Positions 1 through 64,000 of a DNA stretch of 64,000 nucleotides are shown here, piece after piece (within the stretch, counting starts at the first letter, position 1; every line of letters begins with the position of its first letter). Made by a program: the position numbers and the translations under genes. Location of the stretch: contig NZ_CP130058.1 in NCBI RefSeq assembly GCF_030644365.1, positions 806,001 through 870,000 of the forward strand. The letters run 5' to 3'. The notes below the pieces were generated by a model. The model was not told the origin of the DNA and searched no databases. It saw only the letters and a program-made list of their open reading frames with translations. The stretch comes from Schaalia sp. HMT-172. GTDB lineage: Bacteria; Actinomycetota; Actinomycetes; Actinomycetales; Actinomycetaceae.

Positions 1-213
1 GTGCGCGCCGCCCTCGTGTGGTCGGACGCGACCGCGCGCCTGGCCCGCGAGCACAATGATGCGAACATGATGGCTGTCGGCGCCCGTCAGCACAGCGAGG
101 ACGAGGCCATCGCCTTCATCGATGCCTTCCTCGAGACCCCCTTCACCGGGGATGAGCGCCACCAGCGCCGCATCGACCTGATGGCCGCGTACGAGCGTTC
201 CGTGCGCGCCTGA
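1..213 (+). CDS. rpiB: Ribose-5-phosphate isomerase B, C-terminal fragment
   Basis: The reading frame is open from the window edge and stops at 211-213, so only the last 70 residues are present. The stretch ALVWSDATARLAREHND followed by ANMMAVGAR and a C-terminal FLETPFTGDERHQRRI segment matches the end of RpiB/LacAB-type isomerases, which interconvert ribose-5-phosphate and ribulose-5-phosphate in the pentose phosphate pathway. The gene lies upstream of a strong hairpin and appears to be the last of its transcript. The true start is outside the window. The assignment rests on family recall of the C-terminal motif. Confidence 0.8.
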   Translation: MRAALVWSDATARLAREHNDANMMAVGARQHSEDEAIAFIDAFLETPFTGDERHQRRIDLMAAYERSVRA

Positions 214-223
214 GAACTTCCGT

Positions 224-253
224 GGAACGGGGCCGATGGGCCGGCCCCGTTCC
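224..253 (+). terminator. Hairpin after rpiB
   Basis: GGAACGGGGCC and GGCCCCGTTCC form a GC-rich stem with a short loop 11 bases after the rpiB stop. No T-tract follows, which is common in high-GC actinobacteria. Confidence 0.7.
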
Positions 254-300
254 GTGTGCTCGCCCCGGTGGCTGCCCGCCCCGGCCTCGTGGTTTCCTAA

Positions 301-417
301 AAATGTCGCATGCAATTCCCCGGCGCGTATTTCAAACTTTGAAATCGGACTGTTGAAATTTCGCGGTTTTCTCGATACCTAACAAAACTGAGGGGAGCCA
401 AATTGCATGCGACTTTT
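301..417 (+). repeat. Palindrome-ended repeat element, copy 1
   Basis: The ends are AAATGTCGCATGCAATTC and AATTGCATGCGACTTTT, which are inverted repeats. The interior carries a second small palindrome (TTTCAAACTTTGAAA) followed by a CGGACTGTTGAAATT segment that recurs in other copies. A further 20 bases on the left (CTCGTGGTTTCC) also resemble flanks of other copies. There is no coding capacity. Other copies lie near 5213, 12964, 23481, 28574 and 61205, all in the same orientation. The element fills most of the rpiB-mntH gap. Confidence 0.85.
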
Positions 418-504
418 GAGGGAGCGCAGGGAGGTGGCTCGGGCGCGGGTTCAGCCTCGGGCAGGGGGTTGAGCCTCGGGAGCAGTGCCCGCGTGCTCCG
501 GGTG

Positions 505-1764
505 CTAGCCCTGGCCGGTGAGCGTCAGGTACACGAGGAACAGGTTGAGTGCGACGATGACGGCCGCAATGGCGAAGCCGACGGCGCGCAGCGTGCGGGT
601 GTTCGCGTACTCGCCCATGACCTCGCGCTTGGCGGTCAGGCGCATGAGCGGGATGATCGCGAAGGGGATTCCGAAGGAGAGCGCCACCTGCGAGACAACC
701 AGCGCCCACGTCGGCTCCGCGCCCGCGCCCAGGATGATCAGGGCCGGAATGAGGGAGACGAGGCGGCGCACCAGGATCGGTACGCGAACGTGGAGAAGGC
801 CATTCATGATCTCGGAGCCCGCGTAGGCGCCCACCGACGTCGAGGCCAGGCCCGAGGCGAGCAAACCCACCGCGAAGACCGTGCCGACGAGGGGGCCGAG
901 CGCCGAGGAGATCGCCGCGTGCGCCCCCTCGATCGTGTCGGTGCCGCTCTGACCGGCCAGAGCCGCGGCCGCCAGCAGCAGCAGACCGATGTTGACCAGG
1001 CCCGCGATGCTCAGCGCCCAGTAAATGTCGATGCGCGTGGCGCGCAGCAGGCGCGAGAGGTGCCCCGAGGAGTGGCGCGAGTCCGCGGTGGAGGGGCCGA
1101 GCTCGTCGGCCTCGTGGTCGTTGACCAGCGAGGAGTGCAGATAGACCGCGTGCGGCATGACGGTTGCGCCCAGCATGGACGCCGCGACCAGCACCGAGTC
1201 CGTGCCCTGGAAGCGGGGGAGGAGGCCGCCGAGGATCCCCGACGGGCTGGGAGGCGCGACGAAGAGGCCCGCCAGGAAGCCCAGCGTGATGATGATGAGT
1301 AGGCCGACGATGATCGTCTCGAACTGGCGCTGTTTGCCTTCGCCTTGGACGACGAGAAGCGCCATGGACACGGCGCCGATGATGACGCCGCCCCACAGGA
1401 GTGGGACCCCGAATAGGAGGTGAAGGGCGAGTGCGCCGCCGATGACCTCGGCCAGGTCGGTCGCGGCCGCAACGATTTCCGCTTGGATCCAAAAGGCGAT
1501 GCGGGCGGGCTTAGACATGCGGTCGCCGAGCAGGGCGGGCAGGGACTTGCCGGTGACGAGGCCGAGCTTCGCGGAGAGGTACTGGATGACCATCGCGAAA
1601 ATGTTGGAGGCGAGGAGGACCCACACGAGCAGGTAGCCGTAGCGCGCGCCGGCCGTGATGTTGGCTGCGACGTTGCCGGGGTCGACATAGGCGACGGCCG
1701 CGACGAAAGCGGGGCCGAGGAGGGGGATGAGCTTGTGGCGATGCTTGCTGTCCGTGGCGCTCAC
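505..1764 (-). CDS. mntH: NRAMP-family Mn2+/Fe2+ transporter
   Basis: The protein has about 419 residues, the usual NRAMP length, with many hydrophobic helices. TM1 contains the metal-binding signature DPGN (VAYVDPGNVAANITAG) and a later helix contains MPHAVYLHS, the second metal-coordinating motif of the family. It should import Mn2+ (possibly Fe2+) with protons across the cytoplasmic membrane. I chose the GTG at 1764 (VSATDSKHRHK) because TGAGGATC lies just upstream and the protein then starts shortly before TM1; the frame stays open much further upstream but overlaps the divergent argS. An imperfect palindrome at 1788-1810 sits just upstream and is a plausible metalloregulator site. Confidence 0.9.
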   Translation of the reverse strand: MSATDSKHRHKLIPLLGPAFVAAVAYVDPGNVAANITAGARYGYLLVWVLLASNIFAMVIQYLSAKLGLVTGKSLPALLGDRMSKPARIAFWIQAEIVAAATDLAEVIGGALALHLLFGVPLLWGGVIIGAVSMALLVVQGEGKQRQFETIIVGLLIIITLGFLAGLFVAPPSPSGILGGLLPRFQGTDSVLVAASMLGATVMPHAVYLHSSLVNDHEADELGPSTADSRHSSGHLSRLLRATRIDIYWALSIAGLVNIGLLLLAAAALAGQSGTDTIEGAHAAISSALGPLVGTVFAVGLLASGLASTSVGAYAGSEIMNGLLHVRVPILVRRLVSLIPALIILGAGAEPTWALVVSQVALSFGIPFAIIPLMRLTAKREVMGEYANTRTLRAVGFAIAAVIVALNLFLVYLTLTGQG

Positions 1765-1787
1765 GGGGATCCTCACTACAGGTAGAA

Positions 1788-1810
1788 AATATTCGGCTAC
1801 CCGAAATATT
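1788..1810. promoter_or_regulatory. Candidate metalloregulator operator (MntR/DtxR-like)
   Basis: AATATTCGG and CCCGAAATATT form an imperfect inverted repeat about 25 bases upstream of the mntH start. A palindrome next to an NRAMP gene suggests a DtxR/MntR-type repressor site. This is inferred from position and symmetry only; no consensus was matched. Confidence 0.45.
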
Positions 1811-1933
1811 ACTCGCCTCGCGTCCCTCACGGCGGGACGAAAGCCGCTCAGGCGCGCCTCGTGTGGCCAGGTTTTCACGCCCGGGCCGCTTAAACGTTCG
1901 CGGTGGCGAGCCAAAACCCCGTAGGCTAATGGG

Positions 1934-3613
1934 GTGACTCCTGAAGAACTTGCCTCCCTTATCCGCTCGACGCTGCTGGACGCTGCCGCCGCCGGGCGCA
2001 TCTCTATCGACCCCGCCCAGGTGCCCGATCCCGTGACGGTCGAGCGCCCCCGCGTGCGCGAGCACGGCGACTGGGCCACCAACGTCGCCATGCAGCTCGG
2101 CAAGAAGGCCGGCATGGCCCCGCGCGAGTTCGCGCAGATCCTCGCCGACGACCTGTCTGCCGCCGACGGCATCGACTCTGTCGAGGTCGCGGGACCCGGC
2201 TTCATCAACATCCGCCTGGGCGCGGGCGCGGCCGGCGAGCTGGCCCGCACGATCGTCGAGGCCGGTGCCGAGTACGGCCGCAACGAGACGCTCGCGGGTC
2301 GCTCCATCAACCTCGAATACGTTTCCGCCAACCCCACCGGCCCCGTCCACCTGGGCGGCGCCCGCTGGGCCGCTGTCGGCGACTCCCTGGCGCGTCTCAT
2401 GGCCGCATCCGGCGCCGCCGTGACCCGCGAGTACTACTTCAACGACCACGGCTCGCAGATCGACCGCTTCTCCCACTCCCTCTACGCCCGTGCCATGGGC
2501 CGCGAGGTTCCCGAGGACGGCTACGGCGGCCAGTACATCGCTGACATCGCCGACCAGGTCCGCGCCGACGCGCGCGCCGCCGGCGAGCCCGACCCGATCA
2601 CGCTGCCCGAGGCCGAGGCCATCGAGGTCTTCCGCGCCCGCGGCGTCGAGCTGATGTTCGCGGAAATCAAGGAGCGCCTGCACTCCTTCCGCGCCGACTT
2701 CGACGTCTTCTTCCACGAGGACTCCCTGCACACCTCCGGCGCGGTCGCCGACGCGATCGAACGCTTGCGTGAGCGCGGCGAGATCTTCGACGAGGGCGGC
2801 GCGGTGTGGCTGCGCACGACCACCTACGGCGACGACAAGGACCGTGTCCTCATCAAGTCGGACGGTCAGGCCGCCTACTTCGCGGGCGACGTCGCCTACT
2901 ACCTGAACAAGCGTGAGCGCGGCGCGGACGCGGCCATCTACCTGCTGGGCGCCGATCACCACGGCTACATCGGCCGCATGATGGCCATGTGCGCCGCCTT
3001 CGGCGACAAGCCGGGCGAGAACCTGCAGATCCTCATCGGCCAGCTCGTCAACCTCGTGAAGGACGGCGAGCCCGTGCGCATGTCCAAGCGCGCCGGCACG
3101 ATCGTTACCCTCGACGACCTGGTCGACGCCGTGGGCGTGGACGCCGCCCGCTACGCGCTCGTGCGCGTGTCCATGGACACGCAGGTCGACATCGACCTGA
3201 ACCTGCTCTCGCAGCACTCCAACGACAACCCGGTCTACTACGTGCAGTATGCGCACGTGCGCACCTGCAACGTCGCGCGCAATGCGGCCACGCACGGCGT
3301 CACCCGCGACGCCGGCTTCGACCCCGCCGCCCTCGATACTGAGGCCGACGAGGCGCTGCTGGCGGCCCTCGCCCAGTTCCCCGCCCAGGTCGCGCAGGCC
3401 ACGGAGCTGCGCGAGCCGCACCGCATCGCCCGCTACCTCGAGTCCCTGGCCGCCACCTACCACACCTGGTATGGCCAGTGCCGCGTGACGCCTCGCGGCG
3501 ACGACCCGGTCGAGCCCGGCCACGTCGCCCGCCTTTGGCTCAACGACGCGGTCACCCAGGTGCTGCGCACAGGCCTCGGCCTCCTTGGCGTGAGCGCCCC
3601 CGAGAGGATGTGA
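1934..3613 (+). CDS. argS: Arginyl-tRNA synthetase
   Basis: This 559-residue class I synthetase charges tRNA-Arg in the cytoplasm. The N-terminal Add1-like domain ([17 protein letters not shown]) is followed by the ATP-binding segment [20 protein letters not shown], a HIGH-type motif, and [17 protein letters not shown], which carries the KMSK signature. The C-terminal part ([12 protein letters not shown], then a helical anticodon-binding domain ending in [10 protein letters not shown]) is complete. It starts with GTG at 1934. lysA begins four bases after the stop, so the two genes are very likely co-transcribed, an arrangement common in actinobacteria. Confidence 0.96.
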
Positions 3614-3617
3614 CCCG

Positions 3618-5009
3618 GTGAGCGAGGCGGAGTTCCTGACCTGCCCGACCCCCGACGAGCGCCCCGACCTATGGCCGTGGAGCGCGGCGCAGGAGGGAGG
3701 CGTGCTGCGCGTGGGTGGCGTCGACCTGACCAGCGTCGCCGACGAGTTCGGCACGCCCACCTTCGTGCTCGACGTCGAGGCCATGCGCGGCCGCGCCCGC
3801 GTGTGGGCCAGCGCGATGGCCGAGGAGTTCTGGGACGGCTACGGCATGAGCGGCGGCGACGCCTTCTACGCCGGCAAGGCCTTCCTGAGCGCCGACGTCG
3901 CGCGCCTTGTCACGGCTGAGGGTCTGGGTATCGACACCGCCTCGCTCGGCGAACTGAGCCTCGCCCTGCGCGCCGGCGTGGATCCTTCGCGGATCGGTCT
4001 GCACGGCAACAACAAGTCCGACGCGGAAATCCGCCTCGCCCTCGAGGCCGGCATTCACCGCATCTTCATCGACTCGATGGACGAGGTCCGCCAGATTGAG
4101 CGCATCGCCGCTTCGCTCGGTGTCACCGCGCCCGTCATGGTGCGCCTGAAGTCTGGCATTCACGCGGGTGGCAACGAATACATCGCGACCGCCCACGAGG
4201 ACCAGAAGTTCGGCCTGTCCCTGGCCACCGGCCAGGCCTACGAGGCCGTGGCCGCCATCAAGGACGCGCCGCACCTGGACTTCCGCGGGCTGCACAGCCA
4301 CATCGGCTCTCAGATTTTTGGGACCGAGGCCTTCGCCGAGGCCGCCCGCATCGTCATCGACTTCGCGGCGGTTGTGCGCGACGAGCTGAGCCTGGACGTG
4401 CCCGCCATCGACCTGGGCGGCGGCGTCGGCATCGCCTACACCGGCCAGGATCCGGTCCCCACCTCCCCGGTCGAGGTCGCCCGAGCCCTGGCTGGCGTCG
4501 TGCGCGAGCGCTGCGCCCACCACGGCCTGCCCATCCCGCACGTGTCCGTCGAACCCGGCCGCTCGATCGCCGGCCCCTCGATGGTCATGCTCTACCGCGT
4601 CGGCGTCGTCAAGGACGTGTCCCTGGACGACGGGGGAGTGCGCCGCTACGTGGCCATCGACGGCGGCATGTCGGATAACATCCGTCCCGTCCTCTACGAC
4701 GCTGTCTACACGGCGACGCTCGCGAACCGCGACCCGGCCCAGGCCTCGTCCCTGGCGCGCTGCCGCGTCGTCGGTAAGCACTGCGAGAGCGGCGACATCA
4801 TCATCCGCGACATCGACCTGCCCGCCGACATCGCGGGCGGCGACCTGCTGGCCGTGCCCGCCGTCGGCGCGTACGGATACTCGATGGCGTCGAACTACAA
4901 CATGTTGACGAAGCCCGGCGTGCTGGGCGTCGAGGGGGGAAGCACCCGCTGGTTCATCCGCCCGCAGACAATCGATCATCTGCTGGCCCTCGACGCCGGT
5001 CTGGAGTAA
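3618..5009 (+). CDS. lysA: Diaminopimelate decarboxylase
   Basis: The enzyme of 463 residues removes CO2 from meso-diaminopimelate to give L-lysine and uses PLP. Visible motifs are FYAGKAFLS with the PLP lysine, HSHIGSQIF, the glycine-rich phosphate-binding loop DLGGGVGIAY, EPGRSIAGPS, and the catalytic-cysteine region GKHCESGDI. It starts with GTG four bases after argS. The homoserine dehydrogenase gene that often follows in actinobacteria is absent: a hairpin terminator comes first. Confidence 0.96.
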   Translation: MSEAEFLTCPTPDERPDLWPWSAAQEGGVLRVGGVDLTSVADEFGTPTFVLDVEAMRGRARVWASAMAEEFWDGYGMSGGDAFYAGKAFLSADVARLVTAEGLGIDTASLGELSLALRAGVDPSRIGLHGNNKSDAEIRLALEAGIHRIFIDSMDEVRQIERIAASLGVTAPVMVRLKSGIHAGGNEYIATAHEDQKFGLSLATGQAYEAVAAIKDAPHLDFRGLHSHIGSQIFGTEAFAEAARIVIDFAAVVRDELSLDVPAIDLGGGVGIAYTGQDPVPTSPVEVARALAGVVRERCAHHGLPIPHVSVEPGRSIAGPSMVMLYRVGVVKDVSLDDGGVRRYVAIDGGMSDNIRPVLYDAVYTATLANRDPAQASSLARCRVVGKHCESGDIIIRDIDLPADIAGGDLLAVPAVGAYGYSMASNYNMLTKPGVLGVEGGSTRWFIRPQTIDHLLALDAGLE

Positions 5010-5019
5010 GCAGGGCAAT

Positions 5020-5045
5020 GAGACGGGGAGCGCGCTCCCCGTCTC
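5020..5045 (+). terminator. Terminator of argS-lysA
   Basis: A perfect 26-base palindrome (GAGACGGGGAGCG and its complement) starts ten bases after the lysA stop. Confidence 0.75.
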
Positions 5046-5100
5046 GCTTATGGTCCTCCGGGTGCTCGCGAAGTGGCCGTGCGGGGATTACTGGCGCGCA

Positions 5101-5172
5101 TGTCGGTGTCGCTGTTGGTGTCGGTGTCGCTGTTGGTGTCGGTGTCGCTGTTGGTGTCGGTGTCGTTGCTGG
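5101..5172. repeat. 18-bp tandem repeat
   Basis: About four copies of an 18-bp unit (GGTGTCGGTGTCGCTGTT) run head to tail between the lysA terminator and the second palindrome-ended element. No credible gene covers it. Confidence 0.85.
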
Positions 5173-5212
5173 TGTGTCCGGTTCCGTGCTGCCTGCGCGG
5201 TCCTTCCCCAGT

Positions 5213-5327
5213 AATGTCGCATGCAATTCCCTCGGCGATATTTCAAGCTTTGAAATCAGAACGTTGGTATTCTGCGCTTTTCCTGGGGCTTCGAAAACTG
5301 GGGTTTGGGGAATTGCATGCGAAATTG
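5213..5327 (+). repeat. Palindrome-ended repeat element, copy 2
   Basis: AATGTCGCATGCAATTCC on the left and GGAATTGCATGCGAAATT on the right bound an interior with TTTCAAGCTTTGAAA and AACGTTGGTATTCTGCG. It has the same orientation and layout as copy 1 and lies upstream of the first subtilase gene. Confidence 0.85.
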
Positions 5328-5356
5328 CAGGGGAGGCTGCAATCTTCGAGACTAAG

Positions 5357-5374
5357 CTTAGGTAAGCCTACAGT
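5357..5374. promoter_or_regulatory. Candidate DtxR/IdeR iron box
   Basis: CTTAGGTAAGCCTACAG resembles the left two thirds of the actinobacterial iron box (consensus begins TTAGGTTAGSCTAA), with TAGG and CCTA arms. It lies about 75 bases upstream of the subtilase start, between repeat copy 2 and the gene. The right part of the consensus is poor, so the call is tentative. Confidence 0.35.
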
Positions 5375-5445
5375 TTGTTGTTACTGACAAACTCATAGAT
5401 GATGGGTGTATCCGCAATCCAGCACCGATCGAAAGCTGAGGAACA

Positions 5446-7824
5446 ATGCGCCGCACTGTCGCACGCATCGGCGTCGTCGCCGCGCTCGCCCTGTCCGTGG
5501 GCGTCGTGACGGCACAGACCCCGCCAGCCCGCGCCGATGAACCCGCCGCGGGCCTTGTTTCCGCCACCCGCGCCAACGACGACGAGATGAACTACGCCAT
5601 CAACCTGGCGCTGGGAGTCAGTGCCGAGGACTTCCAGCGCGCCCTCGCGCTGGTCCCGTCGGTCAAGGGCGCCGCCCTGGCCTCCTACCCGCAGATCGGC
5701 ACTTTCTTCGCACAGAGCGCCACGCCCTCGTTCGCGCCCGACATGGCCGCCGCGCTCAAGGACGCGGGCATCCCCATTCACTCGATCGGCCCGACCCGCA
5801 CCCAGGGCGTCCTCTACTACGAGCGCGTCACCCTACCCACCGGCGAGGACACCCCCGCGGGTGACAACGCCGCAGCTGACAACGCTGCTGCCCCCGGCGG
5901 CTTGGCCTTCGCGGGCGACGAGGCCGCGACCGAGGCCCAGGCCGGCGCCGAGGAGCGAATCTTCAACTGGGGTGCCGAGACCATGCATGCGCGCGAGGCC
6001 GGGGCCGTGTCCGTGGAACGCGCCCCCGTGACCGTCGCCGTCGTAGACTCGGGCGTCGAGGACACGCACCCCGACCTGGAAGGCCGCGTGGACACGCAGC
6101 GCTCCGTGAAGTGCTCGGTCAACGGCGTCGCCACGCAGGACTTCTACGGCTGGCGCGACGAGTTCTACCACGGCACGCACGTCGCGGGCATCATCGCCGC
6201 CAACCACAACGACATTGGCATCGACGGCATCGCACCCCAGGCGACCATCGTGGCGATTCAGGCCACGAACGATAACCGCCTCATCTACCCCGAGTACGTG
6301 ACCTGCGCGTTCATGTGGGCGGCCGATCACGGGGTGGACATCGTCAACAACTCCTACTCGATGGACCCGTGGGTCTACTGGAGCCCGACGGACCCGGAGC
6401 AGGCGGCGGGCCTGGAGGCGGCGACGCGCTCGATTCACTACGCGCAGGGCAGGGGCATGGCGGTCATCGCCGCCGCCGGTAACGAGGGGGTGAACATCGA
6501 CAACCCCACGATCGATAACGGTTCTCCCACGGATGCCGCCACGCCGACCAAGGGGCGCGCCGTCGAGGGAGGTATCCGCGTGCCCTCCATGATCGACGGC
6601 GTCGCGCAGGTGAGCGCCCTCGCCCAGGCCTACAACGTGGCCCCCGGCCTGTCCTTGGCGCGCGCCGATTTTTCTAACTACGGCACGACGATTGACTTCG
6701 CGGCGCCCGGCGACCAGATTTATTCGACCGCGCCGCTGCTGTTCTACCTGAGCGGCTACGCGGTGGCCGACGGCACGTCCATGGCGACGCCGCACGTGTC
6801 GGGTGTCGCCGCGCTCATCAAGTCGGTGCACCCCGAGTACACGGGCGCGCAGGTCATCGACCTCATGAAGAAGCAGGCGGCGCGCAACTACGGGGAGCTG
6901 AACGCGCCCTGGGACGGCAAGGAATACCGCGGCAGCGGCTTCCTGGATGCTCTCGACGCCGTCCTCAAAGACCAGCCCAGGCCCGTGATCGGCCAGATCG
7001 AGTACTCGAGGGATGGGACGGCGTGGGCGCCGCTGGACGGCCAGGAGCTCTCCGGTTCCGTCTCGGTGCGTGCGACGGTCAGCGGGCCCATGACCTCGGC
7101 GCGAGTGCTGGTGGGCGGCGGCGAGGTCGCCGCTGCCACGGGCGCGGGAGAGCTGACGGGCAACGTCGTGACGCTGCGTGCGGACGGCGTGGATGTCTCG
7201 GCTCTGTCGGGGGAGCAGGTCGTTCGGGTCGAGGCCTCGGGCCGCAACCCGGATCCGCGCGCCGACGATGACGCGGCCTCCTCCGCGGCCTTCACGGTCA
7301 CCTCGGGCGGCGAGGATACGCACGAGGCCGTGGCCGGTCAGTGGATCTCGGATTCGCTGGGCTGGTGGTGGCGCAATGCCGACGGCACTTACCCGGCGTC
7401 GACGTCGATGCGTATTGGAGGCGAGCTGTACCGTTTCGATGCGCGCGGCTACATGGTGACCGGCTGGGTGAGCGAGGGCGGCCGGTGGTACTACCACGGT
7501 GTCTCCGGCGCGCAGGCGTCGGGCTGGCTGAGCGTGGGCGGCACCTGGTATTACCTGGATCCGGACTCCGGCGCCATGGCCTCGGGCTGGGTCAACCTGG
7601 AGGGCACGTGGTACTACCTGGACGCGTCGGGTGCGATGCGCACCGGCTGGTTGCGTGATGGCTCCGTCTGGTACTACCTGCGTGCCTCCGGGGCGATGGC
7701 TACCGGCTGGGTGTTGGACGGGGGCTCCTGGTACTACGTGGATGCGTCGGGGGCGATGGTCACCGGTGCGCGCGTGATCGACGGAGTGTCCTACGTTTTC
7801 GACCCGTCGGGTCGCATGCTCTAG
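5446..7824 (+). CDS. Secreted subtilisin-like peptidase with GW cell-wall-binding repeats (paralogue 1)
   Basis: This 792-residue protein has a signal peptide (about 1-30, ending PARA), a propeptide-like region with NYAINL and SIGPTR, an S8 domain and a C-terminal repeat region. The triad is intact: D201 (VAVVDSGVED), H242 (YHGTHVAG), S445 (DGTSMATPH), with oxyanion N346 (AAAGNEG). Two cysteines near KCSVNG and VTCAF recur in all paralogues and may form a disulfide. From about residue 640, repeats of about 20 residues (GWV..GTWYYLD..GAM) match the choline/glucan-binding (CW_binding) type and should anchor the enzyme to the cell envelope. GAGGAAC precedes the ATG. The substrate is unknown. Confidence 0.9.
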   Translation: MRRTVARIGVVAALALSVGVVTAQTPPARADEPAAGLVSATRANDDEMNYAINLALGVSAEDFQRALALVPSVKGAALASYPQIGTFFAQSATPSFAPDMAAALKDAGIPIHSIGPTRTQGVLYYERVTLPTGEDTPAGDNAAADNAAAPGGLAFAGDEAATEAQAGAEERIFNWGAETMHAREAGAVSVERAPVTVAVVDSGVEDTHPDLEGRVDTQRSVKCSVNGVATQDFYGWRDEFYHGTHVAGIIAANHNDIGIDGIAPQATIVAIQATNDNRLIYPEYVTCAFMWAADHGVDIVNNSYSMDPWVYWSPTDPEQAAGLEAATRSIHYAQGRGMAVIAAAGNEGVNIDNPTIDNGSPTDAATPTKGRAVEGGIRVPSMIDGVAQVSALAQAYNVAPGLSLARADFSNYGTTIDFAAPGDQIYSTAPLLFYLSGYAVADGTSMATPHVSGVAALIKSVHPEYTGAQVIDLMKKQAARNYGELNAPWDGKEYRGSGFLDALDAVLKDQPRPVIGQIEYSRDGTAWAPLDGQELSGSVSVRATVSGPMTSARVLVGGGEVAAATGAGELTGNVVTLRADGVDVSALSGEQVVRVEASGRNPDPRADDDAASSAAFTVTSGGEDTHEAVAGQWISDSLGWWWRNADGTYPASTSMRIGGELYRFDARGYMVTGWVSEGGRWYYHGVSGAQASGWLSVGGTWYYLDPDSGAMASGWVNLEGTWYYLDASGAMRTGWLRDGSVWYYLRASGAMATGWVLDGGSWYYVDASGAMVTGARVIDGVSYVFDPSGRML

Positions 7825-7881
7825 GCGCGGCTCGCCGTCTGTCCGCCCGACCCGGGGTGGACAGGAGTCGAGGCTGATGGT

Positions 7882-7910
7882 GGAGGGGTCGCGCGTCGCG
7901 CGGCCCCTCC
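7882..7910 (+). terminator. Hairpin after subtilase 1
   Basis: GGAGGGG-CGCGCG pairs with CGCGCGG-CCCCTCC to give a strong stem about 60 bases after the stop codon. Confidence 0.65.
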
Positions 7911-7949
7911 CATTGTCTGCGCGTGCGCGCAGGTGTTGACGGGTTTTAG

Positions 7950-8046
7950 CCGCTCTGAATTGTCGATGGTGACAAACTCTAGGAAGATAGTCCTACGCGT
8001 GTACGCTGCTGTGCTCGCGATCGTGACAACCGAAAGTTGAGGAACC
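7950..8046 (+). promoter_or_regulatory. Upstream region shared with subtilase 1
   Basis: Both subtilase genes carry a short inverted repeat (TTGTTACTGACAA; here TTGTCGATGGTGACAA) followed directly by ACTC, then AAAG-TTGAGGAAC before the start codon. The shared TGACAAACTC block suggests a common promoter or regulator. The -10 element is not clear. Confidence 0.4.
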
Positions 8047-11000
8047 ATGCGCCGCAACGCTGCACGCATCGGGCTCGTCGGAGTCCTCGCCCTCTCGATG
8101 GGCGTGGCAACCGCGACCGCTCCACCCGCCAGAGCTGATGACCCCGCGTCGCTGATAGCCCCCGCCCGAAGTGGCGCGGGCTTGATGAACTACGCGATTA
8201 ACCTGAGCCCGGGGGCCGGCCCCGCCGAGCTGGAGCGGGCCCTCGCCCTCGTCCCGAGCGCCCACGGCGTCGCCCTGGCCTCCTACCCGCAGATCGGCAC
8301 CTTCTTCGCCCAGAGCGAGTCGGCCTCGTTCGCGCCCGACATCGCCGAGGCCCTGGCCGGCGCCGGGATCAAGGTGCACTCGGTCGGACCGACCCGCGTC
8401 GCCCCCGTGCCCGAGGGCGAGCGAGCCGCGGCGAGTACCCCCGGTGACAAGCCGGCGCCGGAGCCGACTTCCCCGCAGTCGGGGCAGGGAGGCGCGCAGA
8501 GCGGGCCGCAGTCGGGGGCCCCTGCGGGCGGCACGAACAGCGTTCGCGACCATGACGCCACCGAGGCTGAGGGTGCGGAGGACATCTCGAACTGGGGCGC
8601 CGCCGCGATGAGCGCGCGCGAGGCGGGCGCCGTGCCCGTCGCGCACGCCCCCGTCACGGTTGGCGTCATCGACACGGGCATCGACGACATGCACCCCGAC
8701 CTGGCCGGGCGCGTCGACCAGACGCGCTCCGTGTCCTGCGCGGCCAACGGCATCGCCTCCCAGGGTTACGGTTCGTGGCGCGACGACTACTTCCACGGCA
8801 CGCACGTCGCGGGCATTATCGCCGCCAACCACAACAGCATTGGCATCGACGGCATCGCGCCCCAGGCGACCCTCGTGTCGATCAAGGCCGCCAACTCCGA
8901 GCAACTCATGTACCCGGAATACGTGACCTGTGGGTTCATGTGGGCGGCCGGCCACGGGGTCGACATTGTCAACAACTCCTACTCGATGGACCCGTGGATG
9001 TACTGGAGCCCGACCGACCCGGAGCAGGCCGCGGGCCTGGAGGCGGCGTCGCGTTCCATCGCCTACGCGCAGGGTAGAGGCCTGGCCGTCATCGCCTCGG
9101 CCGGTAACGAGGGCGCCGACAACGACAACCCGACGACCGATTCGGCATCGCCGACGGACCTGGACACGCCCATCAAGGACCGGCCCGTCGCGGGCTCCAT
9201 CCGCGTTCCCGGACAGGTCGCGGGGGTCAGCCAGGTGAGCGCCCTCAAACGCGTCGACGAGGAGACGAAGCCCGAGTGGACGACGCTCGCGCGCGCGGAC
9301 TTCTCCAACTACGGCACGACCATTGACTTCGCCGCCCCCGGCGAGGGCATCTACTCCACCGTGCCCACCAGCCAGTATGCGAGCGGCTACGCCAAGACGA
9401 GCGGAACCTCGATGGCCGCCCCGCACATCACGGGCATCGCCGCGCTCATCAAGGCCACGCACCCGGCGTTCACGGGCGCCCAGATCGTCGACCTCATGCG
9501 CAAGCAGGCCGCCATCGACTACACGCGCCTGGACGCTCCCACCGACGGCAAGGAGTACCGCGGCCACGGCTTCATCAACGCGCTGACCACGATGCGTCGC
9601 GACCAGCTGCGCCCGACCGTGACGACCCTCGAATACCGCGTCGGCAAGGGGGAGTGGAAGAACCTTGACGGCGCCGTCCTGCCCGCCGGCCCCGTCACCT
9701 TCTACGCGTCCGCGGCCTCGCCGATCAGCCACCTGCACATGGACGTCGCCGGCCTGACCGGCGTCGACCGCGACGGGTCGGGCAAGTACGGGGACGACGA
9801 GCTGGGCGTGTCCGCGGAGAACGTGGACCTGAGCTCCCTCCTGCCCGAGGGCGCCGACTCGGTCACCGCGCGCGTGCAGGTCAGCGCCACCGGCATTAAC
9901 TTCGACCGCCAGGCCGACGACGACACGGGCCGCGAGGCCACCTTCACGGTGTCGCGCGACCCCGCCGTGGTCCCCCAGCCCGCGCCCGATTCGGCAGACA
10001 ACACGGTGCCCGCCCCCGCAACACCGACCGCCGGAATCACCGCCCCCGCGCGAGCCGCCGAGCAGCTGCCCGCCAACTACGCGGTGAACCTGCCCAAGGG
10101 CGCTGATAAGGCCACCTTCGAGCGGGCCGCAGCCCAGGCCTCGTTCCTGGGAGGCCTGGTCCTGGCACGCTACCCGCAGTTCGGGACGTTCTTCGTGCAG
10201 TCCGCCTCGGCCTCGTTCTCGCCCGACCTGGGCGCGGCGCTCATCAAGGAGGGCATCAGCTACGACTCGATCGGCCCGACCCGCCAGGCCCCCGTCGGCG
10301 GTAACGAGGCCGTGGTCCCCGTCGACTATGCGACCCTCGCGCGCGCGAACGCGGCGCTCGCGGCCTCCCCGAAGGCGAACGGCGCGCAGGCCGGCGGTGT
10401 ACAGGATGGCGGCGCGCAGGCCGGCGGTGTGCAGGGAGGCGACGAGGCCGGGGTGACGCCCGACCCGCAGACCTCCAACGGGTGGCACCTCCAGGCGCTG
10501 CGCGCGCTCGAAGCCCAGGGCGTGGACGTCATGCGTGCCCCCGTGACCGTGGGCGTCATGGACCAGTCCATTGACGACACTGTTCCGGACTTGGCGGGCC
10601 AGGTGGACCATTCGAAGTCGGTGGCTTGTAACGTCAACGGCATCCCGAACCAGGATCCGGCGGCGTGGCGCTGGGACGACGCGACCCACGGGACGCACGT
10701 GGCCGGGTCGATTGCCGCGAAGCATGACGGCGTGGGCGTTGATGGTGTGAATCCGACGCTAACAATCGCTGCGATCAACGTGGCGTCGCGCAACGGCGGC
10801 TACTTCTACCCCGAGTATGTCGTGTGCGGCTTCGTGTGGGCCGCGGAGCACGGTATCTCGGTGACGAATGGCTCGTACTACGTGAATCCGTGGAAGTACT
10901 GGATGCCGGGCGACCCGGAGCAGGCGGCGGGCCTGGAGGCTGTCCAGCGTGCGGTCGACTATTCGACGTCGAAGGACGTCATTAACGTGGTGGCTGCCGG

Positions 11001-12435
11001 CAACTGGACGACGGACCTGGACAACCCGCCCGCGACCGACGATTCGTCACCGGGCGACACGTGGGGCGCTTACGAGCGGGACGTGAAGGGCGGCGTGTAC
11101 CTGCCGTCGATGATGCGCGGTACCCTAGCGGTGTCGGCGTTGCAGCTGCCCGACGGCGCGGACCCGGCGACCGGAGTGTTGGAGCCGACGTCCTGGTCAA
11201 ACTGGGGTGCCTCGACGATTGATTTCGCGGCTCCCGGCGCGAAGATCTACGCGCCGCTGACGAGCTGGTACGGAAAGGCCTACGGGAACCTGTATGGCAC
11301 GTCGCAGGCGGCGCCTCTGGCGGCGGCCGTGATTGCGACGCTGCGTCAGGTGCATCCGGAGATGAACGCTTCGGAAATTGTTGCCTTGGCGAAGAAGCAG
11401 GCGTCCGCGCCCGAGAACTGGTCGCGCCTGGCCGCGCCCGTTGAGGGGCGCGAGTATCGGGGCGCCGGCTTGCCGAACGCGTTGGACGCGGTGCTGAAGG
11501 ATCAGGCGACGCCGGTGATCGGCACGGTCGAGTATTCGACGGATGGGTCTACGTGGATGCCCTTGGCGGGTGAATCCGTCGTGGGTCGCGTCTCGGTGCG
11601 GGTCAGTGTTTCCGGTCCCGTGACGAGCGCGCGCCTGCTGCTGGGTGATCGTGAGATCGCGGCGGGGCAGGGGAGTGGGGAGTTCTCCGGTCCCGAGCTG
11701 ACGCTGCAGGCTGACGGCGTGGACGTGTCGCACCCGCAGGGTGTGGGGCGTTTCGCGGGCGCCACGACGGTCACGGTCGAGGCGTTCGGCCGCAACTTTG
11801 ACCCGCGGGCCGACGACGACGCGACCGTGCAGGTGCCTGTCACGGTGAGCCCCGATCACGTGGGGCCCGACGAGGCCGGGGCTGGGCGCTGGGTGTCCGG
11901 CGTGCTCGGCTGGTGGTGGCGCTACGACAACGGGACGTATCCGACGTCCACGCAGCTGCGCATTGACGGGGCGATCTACCGTTTTGATGCTCACGGGTAC
12001 ATGGTGACCGGATGGGTGTACGAGGGTGGCCGCTGGTTCTACTATGGGCCGTCTGGCGGTCAGGCCTCCGGGTGGGTTCACGTGGCCGGCTCGTGGTACT
12101 ACCTGGATCCTTTGAGCGGTGCGATGGCGAGCGGCTGGACGAAGGTGCGCGACACCTGGTACTACCTGTCGTCATCCGGCGCGATGCGTACCGGCTGGGT
12201 GAGGGACGGGTCCTCCTGGTACTACCTGTCTCCTGACGGCGCGATGGCCACCGGATGGGTGCGGGTGGGTTCCTCCTGGTACTACCTGTCTCCTGACGGC
12301 GCGATGGCCACCGGATGGCTGCGTGATGGCGGCTCCTGGTTCTACCTGTCGTCTTCTGGGGCGATGGTGACGGGCAGCCGGTGGATCGACGGCACGCGCT
12401 ACTCGTTCGACGTCGAGGGGAGGCTCCTCCCGTAG
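8047..12435 (+). CDS. Tandem double-subtilase with GW repeats (paralogue 2)
   Basis: This 1462-residue secreted protein (signal peptide about 1-30) contains two complete propeptide-plus-S8 units. Unit 1 has D209, H250, N354 and S455 in canonical motifs (VIDTGID, HGTHVAG, SAGNEG, GTSMAAPH). Unit 2, preceded by its own NYAVNL..SIGPTR propeptide at about 677-750, keeps D839, H881, N976 and S1076 but in divergent settings (VMDQSID, GTSQAAPL). The inter-unit linker has internal AGGVQ repeats. About eight C-terminal GW repeats follow, two nearly identical at DNA level (near 12195-12325), which indicates recent unit duplication. Unit 1 is very likely active and unit 2 possibly so. Confidence 0.9.
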   Translation: MRRNAARIGLVGVLALSMGVATATAPPARADDPASLIAPARSGAGLMNYAINLSPGAGPAELERALALVPSAHGVALASYPQIGTFFAQSESASFAPDIAEALAGAGIKVHSVGPTRVAPVPEGERAAASTPGDKPAPEPTSPQSGQGGAQSGPQSGAPAGGTNSVRDHDATEAEGAEDISNWGAAAMSAREAGAVPVAHAPVTVGVIDTGIDDMHPDLAGRVDQTRSVSCAANGIASQGYGSWRDDYFHGTHVAGIIAANHNSIGIDGIAPQATLVSIKAANSEQLMYPEYVTCGFMWAAGHGVDIVNNSYSMDPWMYWSPTDPEQAAGLEAASRSIAYAQGRGLAVIASAGNEGADNDNPTTDSASPTDLDTPIKDRPVAGSIRVPGQVAGVSQVSALKRVDEETKPEWTTLARADFSNYGTTIDFAAPGEGIYSTVPTSQYASGYAKTSGTSMAAPHITGIAALIKATHPAFTGAQIVDLMRKQAAIDYTRLDAPTDGKEYRGHGFINALTTMRRDQLRPTVTTLEYRVGKGEWKNLDGAVLPAGPVTFYASAASPISHLHMDVAGLTGVDRDGSGKYGDDELGVSAENVDLSSLLPEGADSVTARVQVSATGINFDRQADDDTGREATFTVSRDPAVVPQPAPDSADNTVPAPATPTAGITAPARAAEQLPANYAVNLPKGADKATFERAAAQASFLGGLVLARYPQFGTFFVQSASASFSPDLGAALIKEGISYDSIGPTRQAPVGGNEAVVPVDYATLARANAALAASPKANGAQAGGVQDGGAQAGGVQGGDEAGVTPDPQTSNGWHLQALRALEAQGVDVMRAPVTVGVMDQSIDDTVPDLAGQVDHSKSVACNVNGIPNQDPAAWRWDDATHGTHVAGSIAAKHDGVGVDGVNPTLTIAAINVASRNGGYFYPEYVVCGFVWAAEHGISVTNGSYYVNPWKYWMPGDPEQAAGLEAVQRAVDYSTSKDVINVVAAGNWTTDLDNPPATDDSSPGDTWGAYERDVKGGVYLPSMMRGTLAVSALQLPDGADPATGVLEPTSWSNWGASTIDFAAPGAKIYAPLTSWYGKAYGNLYGTSQAAPLAAAVIATLRQVHPEMNASEIVALAKKQASAPENWSRLAAPVEGREYRGAGLPNALDAVLKDQATPVIGTVEYSTDGSTWMPLAGESVVGRVSVRVSVSGPVTSARLLLGDREIAAGQGSGEFSGPELTLQADGVDVSHPQGVGRFAGATTVTVEAFGRNFDPRADDDATVQVPVTVSPDHVGPDEAGAGRWVSGVLGWWWRYDNGTYPTSTQLRIDGAIYRFDAHGYMVTGWVYEGGRWFYYGPSGGQASGWVHVAGSWYYLDPLSGAMASGWTKVRDTWYYLSSSGAMRTGWVRDGSSWYYLSPDGAMATGWVRVGSSWYYLSPDGAMATGWLRDGGSWFYLSSSGAMVTGSRWIDGTRYSFDVEGRLLP

Positions 12436-12554
12436 CTGACGGGGTGTTCCCTGTGGGCTGAATGACCTCCTCAGACTAGTGAGAGGTTTTCGAGCTACCA
12501 TAGAACTGCCTGGCCAAGTCTGACCTCCCAGCGGACTGTGGTCGAGCTCGAAGG

Positions 12555-12587
12555 CGGGGGCCGCGCACCATCGGTGCGCGGCCCCCG
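12555..12587 (+). terminator. Terminator of subtilase 2
   Basis: CGGGGGCCGCGCACC, a three-base loop, then the exact complement, followed by TTTGTGTT. Confidence 0.85.
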
Positions 12588-12621
12588 TTTGTGTTGCGGA
12601 TGTGCTGCGGTGGGATGTCGG

Positions 12622-12705
12622 TGCCTTCCTGCCCGCTCGTCGCTCGCGCCGCTTCGGGGCGGGGCCTTCCTGCCCGCTCGTCGCTCGTGCCGTGGCGGGG
12701 CGCCG
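12622..12705. repeat. Two-copy 42-bp direct repeat
   Basis: GCCTTCCTGCCCGCTCGTCG begins at 12622 and again at 12664, and each copy continues with similar GC-rich sequence. It belongs to a 1.37-kb stretch (12436-13811) without intact genes that is built almost entirely of repeats and element remnants. Confidence 0.7.
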
Positions 12706-12963
12706 GACCTGAGGCGCGCCGCCAGTGCTTGAGGGTTATAGGACAAAACGTGTTGGTTTTGTAGCGACTTTTCGGCTTACTGGTGCGGGAAAAGCCACAT
12801 TGAAGTTGATTGTTTCATCGCGTGCCTGTGTGTGGCCCCTTGATCCGTCACCGGGCTTGGACAGCTTGTTTGCGTCGGGGGTATCCACCGTGCCAGGCCA
12901 CCAGCGTGCCACCGGCTGTGCGACGAGCGGCAGCACATGACTCCCGTTGGGATGCTATCCACG

Positions 12964-13079
12964 AATGTTGCATGCAATTCCCCCGACACTGCGTCGCACC
13001 ACACGTCCATATCGGTGGAATTGTAACGTTTGCAGACGTTGTTGAAAGTTCATCCAATCGAATTGCATGCGAAACTGTT
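12964..13079 (+). repeat. Palindrome-ended repeat element, copy 3 (divergent)
   Basis: The ends AATGTTGCATGCAATTC and GAATTGCATGCGAAACT are conserved, but the interior is the most diverged of the six copies: only a GGTGGAATTGTAACGTTTG segment still aligns, and the inner TTTCAA palindrome is lost. Confidence 0.75.
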
Positions 13080-13231
13080 CCGAGCGAGTGCTAGTAACGC
13101 GCACACGGGCACGCTTCGCCGCCGCCTGACCGCTGGGCGGCTTCCCCTCGTGCACCCGCCGCACACGGGCACGCTCATGCGCGCCTGGGCCCTCTAATTC
13201 GCACGTGGGCCCGCTAATACGAGCGTGGGCA

Positions 13232-13305
13232 GCCCCGCCCACGCGCATATCGAGAGGTTGACGTGCGTATCAAGGGGTTAACGCGCATATTCAGCGGTTC
13301 GCGTG
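13232..13305. repeat. Degenerate 20-bp tandem repeats
   Basis: Units such as CGCGCATATCGAGAGGTTGA, CGTGCGTATCAAGGGGTTAA and CGCGCATATTCAGCGGTTCG follow one another. Just upstream (13140-13230) are looser repeats around CACGGGCACGCT and CGTGGGC. The function is unknown. Confidence 0.6.
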
Positions 13306-13335
13306 CGAACAACACACCATGTCCGAGACAGTTTT

Positions 13336-13410
13336 GCCCAAAACGTAGACCACCTCGCCCATGACACCCCATTATCGGCGTTTTTTGCCGAGGTGGTCTG
13401 CACTTTGGGC
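13336..13410. repeat. Long inverted repeat (hairpin element A)
   Basis: GCCCAAAACGTAGACCACCTCG pairs, with four mismatches over 22 bases, with CGAGGTGGTCTGCACTTTGGGC. The loop holds a second stem (CGGC-TTTTTT-GCCG). It looks like a small palindromic mobile element or a strong bidirectional hairpin. Confidence 0.65.
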
Positions 13411-13420
13411 GCCACGTCGC

Positions 13421-13483
13421 CCCGAACCGCGACCTCACCACCCCGAACCGCGACCTCTGCGCCCCGAACAGTGACCTCACCGC
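13421..13483. repeat. 21-bp tandem repeat, three copies
   Basis: Three adjacent units begin CCCCGAACCGCGACCTC, the third diverged (CCCCGAACAGTGACCTC). They lie between two hairpin elements. Confidence 0.7.
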
Positions 13484-13492
13484 CACCAAACG

Positions 13493-13567
13493 GGGGGAAT
13501 TGCACCATTAGAGGTGCGACACGCCGGCGACACGCCGAAGCAAGGCTCCTAATGGTGCAAAACCCCC
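13493..13567. repeat. Palindromic element B
   Basis: GGGGGAATTGCACCATTAG and CTAATGGTGCAAAACCCCC are inverted repeats of 19 bases with two central mismatches, around a 37-base core. Its right arm overlaps the end of a decayed transposase fragment, so it probably inserted into or was trimmed against an ISL3-type remnant. Confidence 0.65.
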
Positions 13568-13712
13568 ATCATTACCCCTGGTGTCCTGCTCCCCAACTGC
13601 TGCAGGACTGCCCGGCCAGGCGCTGGCTCAATGCGCTGGCCGGTCACTTCCAGGCCTAGGTCATCCAGGCGCATAAACGGGCTCAAATCGGGACGATCAA
13701 AGGTAGAATCAG
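13549..13712 (-). pseudogene. N-terminal fragment of an ISL3-type transposase
   Basis: Read on the minus strand the frame gives PDLSPFMRLDDLGLEVTG and QRIEP before running into hairpin element B and stopping at 13549. It starts just beside the subterminal hairpin of an ISL3-like IS end (13715-13835), exactly where the transposase start should lie. The sequence resembles ISL3 N-termini only loosely. It is a remnant with no cysteine cluster and no catalytic domain left. Confidence 0.45.
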
Positions 13713-13714
13713 AC

Positions 13715-13835
13715 GTGTCGAGGTCTTTCAGATGGAAGGTGTAGGAATCTCCATCATCAAAAGACCTCGACCCCTACCCGGCCACGACACGCCGAACCCC
13801 ACCCAACACCCCTACACCCTCAAATGCGAAGAGCC
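13715..13835. mobile_element. ISL3-family IS end remnant
   Basis: The segment mirrors the end of the complete ISL3 element near 32455-32568: a subterminal palindrome (GTCGAGGTCTTT with AAAGACCTCGAC), a CTACCC tract, and a terminal repeat ending CCTCAAATGCGAAGAGCC, compared with CTCAACTCGGAAGAGCC. The end abuts, and truncates, the DUF6318-like gene to its right. Confidence 0.75.
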
Positions 13836-14558
13836 GGTATTTGGTGGTACGTCCGCGCCGTTAGCTGGAACCGGTTCAAGAAGTAGAATGTGCTCGACCC
13901 TGAGTGAGTGCCCAAACGTCCAGCCGTTTGCATAGTCATTCTCGATCTTGCGCATAAGCGACTGTGCGAATCCGCTATCGTTATCGGAAAGTTCGGTAAG
14001 GGCCGAGGTGTCGTCCGTATTCCATGCGTAGGTAGCAACAGCGAGGTAGTGTCTCGCTGCTGCTTCGGCGCCTCGTTCGGTGTTTTCTTTGGCTTCTTCG
14101 GGGAGTTCGGGTTTGGTGTAGGTGGATGCGGCGTGTTCGGCTGGGCGCACGAGGACGCCGTCGGGTCCGATCTGGTAGCCGCCCGACATGGCCGCCTCGC
14201 CGGTAGTCGACGGGGATGGGGTCGGTGCGGGGTTCACGGGCGGCGAGGTTGTGGCGGCCACGGTGGGCCTCTCGCCCCACGCCGGCCACCAGCCTTCGGC
14301 GACCCCGTTGATGTACACGGCAAAGACTGCACCCGCGAAGAGAACAACGTAGACGACGCGCATCCCCCAATAGAACGGCTCCGCGTGCAGCCACGCCCGG
14401 GCGCGGGCCCGGGCGCCCTTGGGGCGGCGCACTTTGACCTCGGCGCGATAATCAGCCCACCGCCCGCGCGGCGTGTACTTACGCGGCGCCGTTTCGCGCC
14501 GGAATTGCTCCTCGTCCTCCTCGGTCACGGGACGTTCGGAGAGGGGTGGGACCATCAT
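13812..14558 (-). pseudogene. DUF6318-like membrane protein, C-terminally truncated by an IS end
   Basis: The 248-residue frame has a cytoplasmic basic N-terminus (RPKGARARARAW), one membrane helix (about 78-100, VVYVVLFAGAVFAVYING), a Pro/Ser/Thr linker, and the extracellular start of a DUF6318-type domain (KPELPEEAKENTERGAEAAARHYLAVATYAWNT). Alignment with the full copy at 15529-16422 is good up to NGADVPP; the last residues are encoded by the ISL3-type terminal repeat. About 60 C-terminal residues are missing. It is the last gene of a three-gene leftward cluster. The function is unknown. Confidence 0.75.
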
Positions 14559-14612
14559 GGCGTGTGCTCCTTCGCTGTGCCTGTGTTCTGTCGTGCGTCG
14601 TGCGTTGCGGAG

Positions 14613-15542
14613 TTAGTGGCCTTGTTTTTCTTCCCAGGTGTCGGTGTTGTTGATGACCAGGTGGGACAGGGGGAAGGGACCTGTCGTCTCGGTGGTGGTG
14701 ACCAGGCCGTTGATCGTTTGGGTCTCCCCGGTGAAAGGATTCGTGGCTGTCCCGCTCCACGTCGTCGTCAGCGTGATCTCGCGGTTCTCGTGCGGGTAGG
14801 GACCGTCGAACCCAGAACGCCACCCTTGGGGCGGCGTGTAATAGTGGCGAATCAAGCGCGGGTCCTTGTTCGGATCGATTCCCTTCTCCCATGCCAGGCC
14901 CGGGGAGGTGGTCACCGTGTTGGGGGTCCCATCGCCCCAGTTCCACTCGTAGCTCATCGCTGTGAACGTGACCGTGACTTCTCGACCAAACAGCGTGACC
15001 GTGTGAGTTTGAGTTGGTTTGGTGACTGAGACGATGGTAGGTATGAACCGGTTCGTATATGACACTGTGGGTGGTTGTTTGTTGATGCCGGCTCCGTCGG
15101 CGTGGATGATCGCGGCAGCGCGGCGCAGAATCGTCCGTGTTGAAGGGGGAGTTGACGACGTTGTATCGCTTGGAGGGGGATCGTCACACCTCCAAAAAAT
15201 TGAAAGTCCCACTTCCCCGATTTTATAGGTCACAGGGTGCTCACAGTGATAGCCAATCGCATAGTCCAAGGCCGGATTGGGCGGCGCCGGCGTCCCCTCC
15301 GGCAACGGATCGCCACTGCTCGACGGTGGCTGATACGTACCTCCGCCGGTTCCGGGCGTGTTTTGCGGCGTTGACTCACTTCCTGCTACGGATCCTCCGA
15401 GCGTTGCATGATCATCCTCAGCATTTGCGTCAAAACTGTTATCCCAGGGGATATCGGCGTGTGCCGGACAAGAAGTAATAGTGAGCATTGTGCAAAATAG
15501 AAGCCCGAATAGTATTCTGGTCAAGCTCTTAACTCTGTGCAT
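14613..15542 (-). CDS. Secreted or lipoprotein-like protein with a PKD-like segment
   Basis: This 309-residue protein has an N-terminal signal (LTRILFGLLFCTMLTITSCPAHA). ITSC fits a lipobox and AHA-D a signal-peptidase I site, so it may be lipid-anchored or secreted. A Thr/Pro/Ser-rich linker follows. The segment YEWNWGDGTPNTVTTSPG resembles PKD-type beta-sandwich repeats, which mediate extracellular contacts. Its start overlaps the end of the DUF6318 gene at 15529 by 14 bases, so the two are translationally coupled. I recognise no specific family. Codon use is less GC-biased near the start than in the flanking subtilases. Confidence 0.7.
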   Translation of the reverse strand: MHRVKSLTRILFGLLFCTMLTITSCPAHADIPWDNSFDANAEDDHATLGGSVAGSESTPQNTPGTGGGTYQPPSSSGDPLPEGTPAPPNPALDYAIGYHCEHPVTYKIGEVGLSIFWRCDDPPPSDTTSSTPPSTRTILRRAAAIIHADGAGINKQPPTVSYTNRFIPTIVSVTKPTQTHTVTLFGREVTVTFTAMSYEWNWGDGTPNTVTTSPGLAWEKGIDPNKDPRLIRHYYTPPQGWRSGFDGPYPHENREITLTTTWSGTATNPFTGETQTINGLVTTTETTGPFPLSHLVINNTDTWEEKQGH

Positions 15543-16422
15543 GATCGGCCTCTACTTTTCCTTGGACTTCCATCCACTTCCCGTTATTCCAAGACATAAT
15601 GAACGACATTGTTGAACCGTATTCTTCCGTGTTATCTTTCGTCCTAAGTCCGTAGCACTTAACTCCGTCTCTGGAGGAGATGTGAAGAGTCACTAGAATT
15701 GAGCCTTCTGGGACGTCTGTTCCGTTGGGGTTAATGGGTTCAACCGAAATTACTTGATCGACAACGGATGAAGTCTCGTAGGCCCATCCGTTGGTATAGA
15801 GGTCGTCAATATTCCTCACGTAGGTCGAAGCAAACTTCGATGTCGGCGCTGACATATCGGCTAGAGGCTGGGTATCTCCGGTGTTCCACGCGTAGACGAT
15901 AAGAGCGAGGTAGTGCTTCGCCGCGGCTTCGGCTCCTCGTTCGGTGTTCTCCTTGGCCTCTTCGGGTAGTTCTGGTTTGGTGTAGGTGGATGCGGCGTGT
16001 TCGGCGGGGCGGACCAGGACGCCGTCTGGGCCGATCTGGTAGCCACCCGACATCGAGGCCTCGCCCGAGGCTGTGGCGGAGGCAGTGGGCGCGGGGTAGA
16101 TGGGTGGCGTGGTTGTGGCTGCCACGGTGGGTCTCTCACCCCAGGCTGGCCACCAGCCCTCGGCGACCCCGTTGACGTACACCGAAAGGACCGCGCCAGC
16201 GAAGAGAACAACGTAGACGACGCGCATCCCCCAATAGAAGGGCTCGACGTGCAGCCAGGCCCGGGCGCGGGCCCGCGCACCCTTGGGGCGCCGCGCTTTG
16301 ACCTCGGCGCGATAATCAGCCCACCGACGGCGCAGCGTGTACTTACGCGGCGCCGTTTCGCGGCGGAAGCGCTCCTCATCCTCCTCGGTCACAGGACGCT
16401 CAGACAACGGCGGAACCATCAT
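15529..16422 (-). CDS. DUF6318-like single-pass membrane protein, intact copy
   Basis: This 297-residue protein is the full-length version of the gene at 13812: basic cytoplasmic N-terminus (MMVPPLSERPVTEEDEE, RPKGARARARAW), one helix at about 80-100, a proline-rich spacer, then the extracellular domain with PELPEEAKENTERGAEAAAKHYLALIVYAWNTGDT and a C-terminal half (YGSTMSFIMSWNNGKWMEVQGKVE) that resembles a small SnoaL/NTF2-like fold. The family is common in Actinomycetaceae and uncharacterised. A third, broken copy lies at 25295-25739. The DNA of the last 350 bases is AT-richer than the first half. Confidence 0.75.
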   Translation of the reverse strand: MMVPPLSERPVTEEDEERFRRETAPRKYTLRRRWADYRAEVKARRPKGARARARAWLHVEPFYWGMRVVYVVLFAGAVLSVYVNGVAEGWWPAWGERPTVAATTTPPIYPAPTASATASGEASMSGGYQIGPDGVLVRPAEHAASTYTKPELPEEAKENTERGAEAAAKHYLALIVYAWNTGDTQPLADMSAPTSKFASTYVRNIDDLYTNGWAYETSSVVDQVISVEPINPNGTDVPEGSILVTLHISSRDGVKCYGLRTKDNTEEYGSTMSFIMSWNNGKWMEVQGKVEADHAQS

Positions 16423-17079
16423 GATCTATCAACCTCCACGATGAGGTGTCCTCCCGCGCGCCCCCTCCATCGGAGACACGCCCTTCACCCACCAGACTAC
16501 GCGCCACAACACGCAAATACACCCAGAATGCACGGTAACCACCGTGACGCATCCTCCCAACGCATCCGAACGAACGTGCACGCACCCGCACAAGTTAGCC
16601 ATGACCTCGGCGTATCTAACCGGACCGTTCAGTCACATACTGCTCAGGGCTCGGCATCATGGCGACGCCAGCTGCCATAGTCGCCGGAGCGCAACGCGTG
16701 AGCATTGCCAGTGCGCGGCTGGACGCTGTCGGGGAAGCCTCGGTCGCGCGGGCCGCTCCGCACGCGCGCTCCCCTCGGCCGCGCGGGTGTCACGCCGCCC
16801 CGCACTCGGGCGCCGCCGACCACGAGCATCGTCTCCGCGCGAGCTGTCAAACGGTGGGGACCGCCGCTGAATGTGTGGTCACGGTTCGCGTCATTTCCTC
16901 GCTGCGCGTCTCGGTTGCATTGAAATTATGCGGCTAATTATTTGGCTTGTATATCCCAATATAGCTTGTATTTTGTGCATTTGTTACTCATAAATTGTTT
17001 CGGCAAGTAAAGAGGTGGATCATGGTAACCGCATGGACAAAGTTGTCCACGCGCAGGCACAAGTGAAAGTCGAGGAACC
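16423..17079. other. Gene-free region between divergent genes
   Basis: The part next to the DUF6318 gene (16430-16620) is similar to 27175-27345, so it was duplicated together with the gene. The part before subtilase 3 is AT-rich (16900-17010) and holds ATTTGTTACTCATAAATTGTTTC, related to the TTGTTACTGACAA promoter-region motif of subtilase 1. I see no gene. Confidence 0.6.
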
Positions 17080-20000
17080 ATGCGCCGCAACGTTGCACGC
17101 ATAGGGGTCGTCGCAGCGATCGCCCTGTCCATGAGCGTCGCTACGATGACCGCCCCGTCCACCAGAGCTGAGGACGCCCCCAGCCTGGTCGCGCCCGCCC
17201 GATCCAGCGCGGGTCTCATGAATTACGCCATCAACCTCTCCCAGCTTTCCGACGAGAACGCGATGGCGCGCGTCATTGAACTCCTCCCCAGCGTCGGGGG
17301 AACCCTCCTGACGCAATACCCCGGATTGCACACTGTTTTCGCTCAGAGTGAGTCGGCCTCGTTCTCGCCGGACCTGGACGCGGTCCTGAGGGAGCACGGC
17401 ATCGCGGTCCACTCGATCGGCCCGACCCGCGTGGCCGCGGTCCCCGAGTCCGAGCGGGCGACGAACCAAACCCCGCCGGCGGCCCCCGGCTCGGCGCCAG
17501 CAGCGGCGCCCACGGGCCTGACCGTGCCAGACCCGAACGTCCCTGATCCTTTCCCTACCACTAACTGGGGAGCCGAGGCCATGGATGCGCGTGGCGCCGC
17601 CGAGGTGGAGGTGCCGCACGCGCCCGTCACCGTCGGCGTCATCGACACGGGTATTGACGCAGAGCAGCCCGACTTGGCGGGTCGGGTCGATACGTCCAGG
17701 TCCGTGTCCTGCGATGTCAACGGAATCCCCAACGTGAGCGAGGAGGCGCTGCGTTACAACGATATCCACGGCACGCACATCGCCGGAATCATCGCCGCCA
17801 ACCATAACGACATTGGTATCGACGGTATCGCGCCGGACGCGACTCTCGTGTCGATTAAGGCCGTCAACGACAAGGGGCGCTTGTACCCCGAGTACCTCGT
17901 GTGCGCCTACGACTGGGCCGTGAACCACGGTGTTGACATCGTCCACAATTCCTTCCAGATGGACCCGTGGCGGTTCTGGAAGGCTGACGATCCCGAGCAG
18001 GCTGCGGGCCTGGAGGCCTCCTTGCGCGCGATCTATACTGCGCAGGAGCGCGGACTCACCGTGTTGTCGGGCGCTGGGGACGACGGCCTGGACCTCGACG
18101 ATACGACCGTGGACAGTTCGTCGCCCACCGACTCGACGCCGATTGAGAATCGCAACGTCGAGGGGGCCACGATGGTGCCCGCGATGGTCGGGGGCGTCGC
18201 CATGGTGAGCGCGCTCGAGATGGCGACTCCGGGCGCGGAGCCGCTCCGGGCGACTCTGAAGAGAACGGACACCTCGAACTATGGCTTCATGCGCGTCGAT
18301 TTTGCCGCGCCTGGGCGGGACATCTACTCGACGTTCCCGAACCTGATGATCCCTTCGAACTACGGGTATATGTCGGGGACGGCGGTTGCTGCCGCGCACG
18401 TGAGTGGCGTCGCCGCGCTCGTCAAGTCGACCCACCCCGCGCTGGTGGGCGAGCAGATCACCAACCTGATGCGCAAGCAGGGGGCCTACGAGTACGGGAG
18501 GCTCGCGCTGCCGACGGATAACAACGAGTATCGAGGCCGTGGCTTCCTGAGCGCGAGGAACGCGGTGGTCTACGATCAGGCGCAGCCGACGCTCGGCATG
18601 GTCGAGTACCGCGTGGACGGGGGAGAGTGGACGAATCTGCGTGACGAGGTGGTTCCCGCCGGTCGCGTGAGTGTGCGCGTGTCGGCGCGCTCGCCCCTGA
18701 GCATGCTGAGTGTGGACGTCGCGGGTGTGGCCCAGGCGCACGCGCCCGGTGGTGGCGGCTACTTTGATGAGCCGACGACCGTGACGATCGACGACGTGGA
18801 TCTCGCTTCCCTGATCCCCGAGGGTGAGGAGTATGTGACGGCCCGCGTTCAGGTCAGCGCGCTCGGCATTAACGCGGACCGGCATGCTGACGATGACGTG
18901 AGCCGTTCCTTGTCCTTTACGGTCGCTCGTGACCCGGGTGCCGTGCCCGCGCCGGAGCCGGAGCCCGACCCGGGGGAGGGCAGCGGTGTCGTCCCCGTCG
19001 ATCCCGTGCCGCCGGGCATCATGTCCGTGCCTCGCACGAGCGCGCAGATGCCTCAGAACTATGCGGTGAACCTGGCTCCTGACGCGGATGACGCCACGTT
19101 CCAGCGCGCCCTCTACCAGGCCTCGTTGCTGGGCGGAATGGTGTTGGAGTCCTACCCGGCTTTGCGCACGTTCTTCGTCCAGTCCTCGTCGGCTGCTTTC
19201 GCGATGGACTTGGGGTTCGCGCTGGCGGATTCAGGTATTTCCTTCCATTCGGTGGGTCCGACCCGTCAGGCTCCCGTCGTGGGCAACGAGGCCATCGTGT
19301 CCCAGGAGCTGGAGGCGCCCGCCTACCCGAGTGTCGAGGAGAAGCCGCCGGTGCCGGAGGGCCCCCACGTGGGCGGTGTTTACCCGACCCCGCCGGATGC
19401 GAAGGACTGGCACCTGCAGGCGGTGGGTGCCCTCGACGCGCAGGGCGTGGATGTTATGCGCGCGCCGGTGACGGTGGGCGTCATGGGTGATGGCGTGGAT
19501 GACACGGTTGGGGACTTGTCGGGGAAGGTCGACCATTCCCTGTCCGTGTCCTGTAATTCTAACGGCATGCCGAATCGGGATCCTGAGGCGTGGCGCTCGG
19601 GTCGCGCGGAGGTTGGCACGCAGGCGGCCGGGGTGATTGCCGGCACGGGCGAGGCCAGCGGCGTGCCGGGCGTGAATCCGACGTTGAACGTCGCGGCGAT
19701 CAACGTGGCGTCGGCGACCACCGGGCAGTATTACCCCGAGTACGTCGTGTGCGGCTTCGTGTGGGCCGCGGATCATGGGATTTCCGTGACGGCGAGCAAC
19801 TACCTGGTCTCGCCGTGGAAGTACTGGATGCCGGGCGACCCGGAGCAGGCCGCGGGCTTGGAGGCGGTGCGCCGAGGCATCAACTACGCGGCGTCGAAGG
19901 ACGTCATTAACGTGGTGGATGCCGGGGCCAGTGGCATCGATTTGAATAATCCGCCGAAGACGGATGCGTCCTCTCCGTTTGACGCGTGGGCGCCGTTCCA

Positions 20001-21189
20001 GCGTGACACGCTCGGCGGCGTCATGGTTCCCGCGATGATGCCGAACGCGCTGGCCGTGTCGACGCTGCGCCTGGTGGACCAGGCTGACCCGGGGACGGGG
20101 GCGCTCGAGCACGCGTGGACGTCGAACTGGGGTATCACGAGTGTCGCTTTCACGGCGCCCGGCGAGAACGTGTTCACGACGAGGCCTACCTGGCTGGGCG
20201 GCGAGGCCGGGGTCGCTCGGGACGCGTCGATGGCTGCCCCGGTGGCGGCGGGCGCGATCGCGACGCTGCGGCAGGTGCACCCGGAGATGGGCTCTGCCCA
20301 GATCGTGGAGCTGGCCCGTAAGCAGGCGGGTTCCGCGTCGAATTGGGGGCGGCTGGCCGCTCCTGAGGGGGAGCGCGAGTATCGGGGCGCGGGCATGCCG
20401 AGCGTCTTGGATGCGGTGTTGAAGGATCAGGCGCGCCCTGTCGTGGGCGAGGTCGAGTACTCGGCGGACGGGTCGACGTGGGCGCCGTTGTCCGGGCAGA
20501 GCGTGTCCGGGCGCGTGTCCTTGCGCGTGGGCCTGACCGGGCCGGTGACGTCGGCTCGCCTGCTGGTGGGCGGCCACGAGGTGGCGACCGTGCAGGGCAG
20601 TGGCGAGTTTTCGGGCTCGGGTGTGACGCTGCAGGCCGATGGCGTGGACGTGTCGCATCCCGTGGCGGGCGCGTCGTTGAGCGGCGAGACGACGGTGCGC
20701 GTCGAGGCTTTCGGGCGCAATAACGATGCGCGCGCCGACGACGACGTGAGCGCGGAGGTCACGGTGACGGTCGAGGGCTCCGGTTCTGGGGGTTCCTCGG
20801 TTGACGAGGCCGGGGCTGGGCGCTGGGTGTATAGCCGGGCCGGTAAGTGGTGGCGGTACACGGACGGGACGTTCCCGGTGAACGTGCGCCTGCGCATCGA
20901 CGGGAAGGTCTACCGTTTTGGCCCGCGCGGCTACGTGGTGACCGGCTGGTACCGTGAGGGCGACCAGTGGTCCTACTACGGGCGTGACGGCGCTCAGGCG
21001 CTGGGCTGGGCGAGTATTCGCGGCACCTGGTACTACTTCGATCCTTCGTCGGGAGCGATGCGCACGGGCTGGCTGACGGAGGGCGGATACACGTACTACC
21101 TGTCCCCGTCGGGAGCCATGGTCACGGGCCCGCGCTGGATCGACGGCAAGCGCTACGTGTTTGATCGCAGCGGCCACCTGCTGACGTGA
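17080..21189 (+). CDS. Tandem subtilase-like protein with lost catalytic residues (paralogue 3)
   Basis: This 1369-residue secreted protein has the same plan as paralogue 2: signal peptide, two propeptide-S8 units and C-terminal GW repeats. Unit 1 keeps D189 (VIDTGID) and H230 (HGTHIAG) but the serine motif reads SGTAVAAAH, so S is replaced by A435, and the oxyanion Asn is D334 (GAGDDG). Unit 2 reads VMGDGVDD (Asp to G803), EVGTQAAG (His to V845) and VVDAGASG (Asn to A950), while the serine remains (DASMAAP). Neither unit can form a normal triad. The frame is intact over 4.1 kb, so this is a maintained pseudoprotease rather than a decayed gene; it may bind substrate or peptides. Confidence 0.88.
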   Translation: MRRNVARIGVVAAIALSMSVATMTAPSTRAEDAPSLVAPARSSAGLMNYAINLSQLSDENAMARVIELLPSVGGTLLTQYPGLHTVFAQSESASFSPDLDAVLREHGIAVHSIGPTRVAAVPESERATNQTPPAAPGSAPAAAPTGLTVPDPNVPDPFPTTNWGAEAMDARGAAEVEVPHAPVTVGVIDTGIDAEQPDLAGRVDTSRSVSCDVNGIPNVSEEALRYNDIHGTHIAGIIAANHNDIGIDGIAPDATLVSIKAVNDKGRLYPEYLVCAYDWAVNHGVDIVHNSFQMDPWRFWKADDPEQAAGLEASLRAIYTAQERGLTVLSGAGDDGLDLDDTTVDSSSPTDSTPIENRNVEGATMVPAMVGGVAMVSALEMATPGAEPLRATLKRTDTSNYGFMRVDFAAPGRDIYSTFPNLMIPSNYGYMSGTAVAAAHVSGVAALVKSTHPALVGEQITNLMRKQGAYEYGRLALPTDNNEYRGRGFLSARNAVVYDQAQPTLGMVEYRVDGGEWTNLRDEVVPAGRVSVRVSARSPLSMLSVDVAGVAQAHAPGGGGYFDEPTTVTIDDVDLASLIPEGEEYVTARVQVSALGINADRHADDDVSRSLSFTVARDPGAVPAPEPEPDPGEGSGVVPVDPVPPGIMSVPRTSAQMPQNYAVNLAPDADDATFQRALYQASLLGGMVLESYPALRTFFVQSSSAAFAMDLGFALADSGISFHSVGPTRQAPVVGNEAIVSQELEAPAYPSVEEKPPVPEGPHVGGVYPTPPDAKDWHLQAVGALDAQGVDVMRAPVTVGVMGDGVDDTVGDLSGKVDHSLSVSCNSNGMPNRDPEAWRSGRAEVGTQAAGVIAGTGEASGVPGVNPTLNVAAINVASATTGQYYPEYVVCGFVWAADHGISVTASNYLVSPWKYWMPGDPEQAAGLEAVRRGINYAASKDVINVVDAGASGIDLNNPPKTDASSPFDAWAPFQRDTLGGVMVPAMMPNALAVSTLRLVDQADPGTGALEHAWTSNWGITSVAFTAPGENVFTTRPTWLGGEAGVARDASMAAPVAAGAIATLRQVHPEMGSAQIVELARKQAGSASNWGRLAAPEGEREYRGAGMPSVLDAVLKDQARPVVGEVEYSADGSTWAPLSGQSVSGRVSLRVGLTGPVTSARLLVGGHEVATVQGSGEFSGSGVTLQADGVDVSHPVAGASLSGETTVRVEAFGRNNDARADDDVSAEVTVTVEGSGSGGSSVDEAGAGRWVYSRAGKWWRYTDGTFPVNVRLRIDGKVYRFGPRGYVVTGWYREGDQWSYYGRDGAQALGWASIRGTWYYFDPSSGAMRTGWLTEGGYTYYLSPSGAMVTGPRWIDGKRYVFDRSGHLLT

Positions 21190-21252
21190 GTCGCTAGCCT
21201 GACGGACGCCGGCTGACGGATTCCGGCTGACGGATTCCGGCTGGGACGAAAC

Positions 21253-21284
21253 GGGGCCGCGCACGAGAGCTCGTGCGCGGCCCC
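21253..21284 (+). terminator. Terminator of subtilase 3
   Basis: GGGGCCGCGCACGAG pairs with CTCGTGCGCGGCCCC. Three 14-bp repeats (GGCTGACGGATTCC) lie just upstream. Confidence 0.8.
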
Positions 21285-21385
21285 TCGCGCGTGGGGGAGG
21301 GGAGTTGTTGTCGGTGGTTGCCTAGCTGTCATCTTCCGCAGTGGTGGCGATGGTGGCATAGAAGCCATGGTGCGACAGGCAAATT

Positions 21386-21395
21386 TCGTATACGA
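21386..21395. promoter_or_regulatory. Palindrome before the RHH-toxin pair
   Basis: TCGTATACGA is a perfect palindrome 8 bases before the ATG of the ribbon-helix-helix gene, overlapping a TATACGAT -10-like sequence. Such antitoxins usually bind palindromes in their own promoters. Confidence 0.45.
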
Positions 21396-21403
21396 TATTC
21401 GCT

Positions 21404-21673
21404 ATGGGTGATCGTCTTCTTCGCGGAGTTCCTGTGACTGATGAGCAGATTCAGGCGTGGGCTGATGAGGCTGAGCGCGGGTATGACCTGGCTGAGTTGC
21501 CGGCTCCGCGCCCGGGGCGTCCTCCGGTGGGGAAGGGGCCGGGCGTCGCCGTGACGGTGCGCCTGGATGAACAGACGTTGAAGGCGTTGATGGAACGAGC
21601 CGCCTTGGAAGGGATTGGGAACCGTTCTGACGCGATTCGCGCGGCAGTGCGCGAATGGAGCCATGTCGCCTAG
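21404..21673 (+). CDS. Ribbon-helix-helix antitoxin
   Basis: This 89-residue protein has an N-terminal segment VTDEQIQAWADEAERGYD and a C-terminal RHH (CopG-type) DNA-binding region: VAVTVRLDEQTLKALMERAA, then GNRSDAIRAAVREW. It overlaps the next gene by 11 bases, the usual arrangement for antitoxin first, toxin second. It should neutralise the downstream protein and repress the promoter through the palindrome upstream. A 40-residue relative of its N-terminus is found alone at 54159-54281. Confidence 0.8.
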   Translation: MGDRLLRGVPVTDEQIQAWADEAERGYDLAELPAPRPGRPPVGKGPGVAVTVRLDEQTLKALMERAALEGIGNRSDAIRAAVREWSHVA

Positions 21674-22013
21674 GCTTCACGCCAGCGCACGCAAGCATGT
21701 CGAGCGTGACAGGCTCACCGACGAGGCCGTCCTGTACGCGTATGAGCACGCCCTGAACTCACGTTCCCTCGACGATGAGGACGATCCCAGGAGATGGCTC
21801 GTCGTGGGTATCGTCCAGTCTGGACGTGTTCTCGAGATGGTCGTATTAGTTTTCGACGGTGGCGGAGAGCTCCTTATGTATGCCATGAAGGCTCGTCCTC
21901 AGTTCCTGGACGAACTCGCGTGGCTTGCGGGTGGCTACCCGCTGTGGCCGTGGGGAATGGTCGACGAATTCTGGAATCAGCCATCGCTGGAGGAGTCGGG
22001 GGCCGGTTCTTAA
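21663..22013 (+). CDS. Putative toxin, BrnT/RelE-like
   Basis: This 116-residue protein starts at the ATG at 21663 inside the antitoxin end (MSPRLHASARKHVERDRLTD). The layout with HASARKHVER at the start, VVGIVQSGRVLEMVVLVFD in the middle, and MYAMKARPQFLDEL near the end resembles small toxins related to the BrnT/RelE fold, which act as ribonucleases. The catalytic residues are not certain from sequence. The TAA stop lies inside the first, decayed repeat of CRISPR array 1, so the array directly abuts this gene. Confidence 0.65.
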   Translation: MSPRLHASARKHVERDRLTDEAVLYAYEHALNSRSLDDEDDPRRWLVVGIVQSGRVLEMVVLVFDGGGELLMYAMKARPQFLDELAWLAGGYPLWPWGMVDEFWNQPSLEESGAGS

Positions 22014-24586
22014 TGGGCCGTGTGGTACTCGGTGCTCTCTGACGAACGGCTTCGTGAAGCTTGAAGCGACCCTGTCTAAGTCTTAATGCACCGTTTGGCG
22101 CGCGGTGCTTTCTGACTGGCAAAGACCGGAGCTGACGGAAGCGCTGGTGCGTTGTCTTAATGCACCTTTTGGCGCCCGGTGCTTTCTGACAAGGAATTAG
22201 GCGTGGGAGCCGAAATTGAACTGCCTAACGGGTCTTAATGCGCCGTTTGGCGCTCGGTGCTTTCTGACGGGTGAGAAAAACATGATGGGCGACCATTTTG
22301 GCGAACAAGTCTTGATGCACCTTTTGGCGCTCGGCGATTTCCGACGGAGAGCGTTCGTCTCGTCCGTCAGCGTGTAGGTCTTGCGTCTTAATGCACCTTT
22401 TGGCGCTCGGTGCTTTCTGACGGCGACGTGGCCGATGTCCGACCCGTTGAGCTTGAACTGGGTCTTAATGCACATTTTGGCGCTCGGTGCTATCTGACGT
22501 GGCGGTGGTCAACACGAAGGGTGGCGTTGCTAAGTCTTAATGCACCTTTTGGCGCTCGGTGCTTTCTGACATTGAAGCGCTGAAGAAGAAGCACAACAAG
22601 TCAAAGTCTTAATGCACCTTTTGGCGCTCGGTGCTTTCTGACGCATCCTGGGCAACAAGCTTGGACTTTCGATCGGCGGGTCTAAATGCACCTTTTGGCG
22701 CTCGGCGCTTTCTGACTAAGGTCAGCTAAGCCGGTGACAAGGTCGAGAAGGGCGCGTCTTAATGCACCTTTTGGTGTTCGGTGCTTTCTGACGTGACCTG
22801 TACGATGACGAAACAGCCACTATCCCATGTCTTAATGTACCTTTTGGCGCTCGGTGCTTTCTGACAGACATCGAGCTCTGACGGCAAAGCGACGAGCACG
22901 TCGTATTGTCTTAATGCACCTTTTGGCGCTCGGTGCTTTCTGGCAACAACGTCCTCAACAGCTTCCACACCTACGAAAAGAGTTAATGCACCTTTTGGCG
23001 CTCGGAGCTTTCTGACCTCTTCATGCAGTGCGTCGCCTGGGAAGAACTCGGCGAGTCTTAATGCACATTTTGGCGCTCGGTGCTTTCTGACTCTACCGTC
23101 CTGGCGTCGCCGTCCGGGACAGTCAAGGCGTCATAATGCATCTTTTGACGCTCGGTACTTTCTAACTTATCCCTTGGGCTGTCTCTATCGCAGACACTAT
23201 TGGCGTCTTAATGCACCTTTTGGCGCTCGGTGCTTTCTGACTCGGCAAGCCCTCCAACCTCACCACCCCCAACTTCGAGTCTTAATGCACCTTTTGGCGC
23301 TCGGTGCTTTCTGACGGGATGCTGATCGCACTGACACTCTCCACGAACACACTGTCTTAATGCATCTTTTGGCGCTCGGTGCTTTCTGACCCAGGAACAC
23401 GCACTCCCGGCGGGGCGCTCGCTTACTGTCTTAATGTACCTTTTGACGCTCGGTGGGAGCCCGTCTCGGAGGGTTGTTGGAAAATGTCGCATGCAATTCG
23501 GCTGGGAGTTCTTCAATATTTGAAATGGGAACGTTGATATTCTGCGGTTTTGGATGGTTGTTGAAGTGTGTGCTAAGGGAATTGCATGCGAGTTTTTGGG
23601 GCGCTCGGTGCTTTCTGACCAAGTACCTTCTGTCGATCGAGGGACTGTGTTCGATGTCTTAATGCGCCTTTTGGCGCTCGGTGCTTTCTGACTTCAAGTC
23701 AGGAGATTAATCCAGAACATACGCGATGGTCTTAATGCACCTTATGGCGCTCGGTGGTTTCTGACTCGTCACTCCAGTCAGCAGCCGAAGCTCAGTCGAC
23801 CGGGTCTTAATGCGCCTTATGGCGCTTGCTGCTTTCTGACCGGGCGAAGTTCGCGCGAATCTGTCGCTCGGTCTCGGTCTTAATGCACCTTTTGGCGCTC
23901 GGTGCTTTCTGACGAGCGGGCGACAGCCTTCGCCACACCTCGCGTTGTCTGTCTTAATGCACCTTTTGGCGCTCGGTGCTTTCTGGGTCGTCGGAATTTA
24001 CCGCCTATGAATCGGTTCAATTGTCTTAATTCACCTTTTGGCGCTCGGTTCTTTCTGACTCAGCGACTACAAGCAAGCCACACACTTCAAGCGTGCCGCG
24101 TCTTAATGCACCTTTTGGCGCTCGGTGCTTTCTGACCGAGTTCAACCCGAAGATCACGCCGGCTGCTCTGGCGTCCGTCTTAATGCACCTTTTGGCGCTC
24201 GATGCTTTCTGACTATGTGAAGAACCATCGCTATAGTCGCCACAACAAGTCTTAATGCACCTTTTGGCGCTCGGTGCTTTCTGACGCGTGTGGATGTGCA
24301 GCGCGGTACTGGCTACCATACTGGGTCTTAATGCACCTCTTGGCGCTCGGTGCTTTCTGACCTGGAGACCGCGATCATCGCATCAAGGTCATCAGCGAGA
24401 AGTCTTAATGCACCTTTTGGCGCTCGGTGCTTTCTGACGCGCGACTGCGTGTGCTGCGGTGATGAACCCGGTAAGGCGTCTTAATGCACCTTTTGGCGCT
24501 CAATGCTTTCTGACGCGACGATCATCGTCGTCCCCGCCCTGATCGGAGCGTCTTAATGCACCTTTTGGCGCTCGGTGCTTTCTGAC
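22008..24586 (-). CRISPR. CRISPR array 1, 33 repeats including decayed ones
   Basis: The 37-nt repeat reads on the minus strand from GTCAGAAAGCACCGAGCGCC to a terminal GGTGCATTAAGAC; spacers are mostly 35-42 nt. The 3' ATTAAGAC is the typical 8-nt crRNA handle of Cas6-processed type III systems, which sets transcription leftward. Repeats are decayed at the left (22008, 22080, 22309, 22680, 23130) and clean at the right, next to the leader, as expected when new spacers enter at the right. One repeat (23428-23619) is split by a palindrome-ended element. I count 33 repeats by eye. Confidence 0.97.
23481..23598 (+). repeat. Palindrome-ended repeat element, copy 4, inside a CRISPR repeat
   Basis: AAAATGTCGCATGCAATTC and GAATTGCATGCGAGTTTTT bound an interior with CTTCAATATTTGAAA and AACGTTGATATTCTGCGG. 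The left repeat part ends with GACGCTCGGTG and the right part starts with GGCGCTCGGTG, so 10-11 bases of the CRISPR repeat are present on both sides, as after a target-site duplication. About 25 extra bases (23456-23480) precede the left palindrome and belong to the inserted DNA. Confidence 0.88.
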
Positions 24587-24839
24587 TGCTCGGCGTGTCG
24601 CACCCCCTGTGCCCAGGGAGAACGACGTACCGGATCGCCAGTGGCCGAAAGAGCATCCCTCCGGCCAGCAAGCACGGGGCCAGATTACCAGACTTTTCGT
24701 TGCGACTGCTCGCATCGCCGCGGAATGCCAGCTGGGCCGACGCTGTCCCGGGAATCGCCGCCATCGTCGGCGTGTCGCTCCTCCATAACGCTTCACACGT
24801 GTCGAGTAACCGTAAGGTTGTTGAGTGGAAGGACGGACA
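24587..24839 (-). promoter_or_regulatory. CRISPR leader 1
   Basis: The 253 bases between the last clean repeat and the truncated cas1-fusion copy are closely similar to 30220-30472 beside array 2, starting with GCTCGGCGTGTCGCACCCCC. Conservation, position beside the least-decayed repeats, and the repeat handle direction identify it as the leader driving leftward transcription. It also carries the ribosome binding site (GGAAGGA) for the rightward gene. Confidence 0.8.
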
Positions 24840-25290
24840 ATGACGACACCTGCCACGGCCTCGTCCCTGAGAGAAGTGACCAGCCCGGAGGCCCTCACTC
24901 GCGCCAGACGCCGACTCCTCACAGCACACCCGGACCCCGCCTGCTCGGACACCCCCATGTCAGGAAGCCTCACCGATGAGCAGCTCCGCGTCCTCGCCGC
25001 GAGCGACTGGGTCCCGCCACGGATCACCGCTCTCGATGCGAACACGATCGCAACGGCGGACGCTATCACTCGGGCGCTCCTGGCCGAATCAGTGCGCGAA
25101 ACCCTCGAACGCCGCCTCGCCGCGGAACGCCCCCACGGCACCTACGACGACACACGCGCAGGACACGACGCCTTCAATAGGGGAGTCGTCGAGGACTACG
25201 ACCATGGCAACCACCACCTGGCGCGAGCCACTATCCGCCCGGCCGACCTAGGCCTCGTGACCCGCGCGGCACTCTCGGTATTAGGGGCTC
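24840..25290 (+). pseudogene. Truncated duplicate of the cas1-fusion N-terminal domain
   Basis: This frame runs for about 150 residues (MTTPATASSLREVTSPEALT, then LTDEQLRVLAASDWVPPRIT) and is about 90% identical to the first part of the gene at 30473. Homology ends at the codons for ALSVLG, where an ISL3-type terminal repeat (GGCTCTTCATAATTGAGGG) begins. The rest of the N-terminal domain and all of the Cas1 part are missing. With its leader and array it forms a duplicated array-leader-cas unit. The domain itself matches nothing I recognise. Confidence 0.75.
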
Positions 25291-25309
25291 TTCATAATTG
25301 AGGGTGTAG
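25284..25309. mobile_element. Solitary ISL3-type terminal repeat
   Basis: GGCTCTTCATAATTGAGGG, continuing into TGTAGGG, matches the terminal repeat of the 31119-32568 element and of the remnant at 13835. Only the end survives, and it joins two truncated genes tail to tail, consistent with an IS-mediated deletion. Confidence 0.65.
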
Positions 25310-25739
25310 GGGGATGCGGCGTGTTCGGCGGGGCGGACTAGGACGTCGTTGGGGCCGATGTGGTAGCCGCCCGACATCGCGGCTTCGCCCGAGGCCGACG
25401 CGGAGTCGGTGGGCACAGGCCTGGCTGTGGGCGGCGTGGTCCCCACGGTGGGCCTCTTGCCCCACGCGGGCCACCAGCCTTCGGCGACCCCGTTGATGTA
25501 CACGGCGAAAACCGCACCGGCGAAGAGGACCACGTAGGTGACGCGCATCCCCCAATAGAACGGCTCGACGTGCAGCCACGCCTGGGCCCGGGCACCCTTG
25601 GGGCGGCGCGCTTTGACCTCGGCGCGATAATCGGCCCACCGTCGGCGCAGCGTGTACTTACGCGGCGTCGACTCGCGGCGGAAACGCTCCTCGTATTCTC
25701 GTCGGTCACGGGACGCTCAGACAACGGCGGAACCATCAT
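25295..25739 (-). pseudogene. DUF6318-like gene, frameshifted and truncated (third copy)
   Basis: The start (MMVPPLSERPVTDE) is intact, but the frame shifts within the first 20 codons; the second frame then gives KYTLRRRWADYRAEVKARR, the membrane helix VTYVVLFAGAVFAVYING and the linker up to PAEHAASPYT, where the ISL3-type terminal repeat cuts it off. The C-terminal domain is missing. It is therefore broken at both ends relative to 15529-16422. An IS256 element sits 19 bases upstream of its start. Confidence 0.85.
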
Positions 25740-25765
25740 GATCTATCAACCTCCACGGCGAGGTG

Positions 25766-27173
25766 AGTAGTGTCCCGCATAGTGGTGTAACCGTGTGGTG
25801 GTCGGCCCGTTTGATATGGGTGCGGTCACCGTGTGATCCTTCGAGAAAGCTCTCTACTTCTGACTCGAAACGATTTGGAGGCACAACGATGACCGCTCCT
25901 CATATTATCGACCCTGCTGGCCTGCTTGGCGAGGCGTTATCCCAGGCATCCCCGGATTTGATGCGTTCCCTGCTCCAGCACGTCATTAACGCGTTGTTAT
26001 CAGCGGACGCTGATGCGGTGTGCGGGGCCCAGTGGGGCCAACAAGACCCGCAGCGTCACGCCAGGCGCAATGGGTATCGCTACCGGCCCCTGGACACCAG
26101 GGTCGGCACCATTGACGTGGCGATCCCCAAGCTGCGCTCAGGAACCTACTTTCCAGAGTGGTTGCTTCAGCGCCGTAAACGCTGCGAAAGCGCCTTGATC
26201 ACAGTGGTCGCTGACTGCTACCTGGCAGGAGTATCCACGCGCCGTATGGACAAGCTCGTCAAAACCCTGGGGATCACAGGACTGTCGAAGTCCCAGGTCT
26301 CACGTATGGCAGCCGACCTGGACGAACACGTGGACGAGTTCCGTCATCGCCCCCTCCACGATGCCGGGCCTTTCACGTTCGTCGCCGCTGACGCACTGAC
26401 CATGAAGGTGCGCGAAGGAGGGCGCGTCGTCTCGTGCGCGGTCCTGGTTGCCACCGGAGTCAACAATGACGGACACCGCGAAGTACTGGGGGTGCGCGCA
26501 TCCACCAGCGAGACCGGTCCAGCCTGGAAGGAGTTCTTCGCTGACCTGGTCGCCCGAGGCCTCACCGGCGTGCGCCTGGTCACCAGCGACGCCCATCTGG
26601 GCCTAGTTGAGGCCATCGCAGCGAACCTGCCCGGAGCCGCCTGGCAACGATGCCGCACCCACTACGCCGCGAATCTCATGTCGGTCACCCCCAAAACGCT
26701 ATGGCCCGCTGTCAAAGCGATGCTGCACTCGGTGTACGACCAACCCGACGCCGCATCGGTCAACGCTCAATACGACCGGCTCTTGGACTACGTCCACGAC
26801 AAGCTCCCCACCGTGTGTGATCACCTCGATCAAGCCAGGGCAGACGTCCTCGCGTTCGCGTCCTTCCCCACCGGGGTATGGACCCAGATCTGGTCCAACA
26901 ACCCCAATGAGCGCCTCAACCGCGAAATCCGCCGACGCACCGACTCCGTGGGAATCTTCCCCAACCGCCAGGCCATCATCCGCCTGGTCGGAGCCGTCCT
27001 AGCCGAACAAAACGACGAATGGGCCGAAGGCCGACGCTACCTCAGCCTCGACATCCTCACCAAATCACGACTCACACCCCAACCCACCCAACAGGAGGAC
27101 ACCCCACTCCAACTCAGCGCATAACCCAACCCGAAGGACACAAAACGATTACACCACCCCACAGGACTTGACC
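25766..27173 (+). mobile_element. IS256-family insertion sequence
   Basis: The element is bounded by an exact 8-bp duplication GCGAGGTG (25758-25765 and 27174-27181). Imperfect terminal repeats match over about 28 bases, sharing GTGGTGTAA-CG. Its length of 1408 bp and single transposase gene fit IS256. The empty site can be seen in the paralogous sequence near 16437 (GATGAGGTGTCCTCCCG), which confirms the boundaries. Confidence 0.9.
25889..27124 (+). CDS. IS256-family (mutator) transposase
   Basis: This 411-residue DDE transposase has the usual opening (LLQHVINALLSADADAVCG), RNGYRYRPLDTRVGTIDVAI, FPEWLLQRRK, the catalytic-domain segment FTFVAADALTMKVREGGRV, a second part GVRLVTSDAHLGLVEAI with a catalytic Asp, and the C-terminal WSNNPNERLNREIRRRTDSV with the final Glu. 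The frame is uninterrupted, so it is probably functional. I chose the ATG at 25889, where the family homology starts, over an in-frame upstream start. Confidence 0.95.
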   Translation: MTAPHIIDPAGLLGEALSQASPDLMRSLLQHVINALLSADADAVCGAQWGQQDPQRHARRNGYRYRPLDTRVGTIDVAIPKLRSGTYFPEWLLQRRKRCESALITVVADCYLAGVSTRRMDKLVKTLGITGLSKSQVSRMAADLDEHVDEFRHRPLHDAGPFTFVAADALTMKVREGGRVVSCAVLVATGVNNDGHREVLGVRASTSETGPAWKEFFADLVARGLTGVRLVTSDAHLGLVEAIAANLPGAAWQRCRTHYAANLMSVTPKTLWPAVKAMLHSVYDQPDAASVNAQYDRLLDYVHDKLPTVCDHLDQARADVLAFASFPTGVWTQIWSNNPNERLNREIRRRTDSVGIFPNRQAIIRLVGAVLAEQNDEWAEGRRYLSLDILTKSRLTPQPTQQEDTPLQLSA

Positions 27174-27181
27174 GCGAGGTG

Positions 27182-27713
27182 TCCTCCCGCGCGCCCCTGC
27201 CATCGGAGACGCGCCCTTCGCTGACCAGACTACGCTCCGAAACACGCAACAATACCAAGAATGCACGGTAGCCACCAACGCACATCCTCCCGCCCAGAGG
27301 GGAGGAACGTGCATGTACCCACACGAGCTGACGTTGACCTCGCTAGACAAGATGATGTGCGGACACATGCGCTTCGCGGAATGCCTCCGAAGGGGAGTTT
27401 GTTTCGTGAGCGAGTCGCGAATGGTTCGGGAATCGCTGACCGTGGCGTACTGTGCCTGCGGCGGGGGTGGTGCTCGTGTGCGTGGGGAGCTTCGCGTGCT
27501 CCGCCTGGTGCGAGTGAACGTTATCTACTCGCGTGGGGGAGCGCGGGGCGTCGTGTCACCGAGTGAGCGTTCGTCGCTGGTAGTGGAAGCGAGCGTCGCC
27601 TCATTGCCGTGTGGGTGTTGATTCGGCACTGCTGCGTTGTGGCGCTGTCGACTACTGAGACTCTGTTGATGTCTGACACGTACCCGTGGCAGGGGTGCGA
27701 GCAAATGCGCGTG
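27182..27713. other. Gene-free region between IS256 and array 2
   Basis: The first 160 bases duplicate the upstream region of the intact DUF6318 gene (16436-16600). The remainder matches nothing else in the window. TGATGTCTGAC near 27667 may be the tail of a very decayed CRISPR repeat. Short open frames here lack ribosome binding sites and I do not call them. Confidence 0.55.
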
Positions 27714-30219
27714 GATCTAGTGCACCGTCTGGTGCTCGTTGCTTTCTGACCTGTAAGCATCGCTCGTGGCAGACCCGCAGTGAGCTGTCCTAATGCACCT
27801 TTTGGCGCCTGGTGCTTTCTGACTCACCCCCATTGAAGGCGCAGACCGTATCGTCGCCGCGTCTTAAAGCACCTTTTGCGCTCGGTGCTTTCTGACGTGT
27901 CGTCGTCAAGCTCATGGAACGCAGGGACACCATGAAGTCTTAATGCACCTTTTGGTGCTCGCTGCTTTCTGACTCGGGCACTGTGAGCTATGGCGAGCTA
28001 TGCTCGCTCCTGGTCTTAATGCGCCTTTTGGTGCTCGGTGCTCTCTGACTATTATCCTTGTCCTGGCCGTGTTCGCGTGGTTGTCGTCTTAATGCACCTT
28101 TTGGCGCTCGGTGCTTTCTGACCGCGCTGCTGTCTCAGCAGAAGCCGATGTGCTTCGGGTCTTAATGCACCTTTTTGCGCTCGGTGTTTTCTGACAAGAG
28201 ATCGGCTCGGGCATCAAGCCTGCGTCGTTCGTCGGTCTTAATGCACCTTTTGGCGCTCGGTGCTATCTGACCCTGGCCTTCCTCTCCATCGTCGGCTACG
28301 CACTCGGACTGTCTTAATGCACCTTTTGGCGCTCGGTGCTTTCTGACCTGGGGCGCACGCCTATGGAGGCGCTGGTCTACCGGGGGTCTTAATGCACCTT
28401 TTGGTGCTCGGTGCTTTCTGACTCACGATCGTGCTGCCTACCGCGACCCAGGATAACCAGTCTTAATGCACCTTTTGGCGCTCGGTGCTTTCTGACCTGC
28501 TACATGCGCCGACAGACGTGGTTCGTTGATTTGTCTTAATGCGCCGTTTGGTGCGGGCCGCGGATGGTTCCGCAAAAATGTTGCACGTAATTCCCGGCCT
28601 GTTGTTTCAACGTTTGAAGTCGGATCGTTGAAATTCCGCGATTTCTGAGAGTTGGTACAGAGTTGAAAGAAGGGAATTACGTGCGAAATTTGGGGCGCTC
28701 GGTGCTTTCTGACGGAGACTTCGTCCGCGTCCGCGAGGGCTTCGTGCGTCTGTCTTAATGCACCTTTTGGCGCTCGGTGCTTTCTGACCGAGGACGGGGC
28801 ATCCAGGCATCCGTCGCCCTCCAGTGTCTTAATGCACCTTTTGGCGCTCGGTGCTTTCTGACTCGACACACTGAACATGTGCCAGGTGTTCAACACGTGG
28901 GTCTTAATGCACCTTTTGGCGCTCGGTGCTTTCTGACCTATCGCGGACTTTGTGGACGAAAACCCTGGGTTTGCGTCTTAATGCACCTTTTGGCGCTCGG
29001 TGCTTTCTGACCTTTCATCGGGTACCCCCATGGAAGAACTATACGCCCGGGTCTTAATGCACCTTTTGGCGCTCGGTGCTTTCTGACCTTTCATCGGGTA
29101 CCCCCATGGAAGAACTATACGCCCGGGTCTTAATGCACCTTTTGGCGCTCGGTGCTTTCTGACCGTCGTTGAAGTCGCTCGCCTCGGTCACCAGCTCCTC
29201 GGTCTTAATGCACCTTTTGGCGCTCGGTGCTTTCTGACCGACGGTGTCCGCGTGTTCACATAATCGAGCACGACGCCGTCTTAATGCACCTTTTGGCGCT
29301 CGGTGCTTTCTGACTGCGTATCATGACCGCTGCGATCAAACCGTTCATTCAGTCTTAATGCACCTTTTGGCGCTCGGTGCTTTCTGACAGATCGAACAAT
29401 TCGGTTCGTATGAGGAGTTCGTGAAAGTCTTAATGCACCTTTTGGCGCTCGGTGCTTTCTGACGAAGGGCGGGGCAGTTGCCATTAAGGTTGCCGCGAAT
29501 TACCGGTCTTAATGCACCTTTTGGCGCTCGGTGCTTTCTGACGAAGGGCGGGGCAGTTGCCATTAAGGTTGCCGCGAATTACCGGTCTTAATGCACCTTT
29601 TGGCGCTCGGTGCTTTCTGACGGTGAGCCGGTTGGTCGTAGGTGTCCGCAGGCGTTGGTGCGTCTTAATGCACCTTTTGGCGCTCGGTGCTTTCTGACTC
29701 GCCAAAGCGAAAGTTAGCAAGTCGAGTCCTATCAGTCTTAATGCACCTTTTGGCGCTCGGTGCTTTCTGACACACCATCGAGGAGCGGCAGGACGTGCGC
29801 GGCATCATGGTCTTAATGCACCTTTTGGTGCTCGGTGCTTTCTGACTCGCGTCTACATCGTCTCGATGATCGCCGCGCAGGCGTCTTAATGCACCTTTTG
29901 GCGCTCGGTGCTTTCTGACTTGGCATTGCGTTTGCGCTTGCTAACGATCTGATTAGGTCTTAATGCACCTTTTGGCGCTCGGTGCTTTCTGACCAGTTAG
30001 GGAGTCCGTGTACGACAAGCCTAAGTTGAACGTCTTAATGCACCTTTTGGCGCTCGGTGCTTTCTGACCTGCTACTACTGCACTTTTAAGCGCTAAGAAA
30101 GGAGAAGTCTTAATGCACCTTTTGGCGCTCGGTGCTTTCTGACTCACAGAAATCTACCCTGATCTGCAATTCATGCGAACCAGTCTTAATGCACCTTTTG
30201 GCGCTCGGTGCTTTCTGAC
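27714..30219 (-). CRISPR. CRISPR array 2, 32 repeats including decayed ones
   Basis: It has the same 37-nt repeat and orientation as array 1. Repeats are decayed on the left (27714, 27787, 27861, 28013) and nearly identical from 28752 to the leader. Two neighbouring repeat-spacer units are exact duplicates: the spacer at 29012-29050 recurs at 29088-29126, and the one at 29464-29505 recurs at 29543-29584. One repeat (28533-28713) is split by a palindrome-ended element. I saw no spacer shared with array 1. Confidence 0.97.
28574..28692 (+). repeat. Palindrome-ended repeat element, copy 5, inside a CRISPR repeat
   Basis: The left end is AAAAATGTTGCACGTAATTCC and the right end GGAATTACGTGCGAAATTT; both arms carry the same change (GCACGTAATTC for GCATGCAATTC), so pairing is kept. 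The interior has GTTTCAACGTTTGAAG and GATCGTTGAAATTCCGCG. The right junction enters the CRISPR repeat at GCGCTCGGTGCTTTCTGAC, exactly as in copy 4. Confidence 0.88.
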
Positions 30220-30472
30220 TGCCCGGCGTGTCGCACCCCCTGTGGCCAGGGAAAACGTCGTACCGGATCGCCAGTGGCCGAAAAAGCACCCCTCCGGCCA
30301 GCAAGCACGAGGTTAGATTACCAGACTTTTCGTTGCGACTGCTCGCATCGCCGCGGAACGCCTGCGGGGCCGACTCTGTCCCGGAAATCGCCGCCATCAT
30401 CGGCGTGTCGCTTCTCCATAACGCTTGACGCTTGGCGAGTAACTGCAAGGTTGTTGAGTGGAAGGACAGACA
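30220..30472 (-). promoter_or_regulatory. CRISPR leader 2
   Basis: This is the close homologue of 24587-24839, lying between the cleanest repeats of array 2 and the cas1-fusion start. It serves the leftward array and the rightward cas1-fusion gene, whose ribosome binding site GGAAGGA lies at its end. Confidence 0.8.
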
Positions 30473-31118
30473 ATGACGACACCTGCCACGGCCTCGTCCC
30501 TGAGAGAAGCAACCAGCCCCGAGGCCCTCACTCGCGCCAGACGCAGACTTCTCACAGCACACCCGGACCCCACCAGAGCGAACACCCCCATGTCAGGAAG
30601 CCTCACCGACGAGCAGGTCCGCCTCCTCGCCGCGAGCGACTGGGTCCATCCACGCATCACCGCACTCGACGCGAACACTCTCACGACGGCTGACACCATC
30701 ACCCGCGCGCTCCTGGCCGAATCAGTGCGCGAAACCCTCGTACGCCGCCTCGCCGCAGAACGCCCCCACGGCACCTACGACGACACGCGCGCAGGACACG
30801 ATGCCTTCAGTAGGGGAGTTGTCGACGACTACGACCACGGCAACCACCACCTGGCGCGAGCCACTATCCGCTCGGCCGACCCAGGCCTCGTGACCCGCGC
30901 GGCACTCTCGGCACTAGGCCTGCCCGACACCGACACCACCATTATCGACGAACTCGCCCAGGCCTCGGACACCAACCCGATCGCGAGCGTGCTCGCCGAC
31001 GCGGCCCTGCTGGACCTTGACAGGTACGCCACTGGGCGAGGCCTGCGCTACTCGCGAGTCGAAACCGCCCTCATGCTCGCGGCACCAAGCGACCAGTGCC
31101 TGGCCGACGCCATCTACA
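30473..31118 (+). pseudogene. N-terminal domain of a Cas1 fusion, cut off by an ISL3 element
   Basis: About 215 residues precede the insertion. The region is Ala/Arg/Asp-rich and mostly helical, with LTDEQVRLLAASDWVHPRIT, ERPHGTYDDTRAGHDAFSRG and DYDHGNHHLARATIRS. I see no HD, RT, Cas4 or Cas6 signature and do not recognise the family. The codon broken by the IS at 31118 continues in frame at 32577 when one copy of the duplicated CATCTACA is removed, leading into Cas1 at 33724. The restored protein would have about 597 residues. As it stands the frame ends inside the IS after about 17 foreign residues. Confidence 0.8.
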
Positions 31119-32568
31119 GGCTCTTCAGAGTTGAGTGTGGGTGGAGGCGTCTAGGCCTCCTGCGATGAGGAGCATTCGGAGTTTGTAGTTGGTGGGGTTG
31201 CGGTAGCCTCTGGCGGTGCGTCTGCCCAGCTCGATGATTCCGTTGATGGCTTCCGTGCGGTGCGTTGCTGGCTCCGTCGGTATCGAAGTAGGCCAAGAAG
31301 GCGTCCTTCCACTTGCGTAGGGTCCGGCCCAGGCGAGCGATTTCGGGGATGGGACACGTTGGTAGGCGCTGGATGAGACGAGCTGCCGGGCGTTGGCCTT
31401 GGGTGGGTGTGTCTTGGTGGAAGACCTCGCGCACTTGCTGGGCGCAGCGGTAGGCGGCTTTAACACTGATATGCGCTTCATCTGCCGTGAAGGCCTCACG
31501 GAGGCGTTCTTGTTGACGCTTCGTGAGCCGATCACGCGAGGCGCGCAAAAGAAGCCGGATTTGATAGAGGGGATCACCCTTGCGTCCGCGGTGACCCAGG
31601 GTGTCTTGCTGGACGCGGCGACGCACCTCACCTGGGGCGTCGCCAGCGAGCTTGACGATGTGAAAGGCGTCGAGGACGCTGGTGGTGTCTTGGAGCTGGT
31701 CGTCAATGGCGTTTTTATATCCTTGGAAGGGATCTAGCGTCGCGATCTGGATACCGGAGGGGAAGTCTTCGCCGCGCTCTTCTAGCCAGTTCTCATGCAC
31801 GGTGCCAGACCTTCCCGGGACCAGGTCTAACAAGCGGGCCGTGGGGTGATCCTCCCCTCGCGTCAGGTCTACGATGCCGGTGAGCTCACGGGGCCCCCGT
31901 CGGCGTCGGTCCTGGTGGTGCCATACGTGCTCGTCAACCCCCAGCACCCGCACTCCCGTGAAACGGGCAGGGTCATCAGATGCGGCTTGCAGATACGGCT
32001 TGATATGGGACCACACGGTGTTCCACGTGGTTCCTAACTGGCGGGCCAATCCTGCAATGGTGGCTCCCTCGAAGCGCAACTGTCGGATCGCCCAGCGGAT
32101 CGCCCGGGCGCCCAGACGCGCCCGGGGTGCGCACATCTGCTCGTCATGCTCCAGGAATGTCACCGTCTGGCAGGTGGTTTCGCGGCATATCCATCGGCGC
32201 TTAAACCATCGGATCCGCGCCGGGACCCCGGCCCAGGGCGCGTCGATGACCTCCACGACCACGCGCCCGTGGCCTTGTGCGATCACCCCACAACCCGGGC
32301 AGCCAGCACAGCGATCACAGGACTCTATGTCGAGCACCAGCGCATTTGGGGTGCGAGCCACGCTCATCAGATGGAAGCCCTCCAAACCGACGAGCAGATC
32401 ACACCGATCACAACGATCAAGCGACACGCAGCAGCAGCAGGTAGGGTGAGACATTGTCGAGGTCCTTGACGACAGCGGGGGTAGAAGTCCGCTCATCATC
32501 AAGGACCTCGACCTCTACCCGCAACCCCCGACCAACACCCGGTCACCCACACTCAACTCGGAAGAGCC
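31119..32568 (-). mobile_element. ISL3-family insertion sequence
   Basis: This 1450-bp element is bounded by the 8-bp duplication CATCTACA (31111-31118 and 32569-32576), the size expected for ISL3. Terminal repeats GGCTCTTCAGAGTTGAGTG and its partner ending CTCAACTCGGAAGAGCC are clear. A subterminal palindrome (GTCGAGGTCCTTGA) lies ahead of the transposase start, perhaps limiting read-in transcription. It interrupts the cas1-fusion gene. Confidence 0.93.
31125..32454 (-). pseudogene. ISL3-family transposase with a C-terminal frameshift
   Basis: The start at 32454 (MSHPTCCCCVSLDRCDRC) is followed by the zinc-binding segment CDRCAGCPGCGV, the HTH region FEGATIAGLARQLGTTWNTVW, and the catalytic core VRVLGVDEHVWHH, IATLDPFQGYKNAI and VLDAFHIVKLAG. 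Near 31257 one extra base shifts the frame just after FDTDGASNAP; the expected C-terminus (EAINGIIELGRRTARGYR, then NPTNYKLRMLLIAGGL) continues in the next frame to 31125. The unshifted frame runs out through the terminal repeat. It is either inactive or needs frameshifting. Confidence 0.85.
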
Positions 32569-32576
32569 CATCTACA

Positions 32577-33724
32577 CCGTCGCGGTCGCGGCCATTGGCG
32601 CGGGCGCGCGCCTCACCGACGTGACGACCCAGTACATTGACGAGGAGAACGCCCTCGCGAGCATCGGCATCGACCCGTGGGCCACCCGGTCCAGCGACGA
32701 ACACACAGGCCAAGCCGACCGCATCCTCTACGTCGGCCGCGACGGCGCACGCGTCCATGTCAAAGCGGGCCGCGTCCTCGTAGACGCGCCCGGCTCGCTG
32801 CCCGCCACCTCCGTGCCGAAAAACAGCGTCACGCGCATCGTCCTGTCCGGAAACGTCGGCCTGTCCGCCGGCGCGCGCTCGTGGGCGATGCGCAGTGGCG
32901 TCGACGTCGTGTGCCTGTCGCGGCGAGGCTCCTACCAAGGCACCCTCATCGGCGCCAACAGGGGAGCGCACGCCAGCAGGCTCCTCGCGCAAGTCGCCCT
33001 CGTCGGCGACCATGAGCGGCGCGTCCGCCTGGCCGCCAGCCTCATCGGCGCGAAAATCCGCGGCCAAATCCACGTCCTCACCCGCATCGCCCGACGCGAC
33101 GAAACCGTGCACGTCGCCGACACGACCGCACAAATGCACGCGTGGCGTCGCTCGCTCACGGATGCGCGCACCCTCGACGAGATCATGGGCATCGAAGGCG
33201 CGTGCTCCAACGCCTACTTCGACGCGCTCGCCGCGTGCGCACCCGCCGACGTTACCTTCGACGGGCGCAGCCGACGCCCACCCCGCGACCTGCCCAACGC
33301 CGCCCTGTCCTACGGGTACGCCATCCTCCTGTCCGAATGCGTCGGCGCGCTCCACGCCGCCGGGCTCGAACCGAGCCTCGGCATCGCGCACGCGCCCACC
33401 GACAAGCGGCCCAGCCTGGCGCTGGACCTCATGGAACAATTCCGCCCACTCCTGGTCGACCAAACCGTCATGGCACTCCTGCGCACGCGCAAACTCCGGC
33501 CCGAACACGGCGTCGTCGAGGCCGAAGCCGGGGGAGTGTGGCTGGGCAGCGACGGCAAGAAAATCCTCGTCGACGCGTACGAGGCCGCCTGCCAGCGATC
33601 CGTCACCGGTGCCCTCCCCGGATACTCGGGGTCGTGGCGCAGGCACATCGCCCACTCCGCGCAGATGCTGGCGCGAGCCATCGCGGAACCCGACTACCAG
33701 TGGAGCGGGGTCGCCTGGCGATGA
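32577..33724 (+). CDS. cas1: Cas1 integrase (C-terminal part of a split fusion)
   Basis: The Cas1 fold starts around RILYVGRDGARVHVKAGRVL. The metal ligands are all present: Glu in IMGIEGACSNAYF, His in SLGIAHAPTDKR and Asp in LALDLMEQFRP. It joins new spacers to the leader end of the arrays together with Cas2. The frame is open from the right edge of the ISL3 element; a GTG at 32621 is a possible new start but has no ribosome binding site. Production today may depend on internal initiation. The gene overlaps cas2 by ATGA. Without the IS it would be the C-terminal half of a fusion. Confidence 0.93.
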
Positions 33725-34002
33725 TCTACATCATCGCCTACGACATCGCCGACAACAAACGGCGGCTCCGCGTCGCGAAAACACTGGAATCCTGGGGCTA
33801 CCGCATCCAAGAATCCGTGTTCCAACTCCGCCTCGATTCCGCCACGCTGGCGTGCGTGCGCTCGTCTCTAGCTGTCCTCATTTCGGAGAGCGACGACGTC
33901 ATCCACATCTACCCCATCTGCTCATCCTGCGCCGACCGTGCCGACATACTCGGCGCGGCCGTAGCACTGGACGACGTGGGGTTGTGCCGGGGAGTGTGGT
34001 GA
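33721..34002 (+). CDS. cas2: Cas2
   Basis: This 93-residue protein opens with MIYIIAYDIADNKRRLRVAK, the Cas2 ferredoxin-fold beta strand with the conserved Asp, and contains YRIQESVFQLRLD, the usual second strand. It dimerises to bridge two Cas1 dimers in spacer integration. The start overlaps the cas1 stop, so translation is coupled. It ends about 100 bases before the convergent effector operon. Confidence 0.95.
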   Translation: MIYIIAYDIADNKRRLRVAKTLESWGYRIQESVFQLRLDSATLACVRSSLAVLISESDDVIHIYPICSSCADRADILGAAVALDDVGLCRGVW

Positions 34003-34100
34003 GAGGCTAGCGGGCGTGGCGTAGGCACATACCCAGACAAGACTTGATGCCTGTTGTCTTGAGGCAACACTGGAACTCACGGCGGCGCTCGTAGCTGTGC

Positions 34101-36356
34101 TCAGTTTGGTTTCTTCGGTATTTTCAGAGCCTCGTCCCAGTTGTCGGCAGCGAGTGGGCGTGGGGCCTGTCCGCGCCCAGACTTAATCTTTCCGTCAGAC
34201 TCGGTCTTATTATTTTGTTGATTCTCGCTCAGTGTCATGTAACGAACATCAGTACTGCCGGGATAGCCTAGGCAAGACCTGAGAAAAGCTTTGCACCATG
34301 GTGTGTTGGAAAGAACCTGATAGAAGTCCTCTGCATCCTTAAAGAATTCCTCTTTCCAATCCTCGTTAAGCTCATCTATCTCGGGGTCGATGACTCCTAG
34401 GCATCCTTTGAGAGCTTTGTAGTCGTCAACAAGTCCAAATACGTTACTGTTGTTTGGAGAAGCTGTTTTGATGCAGCTAAGTGCAGAAAAGGATGTGCGA
34501 ACTACCCCAAGGCCGAGAGGCTTACCCATACCCATTCGCAGGTAGCCCTCATCGGGAACTTTGCCATCCTTTTGATTAGAATCTGGCAGATGTTGCTCCT
34601 TCTGTGCGTACCGTCCTAGGAGCTTAGAGTCTAGAACCCAAAGGAGTGTCCAGAGCTCCTCTTTTCGTAACCCTTCAAAATGAAGAGTGCATTGGAATGT
34701 GCTGCTGCGTGGAATCCAGCTTATTGCTGTGGAATAGATATCCTGATTCGTCTTCTCCTGTCGTCTAGGATTCTCTTCTGATTGCTCTTTTTCATAAGAC
34801 GCTAGGGTTGCGTAATCTAAGCGTCCGTCCCCCTTTTTCTTAATTCCTGCATCTCCGCGTCGAAATCCATATGAAGCCGCACCGAGGAAGTCGCCTTTGG
34901 AATAGTAACCAGGTCTAGGACGTCCGCTGATCGTGTGGCCTGAGGCATCAGTGAGAAAACGGCGAGCCGAATTTGTCTTTGGTTCGAGAAGCGGGCGAAG
35001 ATCCAATCTTATATCCTTCGGTGTTACGCCGCTTGTGTCAACTGCGCTGATTGTAATTCTTCCTCTAAGGTGCGATGCCTGTCTGTTTGACTGATCGGAG
35101 GGCCTCTGAGTGTCGTTGGATGTGAAACCAAAGATATGGTCGGCAGGGGAAGCCTCGAACGCGTCGACAACCGGGAGCACTCCCTGTGCCCGTGCTAAGC
35201 TGCGTGGACTCCGCGAATAGTTGCGTCTGCCGACCTGCGTAGGCATGAGCTCAACGACCTTCCTGCCATTGAGGCGGGCATATGCTAGCAGACCGGAGTG
35301 GTTGATCGGATCTATGTCCTTGTTGCCTGCTCGATCGATAACGAATCTGCTTGGTTTAGTTGGTATCTTTGAAGTGGGATCTGTTGAGTCGTAGGAGTAT
35401 GACCAGATAATCTGATCGTAGGTCTCTGCCACTACGGGATCGATCTCAATTTCTTCACAATTGCTAGGCTGGTCATTGAAGAAGATTCGCTCGGATAGTT
35501 TAGAATCGAATATAGACTTTCCAGCCTTGAGGATGTGGTCAGGTGTGGTGGAATAAAACCAGCCCGTATGTGCGGTTTCCTCACTATCCGAATTAGTGAC
35601 CCAGTCTGGAATGTTGAGCTGCGAGTATACCTTATCCTCTCTAGCTTTGATCTGTGTGACGATATACGAATCCTCAATCTTTTTTGCCATAAAGTCAATG
35701 AGTTTGCCGTGTTGGAGCTTGTTCCAGACGGGAGAGTCCTTGAGGAGGGGGAGTCGCTTCTTGTTTTCCTCGTCCCCGTCGGTTTCATGTGTCAGTAGTT
35801 TTGCGTAGAGAGCACGCCTCGGACCGTACAGCAGTTTCCCTCGGTGAGTGCCCTGGTCGTACTTATCATTTAGTCTTACCGGCACAAGTTCGAGAGCGGC
35901 AGCTGGATCTGCCCTGTATGTCAGAGTAGCGTTGTGTTCGCCGAAGGCGCGGAAACGTGAGGCTGTCAAACGTTCGTATGCGTTTGAGATCATGCCTTTA
36001 ATCATTGCTGGGGAAATTAATGGATTTTTAGTTGTTGGATCGATGGGGATTGAGATTTCAGCAGGCGTTCCTTTTGATTTCTTTTGATTACCAAAAATAA
36101 GGGCTGTCATCACTTCAATTGATAGGCGGAGAGATCCATTATATGTATCAATTCCTAGGTGGTCAAGGGGGGTGGGTATTTTGTCAGCCAGAAAGGTTGT
36201 TATCTCTTCAGTAAGATTAGGGTAGACGGAGCCGCTCTGTTCTTGAGCCTTTGTGCTGCTGGGTGCGGGCCTTTGAAAGGAGGAGCGTAATACTGGGATG
36301 CAGTTCACTGATGAATGGAAAGAAGTGGATTCCGGCTTTTGTTTGTTGCTTGACAT
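34101..36356 (-). CDS. Large type III RAMP protein (TIGR03986-like)
   Basis: The product has about 751 residues. An N-terminal RAMP (Cas7-like) core begins at YNGSLRLSIEVMTALIFGN, followed by PLISPAMIKGMISNAYERLT, the RAMP helix after the first strand; a glycine-rich loop GMGKPLGLGVVRTSF near residue 600 matches the RAMP G-loop. Between them are long inserted segments. This layout fits the TIGR03986 RAMPs found beside Csx10 and Csx19 in type III-D loci, where such a subunit binds crRNA or target RNA. I take the ATG at 36356, three bases past the upstream stop; an overlapping ATG at 36368 is possible. The gene is clearly AT-richer than its neighbours. Confidence 0.75.
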   Translation of the reverse strand: MSSNKQKPESTSFHSSVNCIPVLRSSFQRPAPSSTKAQEQSGSVYPNLTEEITTFLADKIPTPLDHLGIDTYNGSLRLSIEVMTALIFGNQKKSKGTPAEISIPIDPTTKNPLISPAMIKGMISNAYERLTASRFRAFGEHNATLTYRADPAAALELVPVRLNDKYDQGTHRGKLLYGPRRALYAKLLTHETDGDEENKKRLPLLKDSPVWNKLQHGKLIDFMAKKIEDSYIVTQIKAREDKVYSQLNIPDWVTNSDSEETAHTGWFYSTTPDHILKAGKSIFDSKLSERIFFNDQPSNCEEIEIDPVVAETYDQIIWSYSYDSTDPTSKIPTKPSRFVIDRAGNKDIDPINHSGLLAYARLNGRKVVELMPTQVGRRNYSRSPRSLARAQGVLPVVDAFEASPADHIFGFTSNDTQRPSDQSNRQASHLRGRITISAVDTSGVTPKDIRLDLRPLLEPKTNSARRFLTDASGHTISGRPRPGYYSKGDFLGAASYGFRRGDAGIKKKGDGRLDYATLASYEKEQSEENPRRQEKTNQDIYSTAISWIPRSSTFQCTLHFEGLRKEELWTLLWVLDSKLLGRYAQKEQHLPDSNQKDGKVPDEGYLRMGMGKPLGLGVVRTSFSALSCIKTASPNNSNVFGLVDDYKALKGCLGVIDPEIDELNEDWKEEFFKDAEDFYQVLSNTPWCKAFLRSCLGYPGSTDVRYMTLSENQQNNKTESDGKIKSGRGQAPRPLAADNWDEALKIPKKPN

Positions 36357-36358
36357 GA

Positions 36359-36943
36359 TTAGTTCCATTCTCCCGTGAATAGCTGGTCGACCACGACCGT
36401 GTTTCCGTACTTATCCTCTTCGCGTATGAACTCGACTGCCGTCATCTGCTTGGTGGTGGCGTTTTCTTTGCTCTTGCCTGTCTGAGCGGAGGGGGCCTCC
36501 GAGGTTGAATCTGCATCACTGTCCGCTGCGGACTCGTGCTGCAGATAGCTCACCTTGTGGAACCATCCACTGACGGGTTTTGGCTCCGAGCCTTCGGACG
36601 CTGCGTTGGCTGTGCCTTTCGTGAGTGTCAGCTCAACGGCACCCACGCCGTTTACCCAACGGAACTCGTGGGCAAGCGTCGAGTCTGCGCTGTCACTGTC
36701 AATGACCCGCCAGAGGCGGATCTCATAAGTGCGTGAGTCATCGAAGCTTGCGGACTTTACATCCGGCACTCGGTGCGTACCGTTGGTTGTCCATACAATG
36801 CCGGCGAACTCGTGGGCAGCAGATTTCTCATCGATATACGCAGTGAGCGCAGTAGCGTTACCGATTATGTGATTGGTGGTCGTTAGGTGGCAGGGGAGCA
36901 GGTTTGCTGCGTGCCCGTGGTTATCGATATTTGTCTCATTCAT
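36359..36943 (-). CDS. Csx19-like small type III-D subunit
   Basis: This 194-residue acidic protein starts with ATGA overlap after the triple-Cas7 gene. It contains a beta-rich first half (EFAGIVWTTNGTHRVPDVKS, TYEIRLWRVI, HEFRWVNGVG) and a Ser/Ala/Asp linker at about 135-165, ending with AVEFIREEDKYGNTVVVDQL. Its position between Cas7 and the TIGR03986-like RAMP, its size and the pattern of ELRLW-type strands suggest Csx19 (TIGR03984), but the match is weak. It could be another accessory subunit of the effector complex. Confidence 0.5.
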   Translation of the reverse strand: MNETNIDNHGHAANLLPCHLTTTNHIIGNATALTAYIDEKSAAHEFAGIVWTTNGTHRVPDVKSASFDDSRTYEIRLWRVIDSDSADSTLAHEFRWVNGVGAVELTLTKGTANAASEGSEPKPVSGWFHKVSYLQHESAADSDADSTSEAPSAQTGKSKENATTKQMTAVEFIREEDKYGNTVVVDQLFTGEWN

Positions 36944-39759
36944 TGCTCGTCGCTCTCATTAGGCGTGGAGGCCCCGTTTGTTGGCTCTTCGAGCTTTTGT
37001 AAACGTTCAGCCCAATCCTCATATGAGGGTTCTTTCTCTGTCTTGTTTCTCAGATAGGCCAGAAGTGCTGTTGCGCCTCCGCGCGCATCATCTTCACTGC
37101 TATCGTTGCGTTTCCACAAAATCTCTTCTGGTGGAGTATTTACGACCTGACCATCAGCGCCAGCCACGCTGAGGCTCGTTACCTCAACTTGGCCGTGGCC
37201 TCGGGTTGTCCTGCCTCCGAGCGGAAGCGTGCCCGCGCTGAGTTCCGCTAGGGCAATACACAGGAGACACCAGGACGCTCGGGCGAAGGGTAAACACTCG
37301 TCGAGTGGTAGGCCGCCGATACCCGATTCGGTCTTCACGTTCTGAAGAAGACGTGCGGTGTCAACCTCGATCACGATGTCATTCCACGTCGCGTGCGGAT
37401 AGGTCACCTCGTTGAACAGGAGCCCCTCGACGACTCCGCCGGTCCACCGGTCGATTGCATTATGAGTGACCGTGACTGACGGTCCGGTGTCCTTCGTCGT
37501 ACAGTCTCGGACTCGAACTGCCCCACGATATTCGGTGGTACCGAACATGTAACGCACGAGCCGTGGCTCTTTTGCCAGTTGCTCGTGAATATCGATGGGT
37601 ACCTGGTTGCCATCGCTATCTGCCTGAGTGAAGCTCTCGACCTGTGATGGGGGATTATCGGCATACAGTACGGTTCGAGCGATCCGCGAACACCTGGAGC
37701 GCAGTGCACCACGAATTGAGGTGCCGGGAAGTAGCAGGGGAGCTGTGCTGTTCTTCCCGTTATTGTCAGCACTCTTAGCACTGAGGGGATATTGAGTATT
37801 TCCGTCGTCTGCCTGGGGGTCATGCACGAATACGCCCGTCGGTGAATTCCACCCGATCCGCACCGTCGTCGGGCGGAAGTGAGAGGGAAGAGAACTTCCC
37901 TGATCGTCACCGGGTCCTAGCTCCGCCCACTGTCGAATCAGGTTGATGACTCTTTGCTCAGCCGAGGTTGCTTCGTCAACATCTTCCGCAAAAGCGGTGA
38001 GGATACGCGTCAGAATGTCTCGTGCAAAGTTTGCTCGAGCCTCGCGCACCTTGCAAGAATCTTCGGGATGGTCGGCTGCCTCGAAGAGGATCTCGACAGG
38101 TGATGTATCGTCTGGCAATCCATTGACACGCACACATGAGACCTCGATGAAGCCGAGACCCCCGCCTGTCCCTCCTCCAAGAGGGAGGACTCCCTTGCAG
38201 AGGTCGGTGACGGCCATGGTTAGGAGTAGGATAGCTGCTCGCAGGCGGTTTTTGATGGCCGGTTGCTCACAATCCTGGTCTGACGAGGACACGGTTGAAA
38301 GTGCGCAGTCGCCGAGGTCCTGGCAGATATTCCGACATAGCTGCGCATGGTCGATCTCGATCTCGATTGCATCCCATGCAGCATGCGGATACAGCAGCTC
38401 CGAATACAACGCTCCGTGGGCAGCGCTTCCGGTGACTCGGTCGATCGCGTTGCGTGTGAGCTTCAGAGGCTTATCCTTTTCCCCTTGTCTTGGGATCTGC
38501 CCCTCGCAGTCGTGGACGCGGACCGCTCCCCGGTACTCGGTTGTCCCGAACAAGTAGCGGACGAGGATCGGATCTACGGCGAGCTGCTTGTGAACATCCT
38601 CCGGCATCGTGAGTTCGTCGCAACCTTCGCTGTCGCTGACGATGCTGCGAGCAATGCGAGTACAGTGAGACCGCAACGCCCCGCGGATCGACGTGCCCGG
38701 AAGCAGCAGCGAGGCCTTGTCCTCATGTGCGACTTTCGGATAATTGGCATCCCCGTGATCGGCGCGATGCGTGTCATTGAGGTGCCAGTTGCGCAGTGGC
38801 GCTGCGGGTACCGTGTCTTCTTCCGAGGATTTGATGCCGTCGGGCTTGTTCATTCCGACGAATAATCCCGACGGAGCCTGCCACTCAATCTTGATGTTGG
38901 TTGATGCAGATTGACGGTCCAGGTTCTTGTCAGGCTCGATGTCTACAGGCGAGCGCTGGTCAAGTATGTCAGCAAGAACGCTAGCTGAATCCCCCTTTTC
39001 GCTCTTCGAATCGGGGACGACTACCAGCTTGCAGTCATAACTAGTATTCTCGTTGATCGGCTCGATGCGACCCCAACCGGACCCTGTCCTGCCTCCGAGG
39101 CTGATGCACTTGCCGTGGAGGAGTGTTACGACCGCTTGCAGGGCTTTCTCAACGAGAGCAGGGGGTGCAGGAGGTGTCCCCTTTGTTTCCTTGCTCGGTG
39201 TTGTGGACTGTGCATTCTTGTCTTCTGGGGGTTCTCGGGTCGGGTCCTGGGCTTCGGCACTGACACAGATCTCGAAAGTCGTGTCCACGGGCAGGTACTC
39301 GTACGCGAAAAGTGCACCGTCTGCGGCCCCGCCGGTGGCACGGTCAATGGCCGTGCTCATGCGGTGGGGGAGCTCGCCTTTAGTACGGTCCCATACCACG
39401 GCGTGGTGGAAGGTGAGGGCGCTTGCCCGCAGTGGGCGGGATTCGTCGGTTCCGCTCTCACGTTGCTTTTTGCGAGTACCGACCTCCGAACGCATCTCAC
39501 CGCCCCACAGGCTCTTGAGTTCCTCTTTGCGGAAGCCAAGCTCTTTCATGTGTTCTTCGAATGCGGCACGAATGGCTCCCTTGATGGAGCGACCCGGTAG
39601 GATCGCCTCACCCAGCCCGTTACGCACGAAAGCGTTCGGCTGCACAGTCCGGCCGTCCTCGTCGGTTATGGGGCGCTCAGGTACTTCGTCGACGCCGCCG
39701 GAGTGCAGCGCGGAGACGACGCGCACGGGAATCGTCATGTCATAGCGGTAAATGGTCAT
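36940..39759 (-). CDS. Triple Cas7 (Csm3-like) fusion protein
   Basis: This 939-residue protein carries three consecutive Cas7 RAMP domains. Each has the strand-loop opening and LPG-S-I-GA-R motif (LPGRSIKGAIR at 54-64, LPGTSIRGALR at 353-363 and 677-687), an AIDR-TG motif (from 138, 439 and 769) and a C-terminal G-loop (LGGRTGSGWGR at 221, LGGGTGGGLGF at 527, LGGRTTRGHGQ at 847). Cas7 units form the crRNA-binding backbone and cut target RNA with a loop Asp; candidates lie in LHSGGVDE (domain 1) and VFVHDPQADDG (domain 3). It overlaps both neighbours by ATGA. Multi-Cas7 fusions are known in III-D2 and III-E systems. Confidence 0.88.
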   Translation of the reverse strand: MTIYRYDMTIPVRVVSALHSGGVDEVPERPITDEDGRTVQPNAFVRNGLGEAILPGRSIKGAIRAAFEEHMKELGFRKEELKSLWGGEMRSEVGTRKKQRESGTDESRPLRASALTFHHAVVWDRTKGELPHRMSTAIDRATGGAADGALFAYEYLPVDTTFEICVSAEAQDPTREPPEDKNAQSTTPSKETKGTPPAPPALVEKALQAVVTLLHGKCISLGGRTGSGWGRIEPINENTSYDCKLVVVPDSKSEKGDSASVLADILDQRSPVDIEPDKNLDRQSASTNIKIEWQAPSGLFVGMNKPDGIKSSEEDTVPAAPLRNWHLNDTHRADHGDANYPKVAHEDKASLLLPGTSIRGALRSHCTRIARSIVSDSEGCDELTMPEDVHKQLAVDPILVRYLFGTTEYRGAVRVHDCEGQIPRQGEKDKPLKLTRNAIDRVTGSAAHGALYSELLYPHAAWDAIEIEIDHAQLCRNICQDLGDCALSTVSSSDQDCEQPAIKNRLRAAILLLTMAVTDLCKGVLPLGGGTGGGLGFIEVSCVRVNGLPDDTSPVEILFEAADHPEDSCKVREARANFARDILTRILTAFAEDVDEATSAEQRVINLIRQWAELGPGDDQGSSLPSHFRPTTVRIGWNSPTGVFVHDPQADDGNTQYPLSAKSADNNGKNSTAPLLLPGTSIRGALRSRCSRIARTVLYADNPPSQVESFTQADSDGNQVPIDIHEQLAKEPRLVRYMFGTTEYRGAVRVRDCTTKDTGPSVTVTHNAIDRWTGGVVEGLLFNEVTYPHATWNDIVIEVDTARLLQNVKTESGIGGLPLDECLPFARASWCLLCIALAELSAGTLPLGGRTTRGHGQVEVTSLSVAGADGQVVNTPPEEILWKRNDSSEDDARGGATALLAYLRNKTEKEPSYEDWAERLQKLEEPTNGASTPNESDEQ

Positions 39760-41858
39760 GAGGCAGCCTCCGTTGATGCTGTAAAGCTCTTACTCCTGGT
39801 CTTGAACAAGGGGAGCGTCGCTTTCGCCAGGATGGGGGAGTCCACGAGGAAGCGTCCGTATCCCTGGGGCGTCAGCTCACCGACGCCGATATGCCCGAGT
39901 ACCTTGAGCGACCCCAGATCATCCGGGGAGACACGCACTTGGACTACTGAACCCGCTTGGATCGCCAGCCGTGTGGCGCGAGGTGCGTTATCCCTCGGCG
40001 ACCACGAGTCCACGCGCCGGTGCCGGATCGCAGTCAGAATCCGTTTACGATTCTTGTCGTCTGAGTCCTGATTGGGGCTCTCCTGAACGACCGTGACCGG
40101 AACGTTGGCCCGCCTGAAGGCAAGCTCCAGATCCTCAACGCTCCCGCCTGGTCCCAGAGCACTCGACCGTGCGAGCACGTCGGACGTGAACCACAGAGTC
40201 ACAACCTCGGTGGGTTCGCAGGACGAGGCCTGGGTTCCCTCATCGGTGACAGGACCCTCTGCCGGGGGCGGGGTGCTTCCGACCTTGGTGAAGGTGCTGC
40301 TCACAGTGCAGCGGGCGCGCCCGAAGGTCCCCGTGAGCTTGCGGGATCCGAGGAATGCTGGCTGCTCAGCAATGCCGAGGTTGAGCGTCAGAGGTGAATC
40401 AGTGGATGTAGCAGCGGTGCCGCGAAGCTCGCTCAGTAGTCGTTCCGACACAACAACCGAAGCTCGCAGTTTCAACCCGGTGGGCAGGGCGCGCACGAGG
40501 AACAGCTGTCCGTCTTTCGCTGCGCCCGTGTCTGAATTGATCGCCGTCGACTGTCGACCAATCAGCGAGGGCTTCCCGATCCACCCCGTGACGGGAACGC
40601 CGCTCGATTTAACGAAGACATAGCGGCCACGTGTGGGGATCGTGTTGTCTCCGCATTCCTGATCGTCGATGGGGATATGCCTGTTGAAGAGTGTGCAGGG
40701 TTCTTTATCGTCTTTTTTGTCCTCGAGTTTGTCCTCGGGGACCTTCTCATTCTCCAGAACAAAAGGAACGGGCAACCCAGCCACACCCTTGTAAACCGGT
40801 AGCGCATCGCTGATGCGCAGGTCACCGCTGACGATAGCGGAGTGCACGAGGGTTTTGTCCTGATACTTCTTGCGCAGCAGGCCGTGCAGCCACGGGACCA
40901 ACACGGTTCCGCGCAGGAAGTCCAACGAACGGACCTCGTTCGAGAAAGGGACCTCGTAGGAGACAACCGGCGTATCAAGAACGATGTCGAGGGTCGTTTC
41001 GTACCAGGTCGTGTCGCCGGACTCCGACTGTTGAAGGCCGGGCATTGCGATGTCTTGGGGGCTGCTCTCCAGAAGATCCTTTGGCAGGTCTGGGACCTCC
41101 TGCAAGCTTTCCCGAGCGCGGCTCCGCAGGTGACCTGCGACGGTCTTCACGTCTGCCGACGAATATGTGGGGATGTCGTCGTTCTCTCCGTTCGCCAGGA
41201 TCCGTGTCAGCGCGTCGGCGGCTTCCTCATCCTGCAGGTCGGGCTTCGCGTAGTCCTCGTTGCTGACCGCCACCGTGCACTCGCCGTCGCCTCCGCTGCG
41301 GCCCGAGCCGATGCCTCGGACCATGAGGCCCGCGACCCCCAGGAGGAAGTGCGCAGCTTCGATTGTCGCCGGATCGGAGAGCTCAGCCCCGGCCTCGTCG
41401 ATGAGGGTGAACGTGCCCGTGAGGATGCCGGCTGCCGCGCGCTCCGTGAAGCGCAGGAACTGGTCGCGCGCTGTCCCCGTGGTCGGGTCGATGGAGAGGG
41501 ACACCGTGTCGTGGATTGGGATTTTCGAGGCCGGGGTCGCATCCGAGAAGAGAACGTGGCGCGGGTGGGGGACAGAACCTGGTTTGCTATCGGGGTCCTG
41601 GCCGAAGAGCCACAGGGCAAAGCTGGTCCACTTGCCCTCGTCTGGCCCGTCGAGAGCCCGCGCCGCCAGCATCGCTTGTTCGCGCAGGACACCCGTGATG
41701 ACCGTGCCGCGCACGACCGGCTTGCCGTTGCTGCGCTCGATTGTTGAGTGCGTGCGACCCGCCTGGCCGACGCCCGTGGACACGCCCCAGTCGGACGTGA
41801 ACACGATGGTTACGTGGCCGCTCGCGGTAGGAGAAGTAGTAGGTGAAGCGGTGGTCAC
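39756..41858 (-). CDS. csx10: Cas7-Csx10 (Cas5-like) fusion
   Basis: This 700-residue protein starts with GTG at 41858, overlapping the cas10 stop, with AGGAGG upstream. Residues 1-205 form a RAMP domain (HVTIVFTSDWGVSTGVGQAG, VVRGTVITGVLREQAML, and the G-loop GLMVRGIGSGRSGGDGE). The second part from about 285 (YETTLDIVLDTPVVSYEVPF, LDFLRGTVLVPWL) to a C-terminal GHIGVGELTPQGYGRFLVD matches Csx10, the Cas5-group protein that caps the crRNA 5' handle in type III-D. Csx10 alone is usually shorter, so this is a fusion. Confidence 0.82.
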   Translation of the reverse strand: MTTASPTTSPTASGHVTIVFTSDWGVSTGVGQAGRTHSTIERSNGKPVVRGTVITGVLREQAMLAARALDGPDEGKWTSFALWLFGQDPDSKPGSVPHPRHVLFSDATPASKIPIHDTVSLSIDPTTGTARDQFLRFTERAAAGILTGTFTLIDEAGAELSDPATIEAAHFLLGVAGLMVRGIGSGRSGGDGECTVAVSNEDYAKPDLQDEEAADALTRILANGENDDIPTYSSADVKTVAGHLRSRARESLQEVPDLPKDLLESSPQDIAMPGLQQSESGDTTWYETTLDIVLDTPVVSYEVPFSNEVRSLDFLRGTVLVPWLHGLLRKKYQDKTLVHSAIVSGDLRISDALPVYKGVAGLPVPFVLENEKVPEDKLEDKKDDKEPCTLFNRHIPIDDQECGDNTIPTRGRYVFVKSSGVPVTGWIGKPSLIGRQSTAINSDTGAAKDGQLFLVRALPTGLKLRASVVVSERLLSELRGTAATSTDSPLTLNLGIAEQPAFLGSRKLTGTFGRARCTVSSTFTKVGSTPPPAEGPVTDEGTQASSCEPTEVVTLWFTSDVLARSSALGPGGSVEDLELAFRRANVPVTVVQESPNQDSDDKNRKRILTAIRHRRVDSWSPRDNAPRATRLAIQAGSVVQVRVSPDDLGSLKVLGHIGVGELTPQGYGRFLVDSPILAKATLPLFKTRSKSFTASTEAAS

Positions 41859-43879
41859 TGGGCACCTCCTGCGATGGATTTATCTGCTGCTTCCTGGGAG
41901 CCGACGCAGTCGGCGTCCCCGCTAATCCGTGAAGCGAGGTAGCCGTCGGGCAAGTTCCCGGGCAGGTCGATGAGGTCCAGGAGCCATCGCACCTGCTCGA
42001 TGCAATCCTCAGTGTGCTCGTTGGGATCGTCGAGGCGCGTCTTCGAGGGCAGTGGCCCCAACGCCTTCACGAGCGCCTTCGTGCCCCGCGCGTTCTCCTG
42101 CGCATCCGTCCACTCGAGGCGGATTGTGCAGATGGGGTGCTCGCAGCGCTTGGTTTTCTTCTCGTTGTCCGACTTGTGCTTGCCGTCGTCCGACTTTTGC
42201 TTGTCGTTGTCGATCTGCTCCTGCATCGCGAACGCCTTTTCGTTGTCCTTCAGGACGTAGCCGAGGCACTCGGATCGAGCCTTATCATCCTTAGGAACAT
42301 TGACATAGTCGGCGAGGAGTTTGACAATGCGGTTCGCGCGGGCACGCGGGAACGGGTCGCCGGTGGTCTGCGTGGGATCGTCCGGTTTCTTGCCGTCGAA
42401 GGCTGCGACCGCCTGAAGGATGCGCGCCCAGGAGGACAACGGCTGCGACGTCGTCGTGGGTGCTTTTTCGGACGAGGTCGTGGTTTCGTCCCCGATCCGA
42501 TCCGGCGCGTAGCATCCGATCAGGAAGGGGCGCTGCGAGCGGCCCTTGTACTCGTCCAGCGTGTCGTCCGGGTCGAGGACCGTCGCGTCGCGCAGGACGT
42601 GGAAGTCGATCGTCGAACAGGGGACTTCCCCCTTCCTCTTGCCGAGCTTCTTCCCGCGCGACACCAGGCCCTCCGCCAGGTCGTAAGCAATGTGGAACGG
42701 GAAGTTGCGGCCCACGATGGCCACGCCCGCCGAGGCCGTGAGTGGGCCCGCTTCCTTCGCGCCGGCGACGACCGCGAGCTGTTTGAGCAGCTCGTCCTTC
42801 TCCGTGAGCTCCTCGTAATGGCGGATGTAGGCCTCGGCGAAGGGGATGGCGAATCGTCCGTCTGTGTAGACAGTGACATCGTCGCCACCCACGAGGACGG
42901 GCACGATGGGAACGACTGTATCTGGCGTCAGTTCCTGAACGTCGTACCACGACAGTGCGATGGCGTCCTTCACGGTCTTGTCGAGACGCTTATTCACCAC
43001 CATGATGAACGCTTGCAAAGCATCATTGGGCTCAGTGTGGACTTCATCAGCGGATATGCAGACCCCAGCTTCTTGAGCCTCACTGTGTGCTGAACCGAGA
43101 TCGCGCATGATCGCGCCAACGCCGTTACCGTCAATATGGACGACTCCGACCGACGACAACATGTCCTTGGCATCCTCGAACTCCTCGCCGTCCTGGAACG
43201 CAGCCGCAAGCTTGGTTGGATCGAGCGAGGGTTCTTGTTTGAGTTCCTTTCCTCGCTTCGCAAGCCGCTCCTTCACATCGTCGACTTGCTGCTTTCGCGA
43301 CATCGATGCGAATGCTCGCTTCACGCGCGACGGGAGGGATAAAGGGGAGGACTCGTCGAAGTTATTCGGCTGCAGGGACTCCTGAGAGAACTCCAGAGCG
43401 CCTAGCGATGCAGATGCGGGAAGAGCGGACTCTGAGCCGCGTTCCAGGAACGGGAACTGCGGGAAGCGCGCCGCCGCCGGTCGGCGGTTCAGCGAGTACT
43501 CCAAAAAGACACGATCAAGCTTTTGCAGGTCGTCCGCATCTACCGTACTGGATGACGCCTTGACGAAGACTCCCGTGACGTCGAGGCCCGGGGCGTCAGT
43601 CAGCGCACGGAGCGTCACCTCTCGGATCAGTCGCTTCGCTAAATCCTTTGGGTCGCCATCAGCCTCGGTGAAGCGAACGATCACCTTGCCGGACGAGTCG
43701 GAAACCCAGAAGGATCTCGGAAGGGTCTTCGTATCAAGGAGTTCTTCTGCTTTATCCTTCACCCACTTGGACAGCAGCGTGATCTCAAAGGATGCGCCGA
43801 TCTGCTCACGCAGGCGAGGCGAGGAGAAGATGAAGGGCTGGTTGCTGTTTGTCTGCAGCATGACGAGGTAAATTGTCAT
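41855..43879 (-). CDS. cas10: Cas10-like protein with GGDD and no HD domain
   Basis: The 674-residue product starts at the ATG at 43879 (MTIYLVMLQTNSNQPFIF), preceded by GGAGGAACC. The first palm has HIDGNGVGAIMRDLG (DGNG at 250-253) and the second VLVGGDDVTVYTD (GGDD at 331-334), the metal site for cyclic oligoadenylate synthesis. The N-terminal 230 residues contain no HD motif, so the ssDNase activity of many Cas10 proteins should be absent. A charged Lys/Asp-rich insertion lies near 560-590. It is the large subunit of the effector and the likely signal generator. Confidence 0.9.
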   Translation of the reverse strand: MTIYLVMLQTNSNQPFIFSSPRLREQIGASFEITLLSKWVKDKAEELLDTKTLPRSFWVSDSSGKVIVRFTEADGDPKDLAKRLIREVTLRALTDAPGLDVTGVFVKASSSTVDADDLQKLDRVFLEYSLNRRPAAARFPQFPFLERGSESALPASASLGALEFSQESLQPNNFDESSPLSLPSRVKRAFASMSRKQQVDDVKERLAKRGKELKQEPSLDPTKLAAAFQDGEEFEDAKDMLSSVGVVHIDGNGVGAIMRDLGSAHSEAQEAGVCISADEVHTEPNDALQAFIMVVNKRLDKTVKDAIALSWYDVQELTPDTVVPIVPVLVGGDDVTVYTDGRFAIPFAEAYIRHYEELTEKDELLKQLAVVAGAKEAGPLTASAGVAIVGRNFPFHIAYDLAEGLVSRGKKLGKRKGEVPCSTIDFHVLRDATVLDPDDTLDEYKGRSQRPFLIGCYAPDRIGDETTTSSEKAPTTTSQPLSSWARILQAVAAFDGKKPDDPTQTTGDPFPRARANRIVKLLADYVNVPKDDKARSECLGYVLKDNEKAFAMQEQIDNDKQKSDDGKHKSDNEKKTKRCEHPICTIRLEWTDAQENARGTKALVKALGPLPSKTRLDDPNEHTEDCIEQVRWLLDLIDLPGNLPDGYLASRISGDADCVGSQEAADKSIAGGAQ

Positions 43880-43892
43880 GGTCGGTTCCTCC

Positions 43893-44531
43893 CTACTCAT
43901 CATTGCGCGGAGGTAGGGTTGTCAGGAGCGAATGAATGTCGCTCAGGACTCTTCCTTGTGCGTTGACGATAGTGCTGAAGGCGCGTGCGATACACCGATC
44001 TGTATGTTCGTTGGGGCGCTTCAGCATTCCGGGCGTTAGAACAATCAGCCCTTGAGTGTCATTATTCCGTTTGAGTTGTTCGAGGACCCTTCCGAGTCTT
44101 GTTTCGGCCTGATCTTGTCGTTTAGTTCTCTCCGCAATCTTGGGGGGTAGGTCAAGTGAAAGGACGATAAGGTCAGCCTCCCTTGAGACATTCTCATTTT
44201 GAATAATTCGATTCTTAATTAGGGCTGATTTGCTTAGGTCCTCTGCGACTCTATCTGAGAGTTCTTTGTCTCCCATTAGCTGGATGACACGTTCGGAAAG
44301 GCCGTATGACAGGCGCTTGTTGTAGTTTTCAAGCACCTTGTTTGCGATTATTGTTCCAACCACTGCGACGATGATGGCTCCGGCGATCGCATTTATGAAA
44401 GGAAATATAAATGTGGTTGCGACTTGGCGCCAGGTCTCGTTATTGAACTGAGCGAACAGAACTAATGTCGTAGCGAGGGCTGCGATTAGGAAAATGATGA
44501 TCCCGATATAAATGTGCCGTACCTTGTTCAT
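43893..44531 (-). CDS. 2-TM membrane protein with a cytoplasmic domain, candidate CRISPR effector
   Basis: This 212-residue protein has two helices (about 6-27, IGIIIFLIAALATTLVLFA; about 40-64, FIFPFINAIAGAIIVAVVGT), joined by FNNETWRQVA. The soluble part includes a helical stretch, then alternating strands and helices (EADLIVLSLDLPPKIAERTK, QGLIVLTPGML) that suggest a small alpha/beta domain. The helical hairpin is homologous to the next gene (F-N/D-N-E/Q-TW and F-FP). Starts and stops overlap its neighbours, so it is part of the cas operon between cas6 and cas10. No known family is recognised; SLATT-like 2-TM effectors are an architectural analogy only. Confidence 0.75.
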   Translation of the reverse strand: MNKVRHIYIGIIIFLIAALATTLVLFAQFNNETWRQVATTFIFPFINAIAGAIIVAVVGTIIANKVLENYNKRLSYGLSERVIQLMGDKELSDRVAEDLSKSALIKNRIIQNENVSREADLIVLSLDLPPKIAERTKRQDQAETRLGRVLEQLKRNNDTQGLIVLTPGMLKRPNEHTDRCIARAFSTIVNAQGRVLSDIHSLLTTLPPRNDE

Positions 44532-44896
44532 GATGCCTGATTTCCCTTATCGATTTCTTCTGTTTCCTCTTCCGCTTCGTTTGTGCTGTCATGTGCAGTT
44601 TCCGCGGCGGAGGCTTCGTTATTTTGCTGTGTTGATCTATTCTCTTCTGTAACTATATTCTGGTCCGATTGTTGGCTCTGCTTGCTTATGTATGGTGCGA
44701 TGATGAAGGTGGCGACAGAAACTGTTATCAGCTGGGCTAGAACGGGGAACAGGAAGCTGAAAGCGATGCGGTGCCATGTCTGATTGTCGAAGTGGATGAA
44801 CTCGATAATGGCGATAGCTGTGGCAAAAAAGAGAACGATGAATGCGTAGGTGCTGTTAGTTCGTAGATTGTTCATCTTAGTCTCCGCCTGGTTCAT
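44528..44896 (-). CDS. Small 2-TM membrane protein, paralogue of the downstream gene
   Basis: This 122-residue protein has helices at about 16-37 (YAFIVLFFATAIAIIEFIHF) and 46-70 (FSFLFPVLAQLITVSVATFI), linked by FDNQTWHRIA, which matches FNNETWRQVA in the downstream protein. The C-terminal 45 residues are acidic and low-complexity (ETEEIDKGNQAS). The ATG at 44896 overlaps the cas6 stop; an ATG at 44875 with GGAG upstream is an alternative. It lacks the cytoplasmic domain of its partner, so the pair may form a hetero-oligomer. Confidence 0.72.
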   Translation of the reverse strand: MNQAETKMNNLRTNSTYAFIVLFFATAIAIIEFIHFDNQTWHRIAFSFLFPVLAQLITVSVATFIIAPYISKQSQQSDQNIVTEENRSTQQNNEASAAETAHDSTNEAEEETEEIDKGNQAS

Positions 44897-45696
44897 GCGG
44901 CCACAGCGTCTATGACGCCCATGCCGAAGCTCGTGTGTGAGCCGACGTTCGTGTATGCGGACAGCGCCATGAGGCGCGAGAAGACGCGGGTCGCTTCGGC
45001 GCCCTCGACGCCGCTGATGCGCAGGTGGCCCTCGTGGGCCGGGATCCGACGCGAGCTCAAGCGGCCCTGGCCTGCGTTGCGGGGCATCGCCAGCGACACC
45101 ATGGACGCGCGCGTGAAATCCTGCGTCGCCAGCACCTTCGCCATCGCGTCCCGGTCGATGCGTGGGGGAGCGAGCCTCCGATTCCACGCCCACCAGCGCT
45201 GCTGCAAGCTCGTCGCAATCGTCGCCGGCGACAAGCTCGGCACATGATTCCCCTTCGACGAAAACGTCGTCGGCGTCACCAGGCGTATCTCCCACGTGGT
45301 GTCCTGATCGCGCTCGGCCAGCTCCTCCCACGACGCCTGGTTGACGATCTGGCCCTCGGTCGCAACCAGCACCGCGTCATCCTCGGTTCCCGCCCCGAGA
45401 CGCATGACGCCACCCCACGACAGCCACGCGTCCAGCGTGTCGACCAGGCGATCGTCCAGAAAGCGCACCTCGACCCCGAACCTGGACTCCGAACGACTCA
45501 ACTCCCCGAGCGAATACGGCTTCACGCCACCCGCACCGTGCGGTGGACGATGCGCCAGCGTCGGGAACCTCGCCGCCCTCGCCGGGCTGACCCCCGGCGG
45601 CAAGTCGAGTACCGCCGACAGGGCAGCGTGAAGCCGCCTCGGCGTGGCTGGCACCCCCTCGGGCGCGTCAAAGCTCACGTAAACGGATGCTGGCAT
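44893..45696 (-). CDS. cas6: Cas6 crRNA-processing endoribonuclease
   Basis: This 267-residue RAMP protein is the first gene of the leftward operon, with GGGAGGCACC before the ATG. The C-terminal glycine-rich loop GSHTSFGMGVIDAV is the Cas6 signature, and IRLVTPTTFSSKGNHVPSLS in the middle is the typical strand plus loop. It would cut the repeat eight bases from its 3' end to leave ATTAAGAC on each crRNA. The order cas6 first, before cas10, agrees with a complete processing-plus-effector operon. Confidence 0.9.
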   Translation of the reverse strand: MPASVYVSFDAPEGVPATPRRLHAALSAVLDLPPGVSPARAARFPTLAHRPPHGAGGVKPYSLGELSRSESRFGVEVRFLDDRLVDTLDAWLSWGGVMRLGAGTEDDAVLVATEGQIVNQASWEELAERDQDTTWEIRLVTPTTFSSKGNHVPSLSPATIATSLQQRWWAWNRRLAPPRIDRDAMAKVLATQDFTRASMVSLAMPRNAGQGRLSSRRIPAHEGHLRISGVEGAEATRVFSRLMALSAYTNVGSHTSFGMGVIDAVAA

Positions 45697-46240
45697 CGGT
45701 GCCTCCCATCACTCGCGTGTGACTGCCGTCTCCGACCGTATCACACTTGAAGCGATAGATCACGCCCAACTGTCAAGGAGGCTGGGTAACCCCAAAGTTC
45801 CGCGTAAAGGCTTGTTGGGGGCCGAAAGTTAAGGCATAGACCCGCAGGAAGTTTCAGTATCTGAAGAAGTGTCAAGCGGAGTGTTGGTGGCGAGCTGGCT
45901 CCTGAGCTCTTGGGCTTGACCAAAGTGTCAGCTCGAGCGGTAGGCGGCCCTCCAGTCGCCCGGCCGCGCAGCGCGCGCGGGGAGGGGGAGGGGCGCTGTG
46001 TGGGAGGCCGTCGAAACAGTAGGGCCGCGCTGCCCGCGCAAGGGAACAACAGTCAGCAACACCCCTCGGCCCGCCCCTCACTGCCCCTCGCCATACCTCC
46101 CTCACCTCCCAAAGGTCAAGACTTCTTAAAATGTGAAACCCTCTAGGAGGTTTGTCAGCAACCTTGTAATCATTGTGAAATGGCGCGTTGTCTGGACTGA
46201 TCCAGGGGCCGCGTCTCCATCTGTACAGAAACGAGGAATG
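45697..46240. promoter_or_regulatory. Divergent promoter region between the cas operon and subtilase 4
   Basis: The region contains a perfect arm palindrome TTCAG-TAT-CTGAA at 45853-45865 and, on the minus strand, TTGACA hexamers near 45771 and 45873. AAGTGTCAAGCGGA (about 45868) and AAGTGTCAGCTCGA (about 45921) are related direct repeats. No credible gene covers it. I cannot place a -10 element with confidence. Confidence 0.4.
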
Positions 46241-48676
46241 ATGATGCATCAACGCTCATGGAAGACCCTCATCGCGGGAGGAGCCGCCCTCGCAGCCGGC
46301 CTCACCCTCTCCGCGTTCGGGGCCCCCACCCACGCGGAAGGCGTCGCGGGAATCACCTCCGAGGCTCGCGCCCAGGACGAGGTCATGAACTACGCGGTCA
46401 ACCTGCCCGCCACCGCCTCGCGCTACGACTTCAACGCGGCCGTCTCCCGGGCCTCGGAACACGGCGTCGTCCTGGCCCAATACCCCGAGTTCAACTCCTT
46501 CTTCGTCCAATCCGTGAAGGCTGCCTACGCGCCCGACCTCGGCAAGAGCCTCGTGGCCTCCGGCATCTCCTACGACTCCATCGGACCCACCCGCTTTAAG
46601 ACCGTCACCGGCGACGAGGTGCGCACCGAGCAGCCCACGAAGACCGAATCCGAAGAAGCGGCCGTCAACGAGGCCGCCGCTGTCCATGAGACCGGCCTGT
46701 CCGCCGACTCCCAGCTCAACGACTTCACCCCCGACGAGGGCGACGCCAACGCCTGGGGCCTCGCCGCCATCGGCGCGGTCGACGCCCAGCAGGTCGACGT
46801 GCCCCGCGAAAAGGTCACCGTCGCCGTCATGGACACCGGCATCGACCCTGACCACCAGGACCTGAAGGACCGCATCGACGCTTCCCGCTCCGTCGGCTGC
46901 CAGGTCAACGGCATCCCCAACCAGGACCCCTCCGCCTGGAAGGATGACCACTACCACGGCACGCACGTCGCCGGCACCATCGCCGCCTCCCACAACGCCT
47001 ACGGCGTCGACGGCGTCGCCCCCGACGCGACCCTCATCGCCATCAAGACCTCCAATAAGGCCGGCTCCTTCTACCCCGAATACGTCGCCTGCGCCTTCGA
47101 CTGGGCGGCCGAACACGACGTCGACGTGTCCAACTCCAGCTACTACATGGACCCCTACGCCTTCTGGATGCCCAACGAGGCCTCCCAGGCCGCGGGCCTC
47201 GAAGCGGCCTCCCGCGCGGTGCGCTACGCGAAGGACCACGGCGTCGTTAACTTCGCCGCCGAAGGCAACTCCAACGACGACCACGACAACCCGACGACCG
47301 ACAAGGAATCCCCCAACGACGTTGAGGGTGCGGCCGTCGAGCGCAACGTCGCCGGCGGTATCGACGTGCCCTCCATGCTGAATGATTCCGTCCTGTCCGT
47401 CTCCGCCCTCAAGCTGCCCACCGGCACCGACCCGGCCACCGCGAAGCTCGAGCGCGCCGGCTTCTCCAACTACGGCAAGAACTCGGTCGACGTCGCGGCC
47501 CCCGGCCAGCGCATCTGGTCTGACCTGCCCACTTGGGAGAAGGAACCGCCCTTCGGCTACCTGTCGGGCACGTCCATGGCTTCCCCGCACGCCGCGGGCG
47601 TCGCCGCGCTGATCAAGGAGATCCACCCCGACTACACGGCCGACCAGGTCATCGCCCTCATGAAGAAGCAGGCGAACGAGAACTTCGACCGCCTCGCCGA
47701 ACCCACCGACGGTAAGGAATACCGCGGTGCCGGCCTGGTCAACGCCCTGGCCGCCGTGCTCAAGGACCAGCCGCGTCCGGTCCTGGGCAGCATCGAGTAC
47801 TCCTACGACGGCGCCACCGACTGGCGTCCCCTGGCCGATGCGCACCTCGCAGGCACGATCTACGTGCGCGCCACCGTCTCTGGCCCCGTCACCAAGGCGA
47901 CTCTGACGGTCATGAACCAGGAGCCCGTCACCGGGGAGGGAACCGGCGCTTTCACGGGCAACGACATCACGCTCATCGCAGGCCCCTACGACACGGCCAC
48001 CTTCGACATGACAGACCCCTTCTCCTCGGTGATGCTCAGCGCCGAGGGCCGCAACAAGGACGAGCGCGCCGATGACGACGTCACCGACGCCGTGCACTTC
48101 CACGTGGACGACTCCGCCCACGAGGGCGGCTCCTGGGTCAACGACGCCGCCGGCTGGAAGTACTGCTACGAGGACTCCACCTGCGCGAAGAACCGCCCCG
48201 TCACCATCGGCGAGGACACCTACTACTTCGACGCTAACGGCCTCATGGTCACCGGCTGGGCCTCCTACAACGGGGGCTGGCACTGGATGGGCGCCTCCGG
48301 CCGCGCCGCCACCGGCTGGGTGAACGACCGCGGCACCTGGTACCTCCTTGACGACACCGGCATGATGATGACCGGCTGGGCCCAGGTCGGCGACCGCTGG
48401 TACTACCTGGCCTCCTCCGGCGCGATGACGACGGGCTGGGCGTCCATCAACGGCGCCTGGTACTACCTGGACGCCTCGGGCGCCATGGTGACCGGCTGGG
48501 TCAACGTCAACGGCACCTGGTTCTACCTGACCTCCACCGGCGAGATGGCCCGCGGCTGGGTCAACGACGGCGGCACCTGGTACTACCTGCACGCCTCGGG
48601 CGCGATGGCCACCGGCCGCACGCTCATCGACGGCACGTGGTACTCCTTCGCCCGCTCGGGCGCCTGGCTCGGCTGA
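46241..48676 (+). CDS. Secreted subtilisin-like peptidase with GW repeats (paralogue 4)
   Basis: This protein of about 811 residues uses the ATG at 46241, placing GAGGAA at the same spacing as in its paralogues; neighbouring ATGs at 46238 and 46244 are possible. A signal peptide (LIAGGAALAAGLTLSAFGAP) precedes the NYAVNL..SIGPTR propeptide. The triad is intact: VAVMDTGIDPDH, YHGTHVAGTIAASHN, SGTSMASPHAAG, with EGNSNDD for the oxyanion site. The C-terminal GW repeats include a variant first unit (WKYCYEDSTCAKN, a likely disulfide). It is more diverged than paralogues 1-3 and stands beyond the CRISPR island. Confidence 0.9.
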   Translation: MMHQRSWKTLIAGGAALAAGLTLSAFGAPTHAEGVAGITSEARAQDEVMNYAVNLPATASRYDFNAAVSRASEHGVVLAQYPEFNSFFVQSVKAAYAPDLGKSLVASGISYDSIGPTRFKTVTGDEVRTEQPTKTESEEAAVNEAAAVHETGLSADSQLNDFTPDEGDANAWGLAAIGAVDAQQVDVPREKVTVAVMDTGIDPDHQDLKDRIDASRSVGCQVNGIPNQDPSAWKDDHYHGTHVAGTIAASHNAYGVDGVAPDATLIAIKTSNKAGSFYPEYVACAFDWAAEHDVDVSNSSYYMDPYAFWMPNEASQAAGLEAASRAVRYAKDHGVVNFAAEGNSNDDHDNPTTDKESPNDVEGAAVERNVAGGIDVPSMLNDSVLSVSALKLPTGTDPATAKLERAGFSNYGKNSVDVAAPGQRIWSDLPTWEKEPPFGYLSGTSMASPHAAGVAALIKEIHPDYTADQVIALMKKQANENFDRLAEPTDGKEYRGAGLVNALAAVLKDQPRPVLGSIEYSYDGATDWRPLADAHLAGTIYVRATVSGPVTKATLTVMNQEPVTGEGTGAFTGNDITLIAGPYDTATFDMTDPFSSVMLSAEGRNKDERADDDVTDAVHFHVDDSAHEGGSWVNDAAGWKYCYEDSTCAKNRPVTIGEDTYYFDANGLMVTGWASYNGGWHWMGASGRAATGWVNDRGTWYLLDDTGMMMTGWAQVGDRWYYLASSGAMTTGWASINGAWYYLDASGAMVTGWVNVNGTWFYLTSTGEMARGWVNDGGTWYYLHASGAMATGRTLIDGTWYSFARSGAWLG

Positions 48677-48753
48677 GCCACTCAGGGACGAGGCCGGGGC
48701 CGCCTCCCGCGGTCCCGTGACCTCGCGCCCGGGCGCTGAAAACCGCCACATAC

Positions 48754-48795
48754 GACAGGGGCGGGTCCGAACACATCGTTCGGACCCGCCCCGTC
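48754..48795 (+). terminator. Terminator between subtilase 4 and the reductase
   Basis: GGGGCGGGTCCGAAC, a five-base loop, then its complement. It lies between two convergent genes and can serve both. Confidence 0.75.
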
Positions 48796-48871
48796 GTCTC
48801 TCACAGGTCCCGCCAGAGATCCGGGCTGAAGTTGAACTGCGCCCCACGGTGCCCCGGGGCGCGATGGGTGC

Positions 48872-50269
48872 TCAGCCCAGCGAATCGAAGAGAACCTGCA
48901 GGCCCTCGCCCATGGTCGGGTGCGCGATCGGCAGGAAGCGCAGCTGCTCGTAGGTCAGGCCTCCGGCCATGGCGACGTGCACGGCCGTGATGACCTCGGA
49001 GACGTTCGGGCCGATCAGCGTGGCACCCAGAATCTGGTGCGTGTTCGCATCCACGACGGCCTTCCAGAAGCCATCGCCCGCGTAGCGCAGCGTCTTGGCG
49101 CGCGGGATCGCGGCCGTGGGGACCTTGGCGATACGCACGTCGAGGCCGGCCTCGCGGGCCTCGGACTCGGACAGGCCGATGCGCGCCAGCTCGGGGGTGG
49201 CAAACACGGCGTAGGGGATCGTGCGGCCCCGCGTGGTGGTTGTCGCATCCTCCAGGGACGCGCCCGTCAGCTGGGCGCGGATAATGCGGAAGTCCGACCA
49301 GGAGGCGTGCGTGAACATGGGGGTGCCCGCGCAGTCGCCGGCCGCCCACACGCCCTGCGCCGACGTGCGCAGGTGCTCGTCGACCGCGACGAAACCGCGA
49401 TCGGTCAGCTCAACCCCGGCCTCGTCCAGGCCGATGCCGTCCGTGTTGGGCACGCGACCCGCGGCCACCAGGACCGCCTCGGCGGACACCGTCGAGCCGT
49501 CGGAGAGCGTCAGCGTCGTCGTGTCGCCCTCGCGCGAGGCCGACTCGGCGCGGCCGCGCACAATCCGCACGCCGGCGGACGTGAGGCCAGCCTCGACGAC
49601 GCGGGCGGCGTCCTCGTCCTCGCGCGGCAGCACGTGATCGCCCGACGAGATGAGCGTGACGTCCACGCCGAAGGTCGCCATCATCGACGCGAACTCGACG
49701 CCGATGTAGCTGGCGCCGATGATCGCCAGGGATGAGGGGAGCTGCTCCAGGCGCAGGATCTCCTCATTCGTCCACGCGCCCGACTCCCACAGGCCGGGAA
49801 TCGCGGGACGCGCCGGACGCGAACCCAGGTTGATGAGGACGCGCTCGCCGCGGATCGTGCGCTCGCCGCCCTTCTCAAGAGCGACGGTCACCGTGCGCTC
49901 GCCCGTGAAGCGGGCCTCGCCGCGGATGAAGTCCAGGCCCGGGGCCGCGAACATCTTCTCGTGCGCGCCCACCATGGCGCCGACGATGCCCTCCTTGTGG
50001 GCGCGGAGCTTAGACAGATCCACGCGCGCGCCCTCGGTACCGACGATGCCGAACGACTCGTCCGTGCGCGCGTCGCTCAGGCGGCGAGCCGAGTTGACCA
50101 GCGACTTCGTGGGAATGCAGGCCACGTTAATGCAAGTGCCGCCAACGAAGCGACGCTCCACCATGGCGACCTTCCAGCCCGCCTTCGCGCGCTCCATCGC
50201 CAGGGACTTGCCGGCCTTGCCGCCGCCAACGACCAGCAGGTCGACGGTCTCAATTGCGTTCGTGGACAT
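48872..50269 (-). CDS. FAD-dependent pyridine nucleotide-disulfide oxidoreductase
   Basis: This 465-residue class I flavoprotein reductase has an N-terminal FAD-binding motif (DLLVVGGGKAGKSLA), the redox-active disulfide GGTCINVACIPTKS (Cys-x4-Cys, with Ala where Gly is usual), a NAD(P)H-binding segment (SLAIIGASYIGVEFASMM), the second FAD motif VLVAAGRVPNTDGIGL, and a C-terminal dimerisation domain with the catalytic pair AHPTMGEGL. The family includes lipoamide dehydrogenase and mercuric and mycothione reductases. No pyruvate dehydrogenase genes are adjacent, so the substrate is open. The start has AAGGAGAACC upstream. Confidence 0.85.
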   Translation of the reverse strand: MSTNAIETVDLLVVGGGKAGKSLAMERAKAGWKVAMVERRFVGGTCINVACIPTKSLVNSARRLSDARTDESFGIVGTEGARVDLSKLRAHKEGIVGAMVGAHEKMFAAPGLDFIRGEARFTGERTVTVALEKGGERTIRGERVLINLGSRPARPAIPGLWESGAWTNEEILRLEQLPSSLAIIGASYIGVEFASMMATFGVDVTLISSGDHVLPREDEDAARVVEAGLTSAGVRIVRGRAESASREGDTTTLTLSDGSTVSAEAVLVAAGRVPNTDGIGLDEAGVELTDRGFVAVDEHLRTSAQGVWAAGDCAGTPMFTHASWSDFRIIRAQLTGASLEDATTTTRGRTIPYAVFATPELARIGLSESEAREAGLDVRIAKVPTAAIPRAKTLRYAGDGFWKAVVDANTHQILGATLIGPNVSEVITAVHVAMAGGLTYEQLRFLPIAHPTMGEGLQVLFDSLG

Positions 50270-50468
50270 GGTTCTCCTTCAAGTTGTGAGGTGATACTTC
50301 CTCAACGCCAACCAGACCGATCTATTCCATAGGGTGAGCAGGTCGGACGTGTCGCTTCTCACCCGCGGATGGCGAGATGTCAGTCGATTGGCTGTTGTAT
50401 GGGAGCGGTGTGTCATACTGTGGTCCTGCCGTTCGTTGAAAGTGCCTCCGGCATGCTTGAATAGAGCT

Positions 50469-50723
50469 ATGAGGGCTCTAGAAATTGGTGATTTCAAAGA
50501 GGATGTGGGTGCCGCGCTCGCGCGGGCCTCATCCGGGGAAGTCGTCACGCTCACTGAGGAAGGCCAGCCCGTTGCCGAGCTGGGTCCCGTGCGCATGTCG
50601 ACCTACCAGCAGTTGCGCGACTTGGGTCTCGAGCGCCCCGCCATGGCGGACCTCGATGCCTATCAGATGCCGTCCAAAAACCTCCCTGACGGGCGGGGCG
50701 TCGTCGGTAAACTGCAGGACTGA
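50469..50723 (+). CDS. Phd/YefM-type antitoxin-like protein
   Basis: This 84-residue protein (MRALEIGDFKEDVGAALARA, then SGEVVTLTEEGQPVAELGPV) has the Phd N-terminal fold seen also in the next gene. It has no toxin gene of its own: 40 bases separate it from a second Phd-type antitoxin. It may be a duplicated antitoxin or a regulator of the same promoter region. Confidence 0.7.
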   Translation: MRALEIGDFKEDVGAALARASSGEVVTLTEEGQPVAELGPVRMSTYQQLRDLGLERPAMADLDAYQMPSKNLPDGRGVVGKLQD

Positions 50724-50742
50724 CGACGCTTGTCACCACGCT

Positions 50743-50767
50743 CCATGTGCTACCATGTAGCACATGG
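50743..50767. promoter_or_regulatory. Operator overlapping the vapB start
   Basis: CCATGTGCTA and TAGCACATGG are perfect 10-base inverted repeats with a 5-base spacer, covering the ATG at 50764. This is the expected place for autorepression by the antitoxin-toxin complex. Confidence 0.6.
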
Positions 50768-51036
50768 AGACTGTTGGTATTCGCGAACTGCGTCAAAACG
50801 CTTCCCAGGTGGTCGCCAAGGTTGCCGCCGGCGAGGTCATCACCATCACCGATCGCGGCCGCCCGGTCGCGCAGATGAGCCCCCTTGCGAGCTCATCGAT
50901 CGAGCGGCTCCGCGAGCGCGGGTTGATAACCCCCGCCACTCGGACCTACGAGGAGTACCGCGCGTCGACAAAGCCGACGACAGGGCCTCCACTCAGCCCG
51001 GTTCTCCAGCAACTGCGCGATGAAGAGCGCTACTAA
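50764..51036 (+). CDS. vapB: VapB/Phd-type antitoxin
   Basis: This 90-residue protein has VGIRELRQNASQVVAKVAAG and EVITITDRGRPVAQMSPL, the Phd/YefM DNA-binding fold, and a flexible C-terminus that would wrap the toxin. Its stop overlaps the toxin start by one base, so the pair is translationally coupled. Confidence 0.88.
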   Translation: METVGIRELRQNASQVVAKVAAGEVITITDRGRPVAQMSPLASSSIERLRERGLITPATRTYEEYRASTKPTTGPPLSPVLQQLRDEERY

Positions 51037-51425
51037 TGGCGCTCTACTTCGACACGTCGGCGCTCGTCAAGCTCATCATCCCCGAGGAGGGGACAGAGGC
51101 GCTCGAGACGTTCATCAACCGCGCCGACTGCGGCTTGTGGACCAGTGAACTGTCGCGCACGGAACTGATGCGCGCGTGCGTGCGCCGGGGAGCGGATGCC
51201 TCCCAGGTGCGCCAGCTTCTGTGGAGTTTTTCCACGCTGACCTTCGACACTGAGATGTTCGACCTGGCGGGGCGGCTCCTGCCTGTGGAGCTGCGTAGCC
51301 TCGACGCGTTGCACCTGGCCGCCGCACTGTCGATTGGCCGCGATCTCCAAGCCATCGTCACCTATGACAAACGCATGGCTGACGCGGCGCGCAAGAGCGG
51401 AATCCCCGTCGAGTCGCCGTGCTGA
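51036..51425 (+). CDS. vapC: VapC toxin, PIN-domain ribonuclease
   Basis: This 129-residue PIN domain carries the acidic residues of the metal site: Asp in LYFDTSALVKL, Glu in SELSRTELMRA, Asp in SLDALHLAAA and Asp in IVTYDKRMADAA. VapC toxins cleave tRNA or rRNA when the antitoxin is degraded. The downstream hrpB gene is convergent. Confidence 0.92.
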   Translation: MALYFDTSALVKLIIPEEGTEALETFINRADCGLWTSELSRTELMRACVRRGADASQVRQLLWSFSTLTFDTEMFDLAGRLLPVELRSLDALHLAAALSIGRDLQAIVTYDKRMADAARKSGIPVESPC

Positions 51426-51474
51426 CTCGCTTGTGTCACCGAGTGAGGCTCCGCGTGCTCGCGCGCACTTTCCG

Positions 51475-54117
51475 CTACTTCCGCCGCTTGGCGCGGTTCG
51501 TGGGCTCGGCATGCAGCGGGTCCTCGGGCCACGGGTGCTTGGGGTAGCGCCCGCGTAGCTGCGCGCGCACGTCCCGGTAGGGGCCCGCCCAAAACGACGT
51601 CAGGTCGGAGGTGACCGCCGCGGGGCGCCCCGCCGGGTCCGTCAAGTGCAGCACCAGGGGAACGCGCCCGTCCACGAGCCGGGGCGTGTCCGTCCACCCG
51701 AAGGCCTGCTGGACGCGCAGGGTGAGCACCGGGTGCGGTCCGCTCCAGTCGATGGGGCGCGTACCCCCGGAAGGAATCGGGAGCTTCTCGGGCGCCAGCT
51801 CGTCCAGGCGAGCAGCCTGCGGCCACGGCAGCATCGAGCGCAGCGCGTCCAGCATCGACACCGAGGAGAGGGGAGCTCCTGACGCGAGGCGCCGCCCCCA
51901 CGGGGTCAGCCACTGGTGCGCGCTGCCCGCCAGGGCCTCGTCGGACACGTCCGGCCAGGGTGCGCCGAGCGCCTCGTGCAGCGCGCGCATGCGCTCGCGC
52001 AGGGACGAGGCCTCCTTGCCCCAGCCGAGCTCGCCGAGCCCGCGCGCGGCCAGGTGATCGGCCACCAGCGCGGTCGCTTCCTCCTCGCTCAGGGCGCGCG
52101 CGGGGGAGGAGGACAGGGGGATCGCTCCGATGCTGCGCGTGCGGGTTGCGCGCAGCACACCCTTGTCGATCGACGCGTCCGTGCGGGTCGCCAGCAGCGC
52201 CGCGCCGGCGGCCAGCGCGTCCTCCTCGGATAGTGGCACGGCCGCGAGGATGCGCGCGTGGCGCGAGGCTGGGGCGCGGTCGATGGATGCGACCGCCAGC
52301 CACTCCTGGCCCTCCAGGGCAGAACCGGCGGGCAGTTCGGCGCCCACGCCTCCGGCGAGAATGTACGCGGACGAGGCCGGGCGACGCCGCGCGATCCACT
52401 GCGGGTAGGCGAGCGCGCAGGTCAGGGCCAGTTCATCCTCGCGGGTGCGCGCGCCCGGCCGCCTCTCCGGGGAGTCGCCCGCACGACGCGCGTTGGAGCG
52501 CGTCGCGTCGGGGGCGTCCACGTCGGGCAGGTCGAGCCCCGCCGACTCGTTGTCCCTCAGCCTGGAGGCGAGACGCGTCAGGCGCGCCTCCGTCTCCGTG
52601 ATCCGGGCCGCCTGGGCGCGGCCGAGGCCCGCGTCCCCGCCGCGCCCGATCCGGCGCTCCACGCCGCCCAGGTCGGCACCCGGCGCGCGCACGTCCTCCG
52701 ACAGGAGGGCCACGAAGCGCGCCGCCTTCGACGCGCCGATGATGCCGCTCGCCGCCAGGAGGGCCCTGCCCAGCGGCGGGTCCAACGGCAGCGCCGCCAG
52801 GGTGCGGCCAAGCGCGGTGGCGGCCCCGGCCTCGTCGATGGCCCCCAGGGAGGACAAACGCTCCCCGGCGACCTCCCACGTGCCCTCGGGTGGAGCGTCC
52901 AGCAGGGCGAGCTCCTCTACCGGCGTGCCCCAGGCGGCGACCTGTAGGCGCGCGTCCGTCAGGTCCCGCGTCGCGATGCCCGGCGCGGACTGCGCGGGCC
53001 TGCGTGCCACGTCGACTGAATCCATGACGCGCACGGCGACGCCCGGGCCGGTGCGCGCGGCGCGGCCCGCGCGCTGCTCCAGGCGCGCGAGCGAAGCGGG
53101 GACCGTCACCAGGGAAGACAACGAGCGCCCCGCGTCGAAGCGCGGCTCGCGCGCCAGGCCCGCGTCCACCACGACGGACACGCCCGGAACCGTCAGCGAC
53201 GACTCGGCAATCGAGGTCGACAGGATGACGCGGCGACCGCTCGCGGGGGTCAGTGCCCGGTCCTGCTCGGCGGCGCTCAGCTGACCGTGCAGCGTCAACA
53301 CGTCCACGCCGGGCAGGCTCAGCGCCCGGCGCACGGCCTCGATCTCGCCCACGCCCGGCAAGAACACGAGGACCGAACCCTCGGTGGCCGCGACCGTCTC
53401 CTCGACCGTGCGCGCCACGCGCGCCAAGAACTCGCGGCGCACGCCCACGCGATCCTTCCCGATCGCCCCCACGGCCTCCACGCCGCGCGGCGGGGGCGCG
53501 TAACGCAGCTCCAGAGGGTGGATATCGCCCGGAATATCAACGAGCACGGGCTCCTCGCCCGTCGAGGTGCGCAGCCAGGAAACCGTGCGTGAGGCCTCCA
53601 GCGTCGCCGACGTCAGGGCGATGAACAGGTCCTCGCGCAGCGCCGCACGCGCATCCAACGCGAAGGCCAGGGCCAGGTCCGTGTCCAGGTCGCGCTCGTG
53701 AAACTCGTCGATGATGATCCCCGCCACGCCCGGCAGCTCCGGGTCGCGCTGTAAGCGGCGCAGCGCCACGCCCGGCGTCACCATCTCCACGCGCGTGCGC
53801 CCACTCACCCGCGAATCCCCGCGCACCGAGTAACCGACCTGCCCCCCCACCTCCTCGCCCAGCAGGCGAGCAATCCGGCGGGCGGCGGCCCGTGCGGCCA
53901 CACGGCGCGGCTGAGTGACCAGCACCCGACCGGCCGAGGCCTCGTGCCCGGCCAGTGCGACCGCCACCGTGGGCGGCAGCAGCGTCGTCTTACCCGTGCC
54001 AGGGGGAGCGGTCACCACGGCGCACGCACCCGGGCGCGCCGCCGCCGCGATATCGCCCAGCGCGCGCGTCACCGGCAGCTGTGGCGGGTGTGAAACGAGT
54101 TCTTCGAGGGTGGGCAT
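51475..54117 (-). CDS. hrpB: ATP-dependent helicase HrpB
   Basis: This 880-residue DExH-box helicase has Walker A (APPGTGKTTLLPPTV), QPRRVAARAAARRIA, the DEFH box (IIIDEFHERDLDTD), the SAT motif (LTSATLEAS), the helicase C part with ILSTSIAESSLTVPGV and QRAGRAARTGPGV, and the HrpB-specific C-terminal region ending LRGRYPKHPWPEDPLHAEPT. It probably acts on RNA or DNA; its role is poorly defined. Confidence 0.92.
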   Translation of the reverse strand: MPTLEELVSHPPQLPVTRALGDIAAAARPGACAVVTAPPGTGKTTLLPPTVAVALAGHEASAGRVLVTQPRRVAARAAARRIARLLGEEVGGQVGYSVRGDSRVSGRTRVEMVTPGVALRRLQRDPELPGVAGIIIDEFHERDLDTDLALAFALDARAALREDLFIALTSATLEASRTVSWLRTSTGEEPVLVDIPGDIHPLELRYAPPPRGVEAVGAIGKDRVGVRREFLARVARTVEETVAATEGSVLVFLPGVGEIEAVRRALSLPGVDVLTLHGQLSAAEQDRALTPASGRRVILSTSIAESSLTVPGVSVVVDAGLAREPRFDAGRSLSSLVTVPASLARLEQRAGRAARTGPGVAVRVMDSVDVARRPAQSAPGIATRDLTDARLQVAAWGTPVEELALLDAPPEGTWEVAGERLSSLGAIDEAGAATALGRTLAALPLDPPLGRALLAASGIIGASKAARFVALLSEDVRAPGADLGGVERRIGRGGDAGLGRAQAARITETEARLTRLASRLRDNESAGLDLPDVDAPDATRSNARRAGDSPERRPGARTREDELALTCALAYPQWIARRRPASSAYILAGGVGAELPAGSALEGQEWLAVASIDRAPASRHARILAAVPLSEEDALAAGAALLATRTDASIDKGVLRATRTRSIGAIPLSSSPARALSEEEATALVADHLAARGLGELGWGKEASSLRERMRALHEALGAPWPDVSDEALAGSAHQWLTPWGRRLASGAPLSSVSMLDALRSMLPWPQAARLDELAPEKLPIPSGGTRPIDWSGPHPVLTLRVQQAFGWTDTPRLVDGRVPLVLHLTDPAGRPAAVTSDLTSFWAGPYRDVRAQLRGRYPKHPWPEDPLHAEPTNRAKRRK

Positions 54118-54158
54118 GGCTCAATATTCCAGGAGGGAGAGATACTGTGGGTGTGCTT

Positions 54159-54281
54159 TCATCGCGTAGAGCTGCCGTTTTTTCGCAGCATGTCAACGTC
54201 GTACCCTGCTTCTGCCTCTGCGACCCACGCATCGATCCGGTCCTCGCTGACAGCTTCTCCGTGCACGGTCTGTTTGTTCAT
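54159..54281 (-). pseudogene. Short antitoxin-like fragment without a toxin
   Basis: This 40-codon frame begins MNKQTVHGEAVSEDRIDAWV and continues with AEAEAGYDVDML. It aligns with the N-terminal part of the RHH antitoxin at 21404 (VTDEQIQAWADEAERGYDL) but stops before the ribbon-helix-helix region, and no toxin gene follows. It is probably a remnant of an RHH-toxin pair lying between the divergent hrpB and phoH genes. Confidence 0.5.
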
Positions 54282-54348
54282 ACACACAGGCTAATACGAA
54301 GGTGATGAGGGTGAGGAAGATGGGGCGGCAGAGTAGAATGAAAGCAGT

Positions 54349-55397
<1,049 letters not shown>

Positions 55398-55401
<4 letters not shown>

Positions 55402-55847
55402 CCGAGGTCATCAACGAGACCGACTACGAGATCAACGAAGCCGAGTTTTCCGCACTGGCCGACTACGTGCTCGACCAGATGCACGTCAGCTCCGACGCGG
55501 AAGTGACCATCATTTTCATCGAGCCCGAACCGATGGAAGACCTCCACGTGCGCTGGCTCGACCTGCCCGGCCCGACCGACGTCATGAGCTTCCCCATGGA
55601 CGAGCTGCGCCCCGGCACCGCCGACCACCCCACGCCCCCCGGCACGCTCGGCGACATCTGCATCTGCCCGCAGGTCGCCGCCCGCCAGGCCGCCGAATCC
55701 GGCCACAGCGCCGCCGAGGAAATGCTCCTCCTGGCCACGCACGGCATGCTGCACCTGCTCGGCTACGACCACGCGACCGACCCCGAGCGCGAAGTCATGT
55801 TCGCGCTCCAGCGCAAGCTCCTGCTCACCTTCCTGGCGACCCGATGA
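55398..55847 (+). CDS. ybeY: Endoribonuclease YbeY
   Basis: This 149-residue protein contains the zinc site HGMLHLLGYDH (HGxxHLxGYDH) and the upstream TDVMSFPMDE motif. YbeY is a single-strand RNase that matures 16S rRNA 3' ends. ATGA overlaps link it to phoH and to the CorC gene. Confidence 0.95.
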
Positions 55848-57202
55848 CCCTCACGCTTCCCCTGGAGGCGTCCCCGGCCTCGCCGATCCTGGACGTGCCC
55901 TCGATCGCCCTGCTGGTCCTAGCGCTCATCTCCCTGGCCTTCGCCTCGCTCGCCCAGTGCGTCGAACAGGCCATACAGCGCCTGACCCTGGCCGGCGTCG
56001 AAGACCTGATCGAGGAGGAACGACGCAACGCGCGCCTCCTGTACGGCCTCGTCGAACGCCGCCGCCGCACGCTCCTGTCGCTGCGCGCGTTCCGTACCTT
56101 CTGGCAGGTCGTCTACGCCGTCATGGGCACGATCGTCCTGGTCGCCACGCGCCTGCCGTGGTGGGGTGTCGCCCTCATCGCCGTCAGCGTGATCGCGGCG
56201 CTCCAGCTGGTCTTCGTCTCGTTCCTGCCCGCTCAATGGGGTGCGCGAAGCCCCGAGGGCATCGCTCTGGCGGGCACCAGATTCGCGGGCCGCCTCGCGC
56301 GCCTGAGCCACCTGGCCGACCCTGTCCTGAAGCGGCTGCGCTCCTCACGCCCCGCCCCCGAACCCACCGAGGCGCAGGTGCGCGCCGAGCTGATCTCCGA
56401 CCTGCGCGAGATCGTCGACGAGGTCGGCGAACCCGAAAGCTTCGAGGAAGAGGACCGCGACATGGTCCGCTCCGTCCTCGACCTGGGGCACACCCTCGTG
56501 CGCGAGGTCATGGTGCCGCGCACCGACATGGTCACCATCGACGCGGACACCCCCGCGGCCTCCGCACTGCGCCTGTTCGTGCGCTCCGGCTTCTCGCGCG
56601 TGCCCGTCGTCGGCGACGACGTGGACGACATCCGCGGCATCCTGTTCTTCAAGGACCTCGTCTCCCGCTGGGAGGCCACCGGCGGCCAGCTGGACCTGCG
56701 CGCCGAGCAGATGATGCGCCCCGCCGAGTTCGCAGTCGAAATGAAGCCAGCGGACGACATGCTGCGCCAGATGCAGGCCGAACGCTTCCACATGGCCATC
56801 GTCATCGACGAATACGGCGGCGTCGCGGGCCTGGTCACCCTCGAGGACATCCTCGAGGAGGTCGTCGGCGAGCTCACCGACGAGCACGACCGCCACTCGA
56901 TTGAGCCCGAGGAAACAGAGCCGGGCGTCTGGCGCGTCCCCTCGCGCTTCCCGATCTCCGAGCTGGGCGAGCTCCTCGACCGCGAGATCGAGGACGAGGA
57001 CGTCGACTCCGTCGGCGGCCTGCTCGCCAAGGCGATTGGGCGGGTTCCCCTGCCCGGCGCGACCGGTACACTCGCCGGCGTTCTCATGACGGCGGAAGAG
57101 GCGCGCGGACGCCGCCGGCAAGTCTCCACGATCCTGTGCCGCCTAGACCCCGACTCTCCGCTCATCACCGACCCCAGCCCCGCCGACGACAAGGACAACT
57201 GA
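55844..57202 (+). CDS. CNNM/CorC-family membrane protein with CBS domains
   Basis: This 452-residue protein has N-terminal membrane helices (CNNM domain, about 15-140), two CBS domains (VMVPRTDMVTIDADTPAA and IVIDEYGGVAGLVTLEDILEE) and a C-terminal CorC_HlyC domain (GVWRVPSRFPISELGELL). Members affect Mg2+ or Co2+ homeostasis. The position between ybeY and era is widely conserved. Confidence 0.92.
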   Translation: MTLTLPLEASPASPILDVPSIALLVLALISLAFASLAQCVEQAIQRLTLAGVEDLIEEERRNARLLYGLVERRRRTLLSLRAFRTFWQVVYAVMGTIVLVATRLPWWGVALIAVSVIAALQLVFVSFLPAQWGARSPEGIALAGTRFAGRLARLSHLADPVLKRLRSSRPAPEPTEAQVRAELISDLREIVDEVGEPESFEEEDRDMVRSVLDLGHTLVREVMVPRTDMVTIDADTPAASALRLFVRSGFSRVPVVGDDVDDIRGILFFKDLVSRWEATGGQLDLRAEQMMRPAEFAVEMKPADDMLRQMQAERFHMAIVIDEYGGVAGLVTLEDILEEVVGELTDEHDRHSIEPEETEPGVWRVPSRFPISELGELLDREIEDEDVDSVGGLLAKAIGRVPLPGATGTLAGVLMTAEEARGRRRQVSTILCRLDPDSPLITDPSPADDKDN

Positions 57203-57203
57203 C

Positions 57204-58433
57204 ATGCGATTCCCCTCCGACGACGAACTCATGGCCGGCCCCAACGCCCTCGGGGACGCGCGCATCGAGGTGGCATCCGACGCCGCCGATCCGGAAGCCG
57301 ACGCTCGCGCCCAGATCGAGGCCGGCCTCGGCGACGGCACTGAGGCCGAGGCCGGGGCGCAGCCCGGCGATGGCGAGGATTCTGAGGACTCCGAGGCGGA
57401 CGAGGACTACGACGACCTTGAGGGCCTGGAGGATGAGGAAGACGCCGACCTCGACGCCTTCGAGGCGCTGACCTCGCTGGCATCCCTGCGCGAGGACGCG
57501 GCCGCGACCATCGAAATCCCGGACTTCCCCGAGGACTTCCGCGCCGGCTTCGTCTCCATCGTCGGGCGCCCCAACGTCGGCAAGTCGACCCTGACGAACG
57601 CGCTGGTCGGACGCAAGATCGCGATCACGTCTGGGCGCCCCGAGACGACGCGCCACAACATCCGCGGCATCGTGCACGGCGAGGGCTACCAGCTGGTGCT
57701 CGTGGACACCCCCGGATACCACCGGCCGCGCACGCTGCTCGGTAAGCGCCTCAACGACATGGTGCGTGAGGCCCTCTCCGAGGTCGACGTCGTGCTCTTC
57801 TGCCTGCCCGCCGACCAGCGCATCGGCCCCGGCGACCAGTTCATCGCCCGCGAGCTGCGCTCCGTCAAGCGCCCGATCATCGCGGTGGCCACCAAGTGCG
57901 ACGCCGTGCCGCGCGAGCGCGTCATGAAGCACCTGCTCTCCATCGAGAAGCTGGGGGAGTGGACCGCCATCGTGCCCGTCTCCTCCGTGGAGGGTAAGGG
58001 CATCGACCACCTGCGCGAAGTGCTGGCGCAGACGGTGCCGCTCTCGCCGCCGCTCTACCCCGACGGCGACGTCACCGACGAGTCGCGCGACACCCTCATC
58101 GCCGAATTCATCCGCGAGGCTGCCCTGGAGGGCGTGCGCGACGAGCTGCCGCACTCCCTGGCCGTCCAGGTCGAGGAAATCATCGAGCGCCCCCGCCGCG
58201 AGGGCGACGACCGCCCGCCCATGCTTGACATTCATGTGAACGTGTACGTCGAGCGCGACTCCCAAAAGGCCATCATTATCGGCCGCAAGGGAAGCCGCCT
58301 CAAGCAGATCGGCACCCAGTCCCGCGCCCACATCGAGGAGCTGCTGGGCCGGCGCGTCTACCTGGACCTGCACGTGCGCACCGCCAAGGACTGGCAGTCC
58401 GACCCGAAGATGCTGGGACGATTGGGGTTCTGA
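57204..58433 (+). CDS. era: GTPase Era with an acidic N-terminal extension
   Basis: This 409-residue protein is longer than typical Era (about 300) because of about 110 N-terminal residues rich in Asp and Glu (DSEADEDYDDLEGLEDEEDA). The GTPase core has GRPNVGKSTL, DTPGYHRPR and ATKCD. The C-terminal KH domain (AIIIGRKGSRLKQIGTQSR) binds the 3' end of 16S rRNA. It acts in 30S assembly and follows the CorC gene by one base. Confidence 0.94.
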   Translation: MRFPSDDELMAGPNALGDARIEVASDAADPEADARAQIEAGLGDGTEAEAGAQPGDGEDSEDSEADEDYDDLEGLEDEEDADLDAFEALTSLASLREDAAATIEIPDFPEDFRAGFVSIVGRPNVGKSTLTNALVGRKIAITSGRPETTRHNIRGIVHGEGYQLVLVDTPGYHRPRTLLGKRLNDMVREALSEVDVVLFCLPADQRIGPGDQFIARELRSVKRPIIAVATKCDAVPRERVMKHLLSIEKLGEWTAIVPVSSVEGKGIDHLREVLAQTVPLSPPLYPDGDVTDESRDTLIAEFIREAALEGVRDELPHSLAVQVEEIIERPRREGDDRPPMLDIHVNVYVERDSQKAIIIGRKGSRLKQIGTQSRAHIEELLGRRVYLDLHVRTAKDWQSDPKMLGRLGF

Positions 58434-58434
58434 C

Positions 58435-60900
58435 ATGCCCAGCGTCATCCGCGTGCGCGGCGCCCGCGTCCACAACTTGAAGAACGTGGACGTTGACGTT
58501 CCCCTGAACGAATTCGTCGCGGTCGCGGGCGTGTCCGGGTCGGGCAAATCCTCCCTGGCCCTGGGCACGCTCTACGCGGAGGGGTCGCGGCGCTACCTGG
58601 AGTCCCTGGCGACCTACACGCGCCGACGCATCTCCCAGGCTGCCAAGGCCTCGGTCGACGAGGTTGCGCACGTGCCCGCCGCGCTCGCGCTGCGCCAGCG
58701 CCCGGGTGTACCCGACGTGCGTTCCACCTTCGGCACGGCGACGGAGCTTCTCAACCACCTGCGCCTCCTGTTTTCGCGCGCGGGCTCCTACCTGTGCCCG
58801 AACGGGCACCGCGTCCCGCCCTCGCGAAACGTGGCCCTAGAAGTGCCTCTCACGTGCCCGCAGTGCGCGGAGTCCTTCTACGGCCTCGGTGCGGAGGAGA
58901 TGGCCTTCAACTCGGGCGGCGCGTGCCCCGTCTGTGAGGGGACGGGCGTCGAGCGCGTCGTCAACCGGGCAGCCCTCGTGCCCGACGAGTCCCTCACTAT
59001 TGACGAGGGGGCGGTCTCCTCGTGGGGGTCCCTCATGTGGAAGCTCATGAAGGACGTCGCCCGTGAGATGGGCGTGCGCACGAACGTGCCCTTCCGGGAC
59101 CTGAGCGATGCGGAGAAGGCGATCGTCTACGAGGGGCCCGCCGAAAAACGCCACATCGTCGTCGCCACCAAGACGGGCGGCGCGGAGCTGGACTTCACGT
59201 ACTTCAACGCGGTGGCTACCGTTGAGAACGCCCTGTCGAAGGCGAAAGACGAGAAGGCCCTCGCCCGCGTGGAAAAATACCTCATCACCCGCACGTGCCC
59301 CGCGTGCGACGGCACGCGCCTGGGGGAACGTGTACGCTCCACATTGATCGAGGGCATCGACCTGGGCGAGGCCTCTCGCCTGACGCTCACGGAGCTGCGC
59401 GAGTGGGTCCAGCGCGTCCCCGGCCTCGTTCCGGATGAGGTAGCTCCCATGGCCCGCGTCATCGTCGACGAGATGATCGAGCCGATGCAGCGCCTCGTCG
59501 AGCTCGGCCTGTCCTACCTGTCTCTCGACCGCGCGTCCTCGACGCTGTCCAACGGTGAGCGTCAGCGCGTGCAGCTCGCGCGCGCCGTGCGCAACCGGAC
59601 GACCGGGGTCCTCTACGTCCTCGACGAGCCGACCATCGGCCTGCACCCCTCCAACGTCGACGGGGTCCTAGCGATCATTCGTGAGCTCATTACTGACGGG
59701 AACTCCGTCGTCGTCGTCGACCACGACACGCGGGTTCTGGAGGCCGCCGACCACCTCATCGAAATCGGGCCGGGAGCTGGCGCGGACGGCGGTCGCGTCA
59801 TCTTCCAGGGTGCCATCGACGAGGCCTTCCACGCCCCCGCTTCTCGCATCGGCCCGTACATGGCTGGGCTGCGTCGGGTTGAGCGTGTCGCGGGGGAGTC
59901 GGGTCGGGGCGCAGATCACGACGGTCGCGGCGCGCTTCACCTGGAGACTTCGCAGATACACACGGTGCGGCCCCTGAGCGTGGACGTACCCGTCGGCTCG
60001 CTGACGGCCGTCACGGGCGTGAGCGGGTCGGGCAAGACGACGCTCGTGCTGGAATCGTTGGTTCCCGCGCTGCGTGCGCGCCTCGCGGGTGAACCGCTGC
60101 CCGCGCACGTGCGCGACGTGGACGGCGCCGGTATCTCACGGGTCAACCTGATCGACGCGACACCCATCGGCGTGAACGTGCGCTCGACCGTGGCGACGTA
60201 CTCTTGCGTCCTCGACGAGCTACGCCGGGCGTTCGCGCGCACTGAGGAGGCGCGGGCCGATGGGTTGAAGCCAGGTGCATTCTCCTACAACACGGGTTCG
60301 CTTCGATGCCCCACATGCGACGGGACCGGGCAGATCACCCTGGACGTGCAGTTCCTGCCCGACGTGGACATTGAGTGCACCGAGTGTCGGGGGAGCCGCT
60401 ACGGTGCGCAGGCTGCGTCGATTCTCCGCGATGGGTTTTCGTTGCCGGATATTCTGGCGATGAGTGTCGACGAGGCCCGGGTTGCCGTGCGCGGCCTGAA
60501 GAAAGCAGGCGCTCTCCTCGAGACGCTGTCCGGCCTTGGTTTGGGCTACCTGACGCTCGGCGAGGCGACGCCCGCTCTGTCCGGTGGCGAGGCGCAGAGG
60601 CTCAAACTGGCCTCGGAAATGGGGAGGCAGCAGGACGGCACGCTCTTCGTTTTCGACGAGCCGACCATCGGCTTGCACCCCGATGACGTGCAGGTCCTCA
60701 TTGACGTGCTCCAGCACCTCATCGAGCGGGGAGCGACCGTTCTCGTCATCGAGCACGACCTGGACCTGATCCGTTGCGCCGACTGGGTCATCGACATGGG
60801 GCCGGGCGGCGGAATTGAGGGCGGCCGCATCGTCGCACAGGGGACGCCGACCGATATTGCAGCCAACGAGGCCTCGGTGACGGGCCGCTATCTGCGCTGA
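58435..60900 (+). CDS. Short UvrA-like ABC ATPase (UvrA2/DrrC type)
   Basis: This 821-residue protein has two ABC cassettes (VSGSGKSSLALGTLYAEGSR and GVSGSGKTTLVLESL) with signature motifs LSNGERQRVQLARAV and LSGGEAQRLKLASEM. Zinc-finger cysteines are visible (CPQCAESF, CPVCEGTG, CPTCDGTG and ECTECRGSRY). It is about 130 residues shorter than housekeeping UvrA, and the region after the first Walker A is compact, suggesting that the UvrB-binding domain is missing as in UvrA2 paralogues. It begins one base after era. Roles in DNA-damage or antibiotic tolerance are inferred from the family. Confidence 0.88.
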   Translation: MPSVIRVRGARVHNLKNVDVDVPLNEFVAVAGVSGSGKSSLALGTLYAEGSRRYLESLATYTRRRISQAAKASVDEVAHVPAALALRQRPGVPDVRSTFGTATELLNHLRLLFSRAGSYLCPNGHRVPPSRNVALEVPLTCPQCAESFYGLGAEEMAFNSGGACPVCEGTGVERVVNRAALVPDESLTIDEGAVSSWGSLMWKLMKDVAREMGVRTNVPFRDLSDAEKAIVYEGPAEKRHIVVATKTGGAELDFTYFNAVATVENALSKAKDEKALARVEKYLITRTCPACDGTRLGERVRSTLIEGIDLGEASRLTLTELREWVQRVPGLVPDEVAPMARVIVDEMIEPMQRLVELGLSYLSLDRASSTLSNGERQRVQLARAVRNRTTGVLYVLDEPTIGLHPSNVDGVLAIIRELITDGNSVVVVDHDTRVLEAADHLIEIGPGAGADGGRVIFQGAIDEAFHAPASRIGPYMAGLRRVERVAGESGRGADHDGRGALHLETSQIHTVRPLSVDVPVGSLTAVTGVSGSGKTTLVLESLVPALRARLAGEPLPAHVRDVDGAGISRVNLIDATPIGVNVRSTVATYSCVLDELRRAFARTEEARADGLKPGAFSYNTGSLRCPTCDGTGQITLDVQFLPDVDIECTECRGSRYGAQAASILRDGFSLPDILAMSVDEARVAVRGLKKAGALLETLSGLGLGYLTLGEATPALSGGEAQRLKLASEMGRQQDGTLFVFDEPTIGLHPDDVQVLIDVLQHLIERGATVLVIEHDLDLIRCADWVIDMGPGGGIEGGRIVAQGTPTDIAANEASVTGRYLR

Positions 60901-61204
60901 CGGGGCCATCATTACCGGCTCGGCGCCCTGTGCCTGGGCTGGTTGTGGCGGTGAGTGGTTCGGTTTGCCAGTTCCGCGTTTGTTCTTGTGTGTTGGGGCG
61001 CTGCACCCGATCCGTAGGCAATGCACCTCTTCTGTTCGGGTGCAGTGCCCCATATCGGGTGCAGTGCCCCTGTGCTTCTGGCAGTTGTGGTGGCCGGGGA
61101 TGTGGGCGTCTTCTGGGCTTGAGTTTTCTTGTGGGCTTGTACGTCTTCTGGGCTTGTACGTCTTCTGCGTGGGTTCTTCGTGGCCTCGCGTTGTGGTTCC
61201 TCAG

Positions 61205-61319
61205 AAATGTCGCATGCAATTCCCATGTAAACATTTCAAACATTGAAATCACATCGTTGGAATTGCAACGTTTTGGGGTGCTGGAGAAAGTTCGGTCACC
61301 CGAATTGCATGCGACTTTT
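61205..61319 (+). repeat. Palindrome-ended repeat element, copy 6
   Basis: AAATGTCGCATGCAATTCC and CGAATTGCATGCGACTTTT enclose ATTTCAAACATTGAAATCA and CGTTGGAATTGCAACGTTTT. The left flank (CGCGTTGTGGTTCCTCAG) resembles that of copies 1 and 5. It is one of the best-preserved copies, about 33 kb from the nearest other one. Confidence 0.88.
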
Positions 61320-61535
61320 GGGTGATGAGGTGCCCGAGGCGAACTCCTGTGTGCGGACGTCGGTCCACGACACGGTCCACGATCTCTGGGACGCTTTGAC
61401 CTGTCAGGCTCAGCTGCGATGTCGTGGTTTGCGGTGCCCCCGTAGGACCCAGCTGTGCATTGAGGAGCTGCGGGTGCGACCCATAGGACCCAGCTGCCAT
61501 GCCCCGGCACAGAACGACGAAGAAGGCATAACGCA

Positions 61536-61565
61536 GCGCCCGGCTGCGCAATGGCAGCCGGGCGC
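61536..61565 (-). terminator. Terminator of the lut operon
   Basis: GCGCCCGGCTGC and GCAGCCGGGCGC form a perfect 12-base stem, 24 bases past the lutC stop. Confidence 0.8.
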
Positions 61566-61588
61566 GTGACGTTGTCAGAGCGAGACGA

Positions 61589-62260
61589 TCACTTGACGAT
61601 GACGACTCGCAGGAAGCGGGGGCCGTGCACGCCGTTGACGCGGACCAGCTCGATGTCGGAGGTCGCCGAACCGCCGGCGATCCAGGTCATCGGACGGGTC
61701 GGGTTCTTTCCGAGGATGTCCACCGCCTGGGGGACCGTGGGCACGATGTCGGAGGCCTTGAGGACGACGACGTGGGTGTCGGGCACGAGCGAGATCGCGC
61801 GGCGACCCTGGTCGGGCTCACCGTCGAGGACGATAGTGCCCGAGATGGAGATCGCGACGCGGCAGCGCGTGACGACCGCGTTGATCTCGTCCAGCTCCAG
61901 CGTCGGGATGGCCTGCTCGCGGCTGTCCTCGCGGACCGTGCGACCGTCGCGGGCGGCGGCCTTCTTGAAGGCGTCGTCCAGGCCGGTCGGCACGACGACG
62001 GAAGAGGCCTTCTGGTCGGCCAGGAACGTCGAGATCGCGTCGGCGACCTCGGACTCCTTGGAGACCACGACGACCTTCGCCGAGTAGTCCTCGAGCTTCT
62101 CGATCATTTCCTCGATGACGGCCTGCGAACCGGGCGCGTGCTCGGTGGAACGAATGTAGTCGCGGGGGATCGGGCGCACGGGACGGCCCTGCTGGGAACG
62201 GGAGATGGCGTCGCGTGCGCGCGCCAGAATCGCGGTCTTCGCGTCCATGGTGGTGGTCAT
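61589..62260 (-). CDS. lutC: Lactate utilization protein C (LUD domain)
   Basis: This 223-residue protein has an LUD domain (KVVVVSKESEVADAISTFLA near residue 70, GTIVLDGEPDQGRRAISLVP, HVVVLKASDIV and AGGSATSDIELVRVNGVHGP at the end). LutC works with LutA and LutB to oxidise L-lactate to pyruvate. AGGAGG lies inside the lutB end, and two bases separate the genes. Confidence 0.92.
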   Translation of the reverse strand: MTTTMDAKTAILARARDAISRSQQGRPVRPIPRDYIRSTEHAPGSQAVIEEMIEKLEDYSAKVVVVSKESEVADAISTFLADQKASSVVVPTGLDDAFKKAAARDGRTVREDSREQAIPTLELDEINAVVTRCRVAISISGTIVLDGEPDQGRRAISLVPDTHVVVLKASDIVPTVPQAVDILGKNPTRPMTWIAGGSATSDIELVRVNGVHGPRFLRVVIVK

Positions 62261-62261
62261 G

Positions 62262-63866
62262 TCACGCCTCCTTCGGGGTCGTGCTGGTGGTCATGCCGTG
62301 TTCGGAAGCGAGCGGGAGTCCCGTTGCTGGGCGGTCCGTGCGCGGCGCGTTGGCGTCGGAGTCCTTGTGGGTGCGCTTCCACCACTGACGGAAGGTCTCC
62401 TTCGGGGCGACCGGCAGGTCGCGTGCGCGCGTCCACAGTGAGGCCGGGAATGGCAGCGCGCCGATCGAGCCCTTCTTGGCGAACAGGCGAGTGGCCTTGG
62501 TGCCGGTGCCGGCAGCCTTCCACAGGGTCGAGTTCGACATGACGGGGGTGGTCACGCCCATCGCGAGGTCCCACACGTCGGGTACGAGGTTGCGCTTGAC
62601 GTCGACCGTGCGCGCACGCATGTGGATGAGGATCGTCGGAATGTCGATCTTGACGGGGCAGACCTCGCCGCACGCGCCACAGAGGGAGGACGCGAAGGGC
62701 AGGGTGTGCACCGGGTCGTGCTCGTCGAGGCCCTGGGTGAGCTGCGGGGTGAGGATCGCGCCGATGGGGCCCGGGTAGACGGAGCCGTAGGCGTGACCGG
62801 AGGTGTGCTGGTAGACCGGACAGATGTTCATGCACGAGCCACAGCGGATGCAGGCGAGGGCCTGGCGGCCGATCGGGTCACACAGGACCTTGGTGCGGCC
62901 GTTGTCCATGAGGATGAGGTGGAATTCCTGGGGGCCGTCGCCGGGGGTGACGCCCGTCCACATGGAGGTGTAGGGGTTCATGCGCTCACCGGTCGCGGAG
63001 CGGGGGAGCAGCTGGGAGAAGATCTCGACGTCCTGGAAGCGGGGGACGAGCTTCTCGATGCCCATCAGTGTGATGAGCGTGTCGGGCAGGGTCAGGCACA
63101 TGCGGCCGTTGCCCTCGGACTCGAAGATGGAGACGGTGCCGGTTTCTGCGACGCCCATGTTGGTGCCGGACACGGCGACCTTGGCGTGCAGGAACTTCTT
63201 ACGCAGGTGGGCGCGGGCTGCGGCCGTCAGCTCGGTAGGGTCGTCGGAGAGGTCGCGGGGCGCGTCTTCCATGCGATCCAGGAAGATGCCGCGGACCTCG
63301 GAGCGGTTGCGGTGGATCGCGGGGACCACGATGTGGCTGGGCATGTCGTCGGCCAGCTGGACGATCATCTCGGCGAGGTCGGTCTCGCGAGCGCTGATGC
63401 CCTCTTCCTTCAGGAACTCGTTGAGGTTGGTTTCCTGGGTGGCCATGGACTTGACCTTGACGATCTCGTCGACGCCCTTGGACTTGATGATGTCCGCGAC
63501 GATGCGGTTGGCCTCGTGCTTGTCGCGCGCCCAGTGGACGATGCCGCCGCGGGCGGTCACGTTGCGCTCGAATTCCTCAAGCAGCTCGGGCATGCGCGAA
63601 GCGACCTCGAACTTGACGGCCTCGGCGGCGCTGCGCAGGTTCTCCCAGTCCGGCATTTCTGCGACGCGCTGGGCGCGCTTGGAGCGGATGGTGCGGGTGG
63701 CGTGGCCCAGGTTGCGGCGCATCTGGGTGTTGGCCAGCGTCTTGTGGGCGCCCTCGGGGAAGGTGGGGCCCCAGCGGAGGGTGTCCTCGGGGATGGTGAC
63801 GGTGGTGCGCCAGCCGCCGGTGTGGGAGTCGGGGGCGGAGGGCATTCCGATGAAGGTTGCGGTCAT
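62262..63866 (-). CDS. lutB: Lactate utilization protein B (iron-sulfur protein)
   Basis: This 534-residue protein contains an LUD-type N-terminal domain (VSGTNMGVAETGTVSIFESE) and a 2x4Fe-4S ferredoxin segment: CIRCGSCMNICPVYQ and CGACGEVCPVKIDIP. The DUF3390 C-terminal region is slightly extended. It would carry electrons from lactate oxidation. It follows lutA closely, with one base between stop and start. Confidence 0.93.
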   Translation of the reverse strand: MTATFIGMPSAPDSHTGGWRTTVTIPEDTLRWGPTFPEGAHKTLANTQMRRNLGHATRTIRSKRAQRVAEMPDWENLRSAAEAVKFEVASRMPELLEEFERNVTARGGIVHWARDKHEANRIVADIIKSKGVDEIVKVKSMATQETNLNEFLKEEGISARETDLAEMIVQLADDMPSHIVVPAIHRNRSEVRGIFLDRMEDAPRDLSDDPTELTAAARAHLRKKFLHAKVAVSGTNMGVAETGTVSIFESEGNGRMCLTLPDTLITLMGIEKLVPRFQDVEIFSQLLPRSATGERMNPYTSMWTGVTPGDGPQEFHLILMDNGRTKVLCDPIGRQALACIRCGSCMNICPVYQHTSGHAYGSVYPGPIGAILTPQLTQGLDEHDPVHTLPFASSLCGACGEVCPVKIDIPTILIHMRARTVDVKRNLVPDVWDLAMGVTTPVMSNSTLWKAAGTGTKATRLFAKKGSIGALPFPASLWTRARDLPVAPKETFRQWWKRTHKDSDANAPRTDRPATGLPLASEHGMTTSTTPKEA

Positions 63867-63867
63867 G

Positions 63868-64000
63868 TCAGATCACCTGTGCGCTTTCGGGTGCGAAAGA
63901 GATGTTGCCCTCGAAGGGCTGGTCCTTGGTGGATGCCAGGATTTCAGCGAGGTGCATGGGGCGGATGCCGGAGTTGAGGCGGGACAGGCCGCCGCCGACG
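63868..64000 (-). CDS. lutA: Lactate utilization protein A, C-terminal fragment
   Basis: The last 43 codons are present: GGGLSRLNSGIRPMHLAEIL, then ASTKDQPF and a tail ending ESAQVI. The GGLSRL and MHLAEIL segments are typical of the end of LutA/YkgE Fe-S oxidoreductases. It is the first gene of the lutABC operon, and its start lies beyond the window. Confidence 0.85.
   Translation of the reverse strand, partial: VGGGLSRLNSGIRPMHLAEILASTKDQPFEGNISFAPESAQVI

What the first reader, a model, noticed from the sequence alone, without database searches (positions are those of the whole stretch)
30473..33724. Cas1 fused to an unrecognised N-terminal domain and split by an ISL3 element with an exact 8-bp duplication
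Removing 31119-32568 and one copy of CATCTACA restores a single frame from 30473 to 33724 (about 597 residues): a 220-residue unknown domain joined to a Cas1 with all catalytic residues. The frame match after excision is exact. The domain shows no RT, Cas4 or Cas6 motif, so it may be a new adaptation partner domain.
Basis: partly seen in the sequence, partly recalled or inferred. Interest (0 to 1): 0.85.

Follow-up and report, generated by a model that had tools for sequence, protein, structure and literature searches.

The report
Decayed reverse transcriptase fused to Cas1
The unknown domain joined to this CRISPR integrase is a reverse transcriptase that has lost its active site yet stayed fused to the integrase in related bacteria, a natural test of whether such systems can memorise viruses without copying RNA.

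Summary
A 1,450-bp ISL3 element (25-nt inverted ends, exact CATCTACA duplication) splits a cas1 fusion gene; the joined flanks give one 597-residue frame. Relative G018 has the same fusion uninterrupted.

The reading "new adaptation partner" does not hold: the N-terminal domain is a decayed reverse transcriptase (RT). Profiles align it collinearly with RT domains of Actinomycetaceae RT-Cas1 proteins, above all controls; its Cas1 nests inside the RT-Cas1 clade; intermediates bridge the gap. Motif A and C aspartates and the motif B segment are gone. RT was probably lost at least twice, but one loss is not rejected.

Cas1 keeps its catalytic residues. The pseudo-RT is under relaxed but measurable constraint (dN/dS 0.42-0.53 in three close pairs, one with limits including 1; active RTs 0.07-0.17). 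Nine genomes share no spacers, suggesting acquisition continued after RT loss.

Most likely: a former RT-Cas1 acquiring from DNA only, its dead RT perhaps kept as a structural part; here the IS probably ended type III adaptation. No structure could be predicted.

The parts
30473..31118 (+). first part of the pseudo-RT domain of the interrupted pseudo-RT-Cas1 gene (ATG 30473), residues 1-215
   Evidence: 60% identical to the G018 N-domain; hhalign of this sequence alone to canonical RT domains E 3.4e-5, score 39.5 over 93 columns, against at most 25.8 in 60 control frames
31111..31118 (.). left copy of the 8-bp target duplication CATCTACA
31119..32568 (.). ISL3-family insertion sequence, 1450 bp, with 25-nt inverted ends 31119-31143 and 32544-32568
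31114..32502 (-). ISL3 transposase reading frame
   Evidence: NF033550 E 3.4e-67 (stretch 31117-32454)
32569..32576 (.). right copy of the target duplication CATCTACA
32579..32725 (+). last part of the pseudo-RT domain and linker to Cas1 (49 codons)
   Evidence: aligned with the end of the G018 N-domain
32726..33724 (+). Cas1 integrase domain; motifs GIEGA, GIAHAPT and ALDLMEQFRP with the E, H and D residues present
   Evidence: PF01867 E 6.9e-77; sequence; motifs of relatives
33721..34002 (+). cas2
   Evidence: PF09827 E 4.1e-19
27787..30219 (.). CRISPR array 2, 37-nt repeats, leader side at the right, next to the pseudo-RT-cas1 gene
30220..30472 (.). leader between array 2 and the gene
   Evidence: position; part of the 300-nt stretch duplicated at 24550-24849 (family D13, 92% identity)
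22007..24586 (.). CRISPR array 1, same repeat
24840..25301 (+). truncated second copy of the pseudo-RT domain behind array 1 and its leader, 88% identical to the first
34101..36368 (-). type III Cas7-like (TIGR03986 / Csm3-like) effector subunit
   Evidence: PADLOC E 9.8e-39; TIGR03986 E 1.5e-40, below its cut-off
36359..36943 (-). Csx19
   Evidence: PADLOC E 1.4e-66
36940..39759 (-). type III-D Cas7 protein with three RAMP stretches
39756..41858 (-). Cas7/Cas5-like type III-D protein
   Evidence: weak matches, best PADLOC E 3.5e-9
41855..43903 (-). Cas10 with a GGDD motif
   Evidence: PADLOC E 2.3e-110; motif read
43893..44531 (-). membrane protein of type III operons (PADLOC Mem_04)
   Evidence: PADLOC E 2.7e-87
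44893..45696 (-). Cas6
   Evidence: PADLOC E 4.5e-142

Best explanation
The gene is a former RT-Cas1 fusion of a type III-D CRISPR system. Shown by sequence: its reverse transcriptase domain has lost the active-site residues and a central segment, while the reading frame and the Cas1 domain were kept in relatives of the lineage; an ISL3 insertion has now broken the gene in this strain. Inferred: before the break the protein worked with Cas2 as an integrase that took spacers from DNA without copying RNA, with the dead RT fold kept as a structural or gating part of the Cas1-Cas2 complex; in this strain type III adaptation is now probably off, while the effector genes and the old spacers can still act. 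My confidence is about 0.95 for 'decayed RT', 0.7 for 'acquisition continued after RT loss' and 0.4 for 'the pseudo-RT still has a structural role'. The figure below is for the statement as a whole.
For: (1) Uninterrupted fusions in relatives: open frames G018 669, G008 602, G032 644 codons (proteins). (2) Homology: hhalign of the window-lineage profile to 8 RT domains with FADD: E 6.6e-8, score 58.2, 232 columns, collinear; reversed 14.9, best of 60 column shuffles 21.7; best of 60 other open frames of the window 25.8. G008 links at E 2.2e-21, G065 and G177 below 1e-50. A profile of six pseudo-RTs finds only RTs in the PDB, among them Cas6-RT-Cas1 7kft at 1.1e-9. (3) The Cas1 tree places the window lineage inside an RT-Cas1 clade (24 rows, 100/100). 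(4) Motifs: A-Asp and D-Lys lost in 5 of 5 aligned pseudo-RTs, B-segment missing or damaged, both C-aspartates lost in 4 of 5 and one of the two in G065. (5) Cas1 E/H/D kept in 17 of 17 aligned fusions. (6) dN/dS of the pseudo-RT 0.51 (0.36-0.74) and 0.42 (0.27-0.61); truncated copy against the window domain 0.28 (0.14-0.53). (7) No spacer shared among nine genomes; G018, G032 and G008 have repeat variants of their own. (8) No RVT_1 match at E 1e-3 in G000, G006, G018, G008, G032 or G177. (9) Wang 2021 (PMC8102632, section 11): an RT helix enters the Cas1 active site, and RT mutants D540A and K574A lost more than 80% of RNA ligation but only 20-33% of DNA ligation.
Against: The link from window lineage to RT is weak by single sequences: no Pfam hit for G018, G008 or G032; a profile of G018, window domain, truncated copy and G008 finds no RT in the PDB below E 0.29, and a chance hit scores better; the truncated copy alone (153 residues) gives no RT signal (score 19.0, within the controls); the window-lineage profile gives none against the more distant RT group (E 0.038). 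In one search an unrelated place (G025) scored better than the true RT hit G124. The pseudo-RT is under relaxed constraint: window-G006 0.53 has limits that include 1, window-G008 is 0.92 and G018-G008 1.42 (saturated, 25-26% identity). The part that would hold the gating helix is not more constrained than the rest (0.62 for codons 160-215, about 0.56 for the tail), which speaks against a special helix role. Three of the six genomes of the lineage (window, G006, G023) have a broken gene; but so do 5 of the 15 FADD relatives. G006 has 6 and G023 has 3 repeat copies identical to the window's, so repeats separate G018, G032 and G008 from the window but not those two. Whole-array replacement could mimic acquisition after RT loss. 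There are no structural and no acquisition data.
Confidence: 0.7

Rival explanations
1. The pseudo-RT is a neutral relic: RT function was lost, the frame stays open only because Cas1 is translated from the upstream start codon, and the domain does nothing.
For: Relaxed constraint relative to active RTs (0.42-0.53 against 0.07-0.17 in close pairs) and a shortened domain; no sub-region stands out as conserved; three of six genomes of the lineage have a broken gene. Toro 2019 passages (PMC6753606) report Cas1 proteins that have lost the RT almost wholly, so the domain can be shed.
Against: dN/dS is below 1 with limits below 1 in two of three close pairs of the window lineage, and in both comparisons of the truncated copy; an open frame alone would not conserve residues. 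The domain persists at 261 and 267 residues in G018 and G008 and about 278 in G032, where I chose the start by alignment.
Confidence: 0.42
2. The N-terminal domain is an unrelated, new adaptation partner that replaced the RT.
For: No usable family hit for the window domain; window-lineage profile with G008 finds no RT in the PDB; truncated copy alone gives no RT signal.
Against: Collinear profile match above 60 shuffles and 60 control frames; graded intermediates G177, G065, G008, G032; same position, and its Cas1 nests inside RT-Cas1.
Confidence: 0.04
3. The system still acquires from RNA through an RT supplied in trans, or the pseudo-RT has another polymerase activity.
For: Nothing positive; pseudo-RT genomes keep sizeable arrays.
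Against: No RVT_1 match at E 1e-3 in six of the seven pseudo-RT genomes searched; the seventh, G065, has only its own domain (G023 was not searched, G008 is only 70% complete). The aspartates of motifs A and C are gone in every row of the window lineage in which they could be seen.
Confidence: 0.03

Closest known systems
RT-Cas1 fusions of Actinobacteria (RT-CRISPR clade 10 in Toro 2017, table passage of PMC5541045; that these exact proteins fall in clade 10 is my inference)
   Same: same domain order, type III effector beside the window gene, Cas1 of the same clade
   Different: RT motifs A, B, C and D lost; N-terminal region about 265 residues instead of about 295 (by alignment)
Thiomicrospira Cas6-RT-Cas1 (PDB 7kft/7kfu; Wang 2021, PMC8102632, passages and section 11)
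   Same: RT domain N-terminal to Cas1; a profile of six pseudo-RTs matches it at E 1.1e-9
   Different: no Cas6 part in the fusion; catalytic RT residues gone
RT-loss cases in type VI-A adaptation modules (Butyrivibrio Cas1 with a short RT remnant; frameshifted RT in Drancourtella and E. rectale; PMC6753606, passages)
   Same: RT function lost beside a kept Cas1
   Different: there a frameshift or near-complete removal; here a long in-frame domain that has lost its catalytic residues, kept across diverged genomes
ISL3 insertion sequences
   Same: transposase family, inverted ends, 8-bp duplication
   Different: nothing notable

Membership tests
functional RT-Cas1 fusion | RT-derived domain fused in frame N-terminal to Cas1 | tested here: met
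   met for the lineage (G018, G008, G032); interrupted by the IS in the window
functional RT-Cas1 fusion | RT catalytic residues (motif A Asp, motif C AspAsp) | tested here: not met
   window RATIRS and YSRVETALML; G018, G008, G032 and G177 lack all three, G065 keeps only one Asp of motif C, YAGD; G006 SRVGTT at motif C
functional RT-Cas1 fusion | Cas1 catalytic E, H, D | tested here: met
   17 of 17 aligned fusions; window sequence
functional RT-Cas1 fusion | reverse transcription and RNA spacer acquisition | not testable with these tools
   needs biochemistry
RT fold (descent, not function) | collinear profile match to RT domains above controls | tested here: met
   not met by the window-lineage profile against solved structures alone
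RT fold (descent, not function) | predicted palm/fingers structure | not testable with these tools
ISL3 insertion sequence | ISL3 transposase, inverted ends, 8-bp target duplication, further copies with the same ends | tested here: met
type III-D CRISPR-Cas | Cas10, III-D Cas7 and Cas5 proteins, Csx19 | tested here: met
   PADLOC matches, (Cas5 match weak, 3.5e-9)

The most novel reading that the evidence does not exclude
A lineage of CRISPR integrases has turned its fused reverse transcriptase into a non-catalytic regulatory domain of Cas1: RNA memory was given up, DNA memory kept, and the RT fold was retained as a gate or scaffold for the integrase, with RT catalysis lost more than once in the Actinomycetaceae.
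Probability: 0.36. Interest if true: 0.72.

Novelty: new variant of a known kind. Interest (0 to 1): 0.55.

Why it matters
In the work I read (Wang 2021) the role of the RT in RT-Cas1 was probed with engineered point mutants. Here evolution appears to have made the mutant and kept it: a graded series from FADD relatives through damaged ones (G011 with Asn in motif A; G065; G177) to heavily decayed ones (G032, G008, G018, window), with CRISPR arrays found near all of these decayed or damaged genes that I looked at. It makes two questions testable: can an RT-Cas1 system keep adapting on DNA alone, and does the RT fold have a role apart from polymerisation. It also warns annotators that Cas1 with an unrecognised N-terminal domain may hide a dead RT. 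The IS insertion itself is ordinary.

Tried and rejected
New domain: rejected, see rivals. DUF1465 (E 0.006, below cut-off): rejected. G025 match of the G018 N-domain (E 7.9e-7): it lies over frames that by eye are a sensor/regulator pair, and that genome gave no match to the window Cas1 at E 1e-10; taken as chance, and a warning that single-sequence E-values near 1e-6 are not enough here. 'Only one Cas1 in the genome' (suggested): wrong; PF01867 finds a second one, typed as I-E Cas1e in G000 and G018 with arrays of 61-nt period nearby (the weak second matches in G006, G008, G032 and G065 were not typed). The type III arrays have 37-nt repeats and spacers of variable length (33-42 nt in G000, G018 and G032), so I attribute them to the fused Cas1 by inference. 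A gating-helix role visible as local constraint: not seen. dN/dS of pairs with G008 (0.92, 1.42) is unusable through saturation and poor alignment; my first tail estimate was read out of frame and replaced. The first Cas1 tree script used a wrong frame and failed, repeated correctly. Several independent RT losses are not proven: the best tree needs three changes and starred branches force two, but holding all eight pseudo-RT rows together is not rejected (p-AU 0.196). Phage searches with the G018 and G032 arrays gave only IS or toxin-antitoxin matches, no protospacer. Viral contigs: three distant Cas1 loci only.
Full report
Observation. The window carries a type III-D CRISPR locus: two arrays of a 37-nt repeat (22007-24586 and 27787-30219), a leader, a gene starting at 30473, Cas1, Cas2 and, on the other strand, the effector genes. 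The gene is split by a 1,450-bp ISL3 element with 25-nt inverted ends and an exact 8-bp duplication; the joined flanks are open over 597 residues. Three other full-length copies, 90% identical with the same ends, lie elsewhere in the genome.

Is the fusion real? Yes. A search of 35 genomes of the genus with the window domain found it in 4, the window's own genome included. G018 carries both parts in one uninterrupted protein of 593 residues, 80% identical in Cas1 and 60% in the N-terminal domain. G006 has the same gene broken by frame changes and a stop, and G023 has a degraded copy in which only a 43-residue piece of the domain matched. Schaalia canis (NZ_RQZF01000007) is identical over 4,047 bases to the locus of G002 of the same genus, so the genus is the Schaalia group; Actinomyces oricola (= G055) and A. 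glycerinitolerans (= G046) place genus g3. The species of the window itself was not identified.

What is the domain? With the window Cas1 as query, 49 of 213 genomes of the family had a match at E 1e-10 or better. In the clade closest to the window's Cas1 (24 rows with the window) 15 have an RT upstream of Cas1 whose motif C reads FADD, 8 are pseudo-RT rows, and 1 (G070) could not be judged. Of the 15, the RT-Cas1 frame is intact in 10 and broken in 5 (G071, G064, G002, G058, G041); 14 keep the motif A aspartate and G011 has Asn instead. The 8 pseudo-RT rows are the window, G006, G018, G023, G008, G032, G065 and G177; in G023 motif C itself was not seen. G065 and G177 keep full length but have lost residues: motif C reads YAGD in G065 (one of two aspartates left) and HGSK in G177, and motif A has Arg and Glu. 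G008, G032, G018 and, by alignment to G018, the window have also lost the motif B segment. The motif D lysine is present in 12 of 12 aligned canonical RTs and in 0 of 5 aligned pseudo-RTs; by eye it is also absent in the window.

Strength of the link. The window-lineage profile (G018, the window domain, its truncated second copy and part of G006) aligns with 8 FADD-type RT domains over 232 columns, collinearly, E 6.6e-8, score 58.2. The reversed profile scores 14.9, the best of 60 column shuffles 21.7, and the best of 60 open frames of the window, first 265 residues of each, 25.8. Singly, G018 scores 46.3, G006 39.6 and the window domain 39.5, but the truncated copy only 19.0, so the signal sits in the later part of the domain. 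Against the more distant RT group (G201, G110, G101) the window-lineage profile gives no signal (E 0.038), and G032 aligns with the FADD group over only 61 columns (E 1.1e-5). A profile of six pseudo-RTs finds 11 chains among solved structures, all RTs (best 6ar1 6.8e-10, 7kft 1.1e-9), but it includes G065 and G177, which are still close to RTs; a profile of G018, window domain, truncated copy and G008 finds none better than E 0.29. Pfam RVT_1 matches G065 below cut-off (6.8e-6) and G177 not significantly (0.13), and does not match G018, G008 or G032. With the G018 domain as a single query 6 of 213 family genomes rang: G000, G006, G018, G008, the true RT G124 (5e-5), and G025, which I take as chance. 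Position, the Cas1 tree and the intermediates therefore carry much of the argument. In 396 genomes drawn from the order, 18 had a match to the G018 fusion at E 1e-30, and only G000 and G006 matched before query residue 160.

How often was RT lost? On the Cas1 tree pseudo-RT needs three changes (bootstrap 2-4) and starred branches force two; G177 pairs with the FADD relative G124 at 99/95. Holding all eight rows together is not rejected (p-AU 0.196). The window lineage (window, G006, G023, G018, G008) is one clade at 100/99, with G032 joining at 84/78.

Is the domain still constrained? Nei-Gojobori dN/dS of the pseudo-RT is 0.51 (0.36-0.74) for window-G018, 0.42 (0.27-0.61) for G018-G006, and 0.53 (0.25-1.26) for window-G006 (76 codons). 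The truncated copy gives 0.28 (0.14-0.53) against the window and 0.33 (0.22-0.49) against G018. Active RT domains give 0.07-0.17 in four close pairs (three of them among the same three genomes); more distant pairs give 0.36 (G061-G055) and 0.13 (G011-G061, dS 2.4). Cas1 of the window lineage gives 0.18-0.29 against 0.05-0.12 in those four pairs. So constraint is relaxed over the whole protein and most in the pseudo-RT, but not absent. Pairs with G008 give 0.92 and 1.42 and are unusable at 25-26% identity. Along the domain (G018 against window) the values are 0.64, 0.40, 0.32 and 0.62 for four stretches and about 0.56 for the tail: the part that would hold the helix next to Cas1 is not specially conserved. 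If neutral, about 9 stops would be expected in 215 codons, but translation of Cas1 alone would keep the frame open.

Did acquisition continue after RT loss? No spacer is shared between any two of nine genomes in the stretches examined (12 to 20 kb around cas1; 58, 70, 26, 30, 20, 63, 40, 16 and 20 spacers for G000, G006, G023, G018, G008, G032, G011, G177 and G065; the arrays of G006, G023 and G008 were parsed with a shorter repeat core). The repeats next to the leader are perfect in window array 2 and in the cas1-side end of the G018 array. In window array 2, 22 of 30 copies are identical; G018 has 16 identical copies of its own variant (of 32) and G032 has 54 of its own (of 65); G008 also has its own. 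G006 mostly has other variants, but 6 copies in G006 and 3 in G023 are identical to the window's. Since new repeats are copied from the leader end, I infer that most of these units were added after G018, G032, G008 and the window's group had split, hence after RT loss if it was lost in their common ancestor. Replacement of whole arrays is not excluded. G000 and G018 also have a type I-E Cas1e with an array of 61-nt period; because repeats and spacer lengths differ, I do not credit it with the type III arrays.

Targets. Three window spacers matched phage records: Actinomyces phage LC001, host given as Schaalia odontolytica XH001 (33 nt, 94%, E 1e-3), and two places in Caudovirus D_HF4_2 from saliva (E 1e-4 and 6e-9). 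In the two Caudovirus places the window + strand is the coding strand of an annotated gene. LC001 is not annotated; there the place lies in a + frame of 280 residues, with an opposite frame of 283 residues overlapping. With the leader at the right the crRNA would be antisense to the transcript, as a type III effector needs. The number is too small for a test. Searches with the arrays of G018 and G032 found no protospacer.

Mechanism. Wang 2021 (PMC8102632; passages and section 11 read) shows an RT helix reaching into the Cas1 active site, and RT mutants that lose RNA ligation but keep most DNA ligation. The simplest reading here is a natural version of that mutant: a DNA-only integrase with a dead RT domain. 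The ISL3 element lies in the stretch that aligns just after motif C; that this corresponds to the gating helix is my inference. In the window strain Cas1 could only be made from an internal start (such as GTG 32621); a sigma-70-type scan found no promoter in 30200-34100 (other promoter types are not covered), so type III adaptation is probably off.

Literature. I saw no report of an in-frame, catalytically dead RT fused to Cas1 in the listings of searches (in some only 20 of 1,127 and 20 of 531 papers were listed) or in the passages read. RT-Cas1 with Actinomyces returned 0 papers and with Actinobacteria 1 (PMC5541045, passages). Silas 2017 (PMC5513706, passages) has nothing relevant under the terms tried. 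Toro 2018 (PMC6013744, passages) notes RT-like sequences with WGDD in place of YADD. Toro 2019 (PMC6753606, passages) gives RT-loss precedents. A further Toro survey (recalled, RNA Biology 2019) is not held. Only open-licence papers were searched, and no supplements were read.

Verdict. Observation confirmed; interpretation corrected: a decayed reverse transcriptase, a new variant of a known kind, of moderate interest because it offers natural RT-dead RT-Cas1 systems.

Noticed in passing
window 24550-24849 and 30183-30482; 24840-25301: Leader and start of the pseudo-RT gene are duplicated behind array 1 (92% over 300 nt); the copy is truncated after about 150 codons and followed by other sequence and a transposase-like frame (25763-27124, by eye, family not tested).
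   Followed up: partly
window 29427-29584 and about 29012-29125: Two tandem duplications of a repeat-spacer unit with identical spacers in array 2 (79-nt unit 100% identical; a second pair of identical 39-nt spacers).
   Followed up: no
window 43893-45331: A type III associated membrane protein (PADLOC Mem_04) next to Cas10, followed by a second frame with a hydrophobic segment (by eye); possibly effectors switched on by cyclic oligoadenylate (inferred).
   Followed up: no
L131 (G351, another family of the order): RT-Cas1 remnant in which the stretch with motif C appears to be missing in frame between PLWANLALS and RDEALEA; a possible further RT loss.
   Followed up: partly
L018 / G011: RT-Cas1 with intact FADD but Asn in place of the motif A Asp: perhaps an early stage of RT loss.
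   Followed up: partly
G000:C1:2249000-2263999 (L167): A separate type I-E Cas1e and an array with about 102 repeat copies of 61-nt period in the same genome.
   Followed up: partly
window 5446-7824, 8047-12435, 17080-21189, 46133-48676: Four long related frames that look like secreted subtilisin-type proteases with C-terminal wall-binding-like repeats (by eye, not searched).
   Followed up: no
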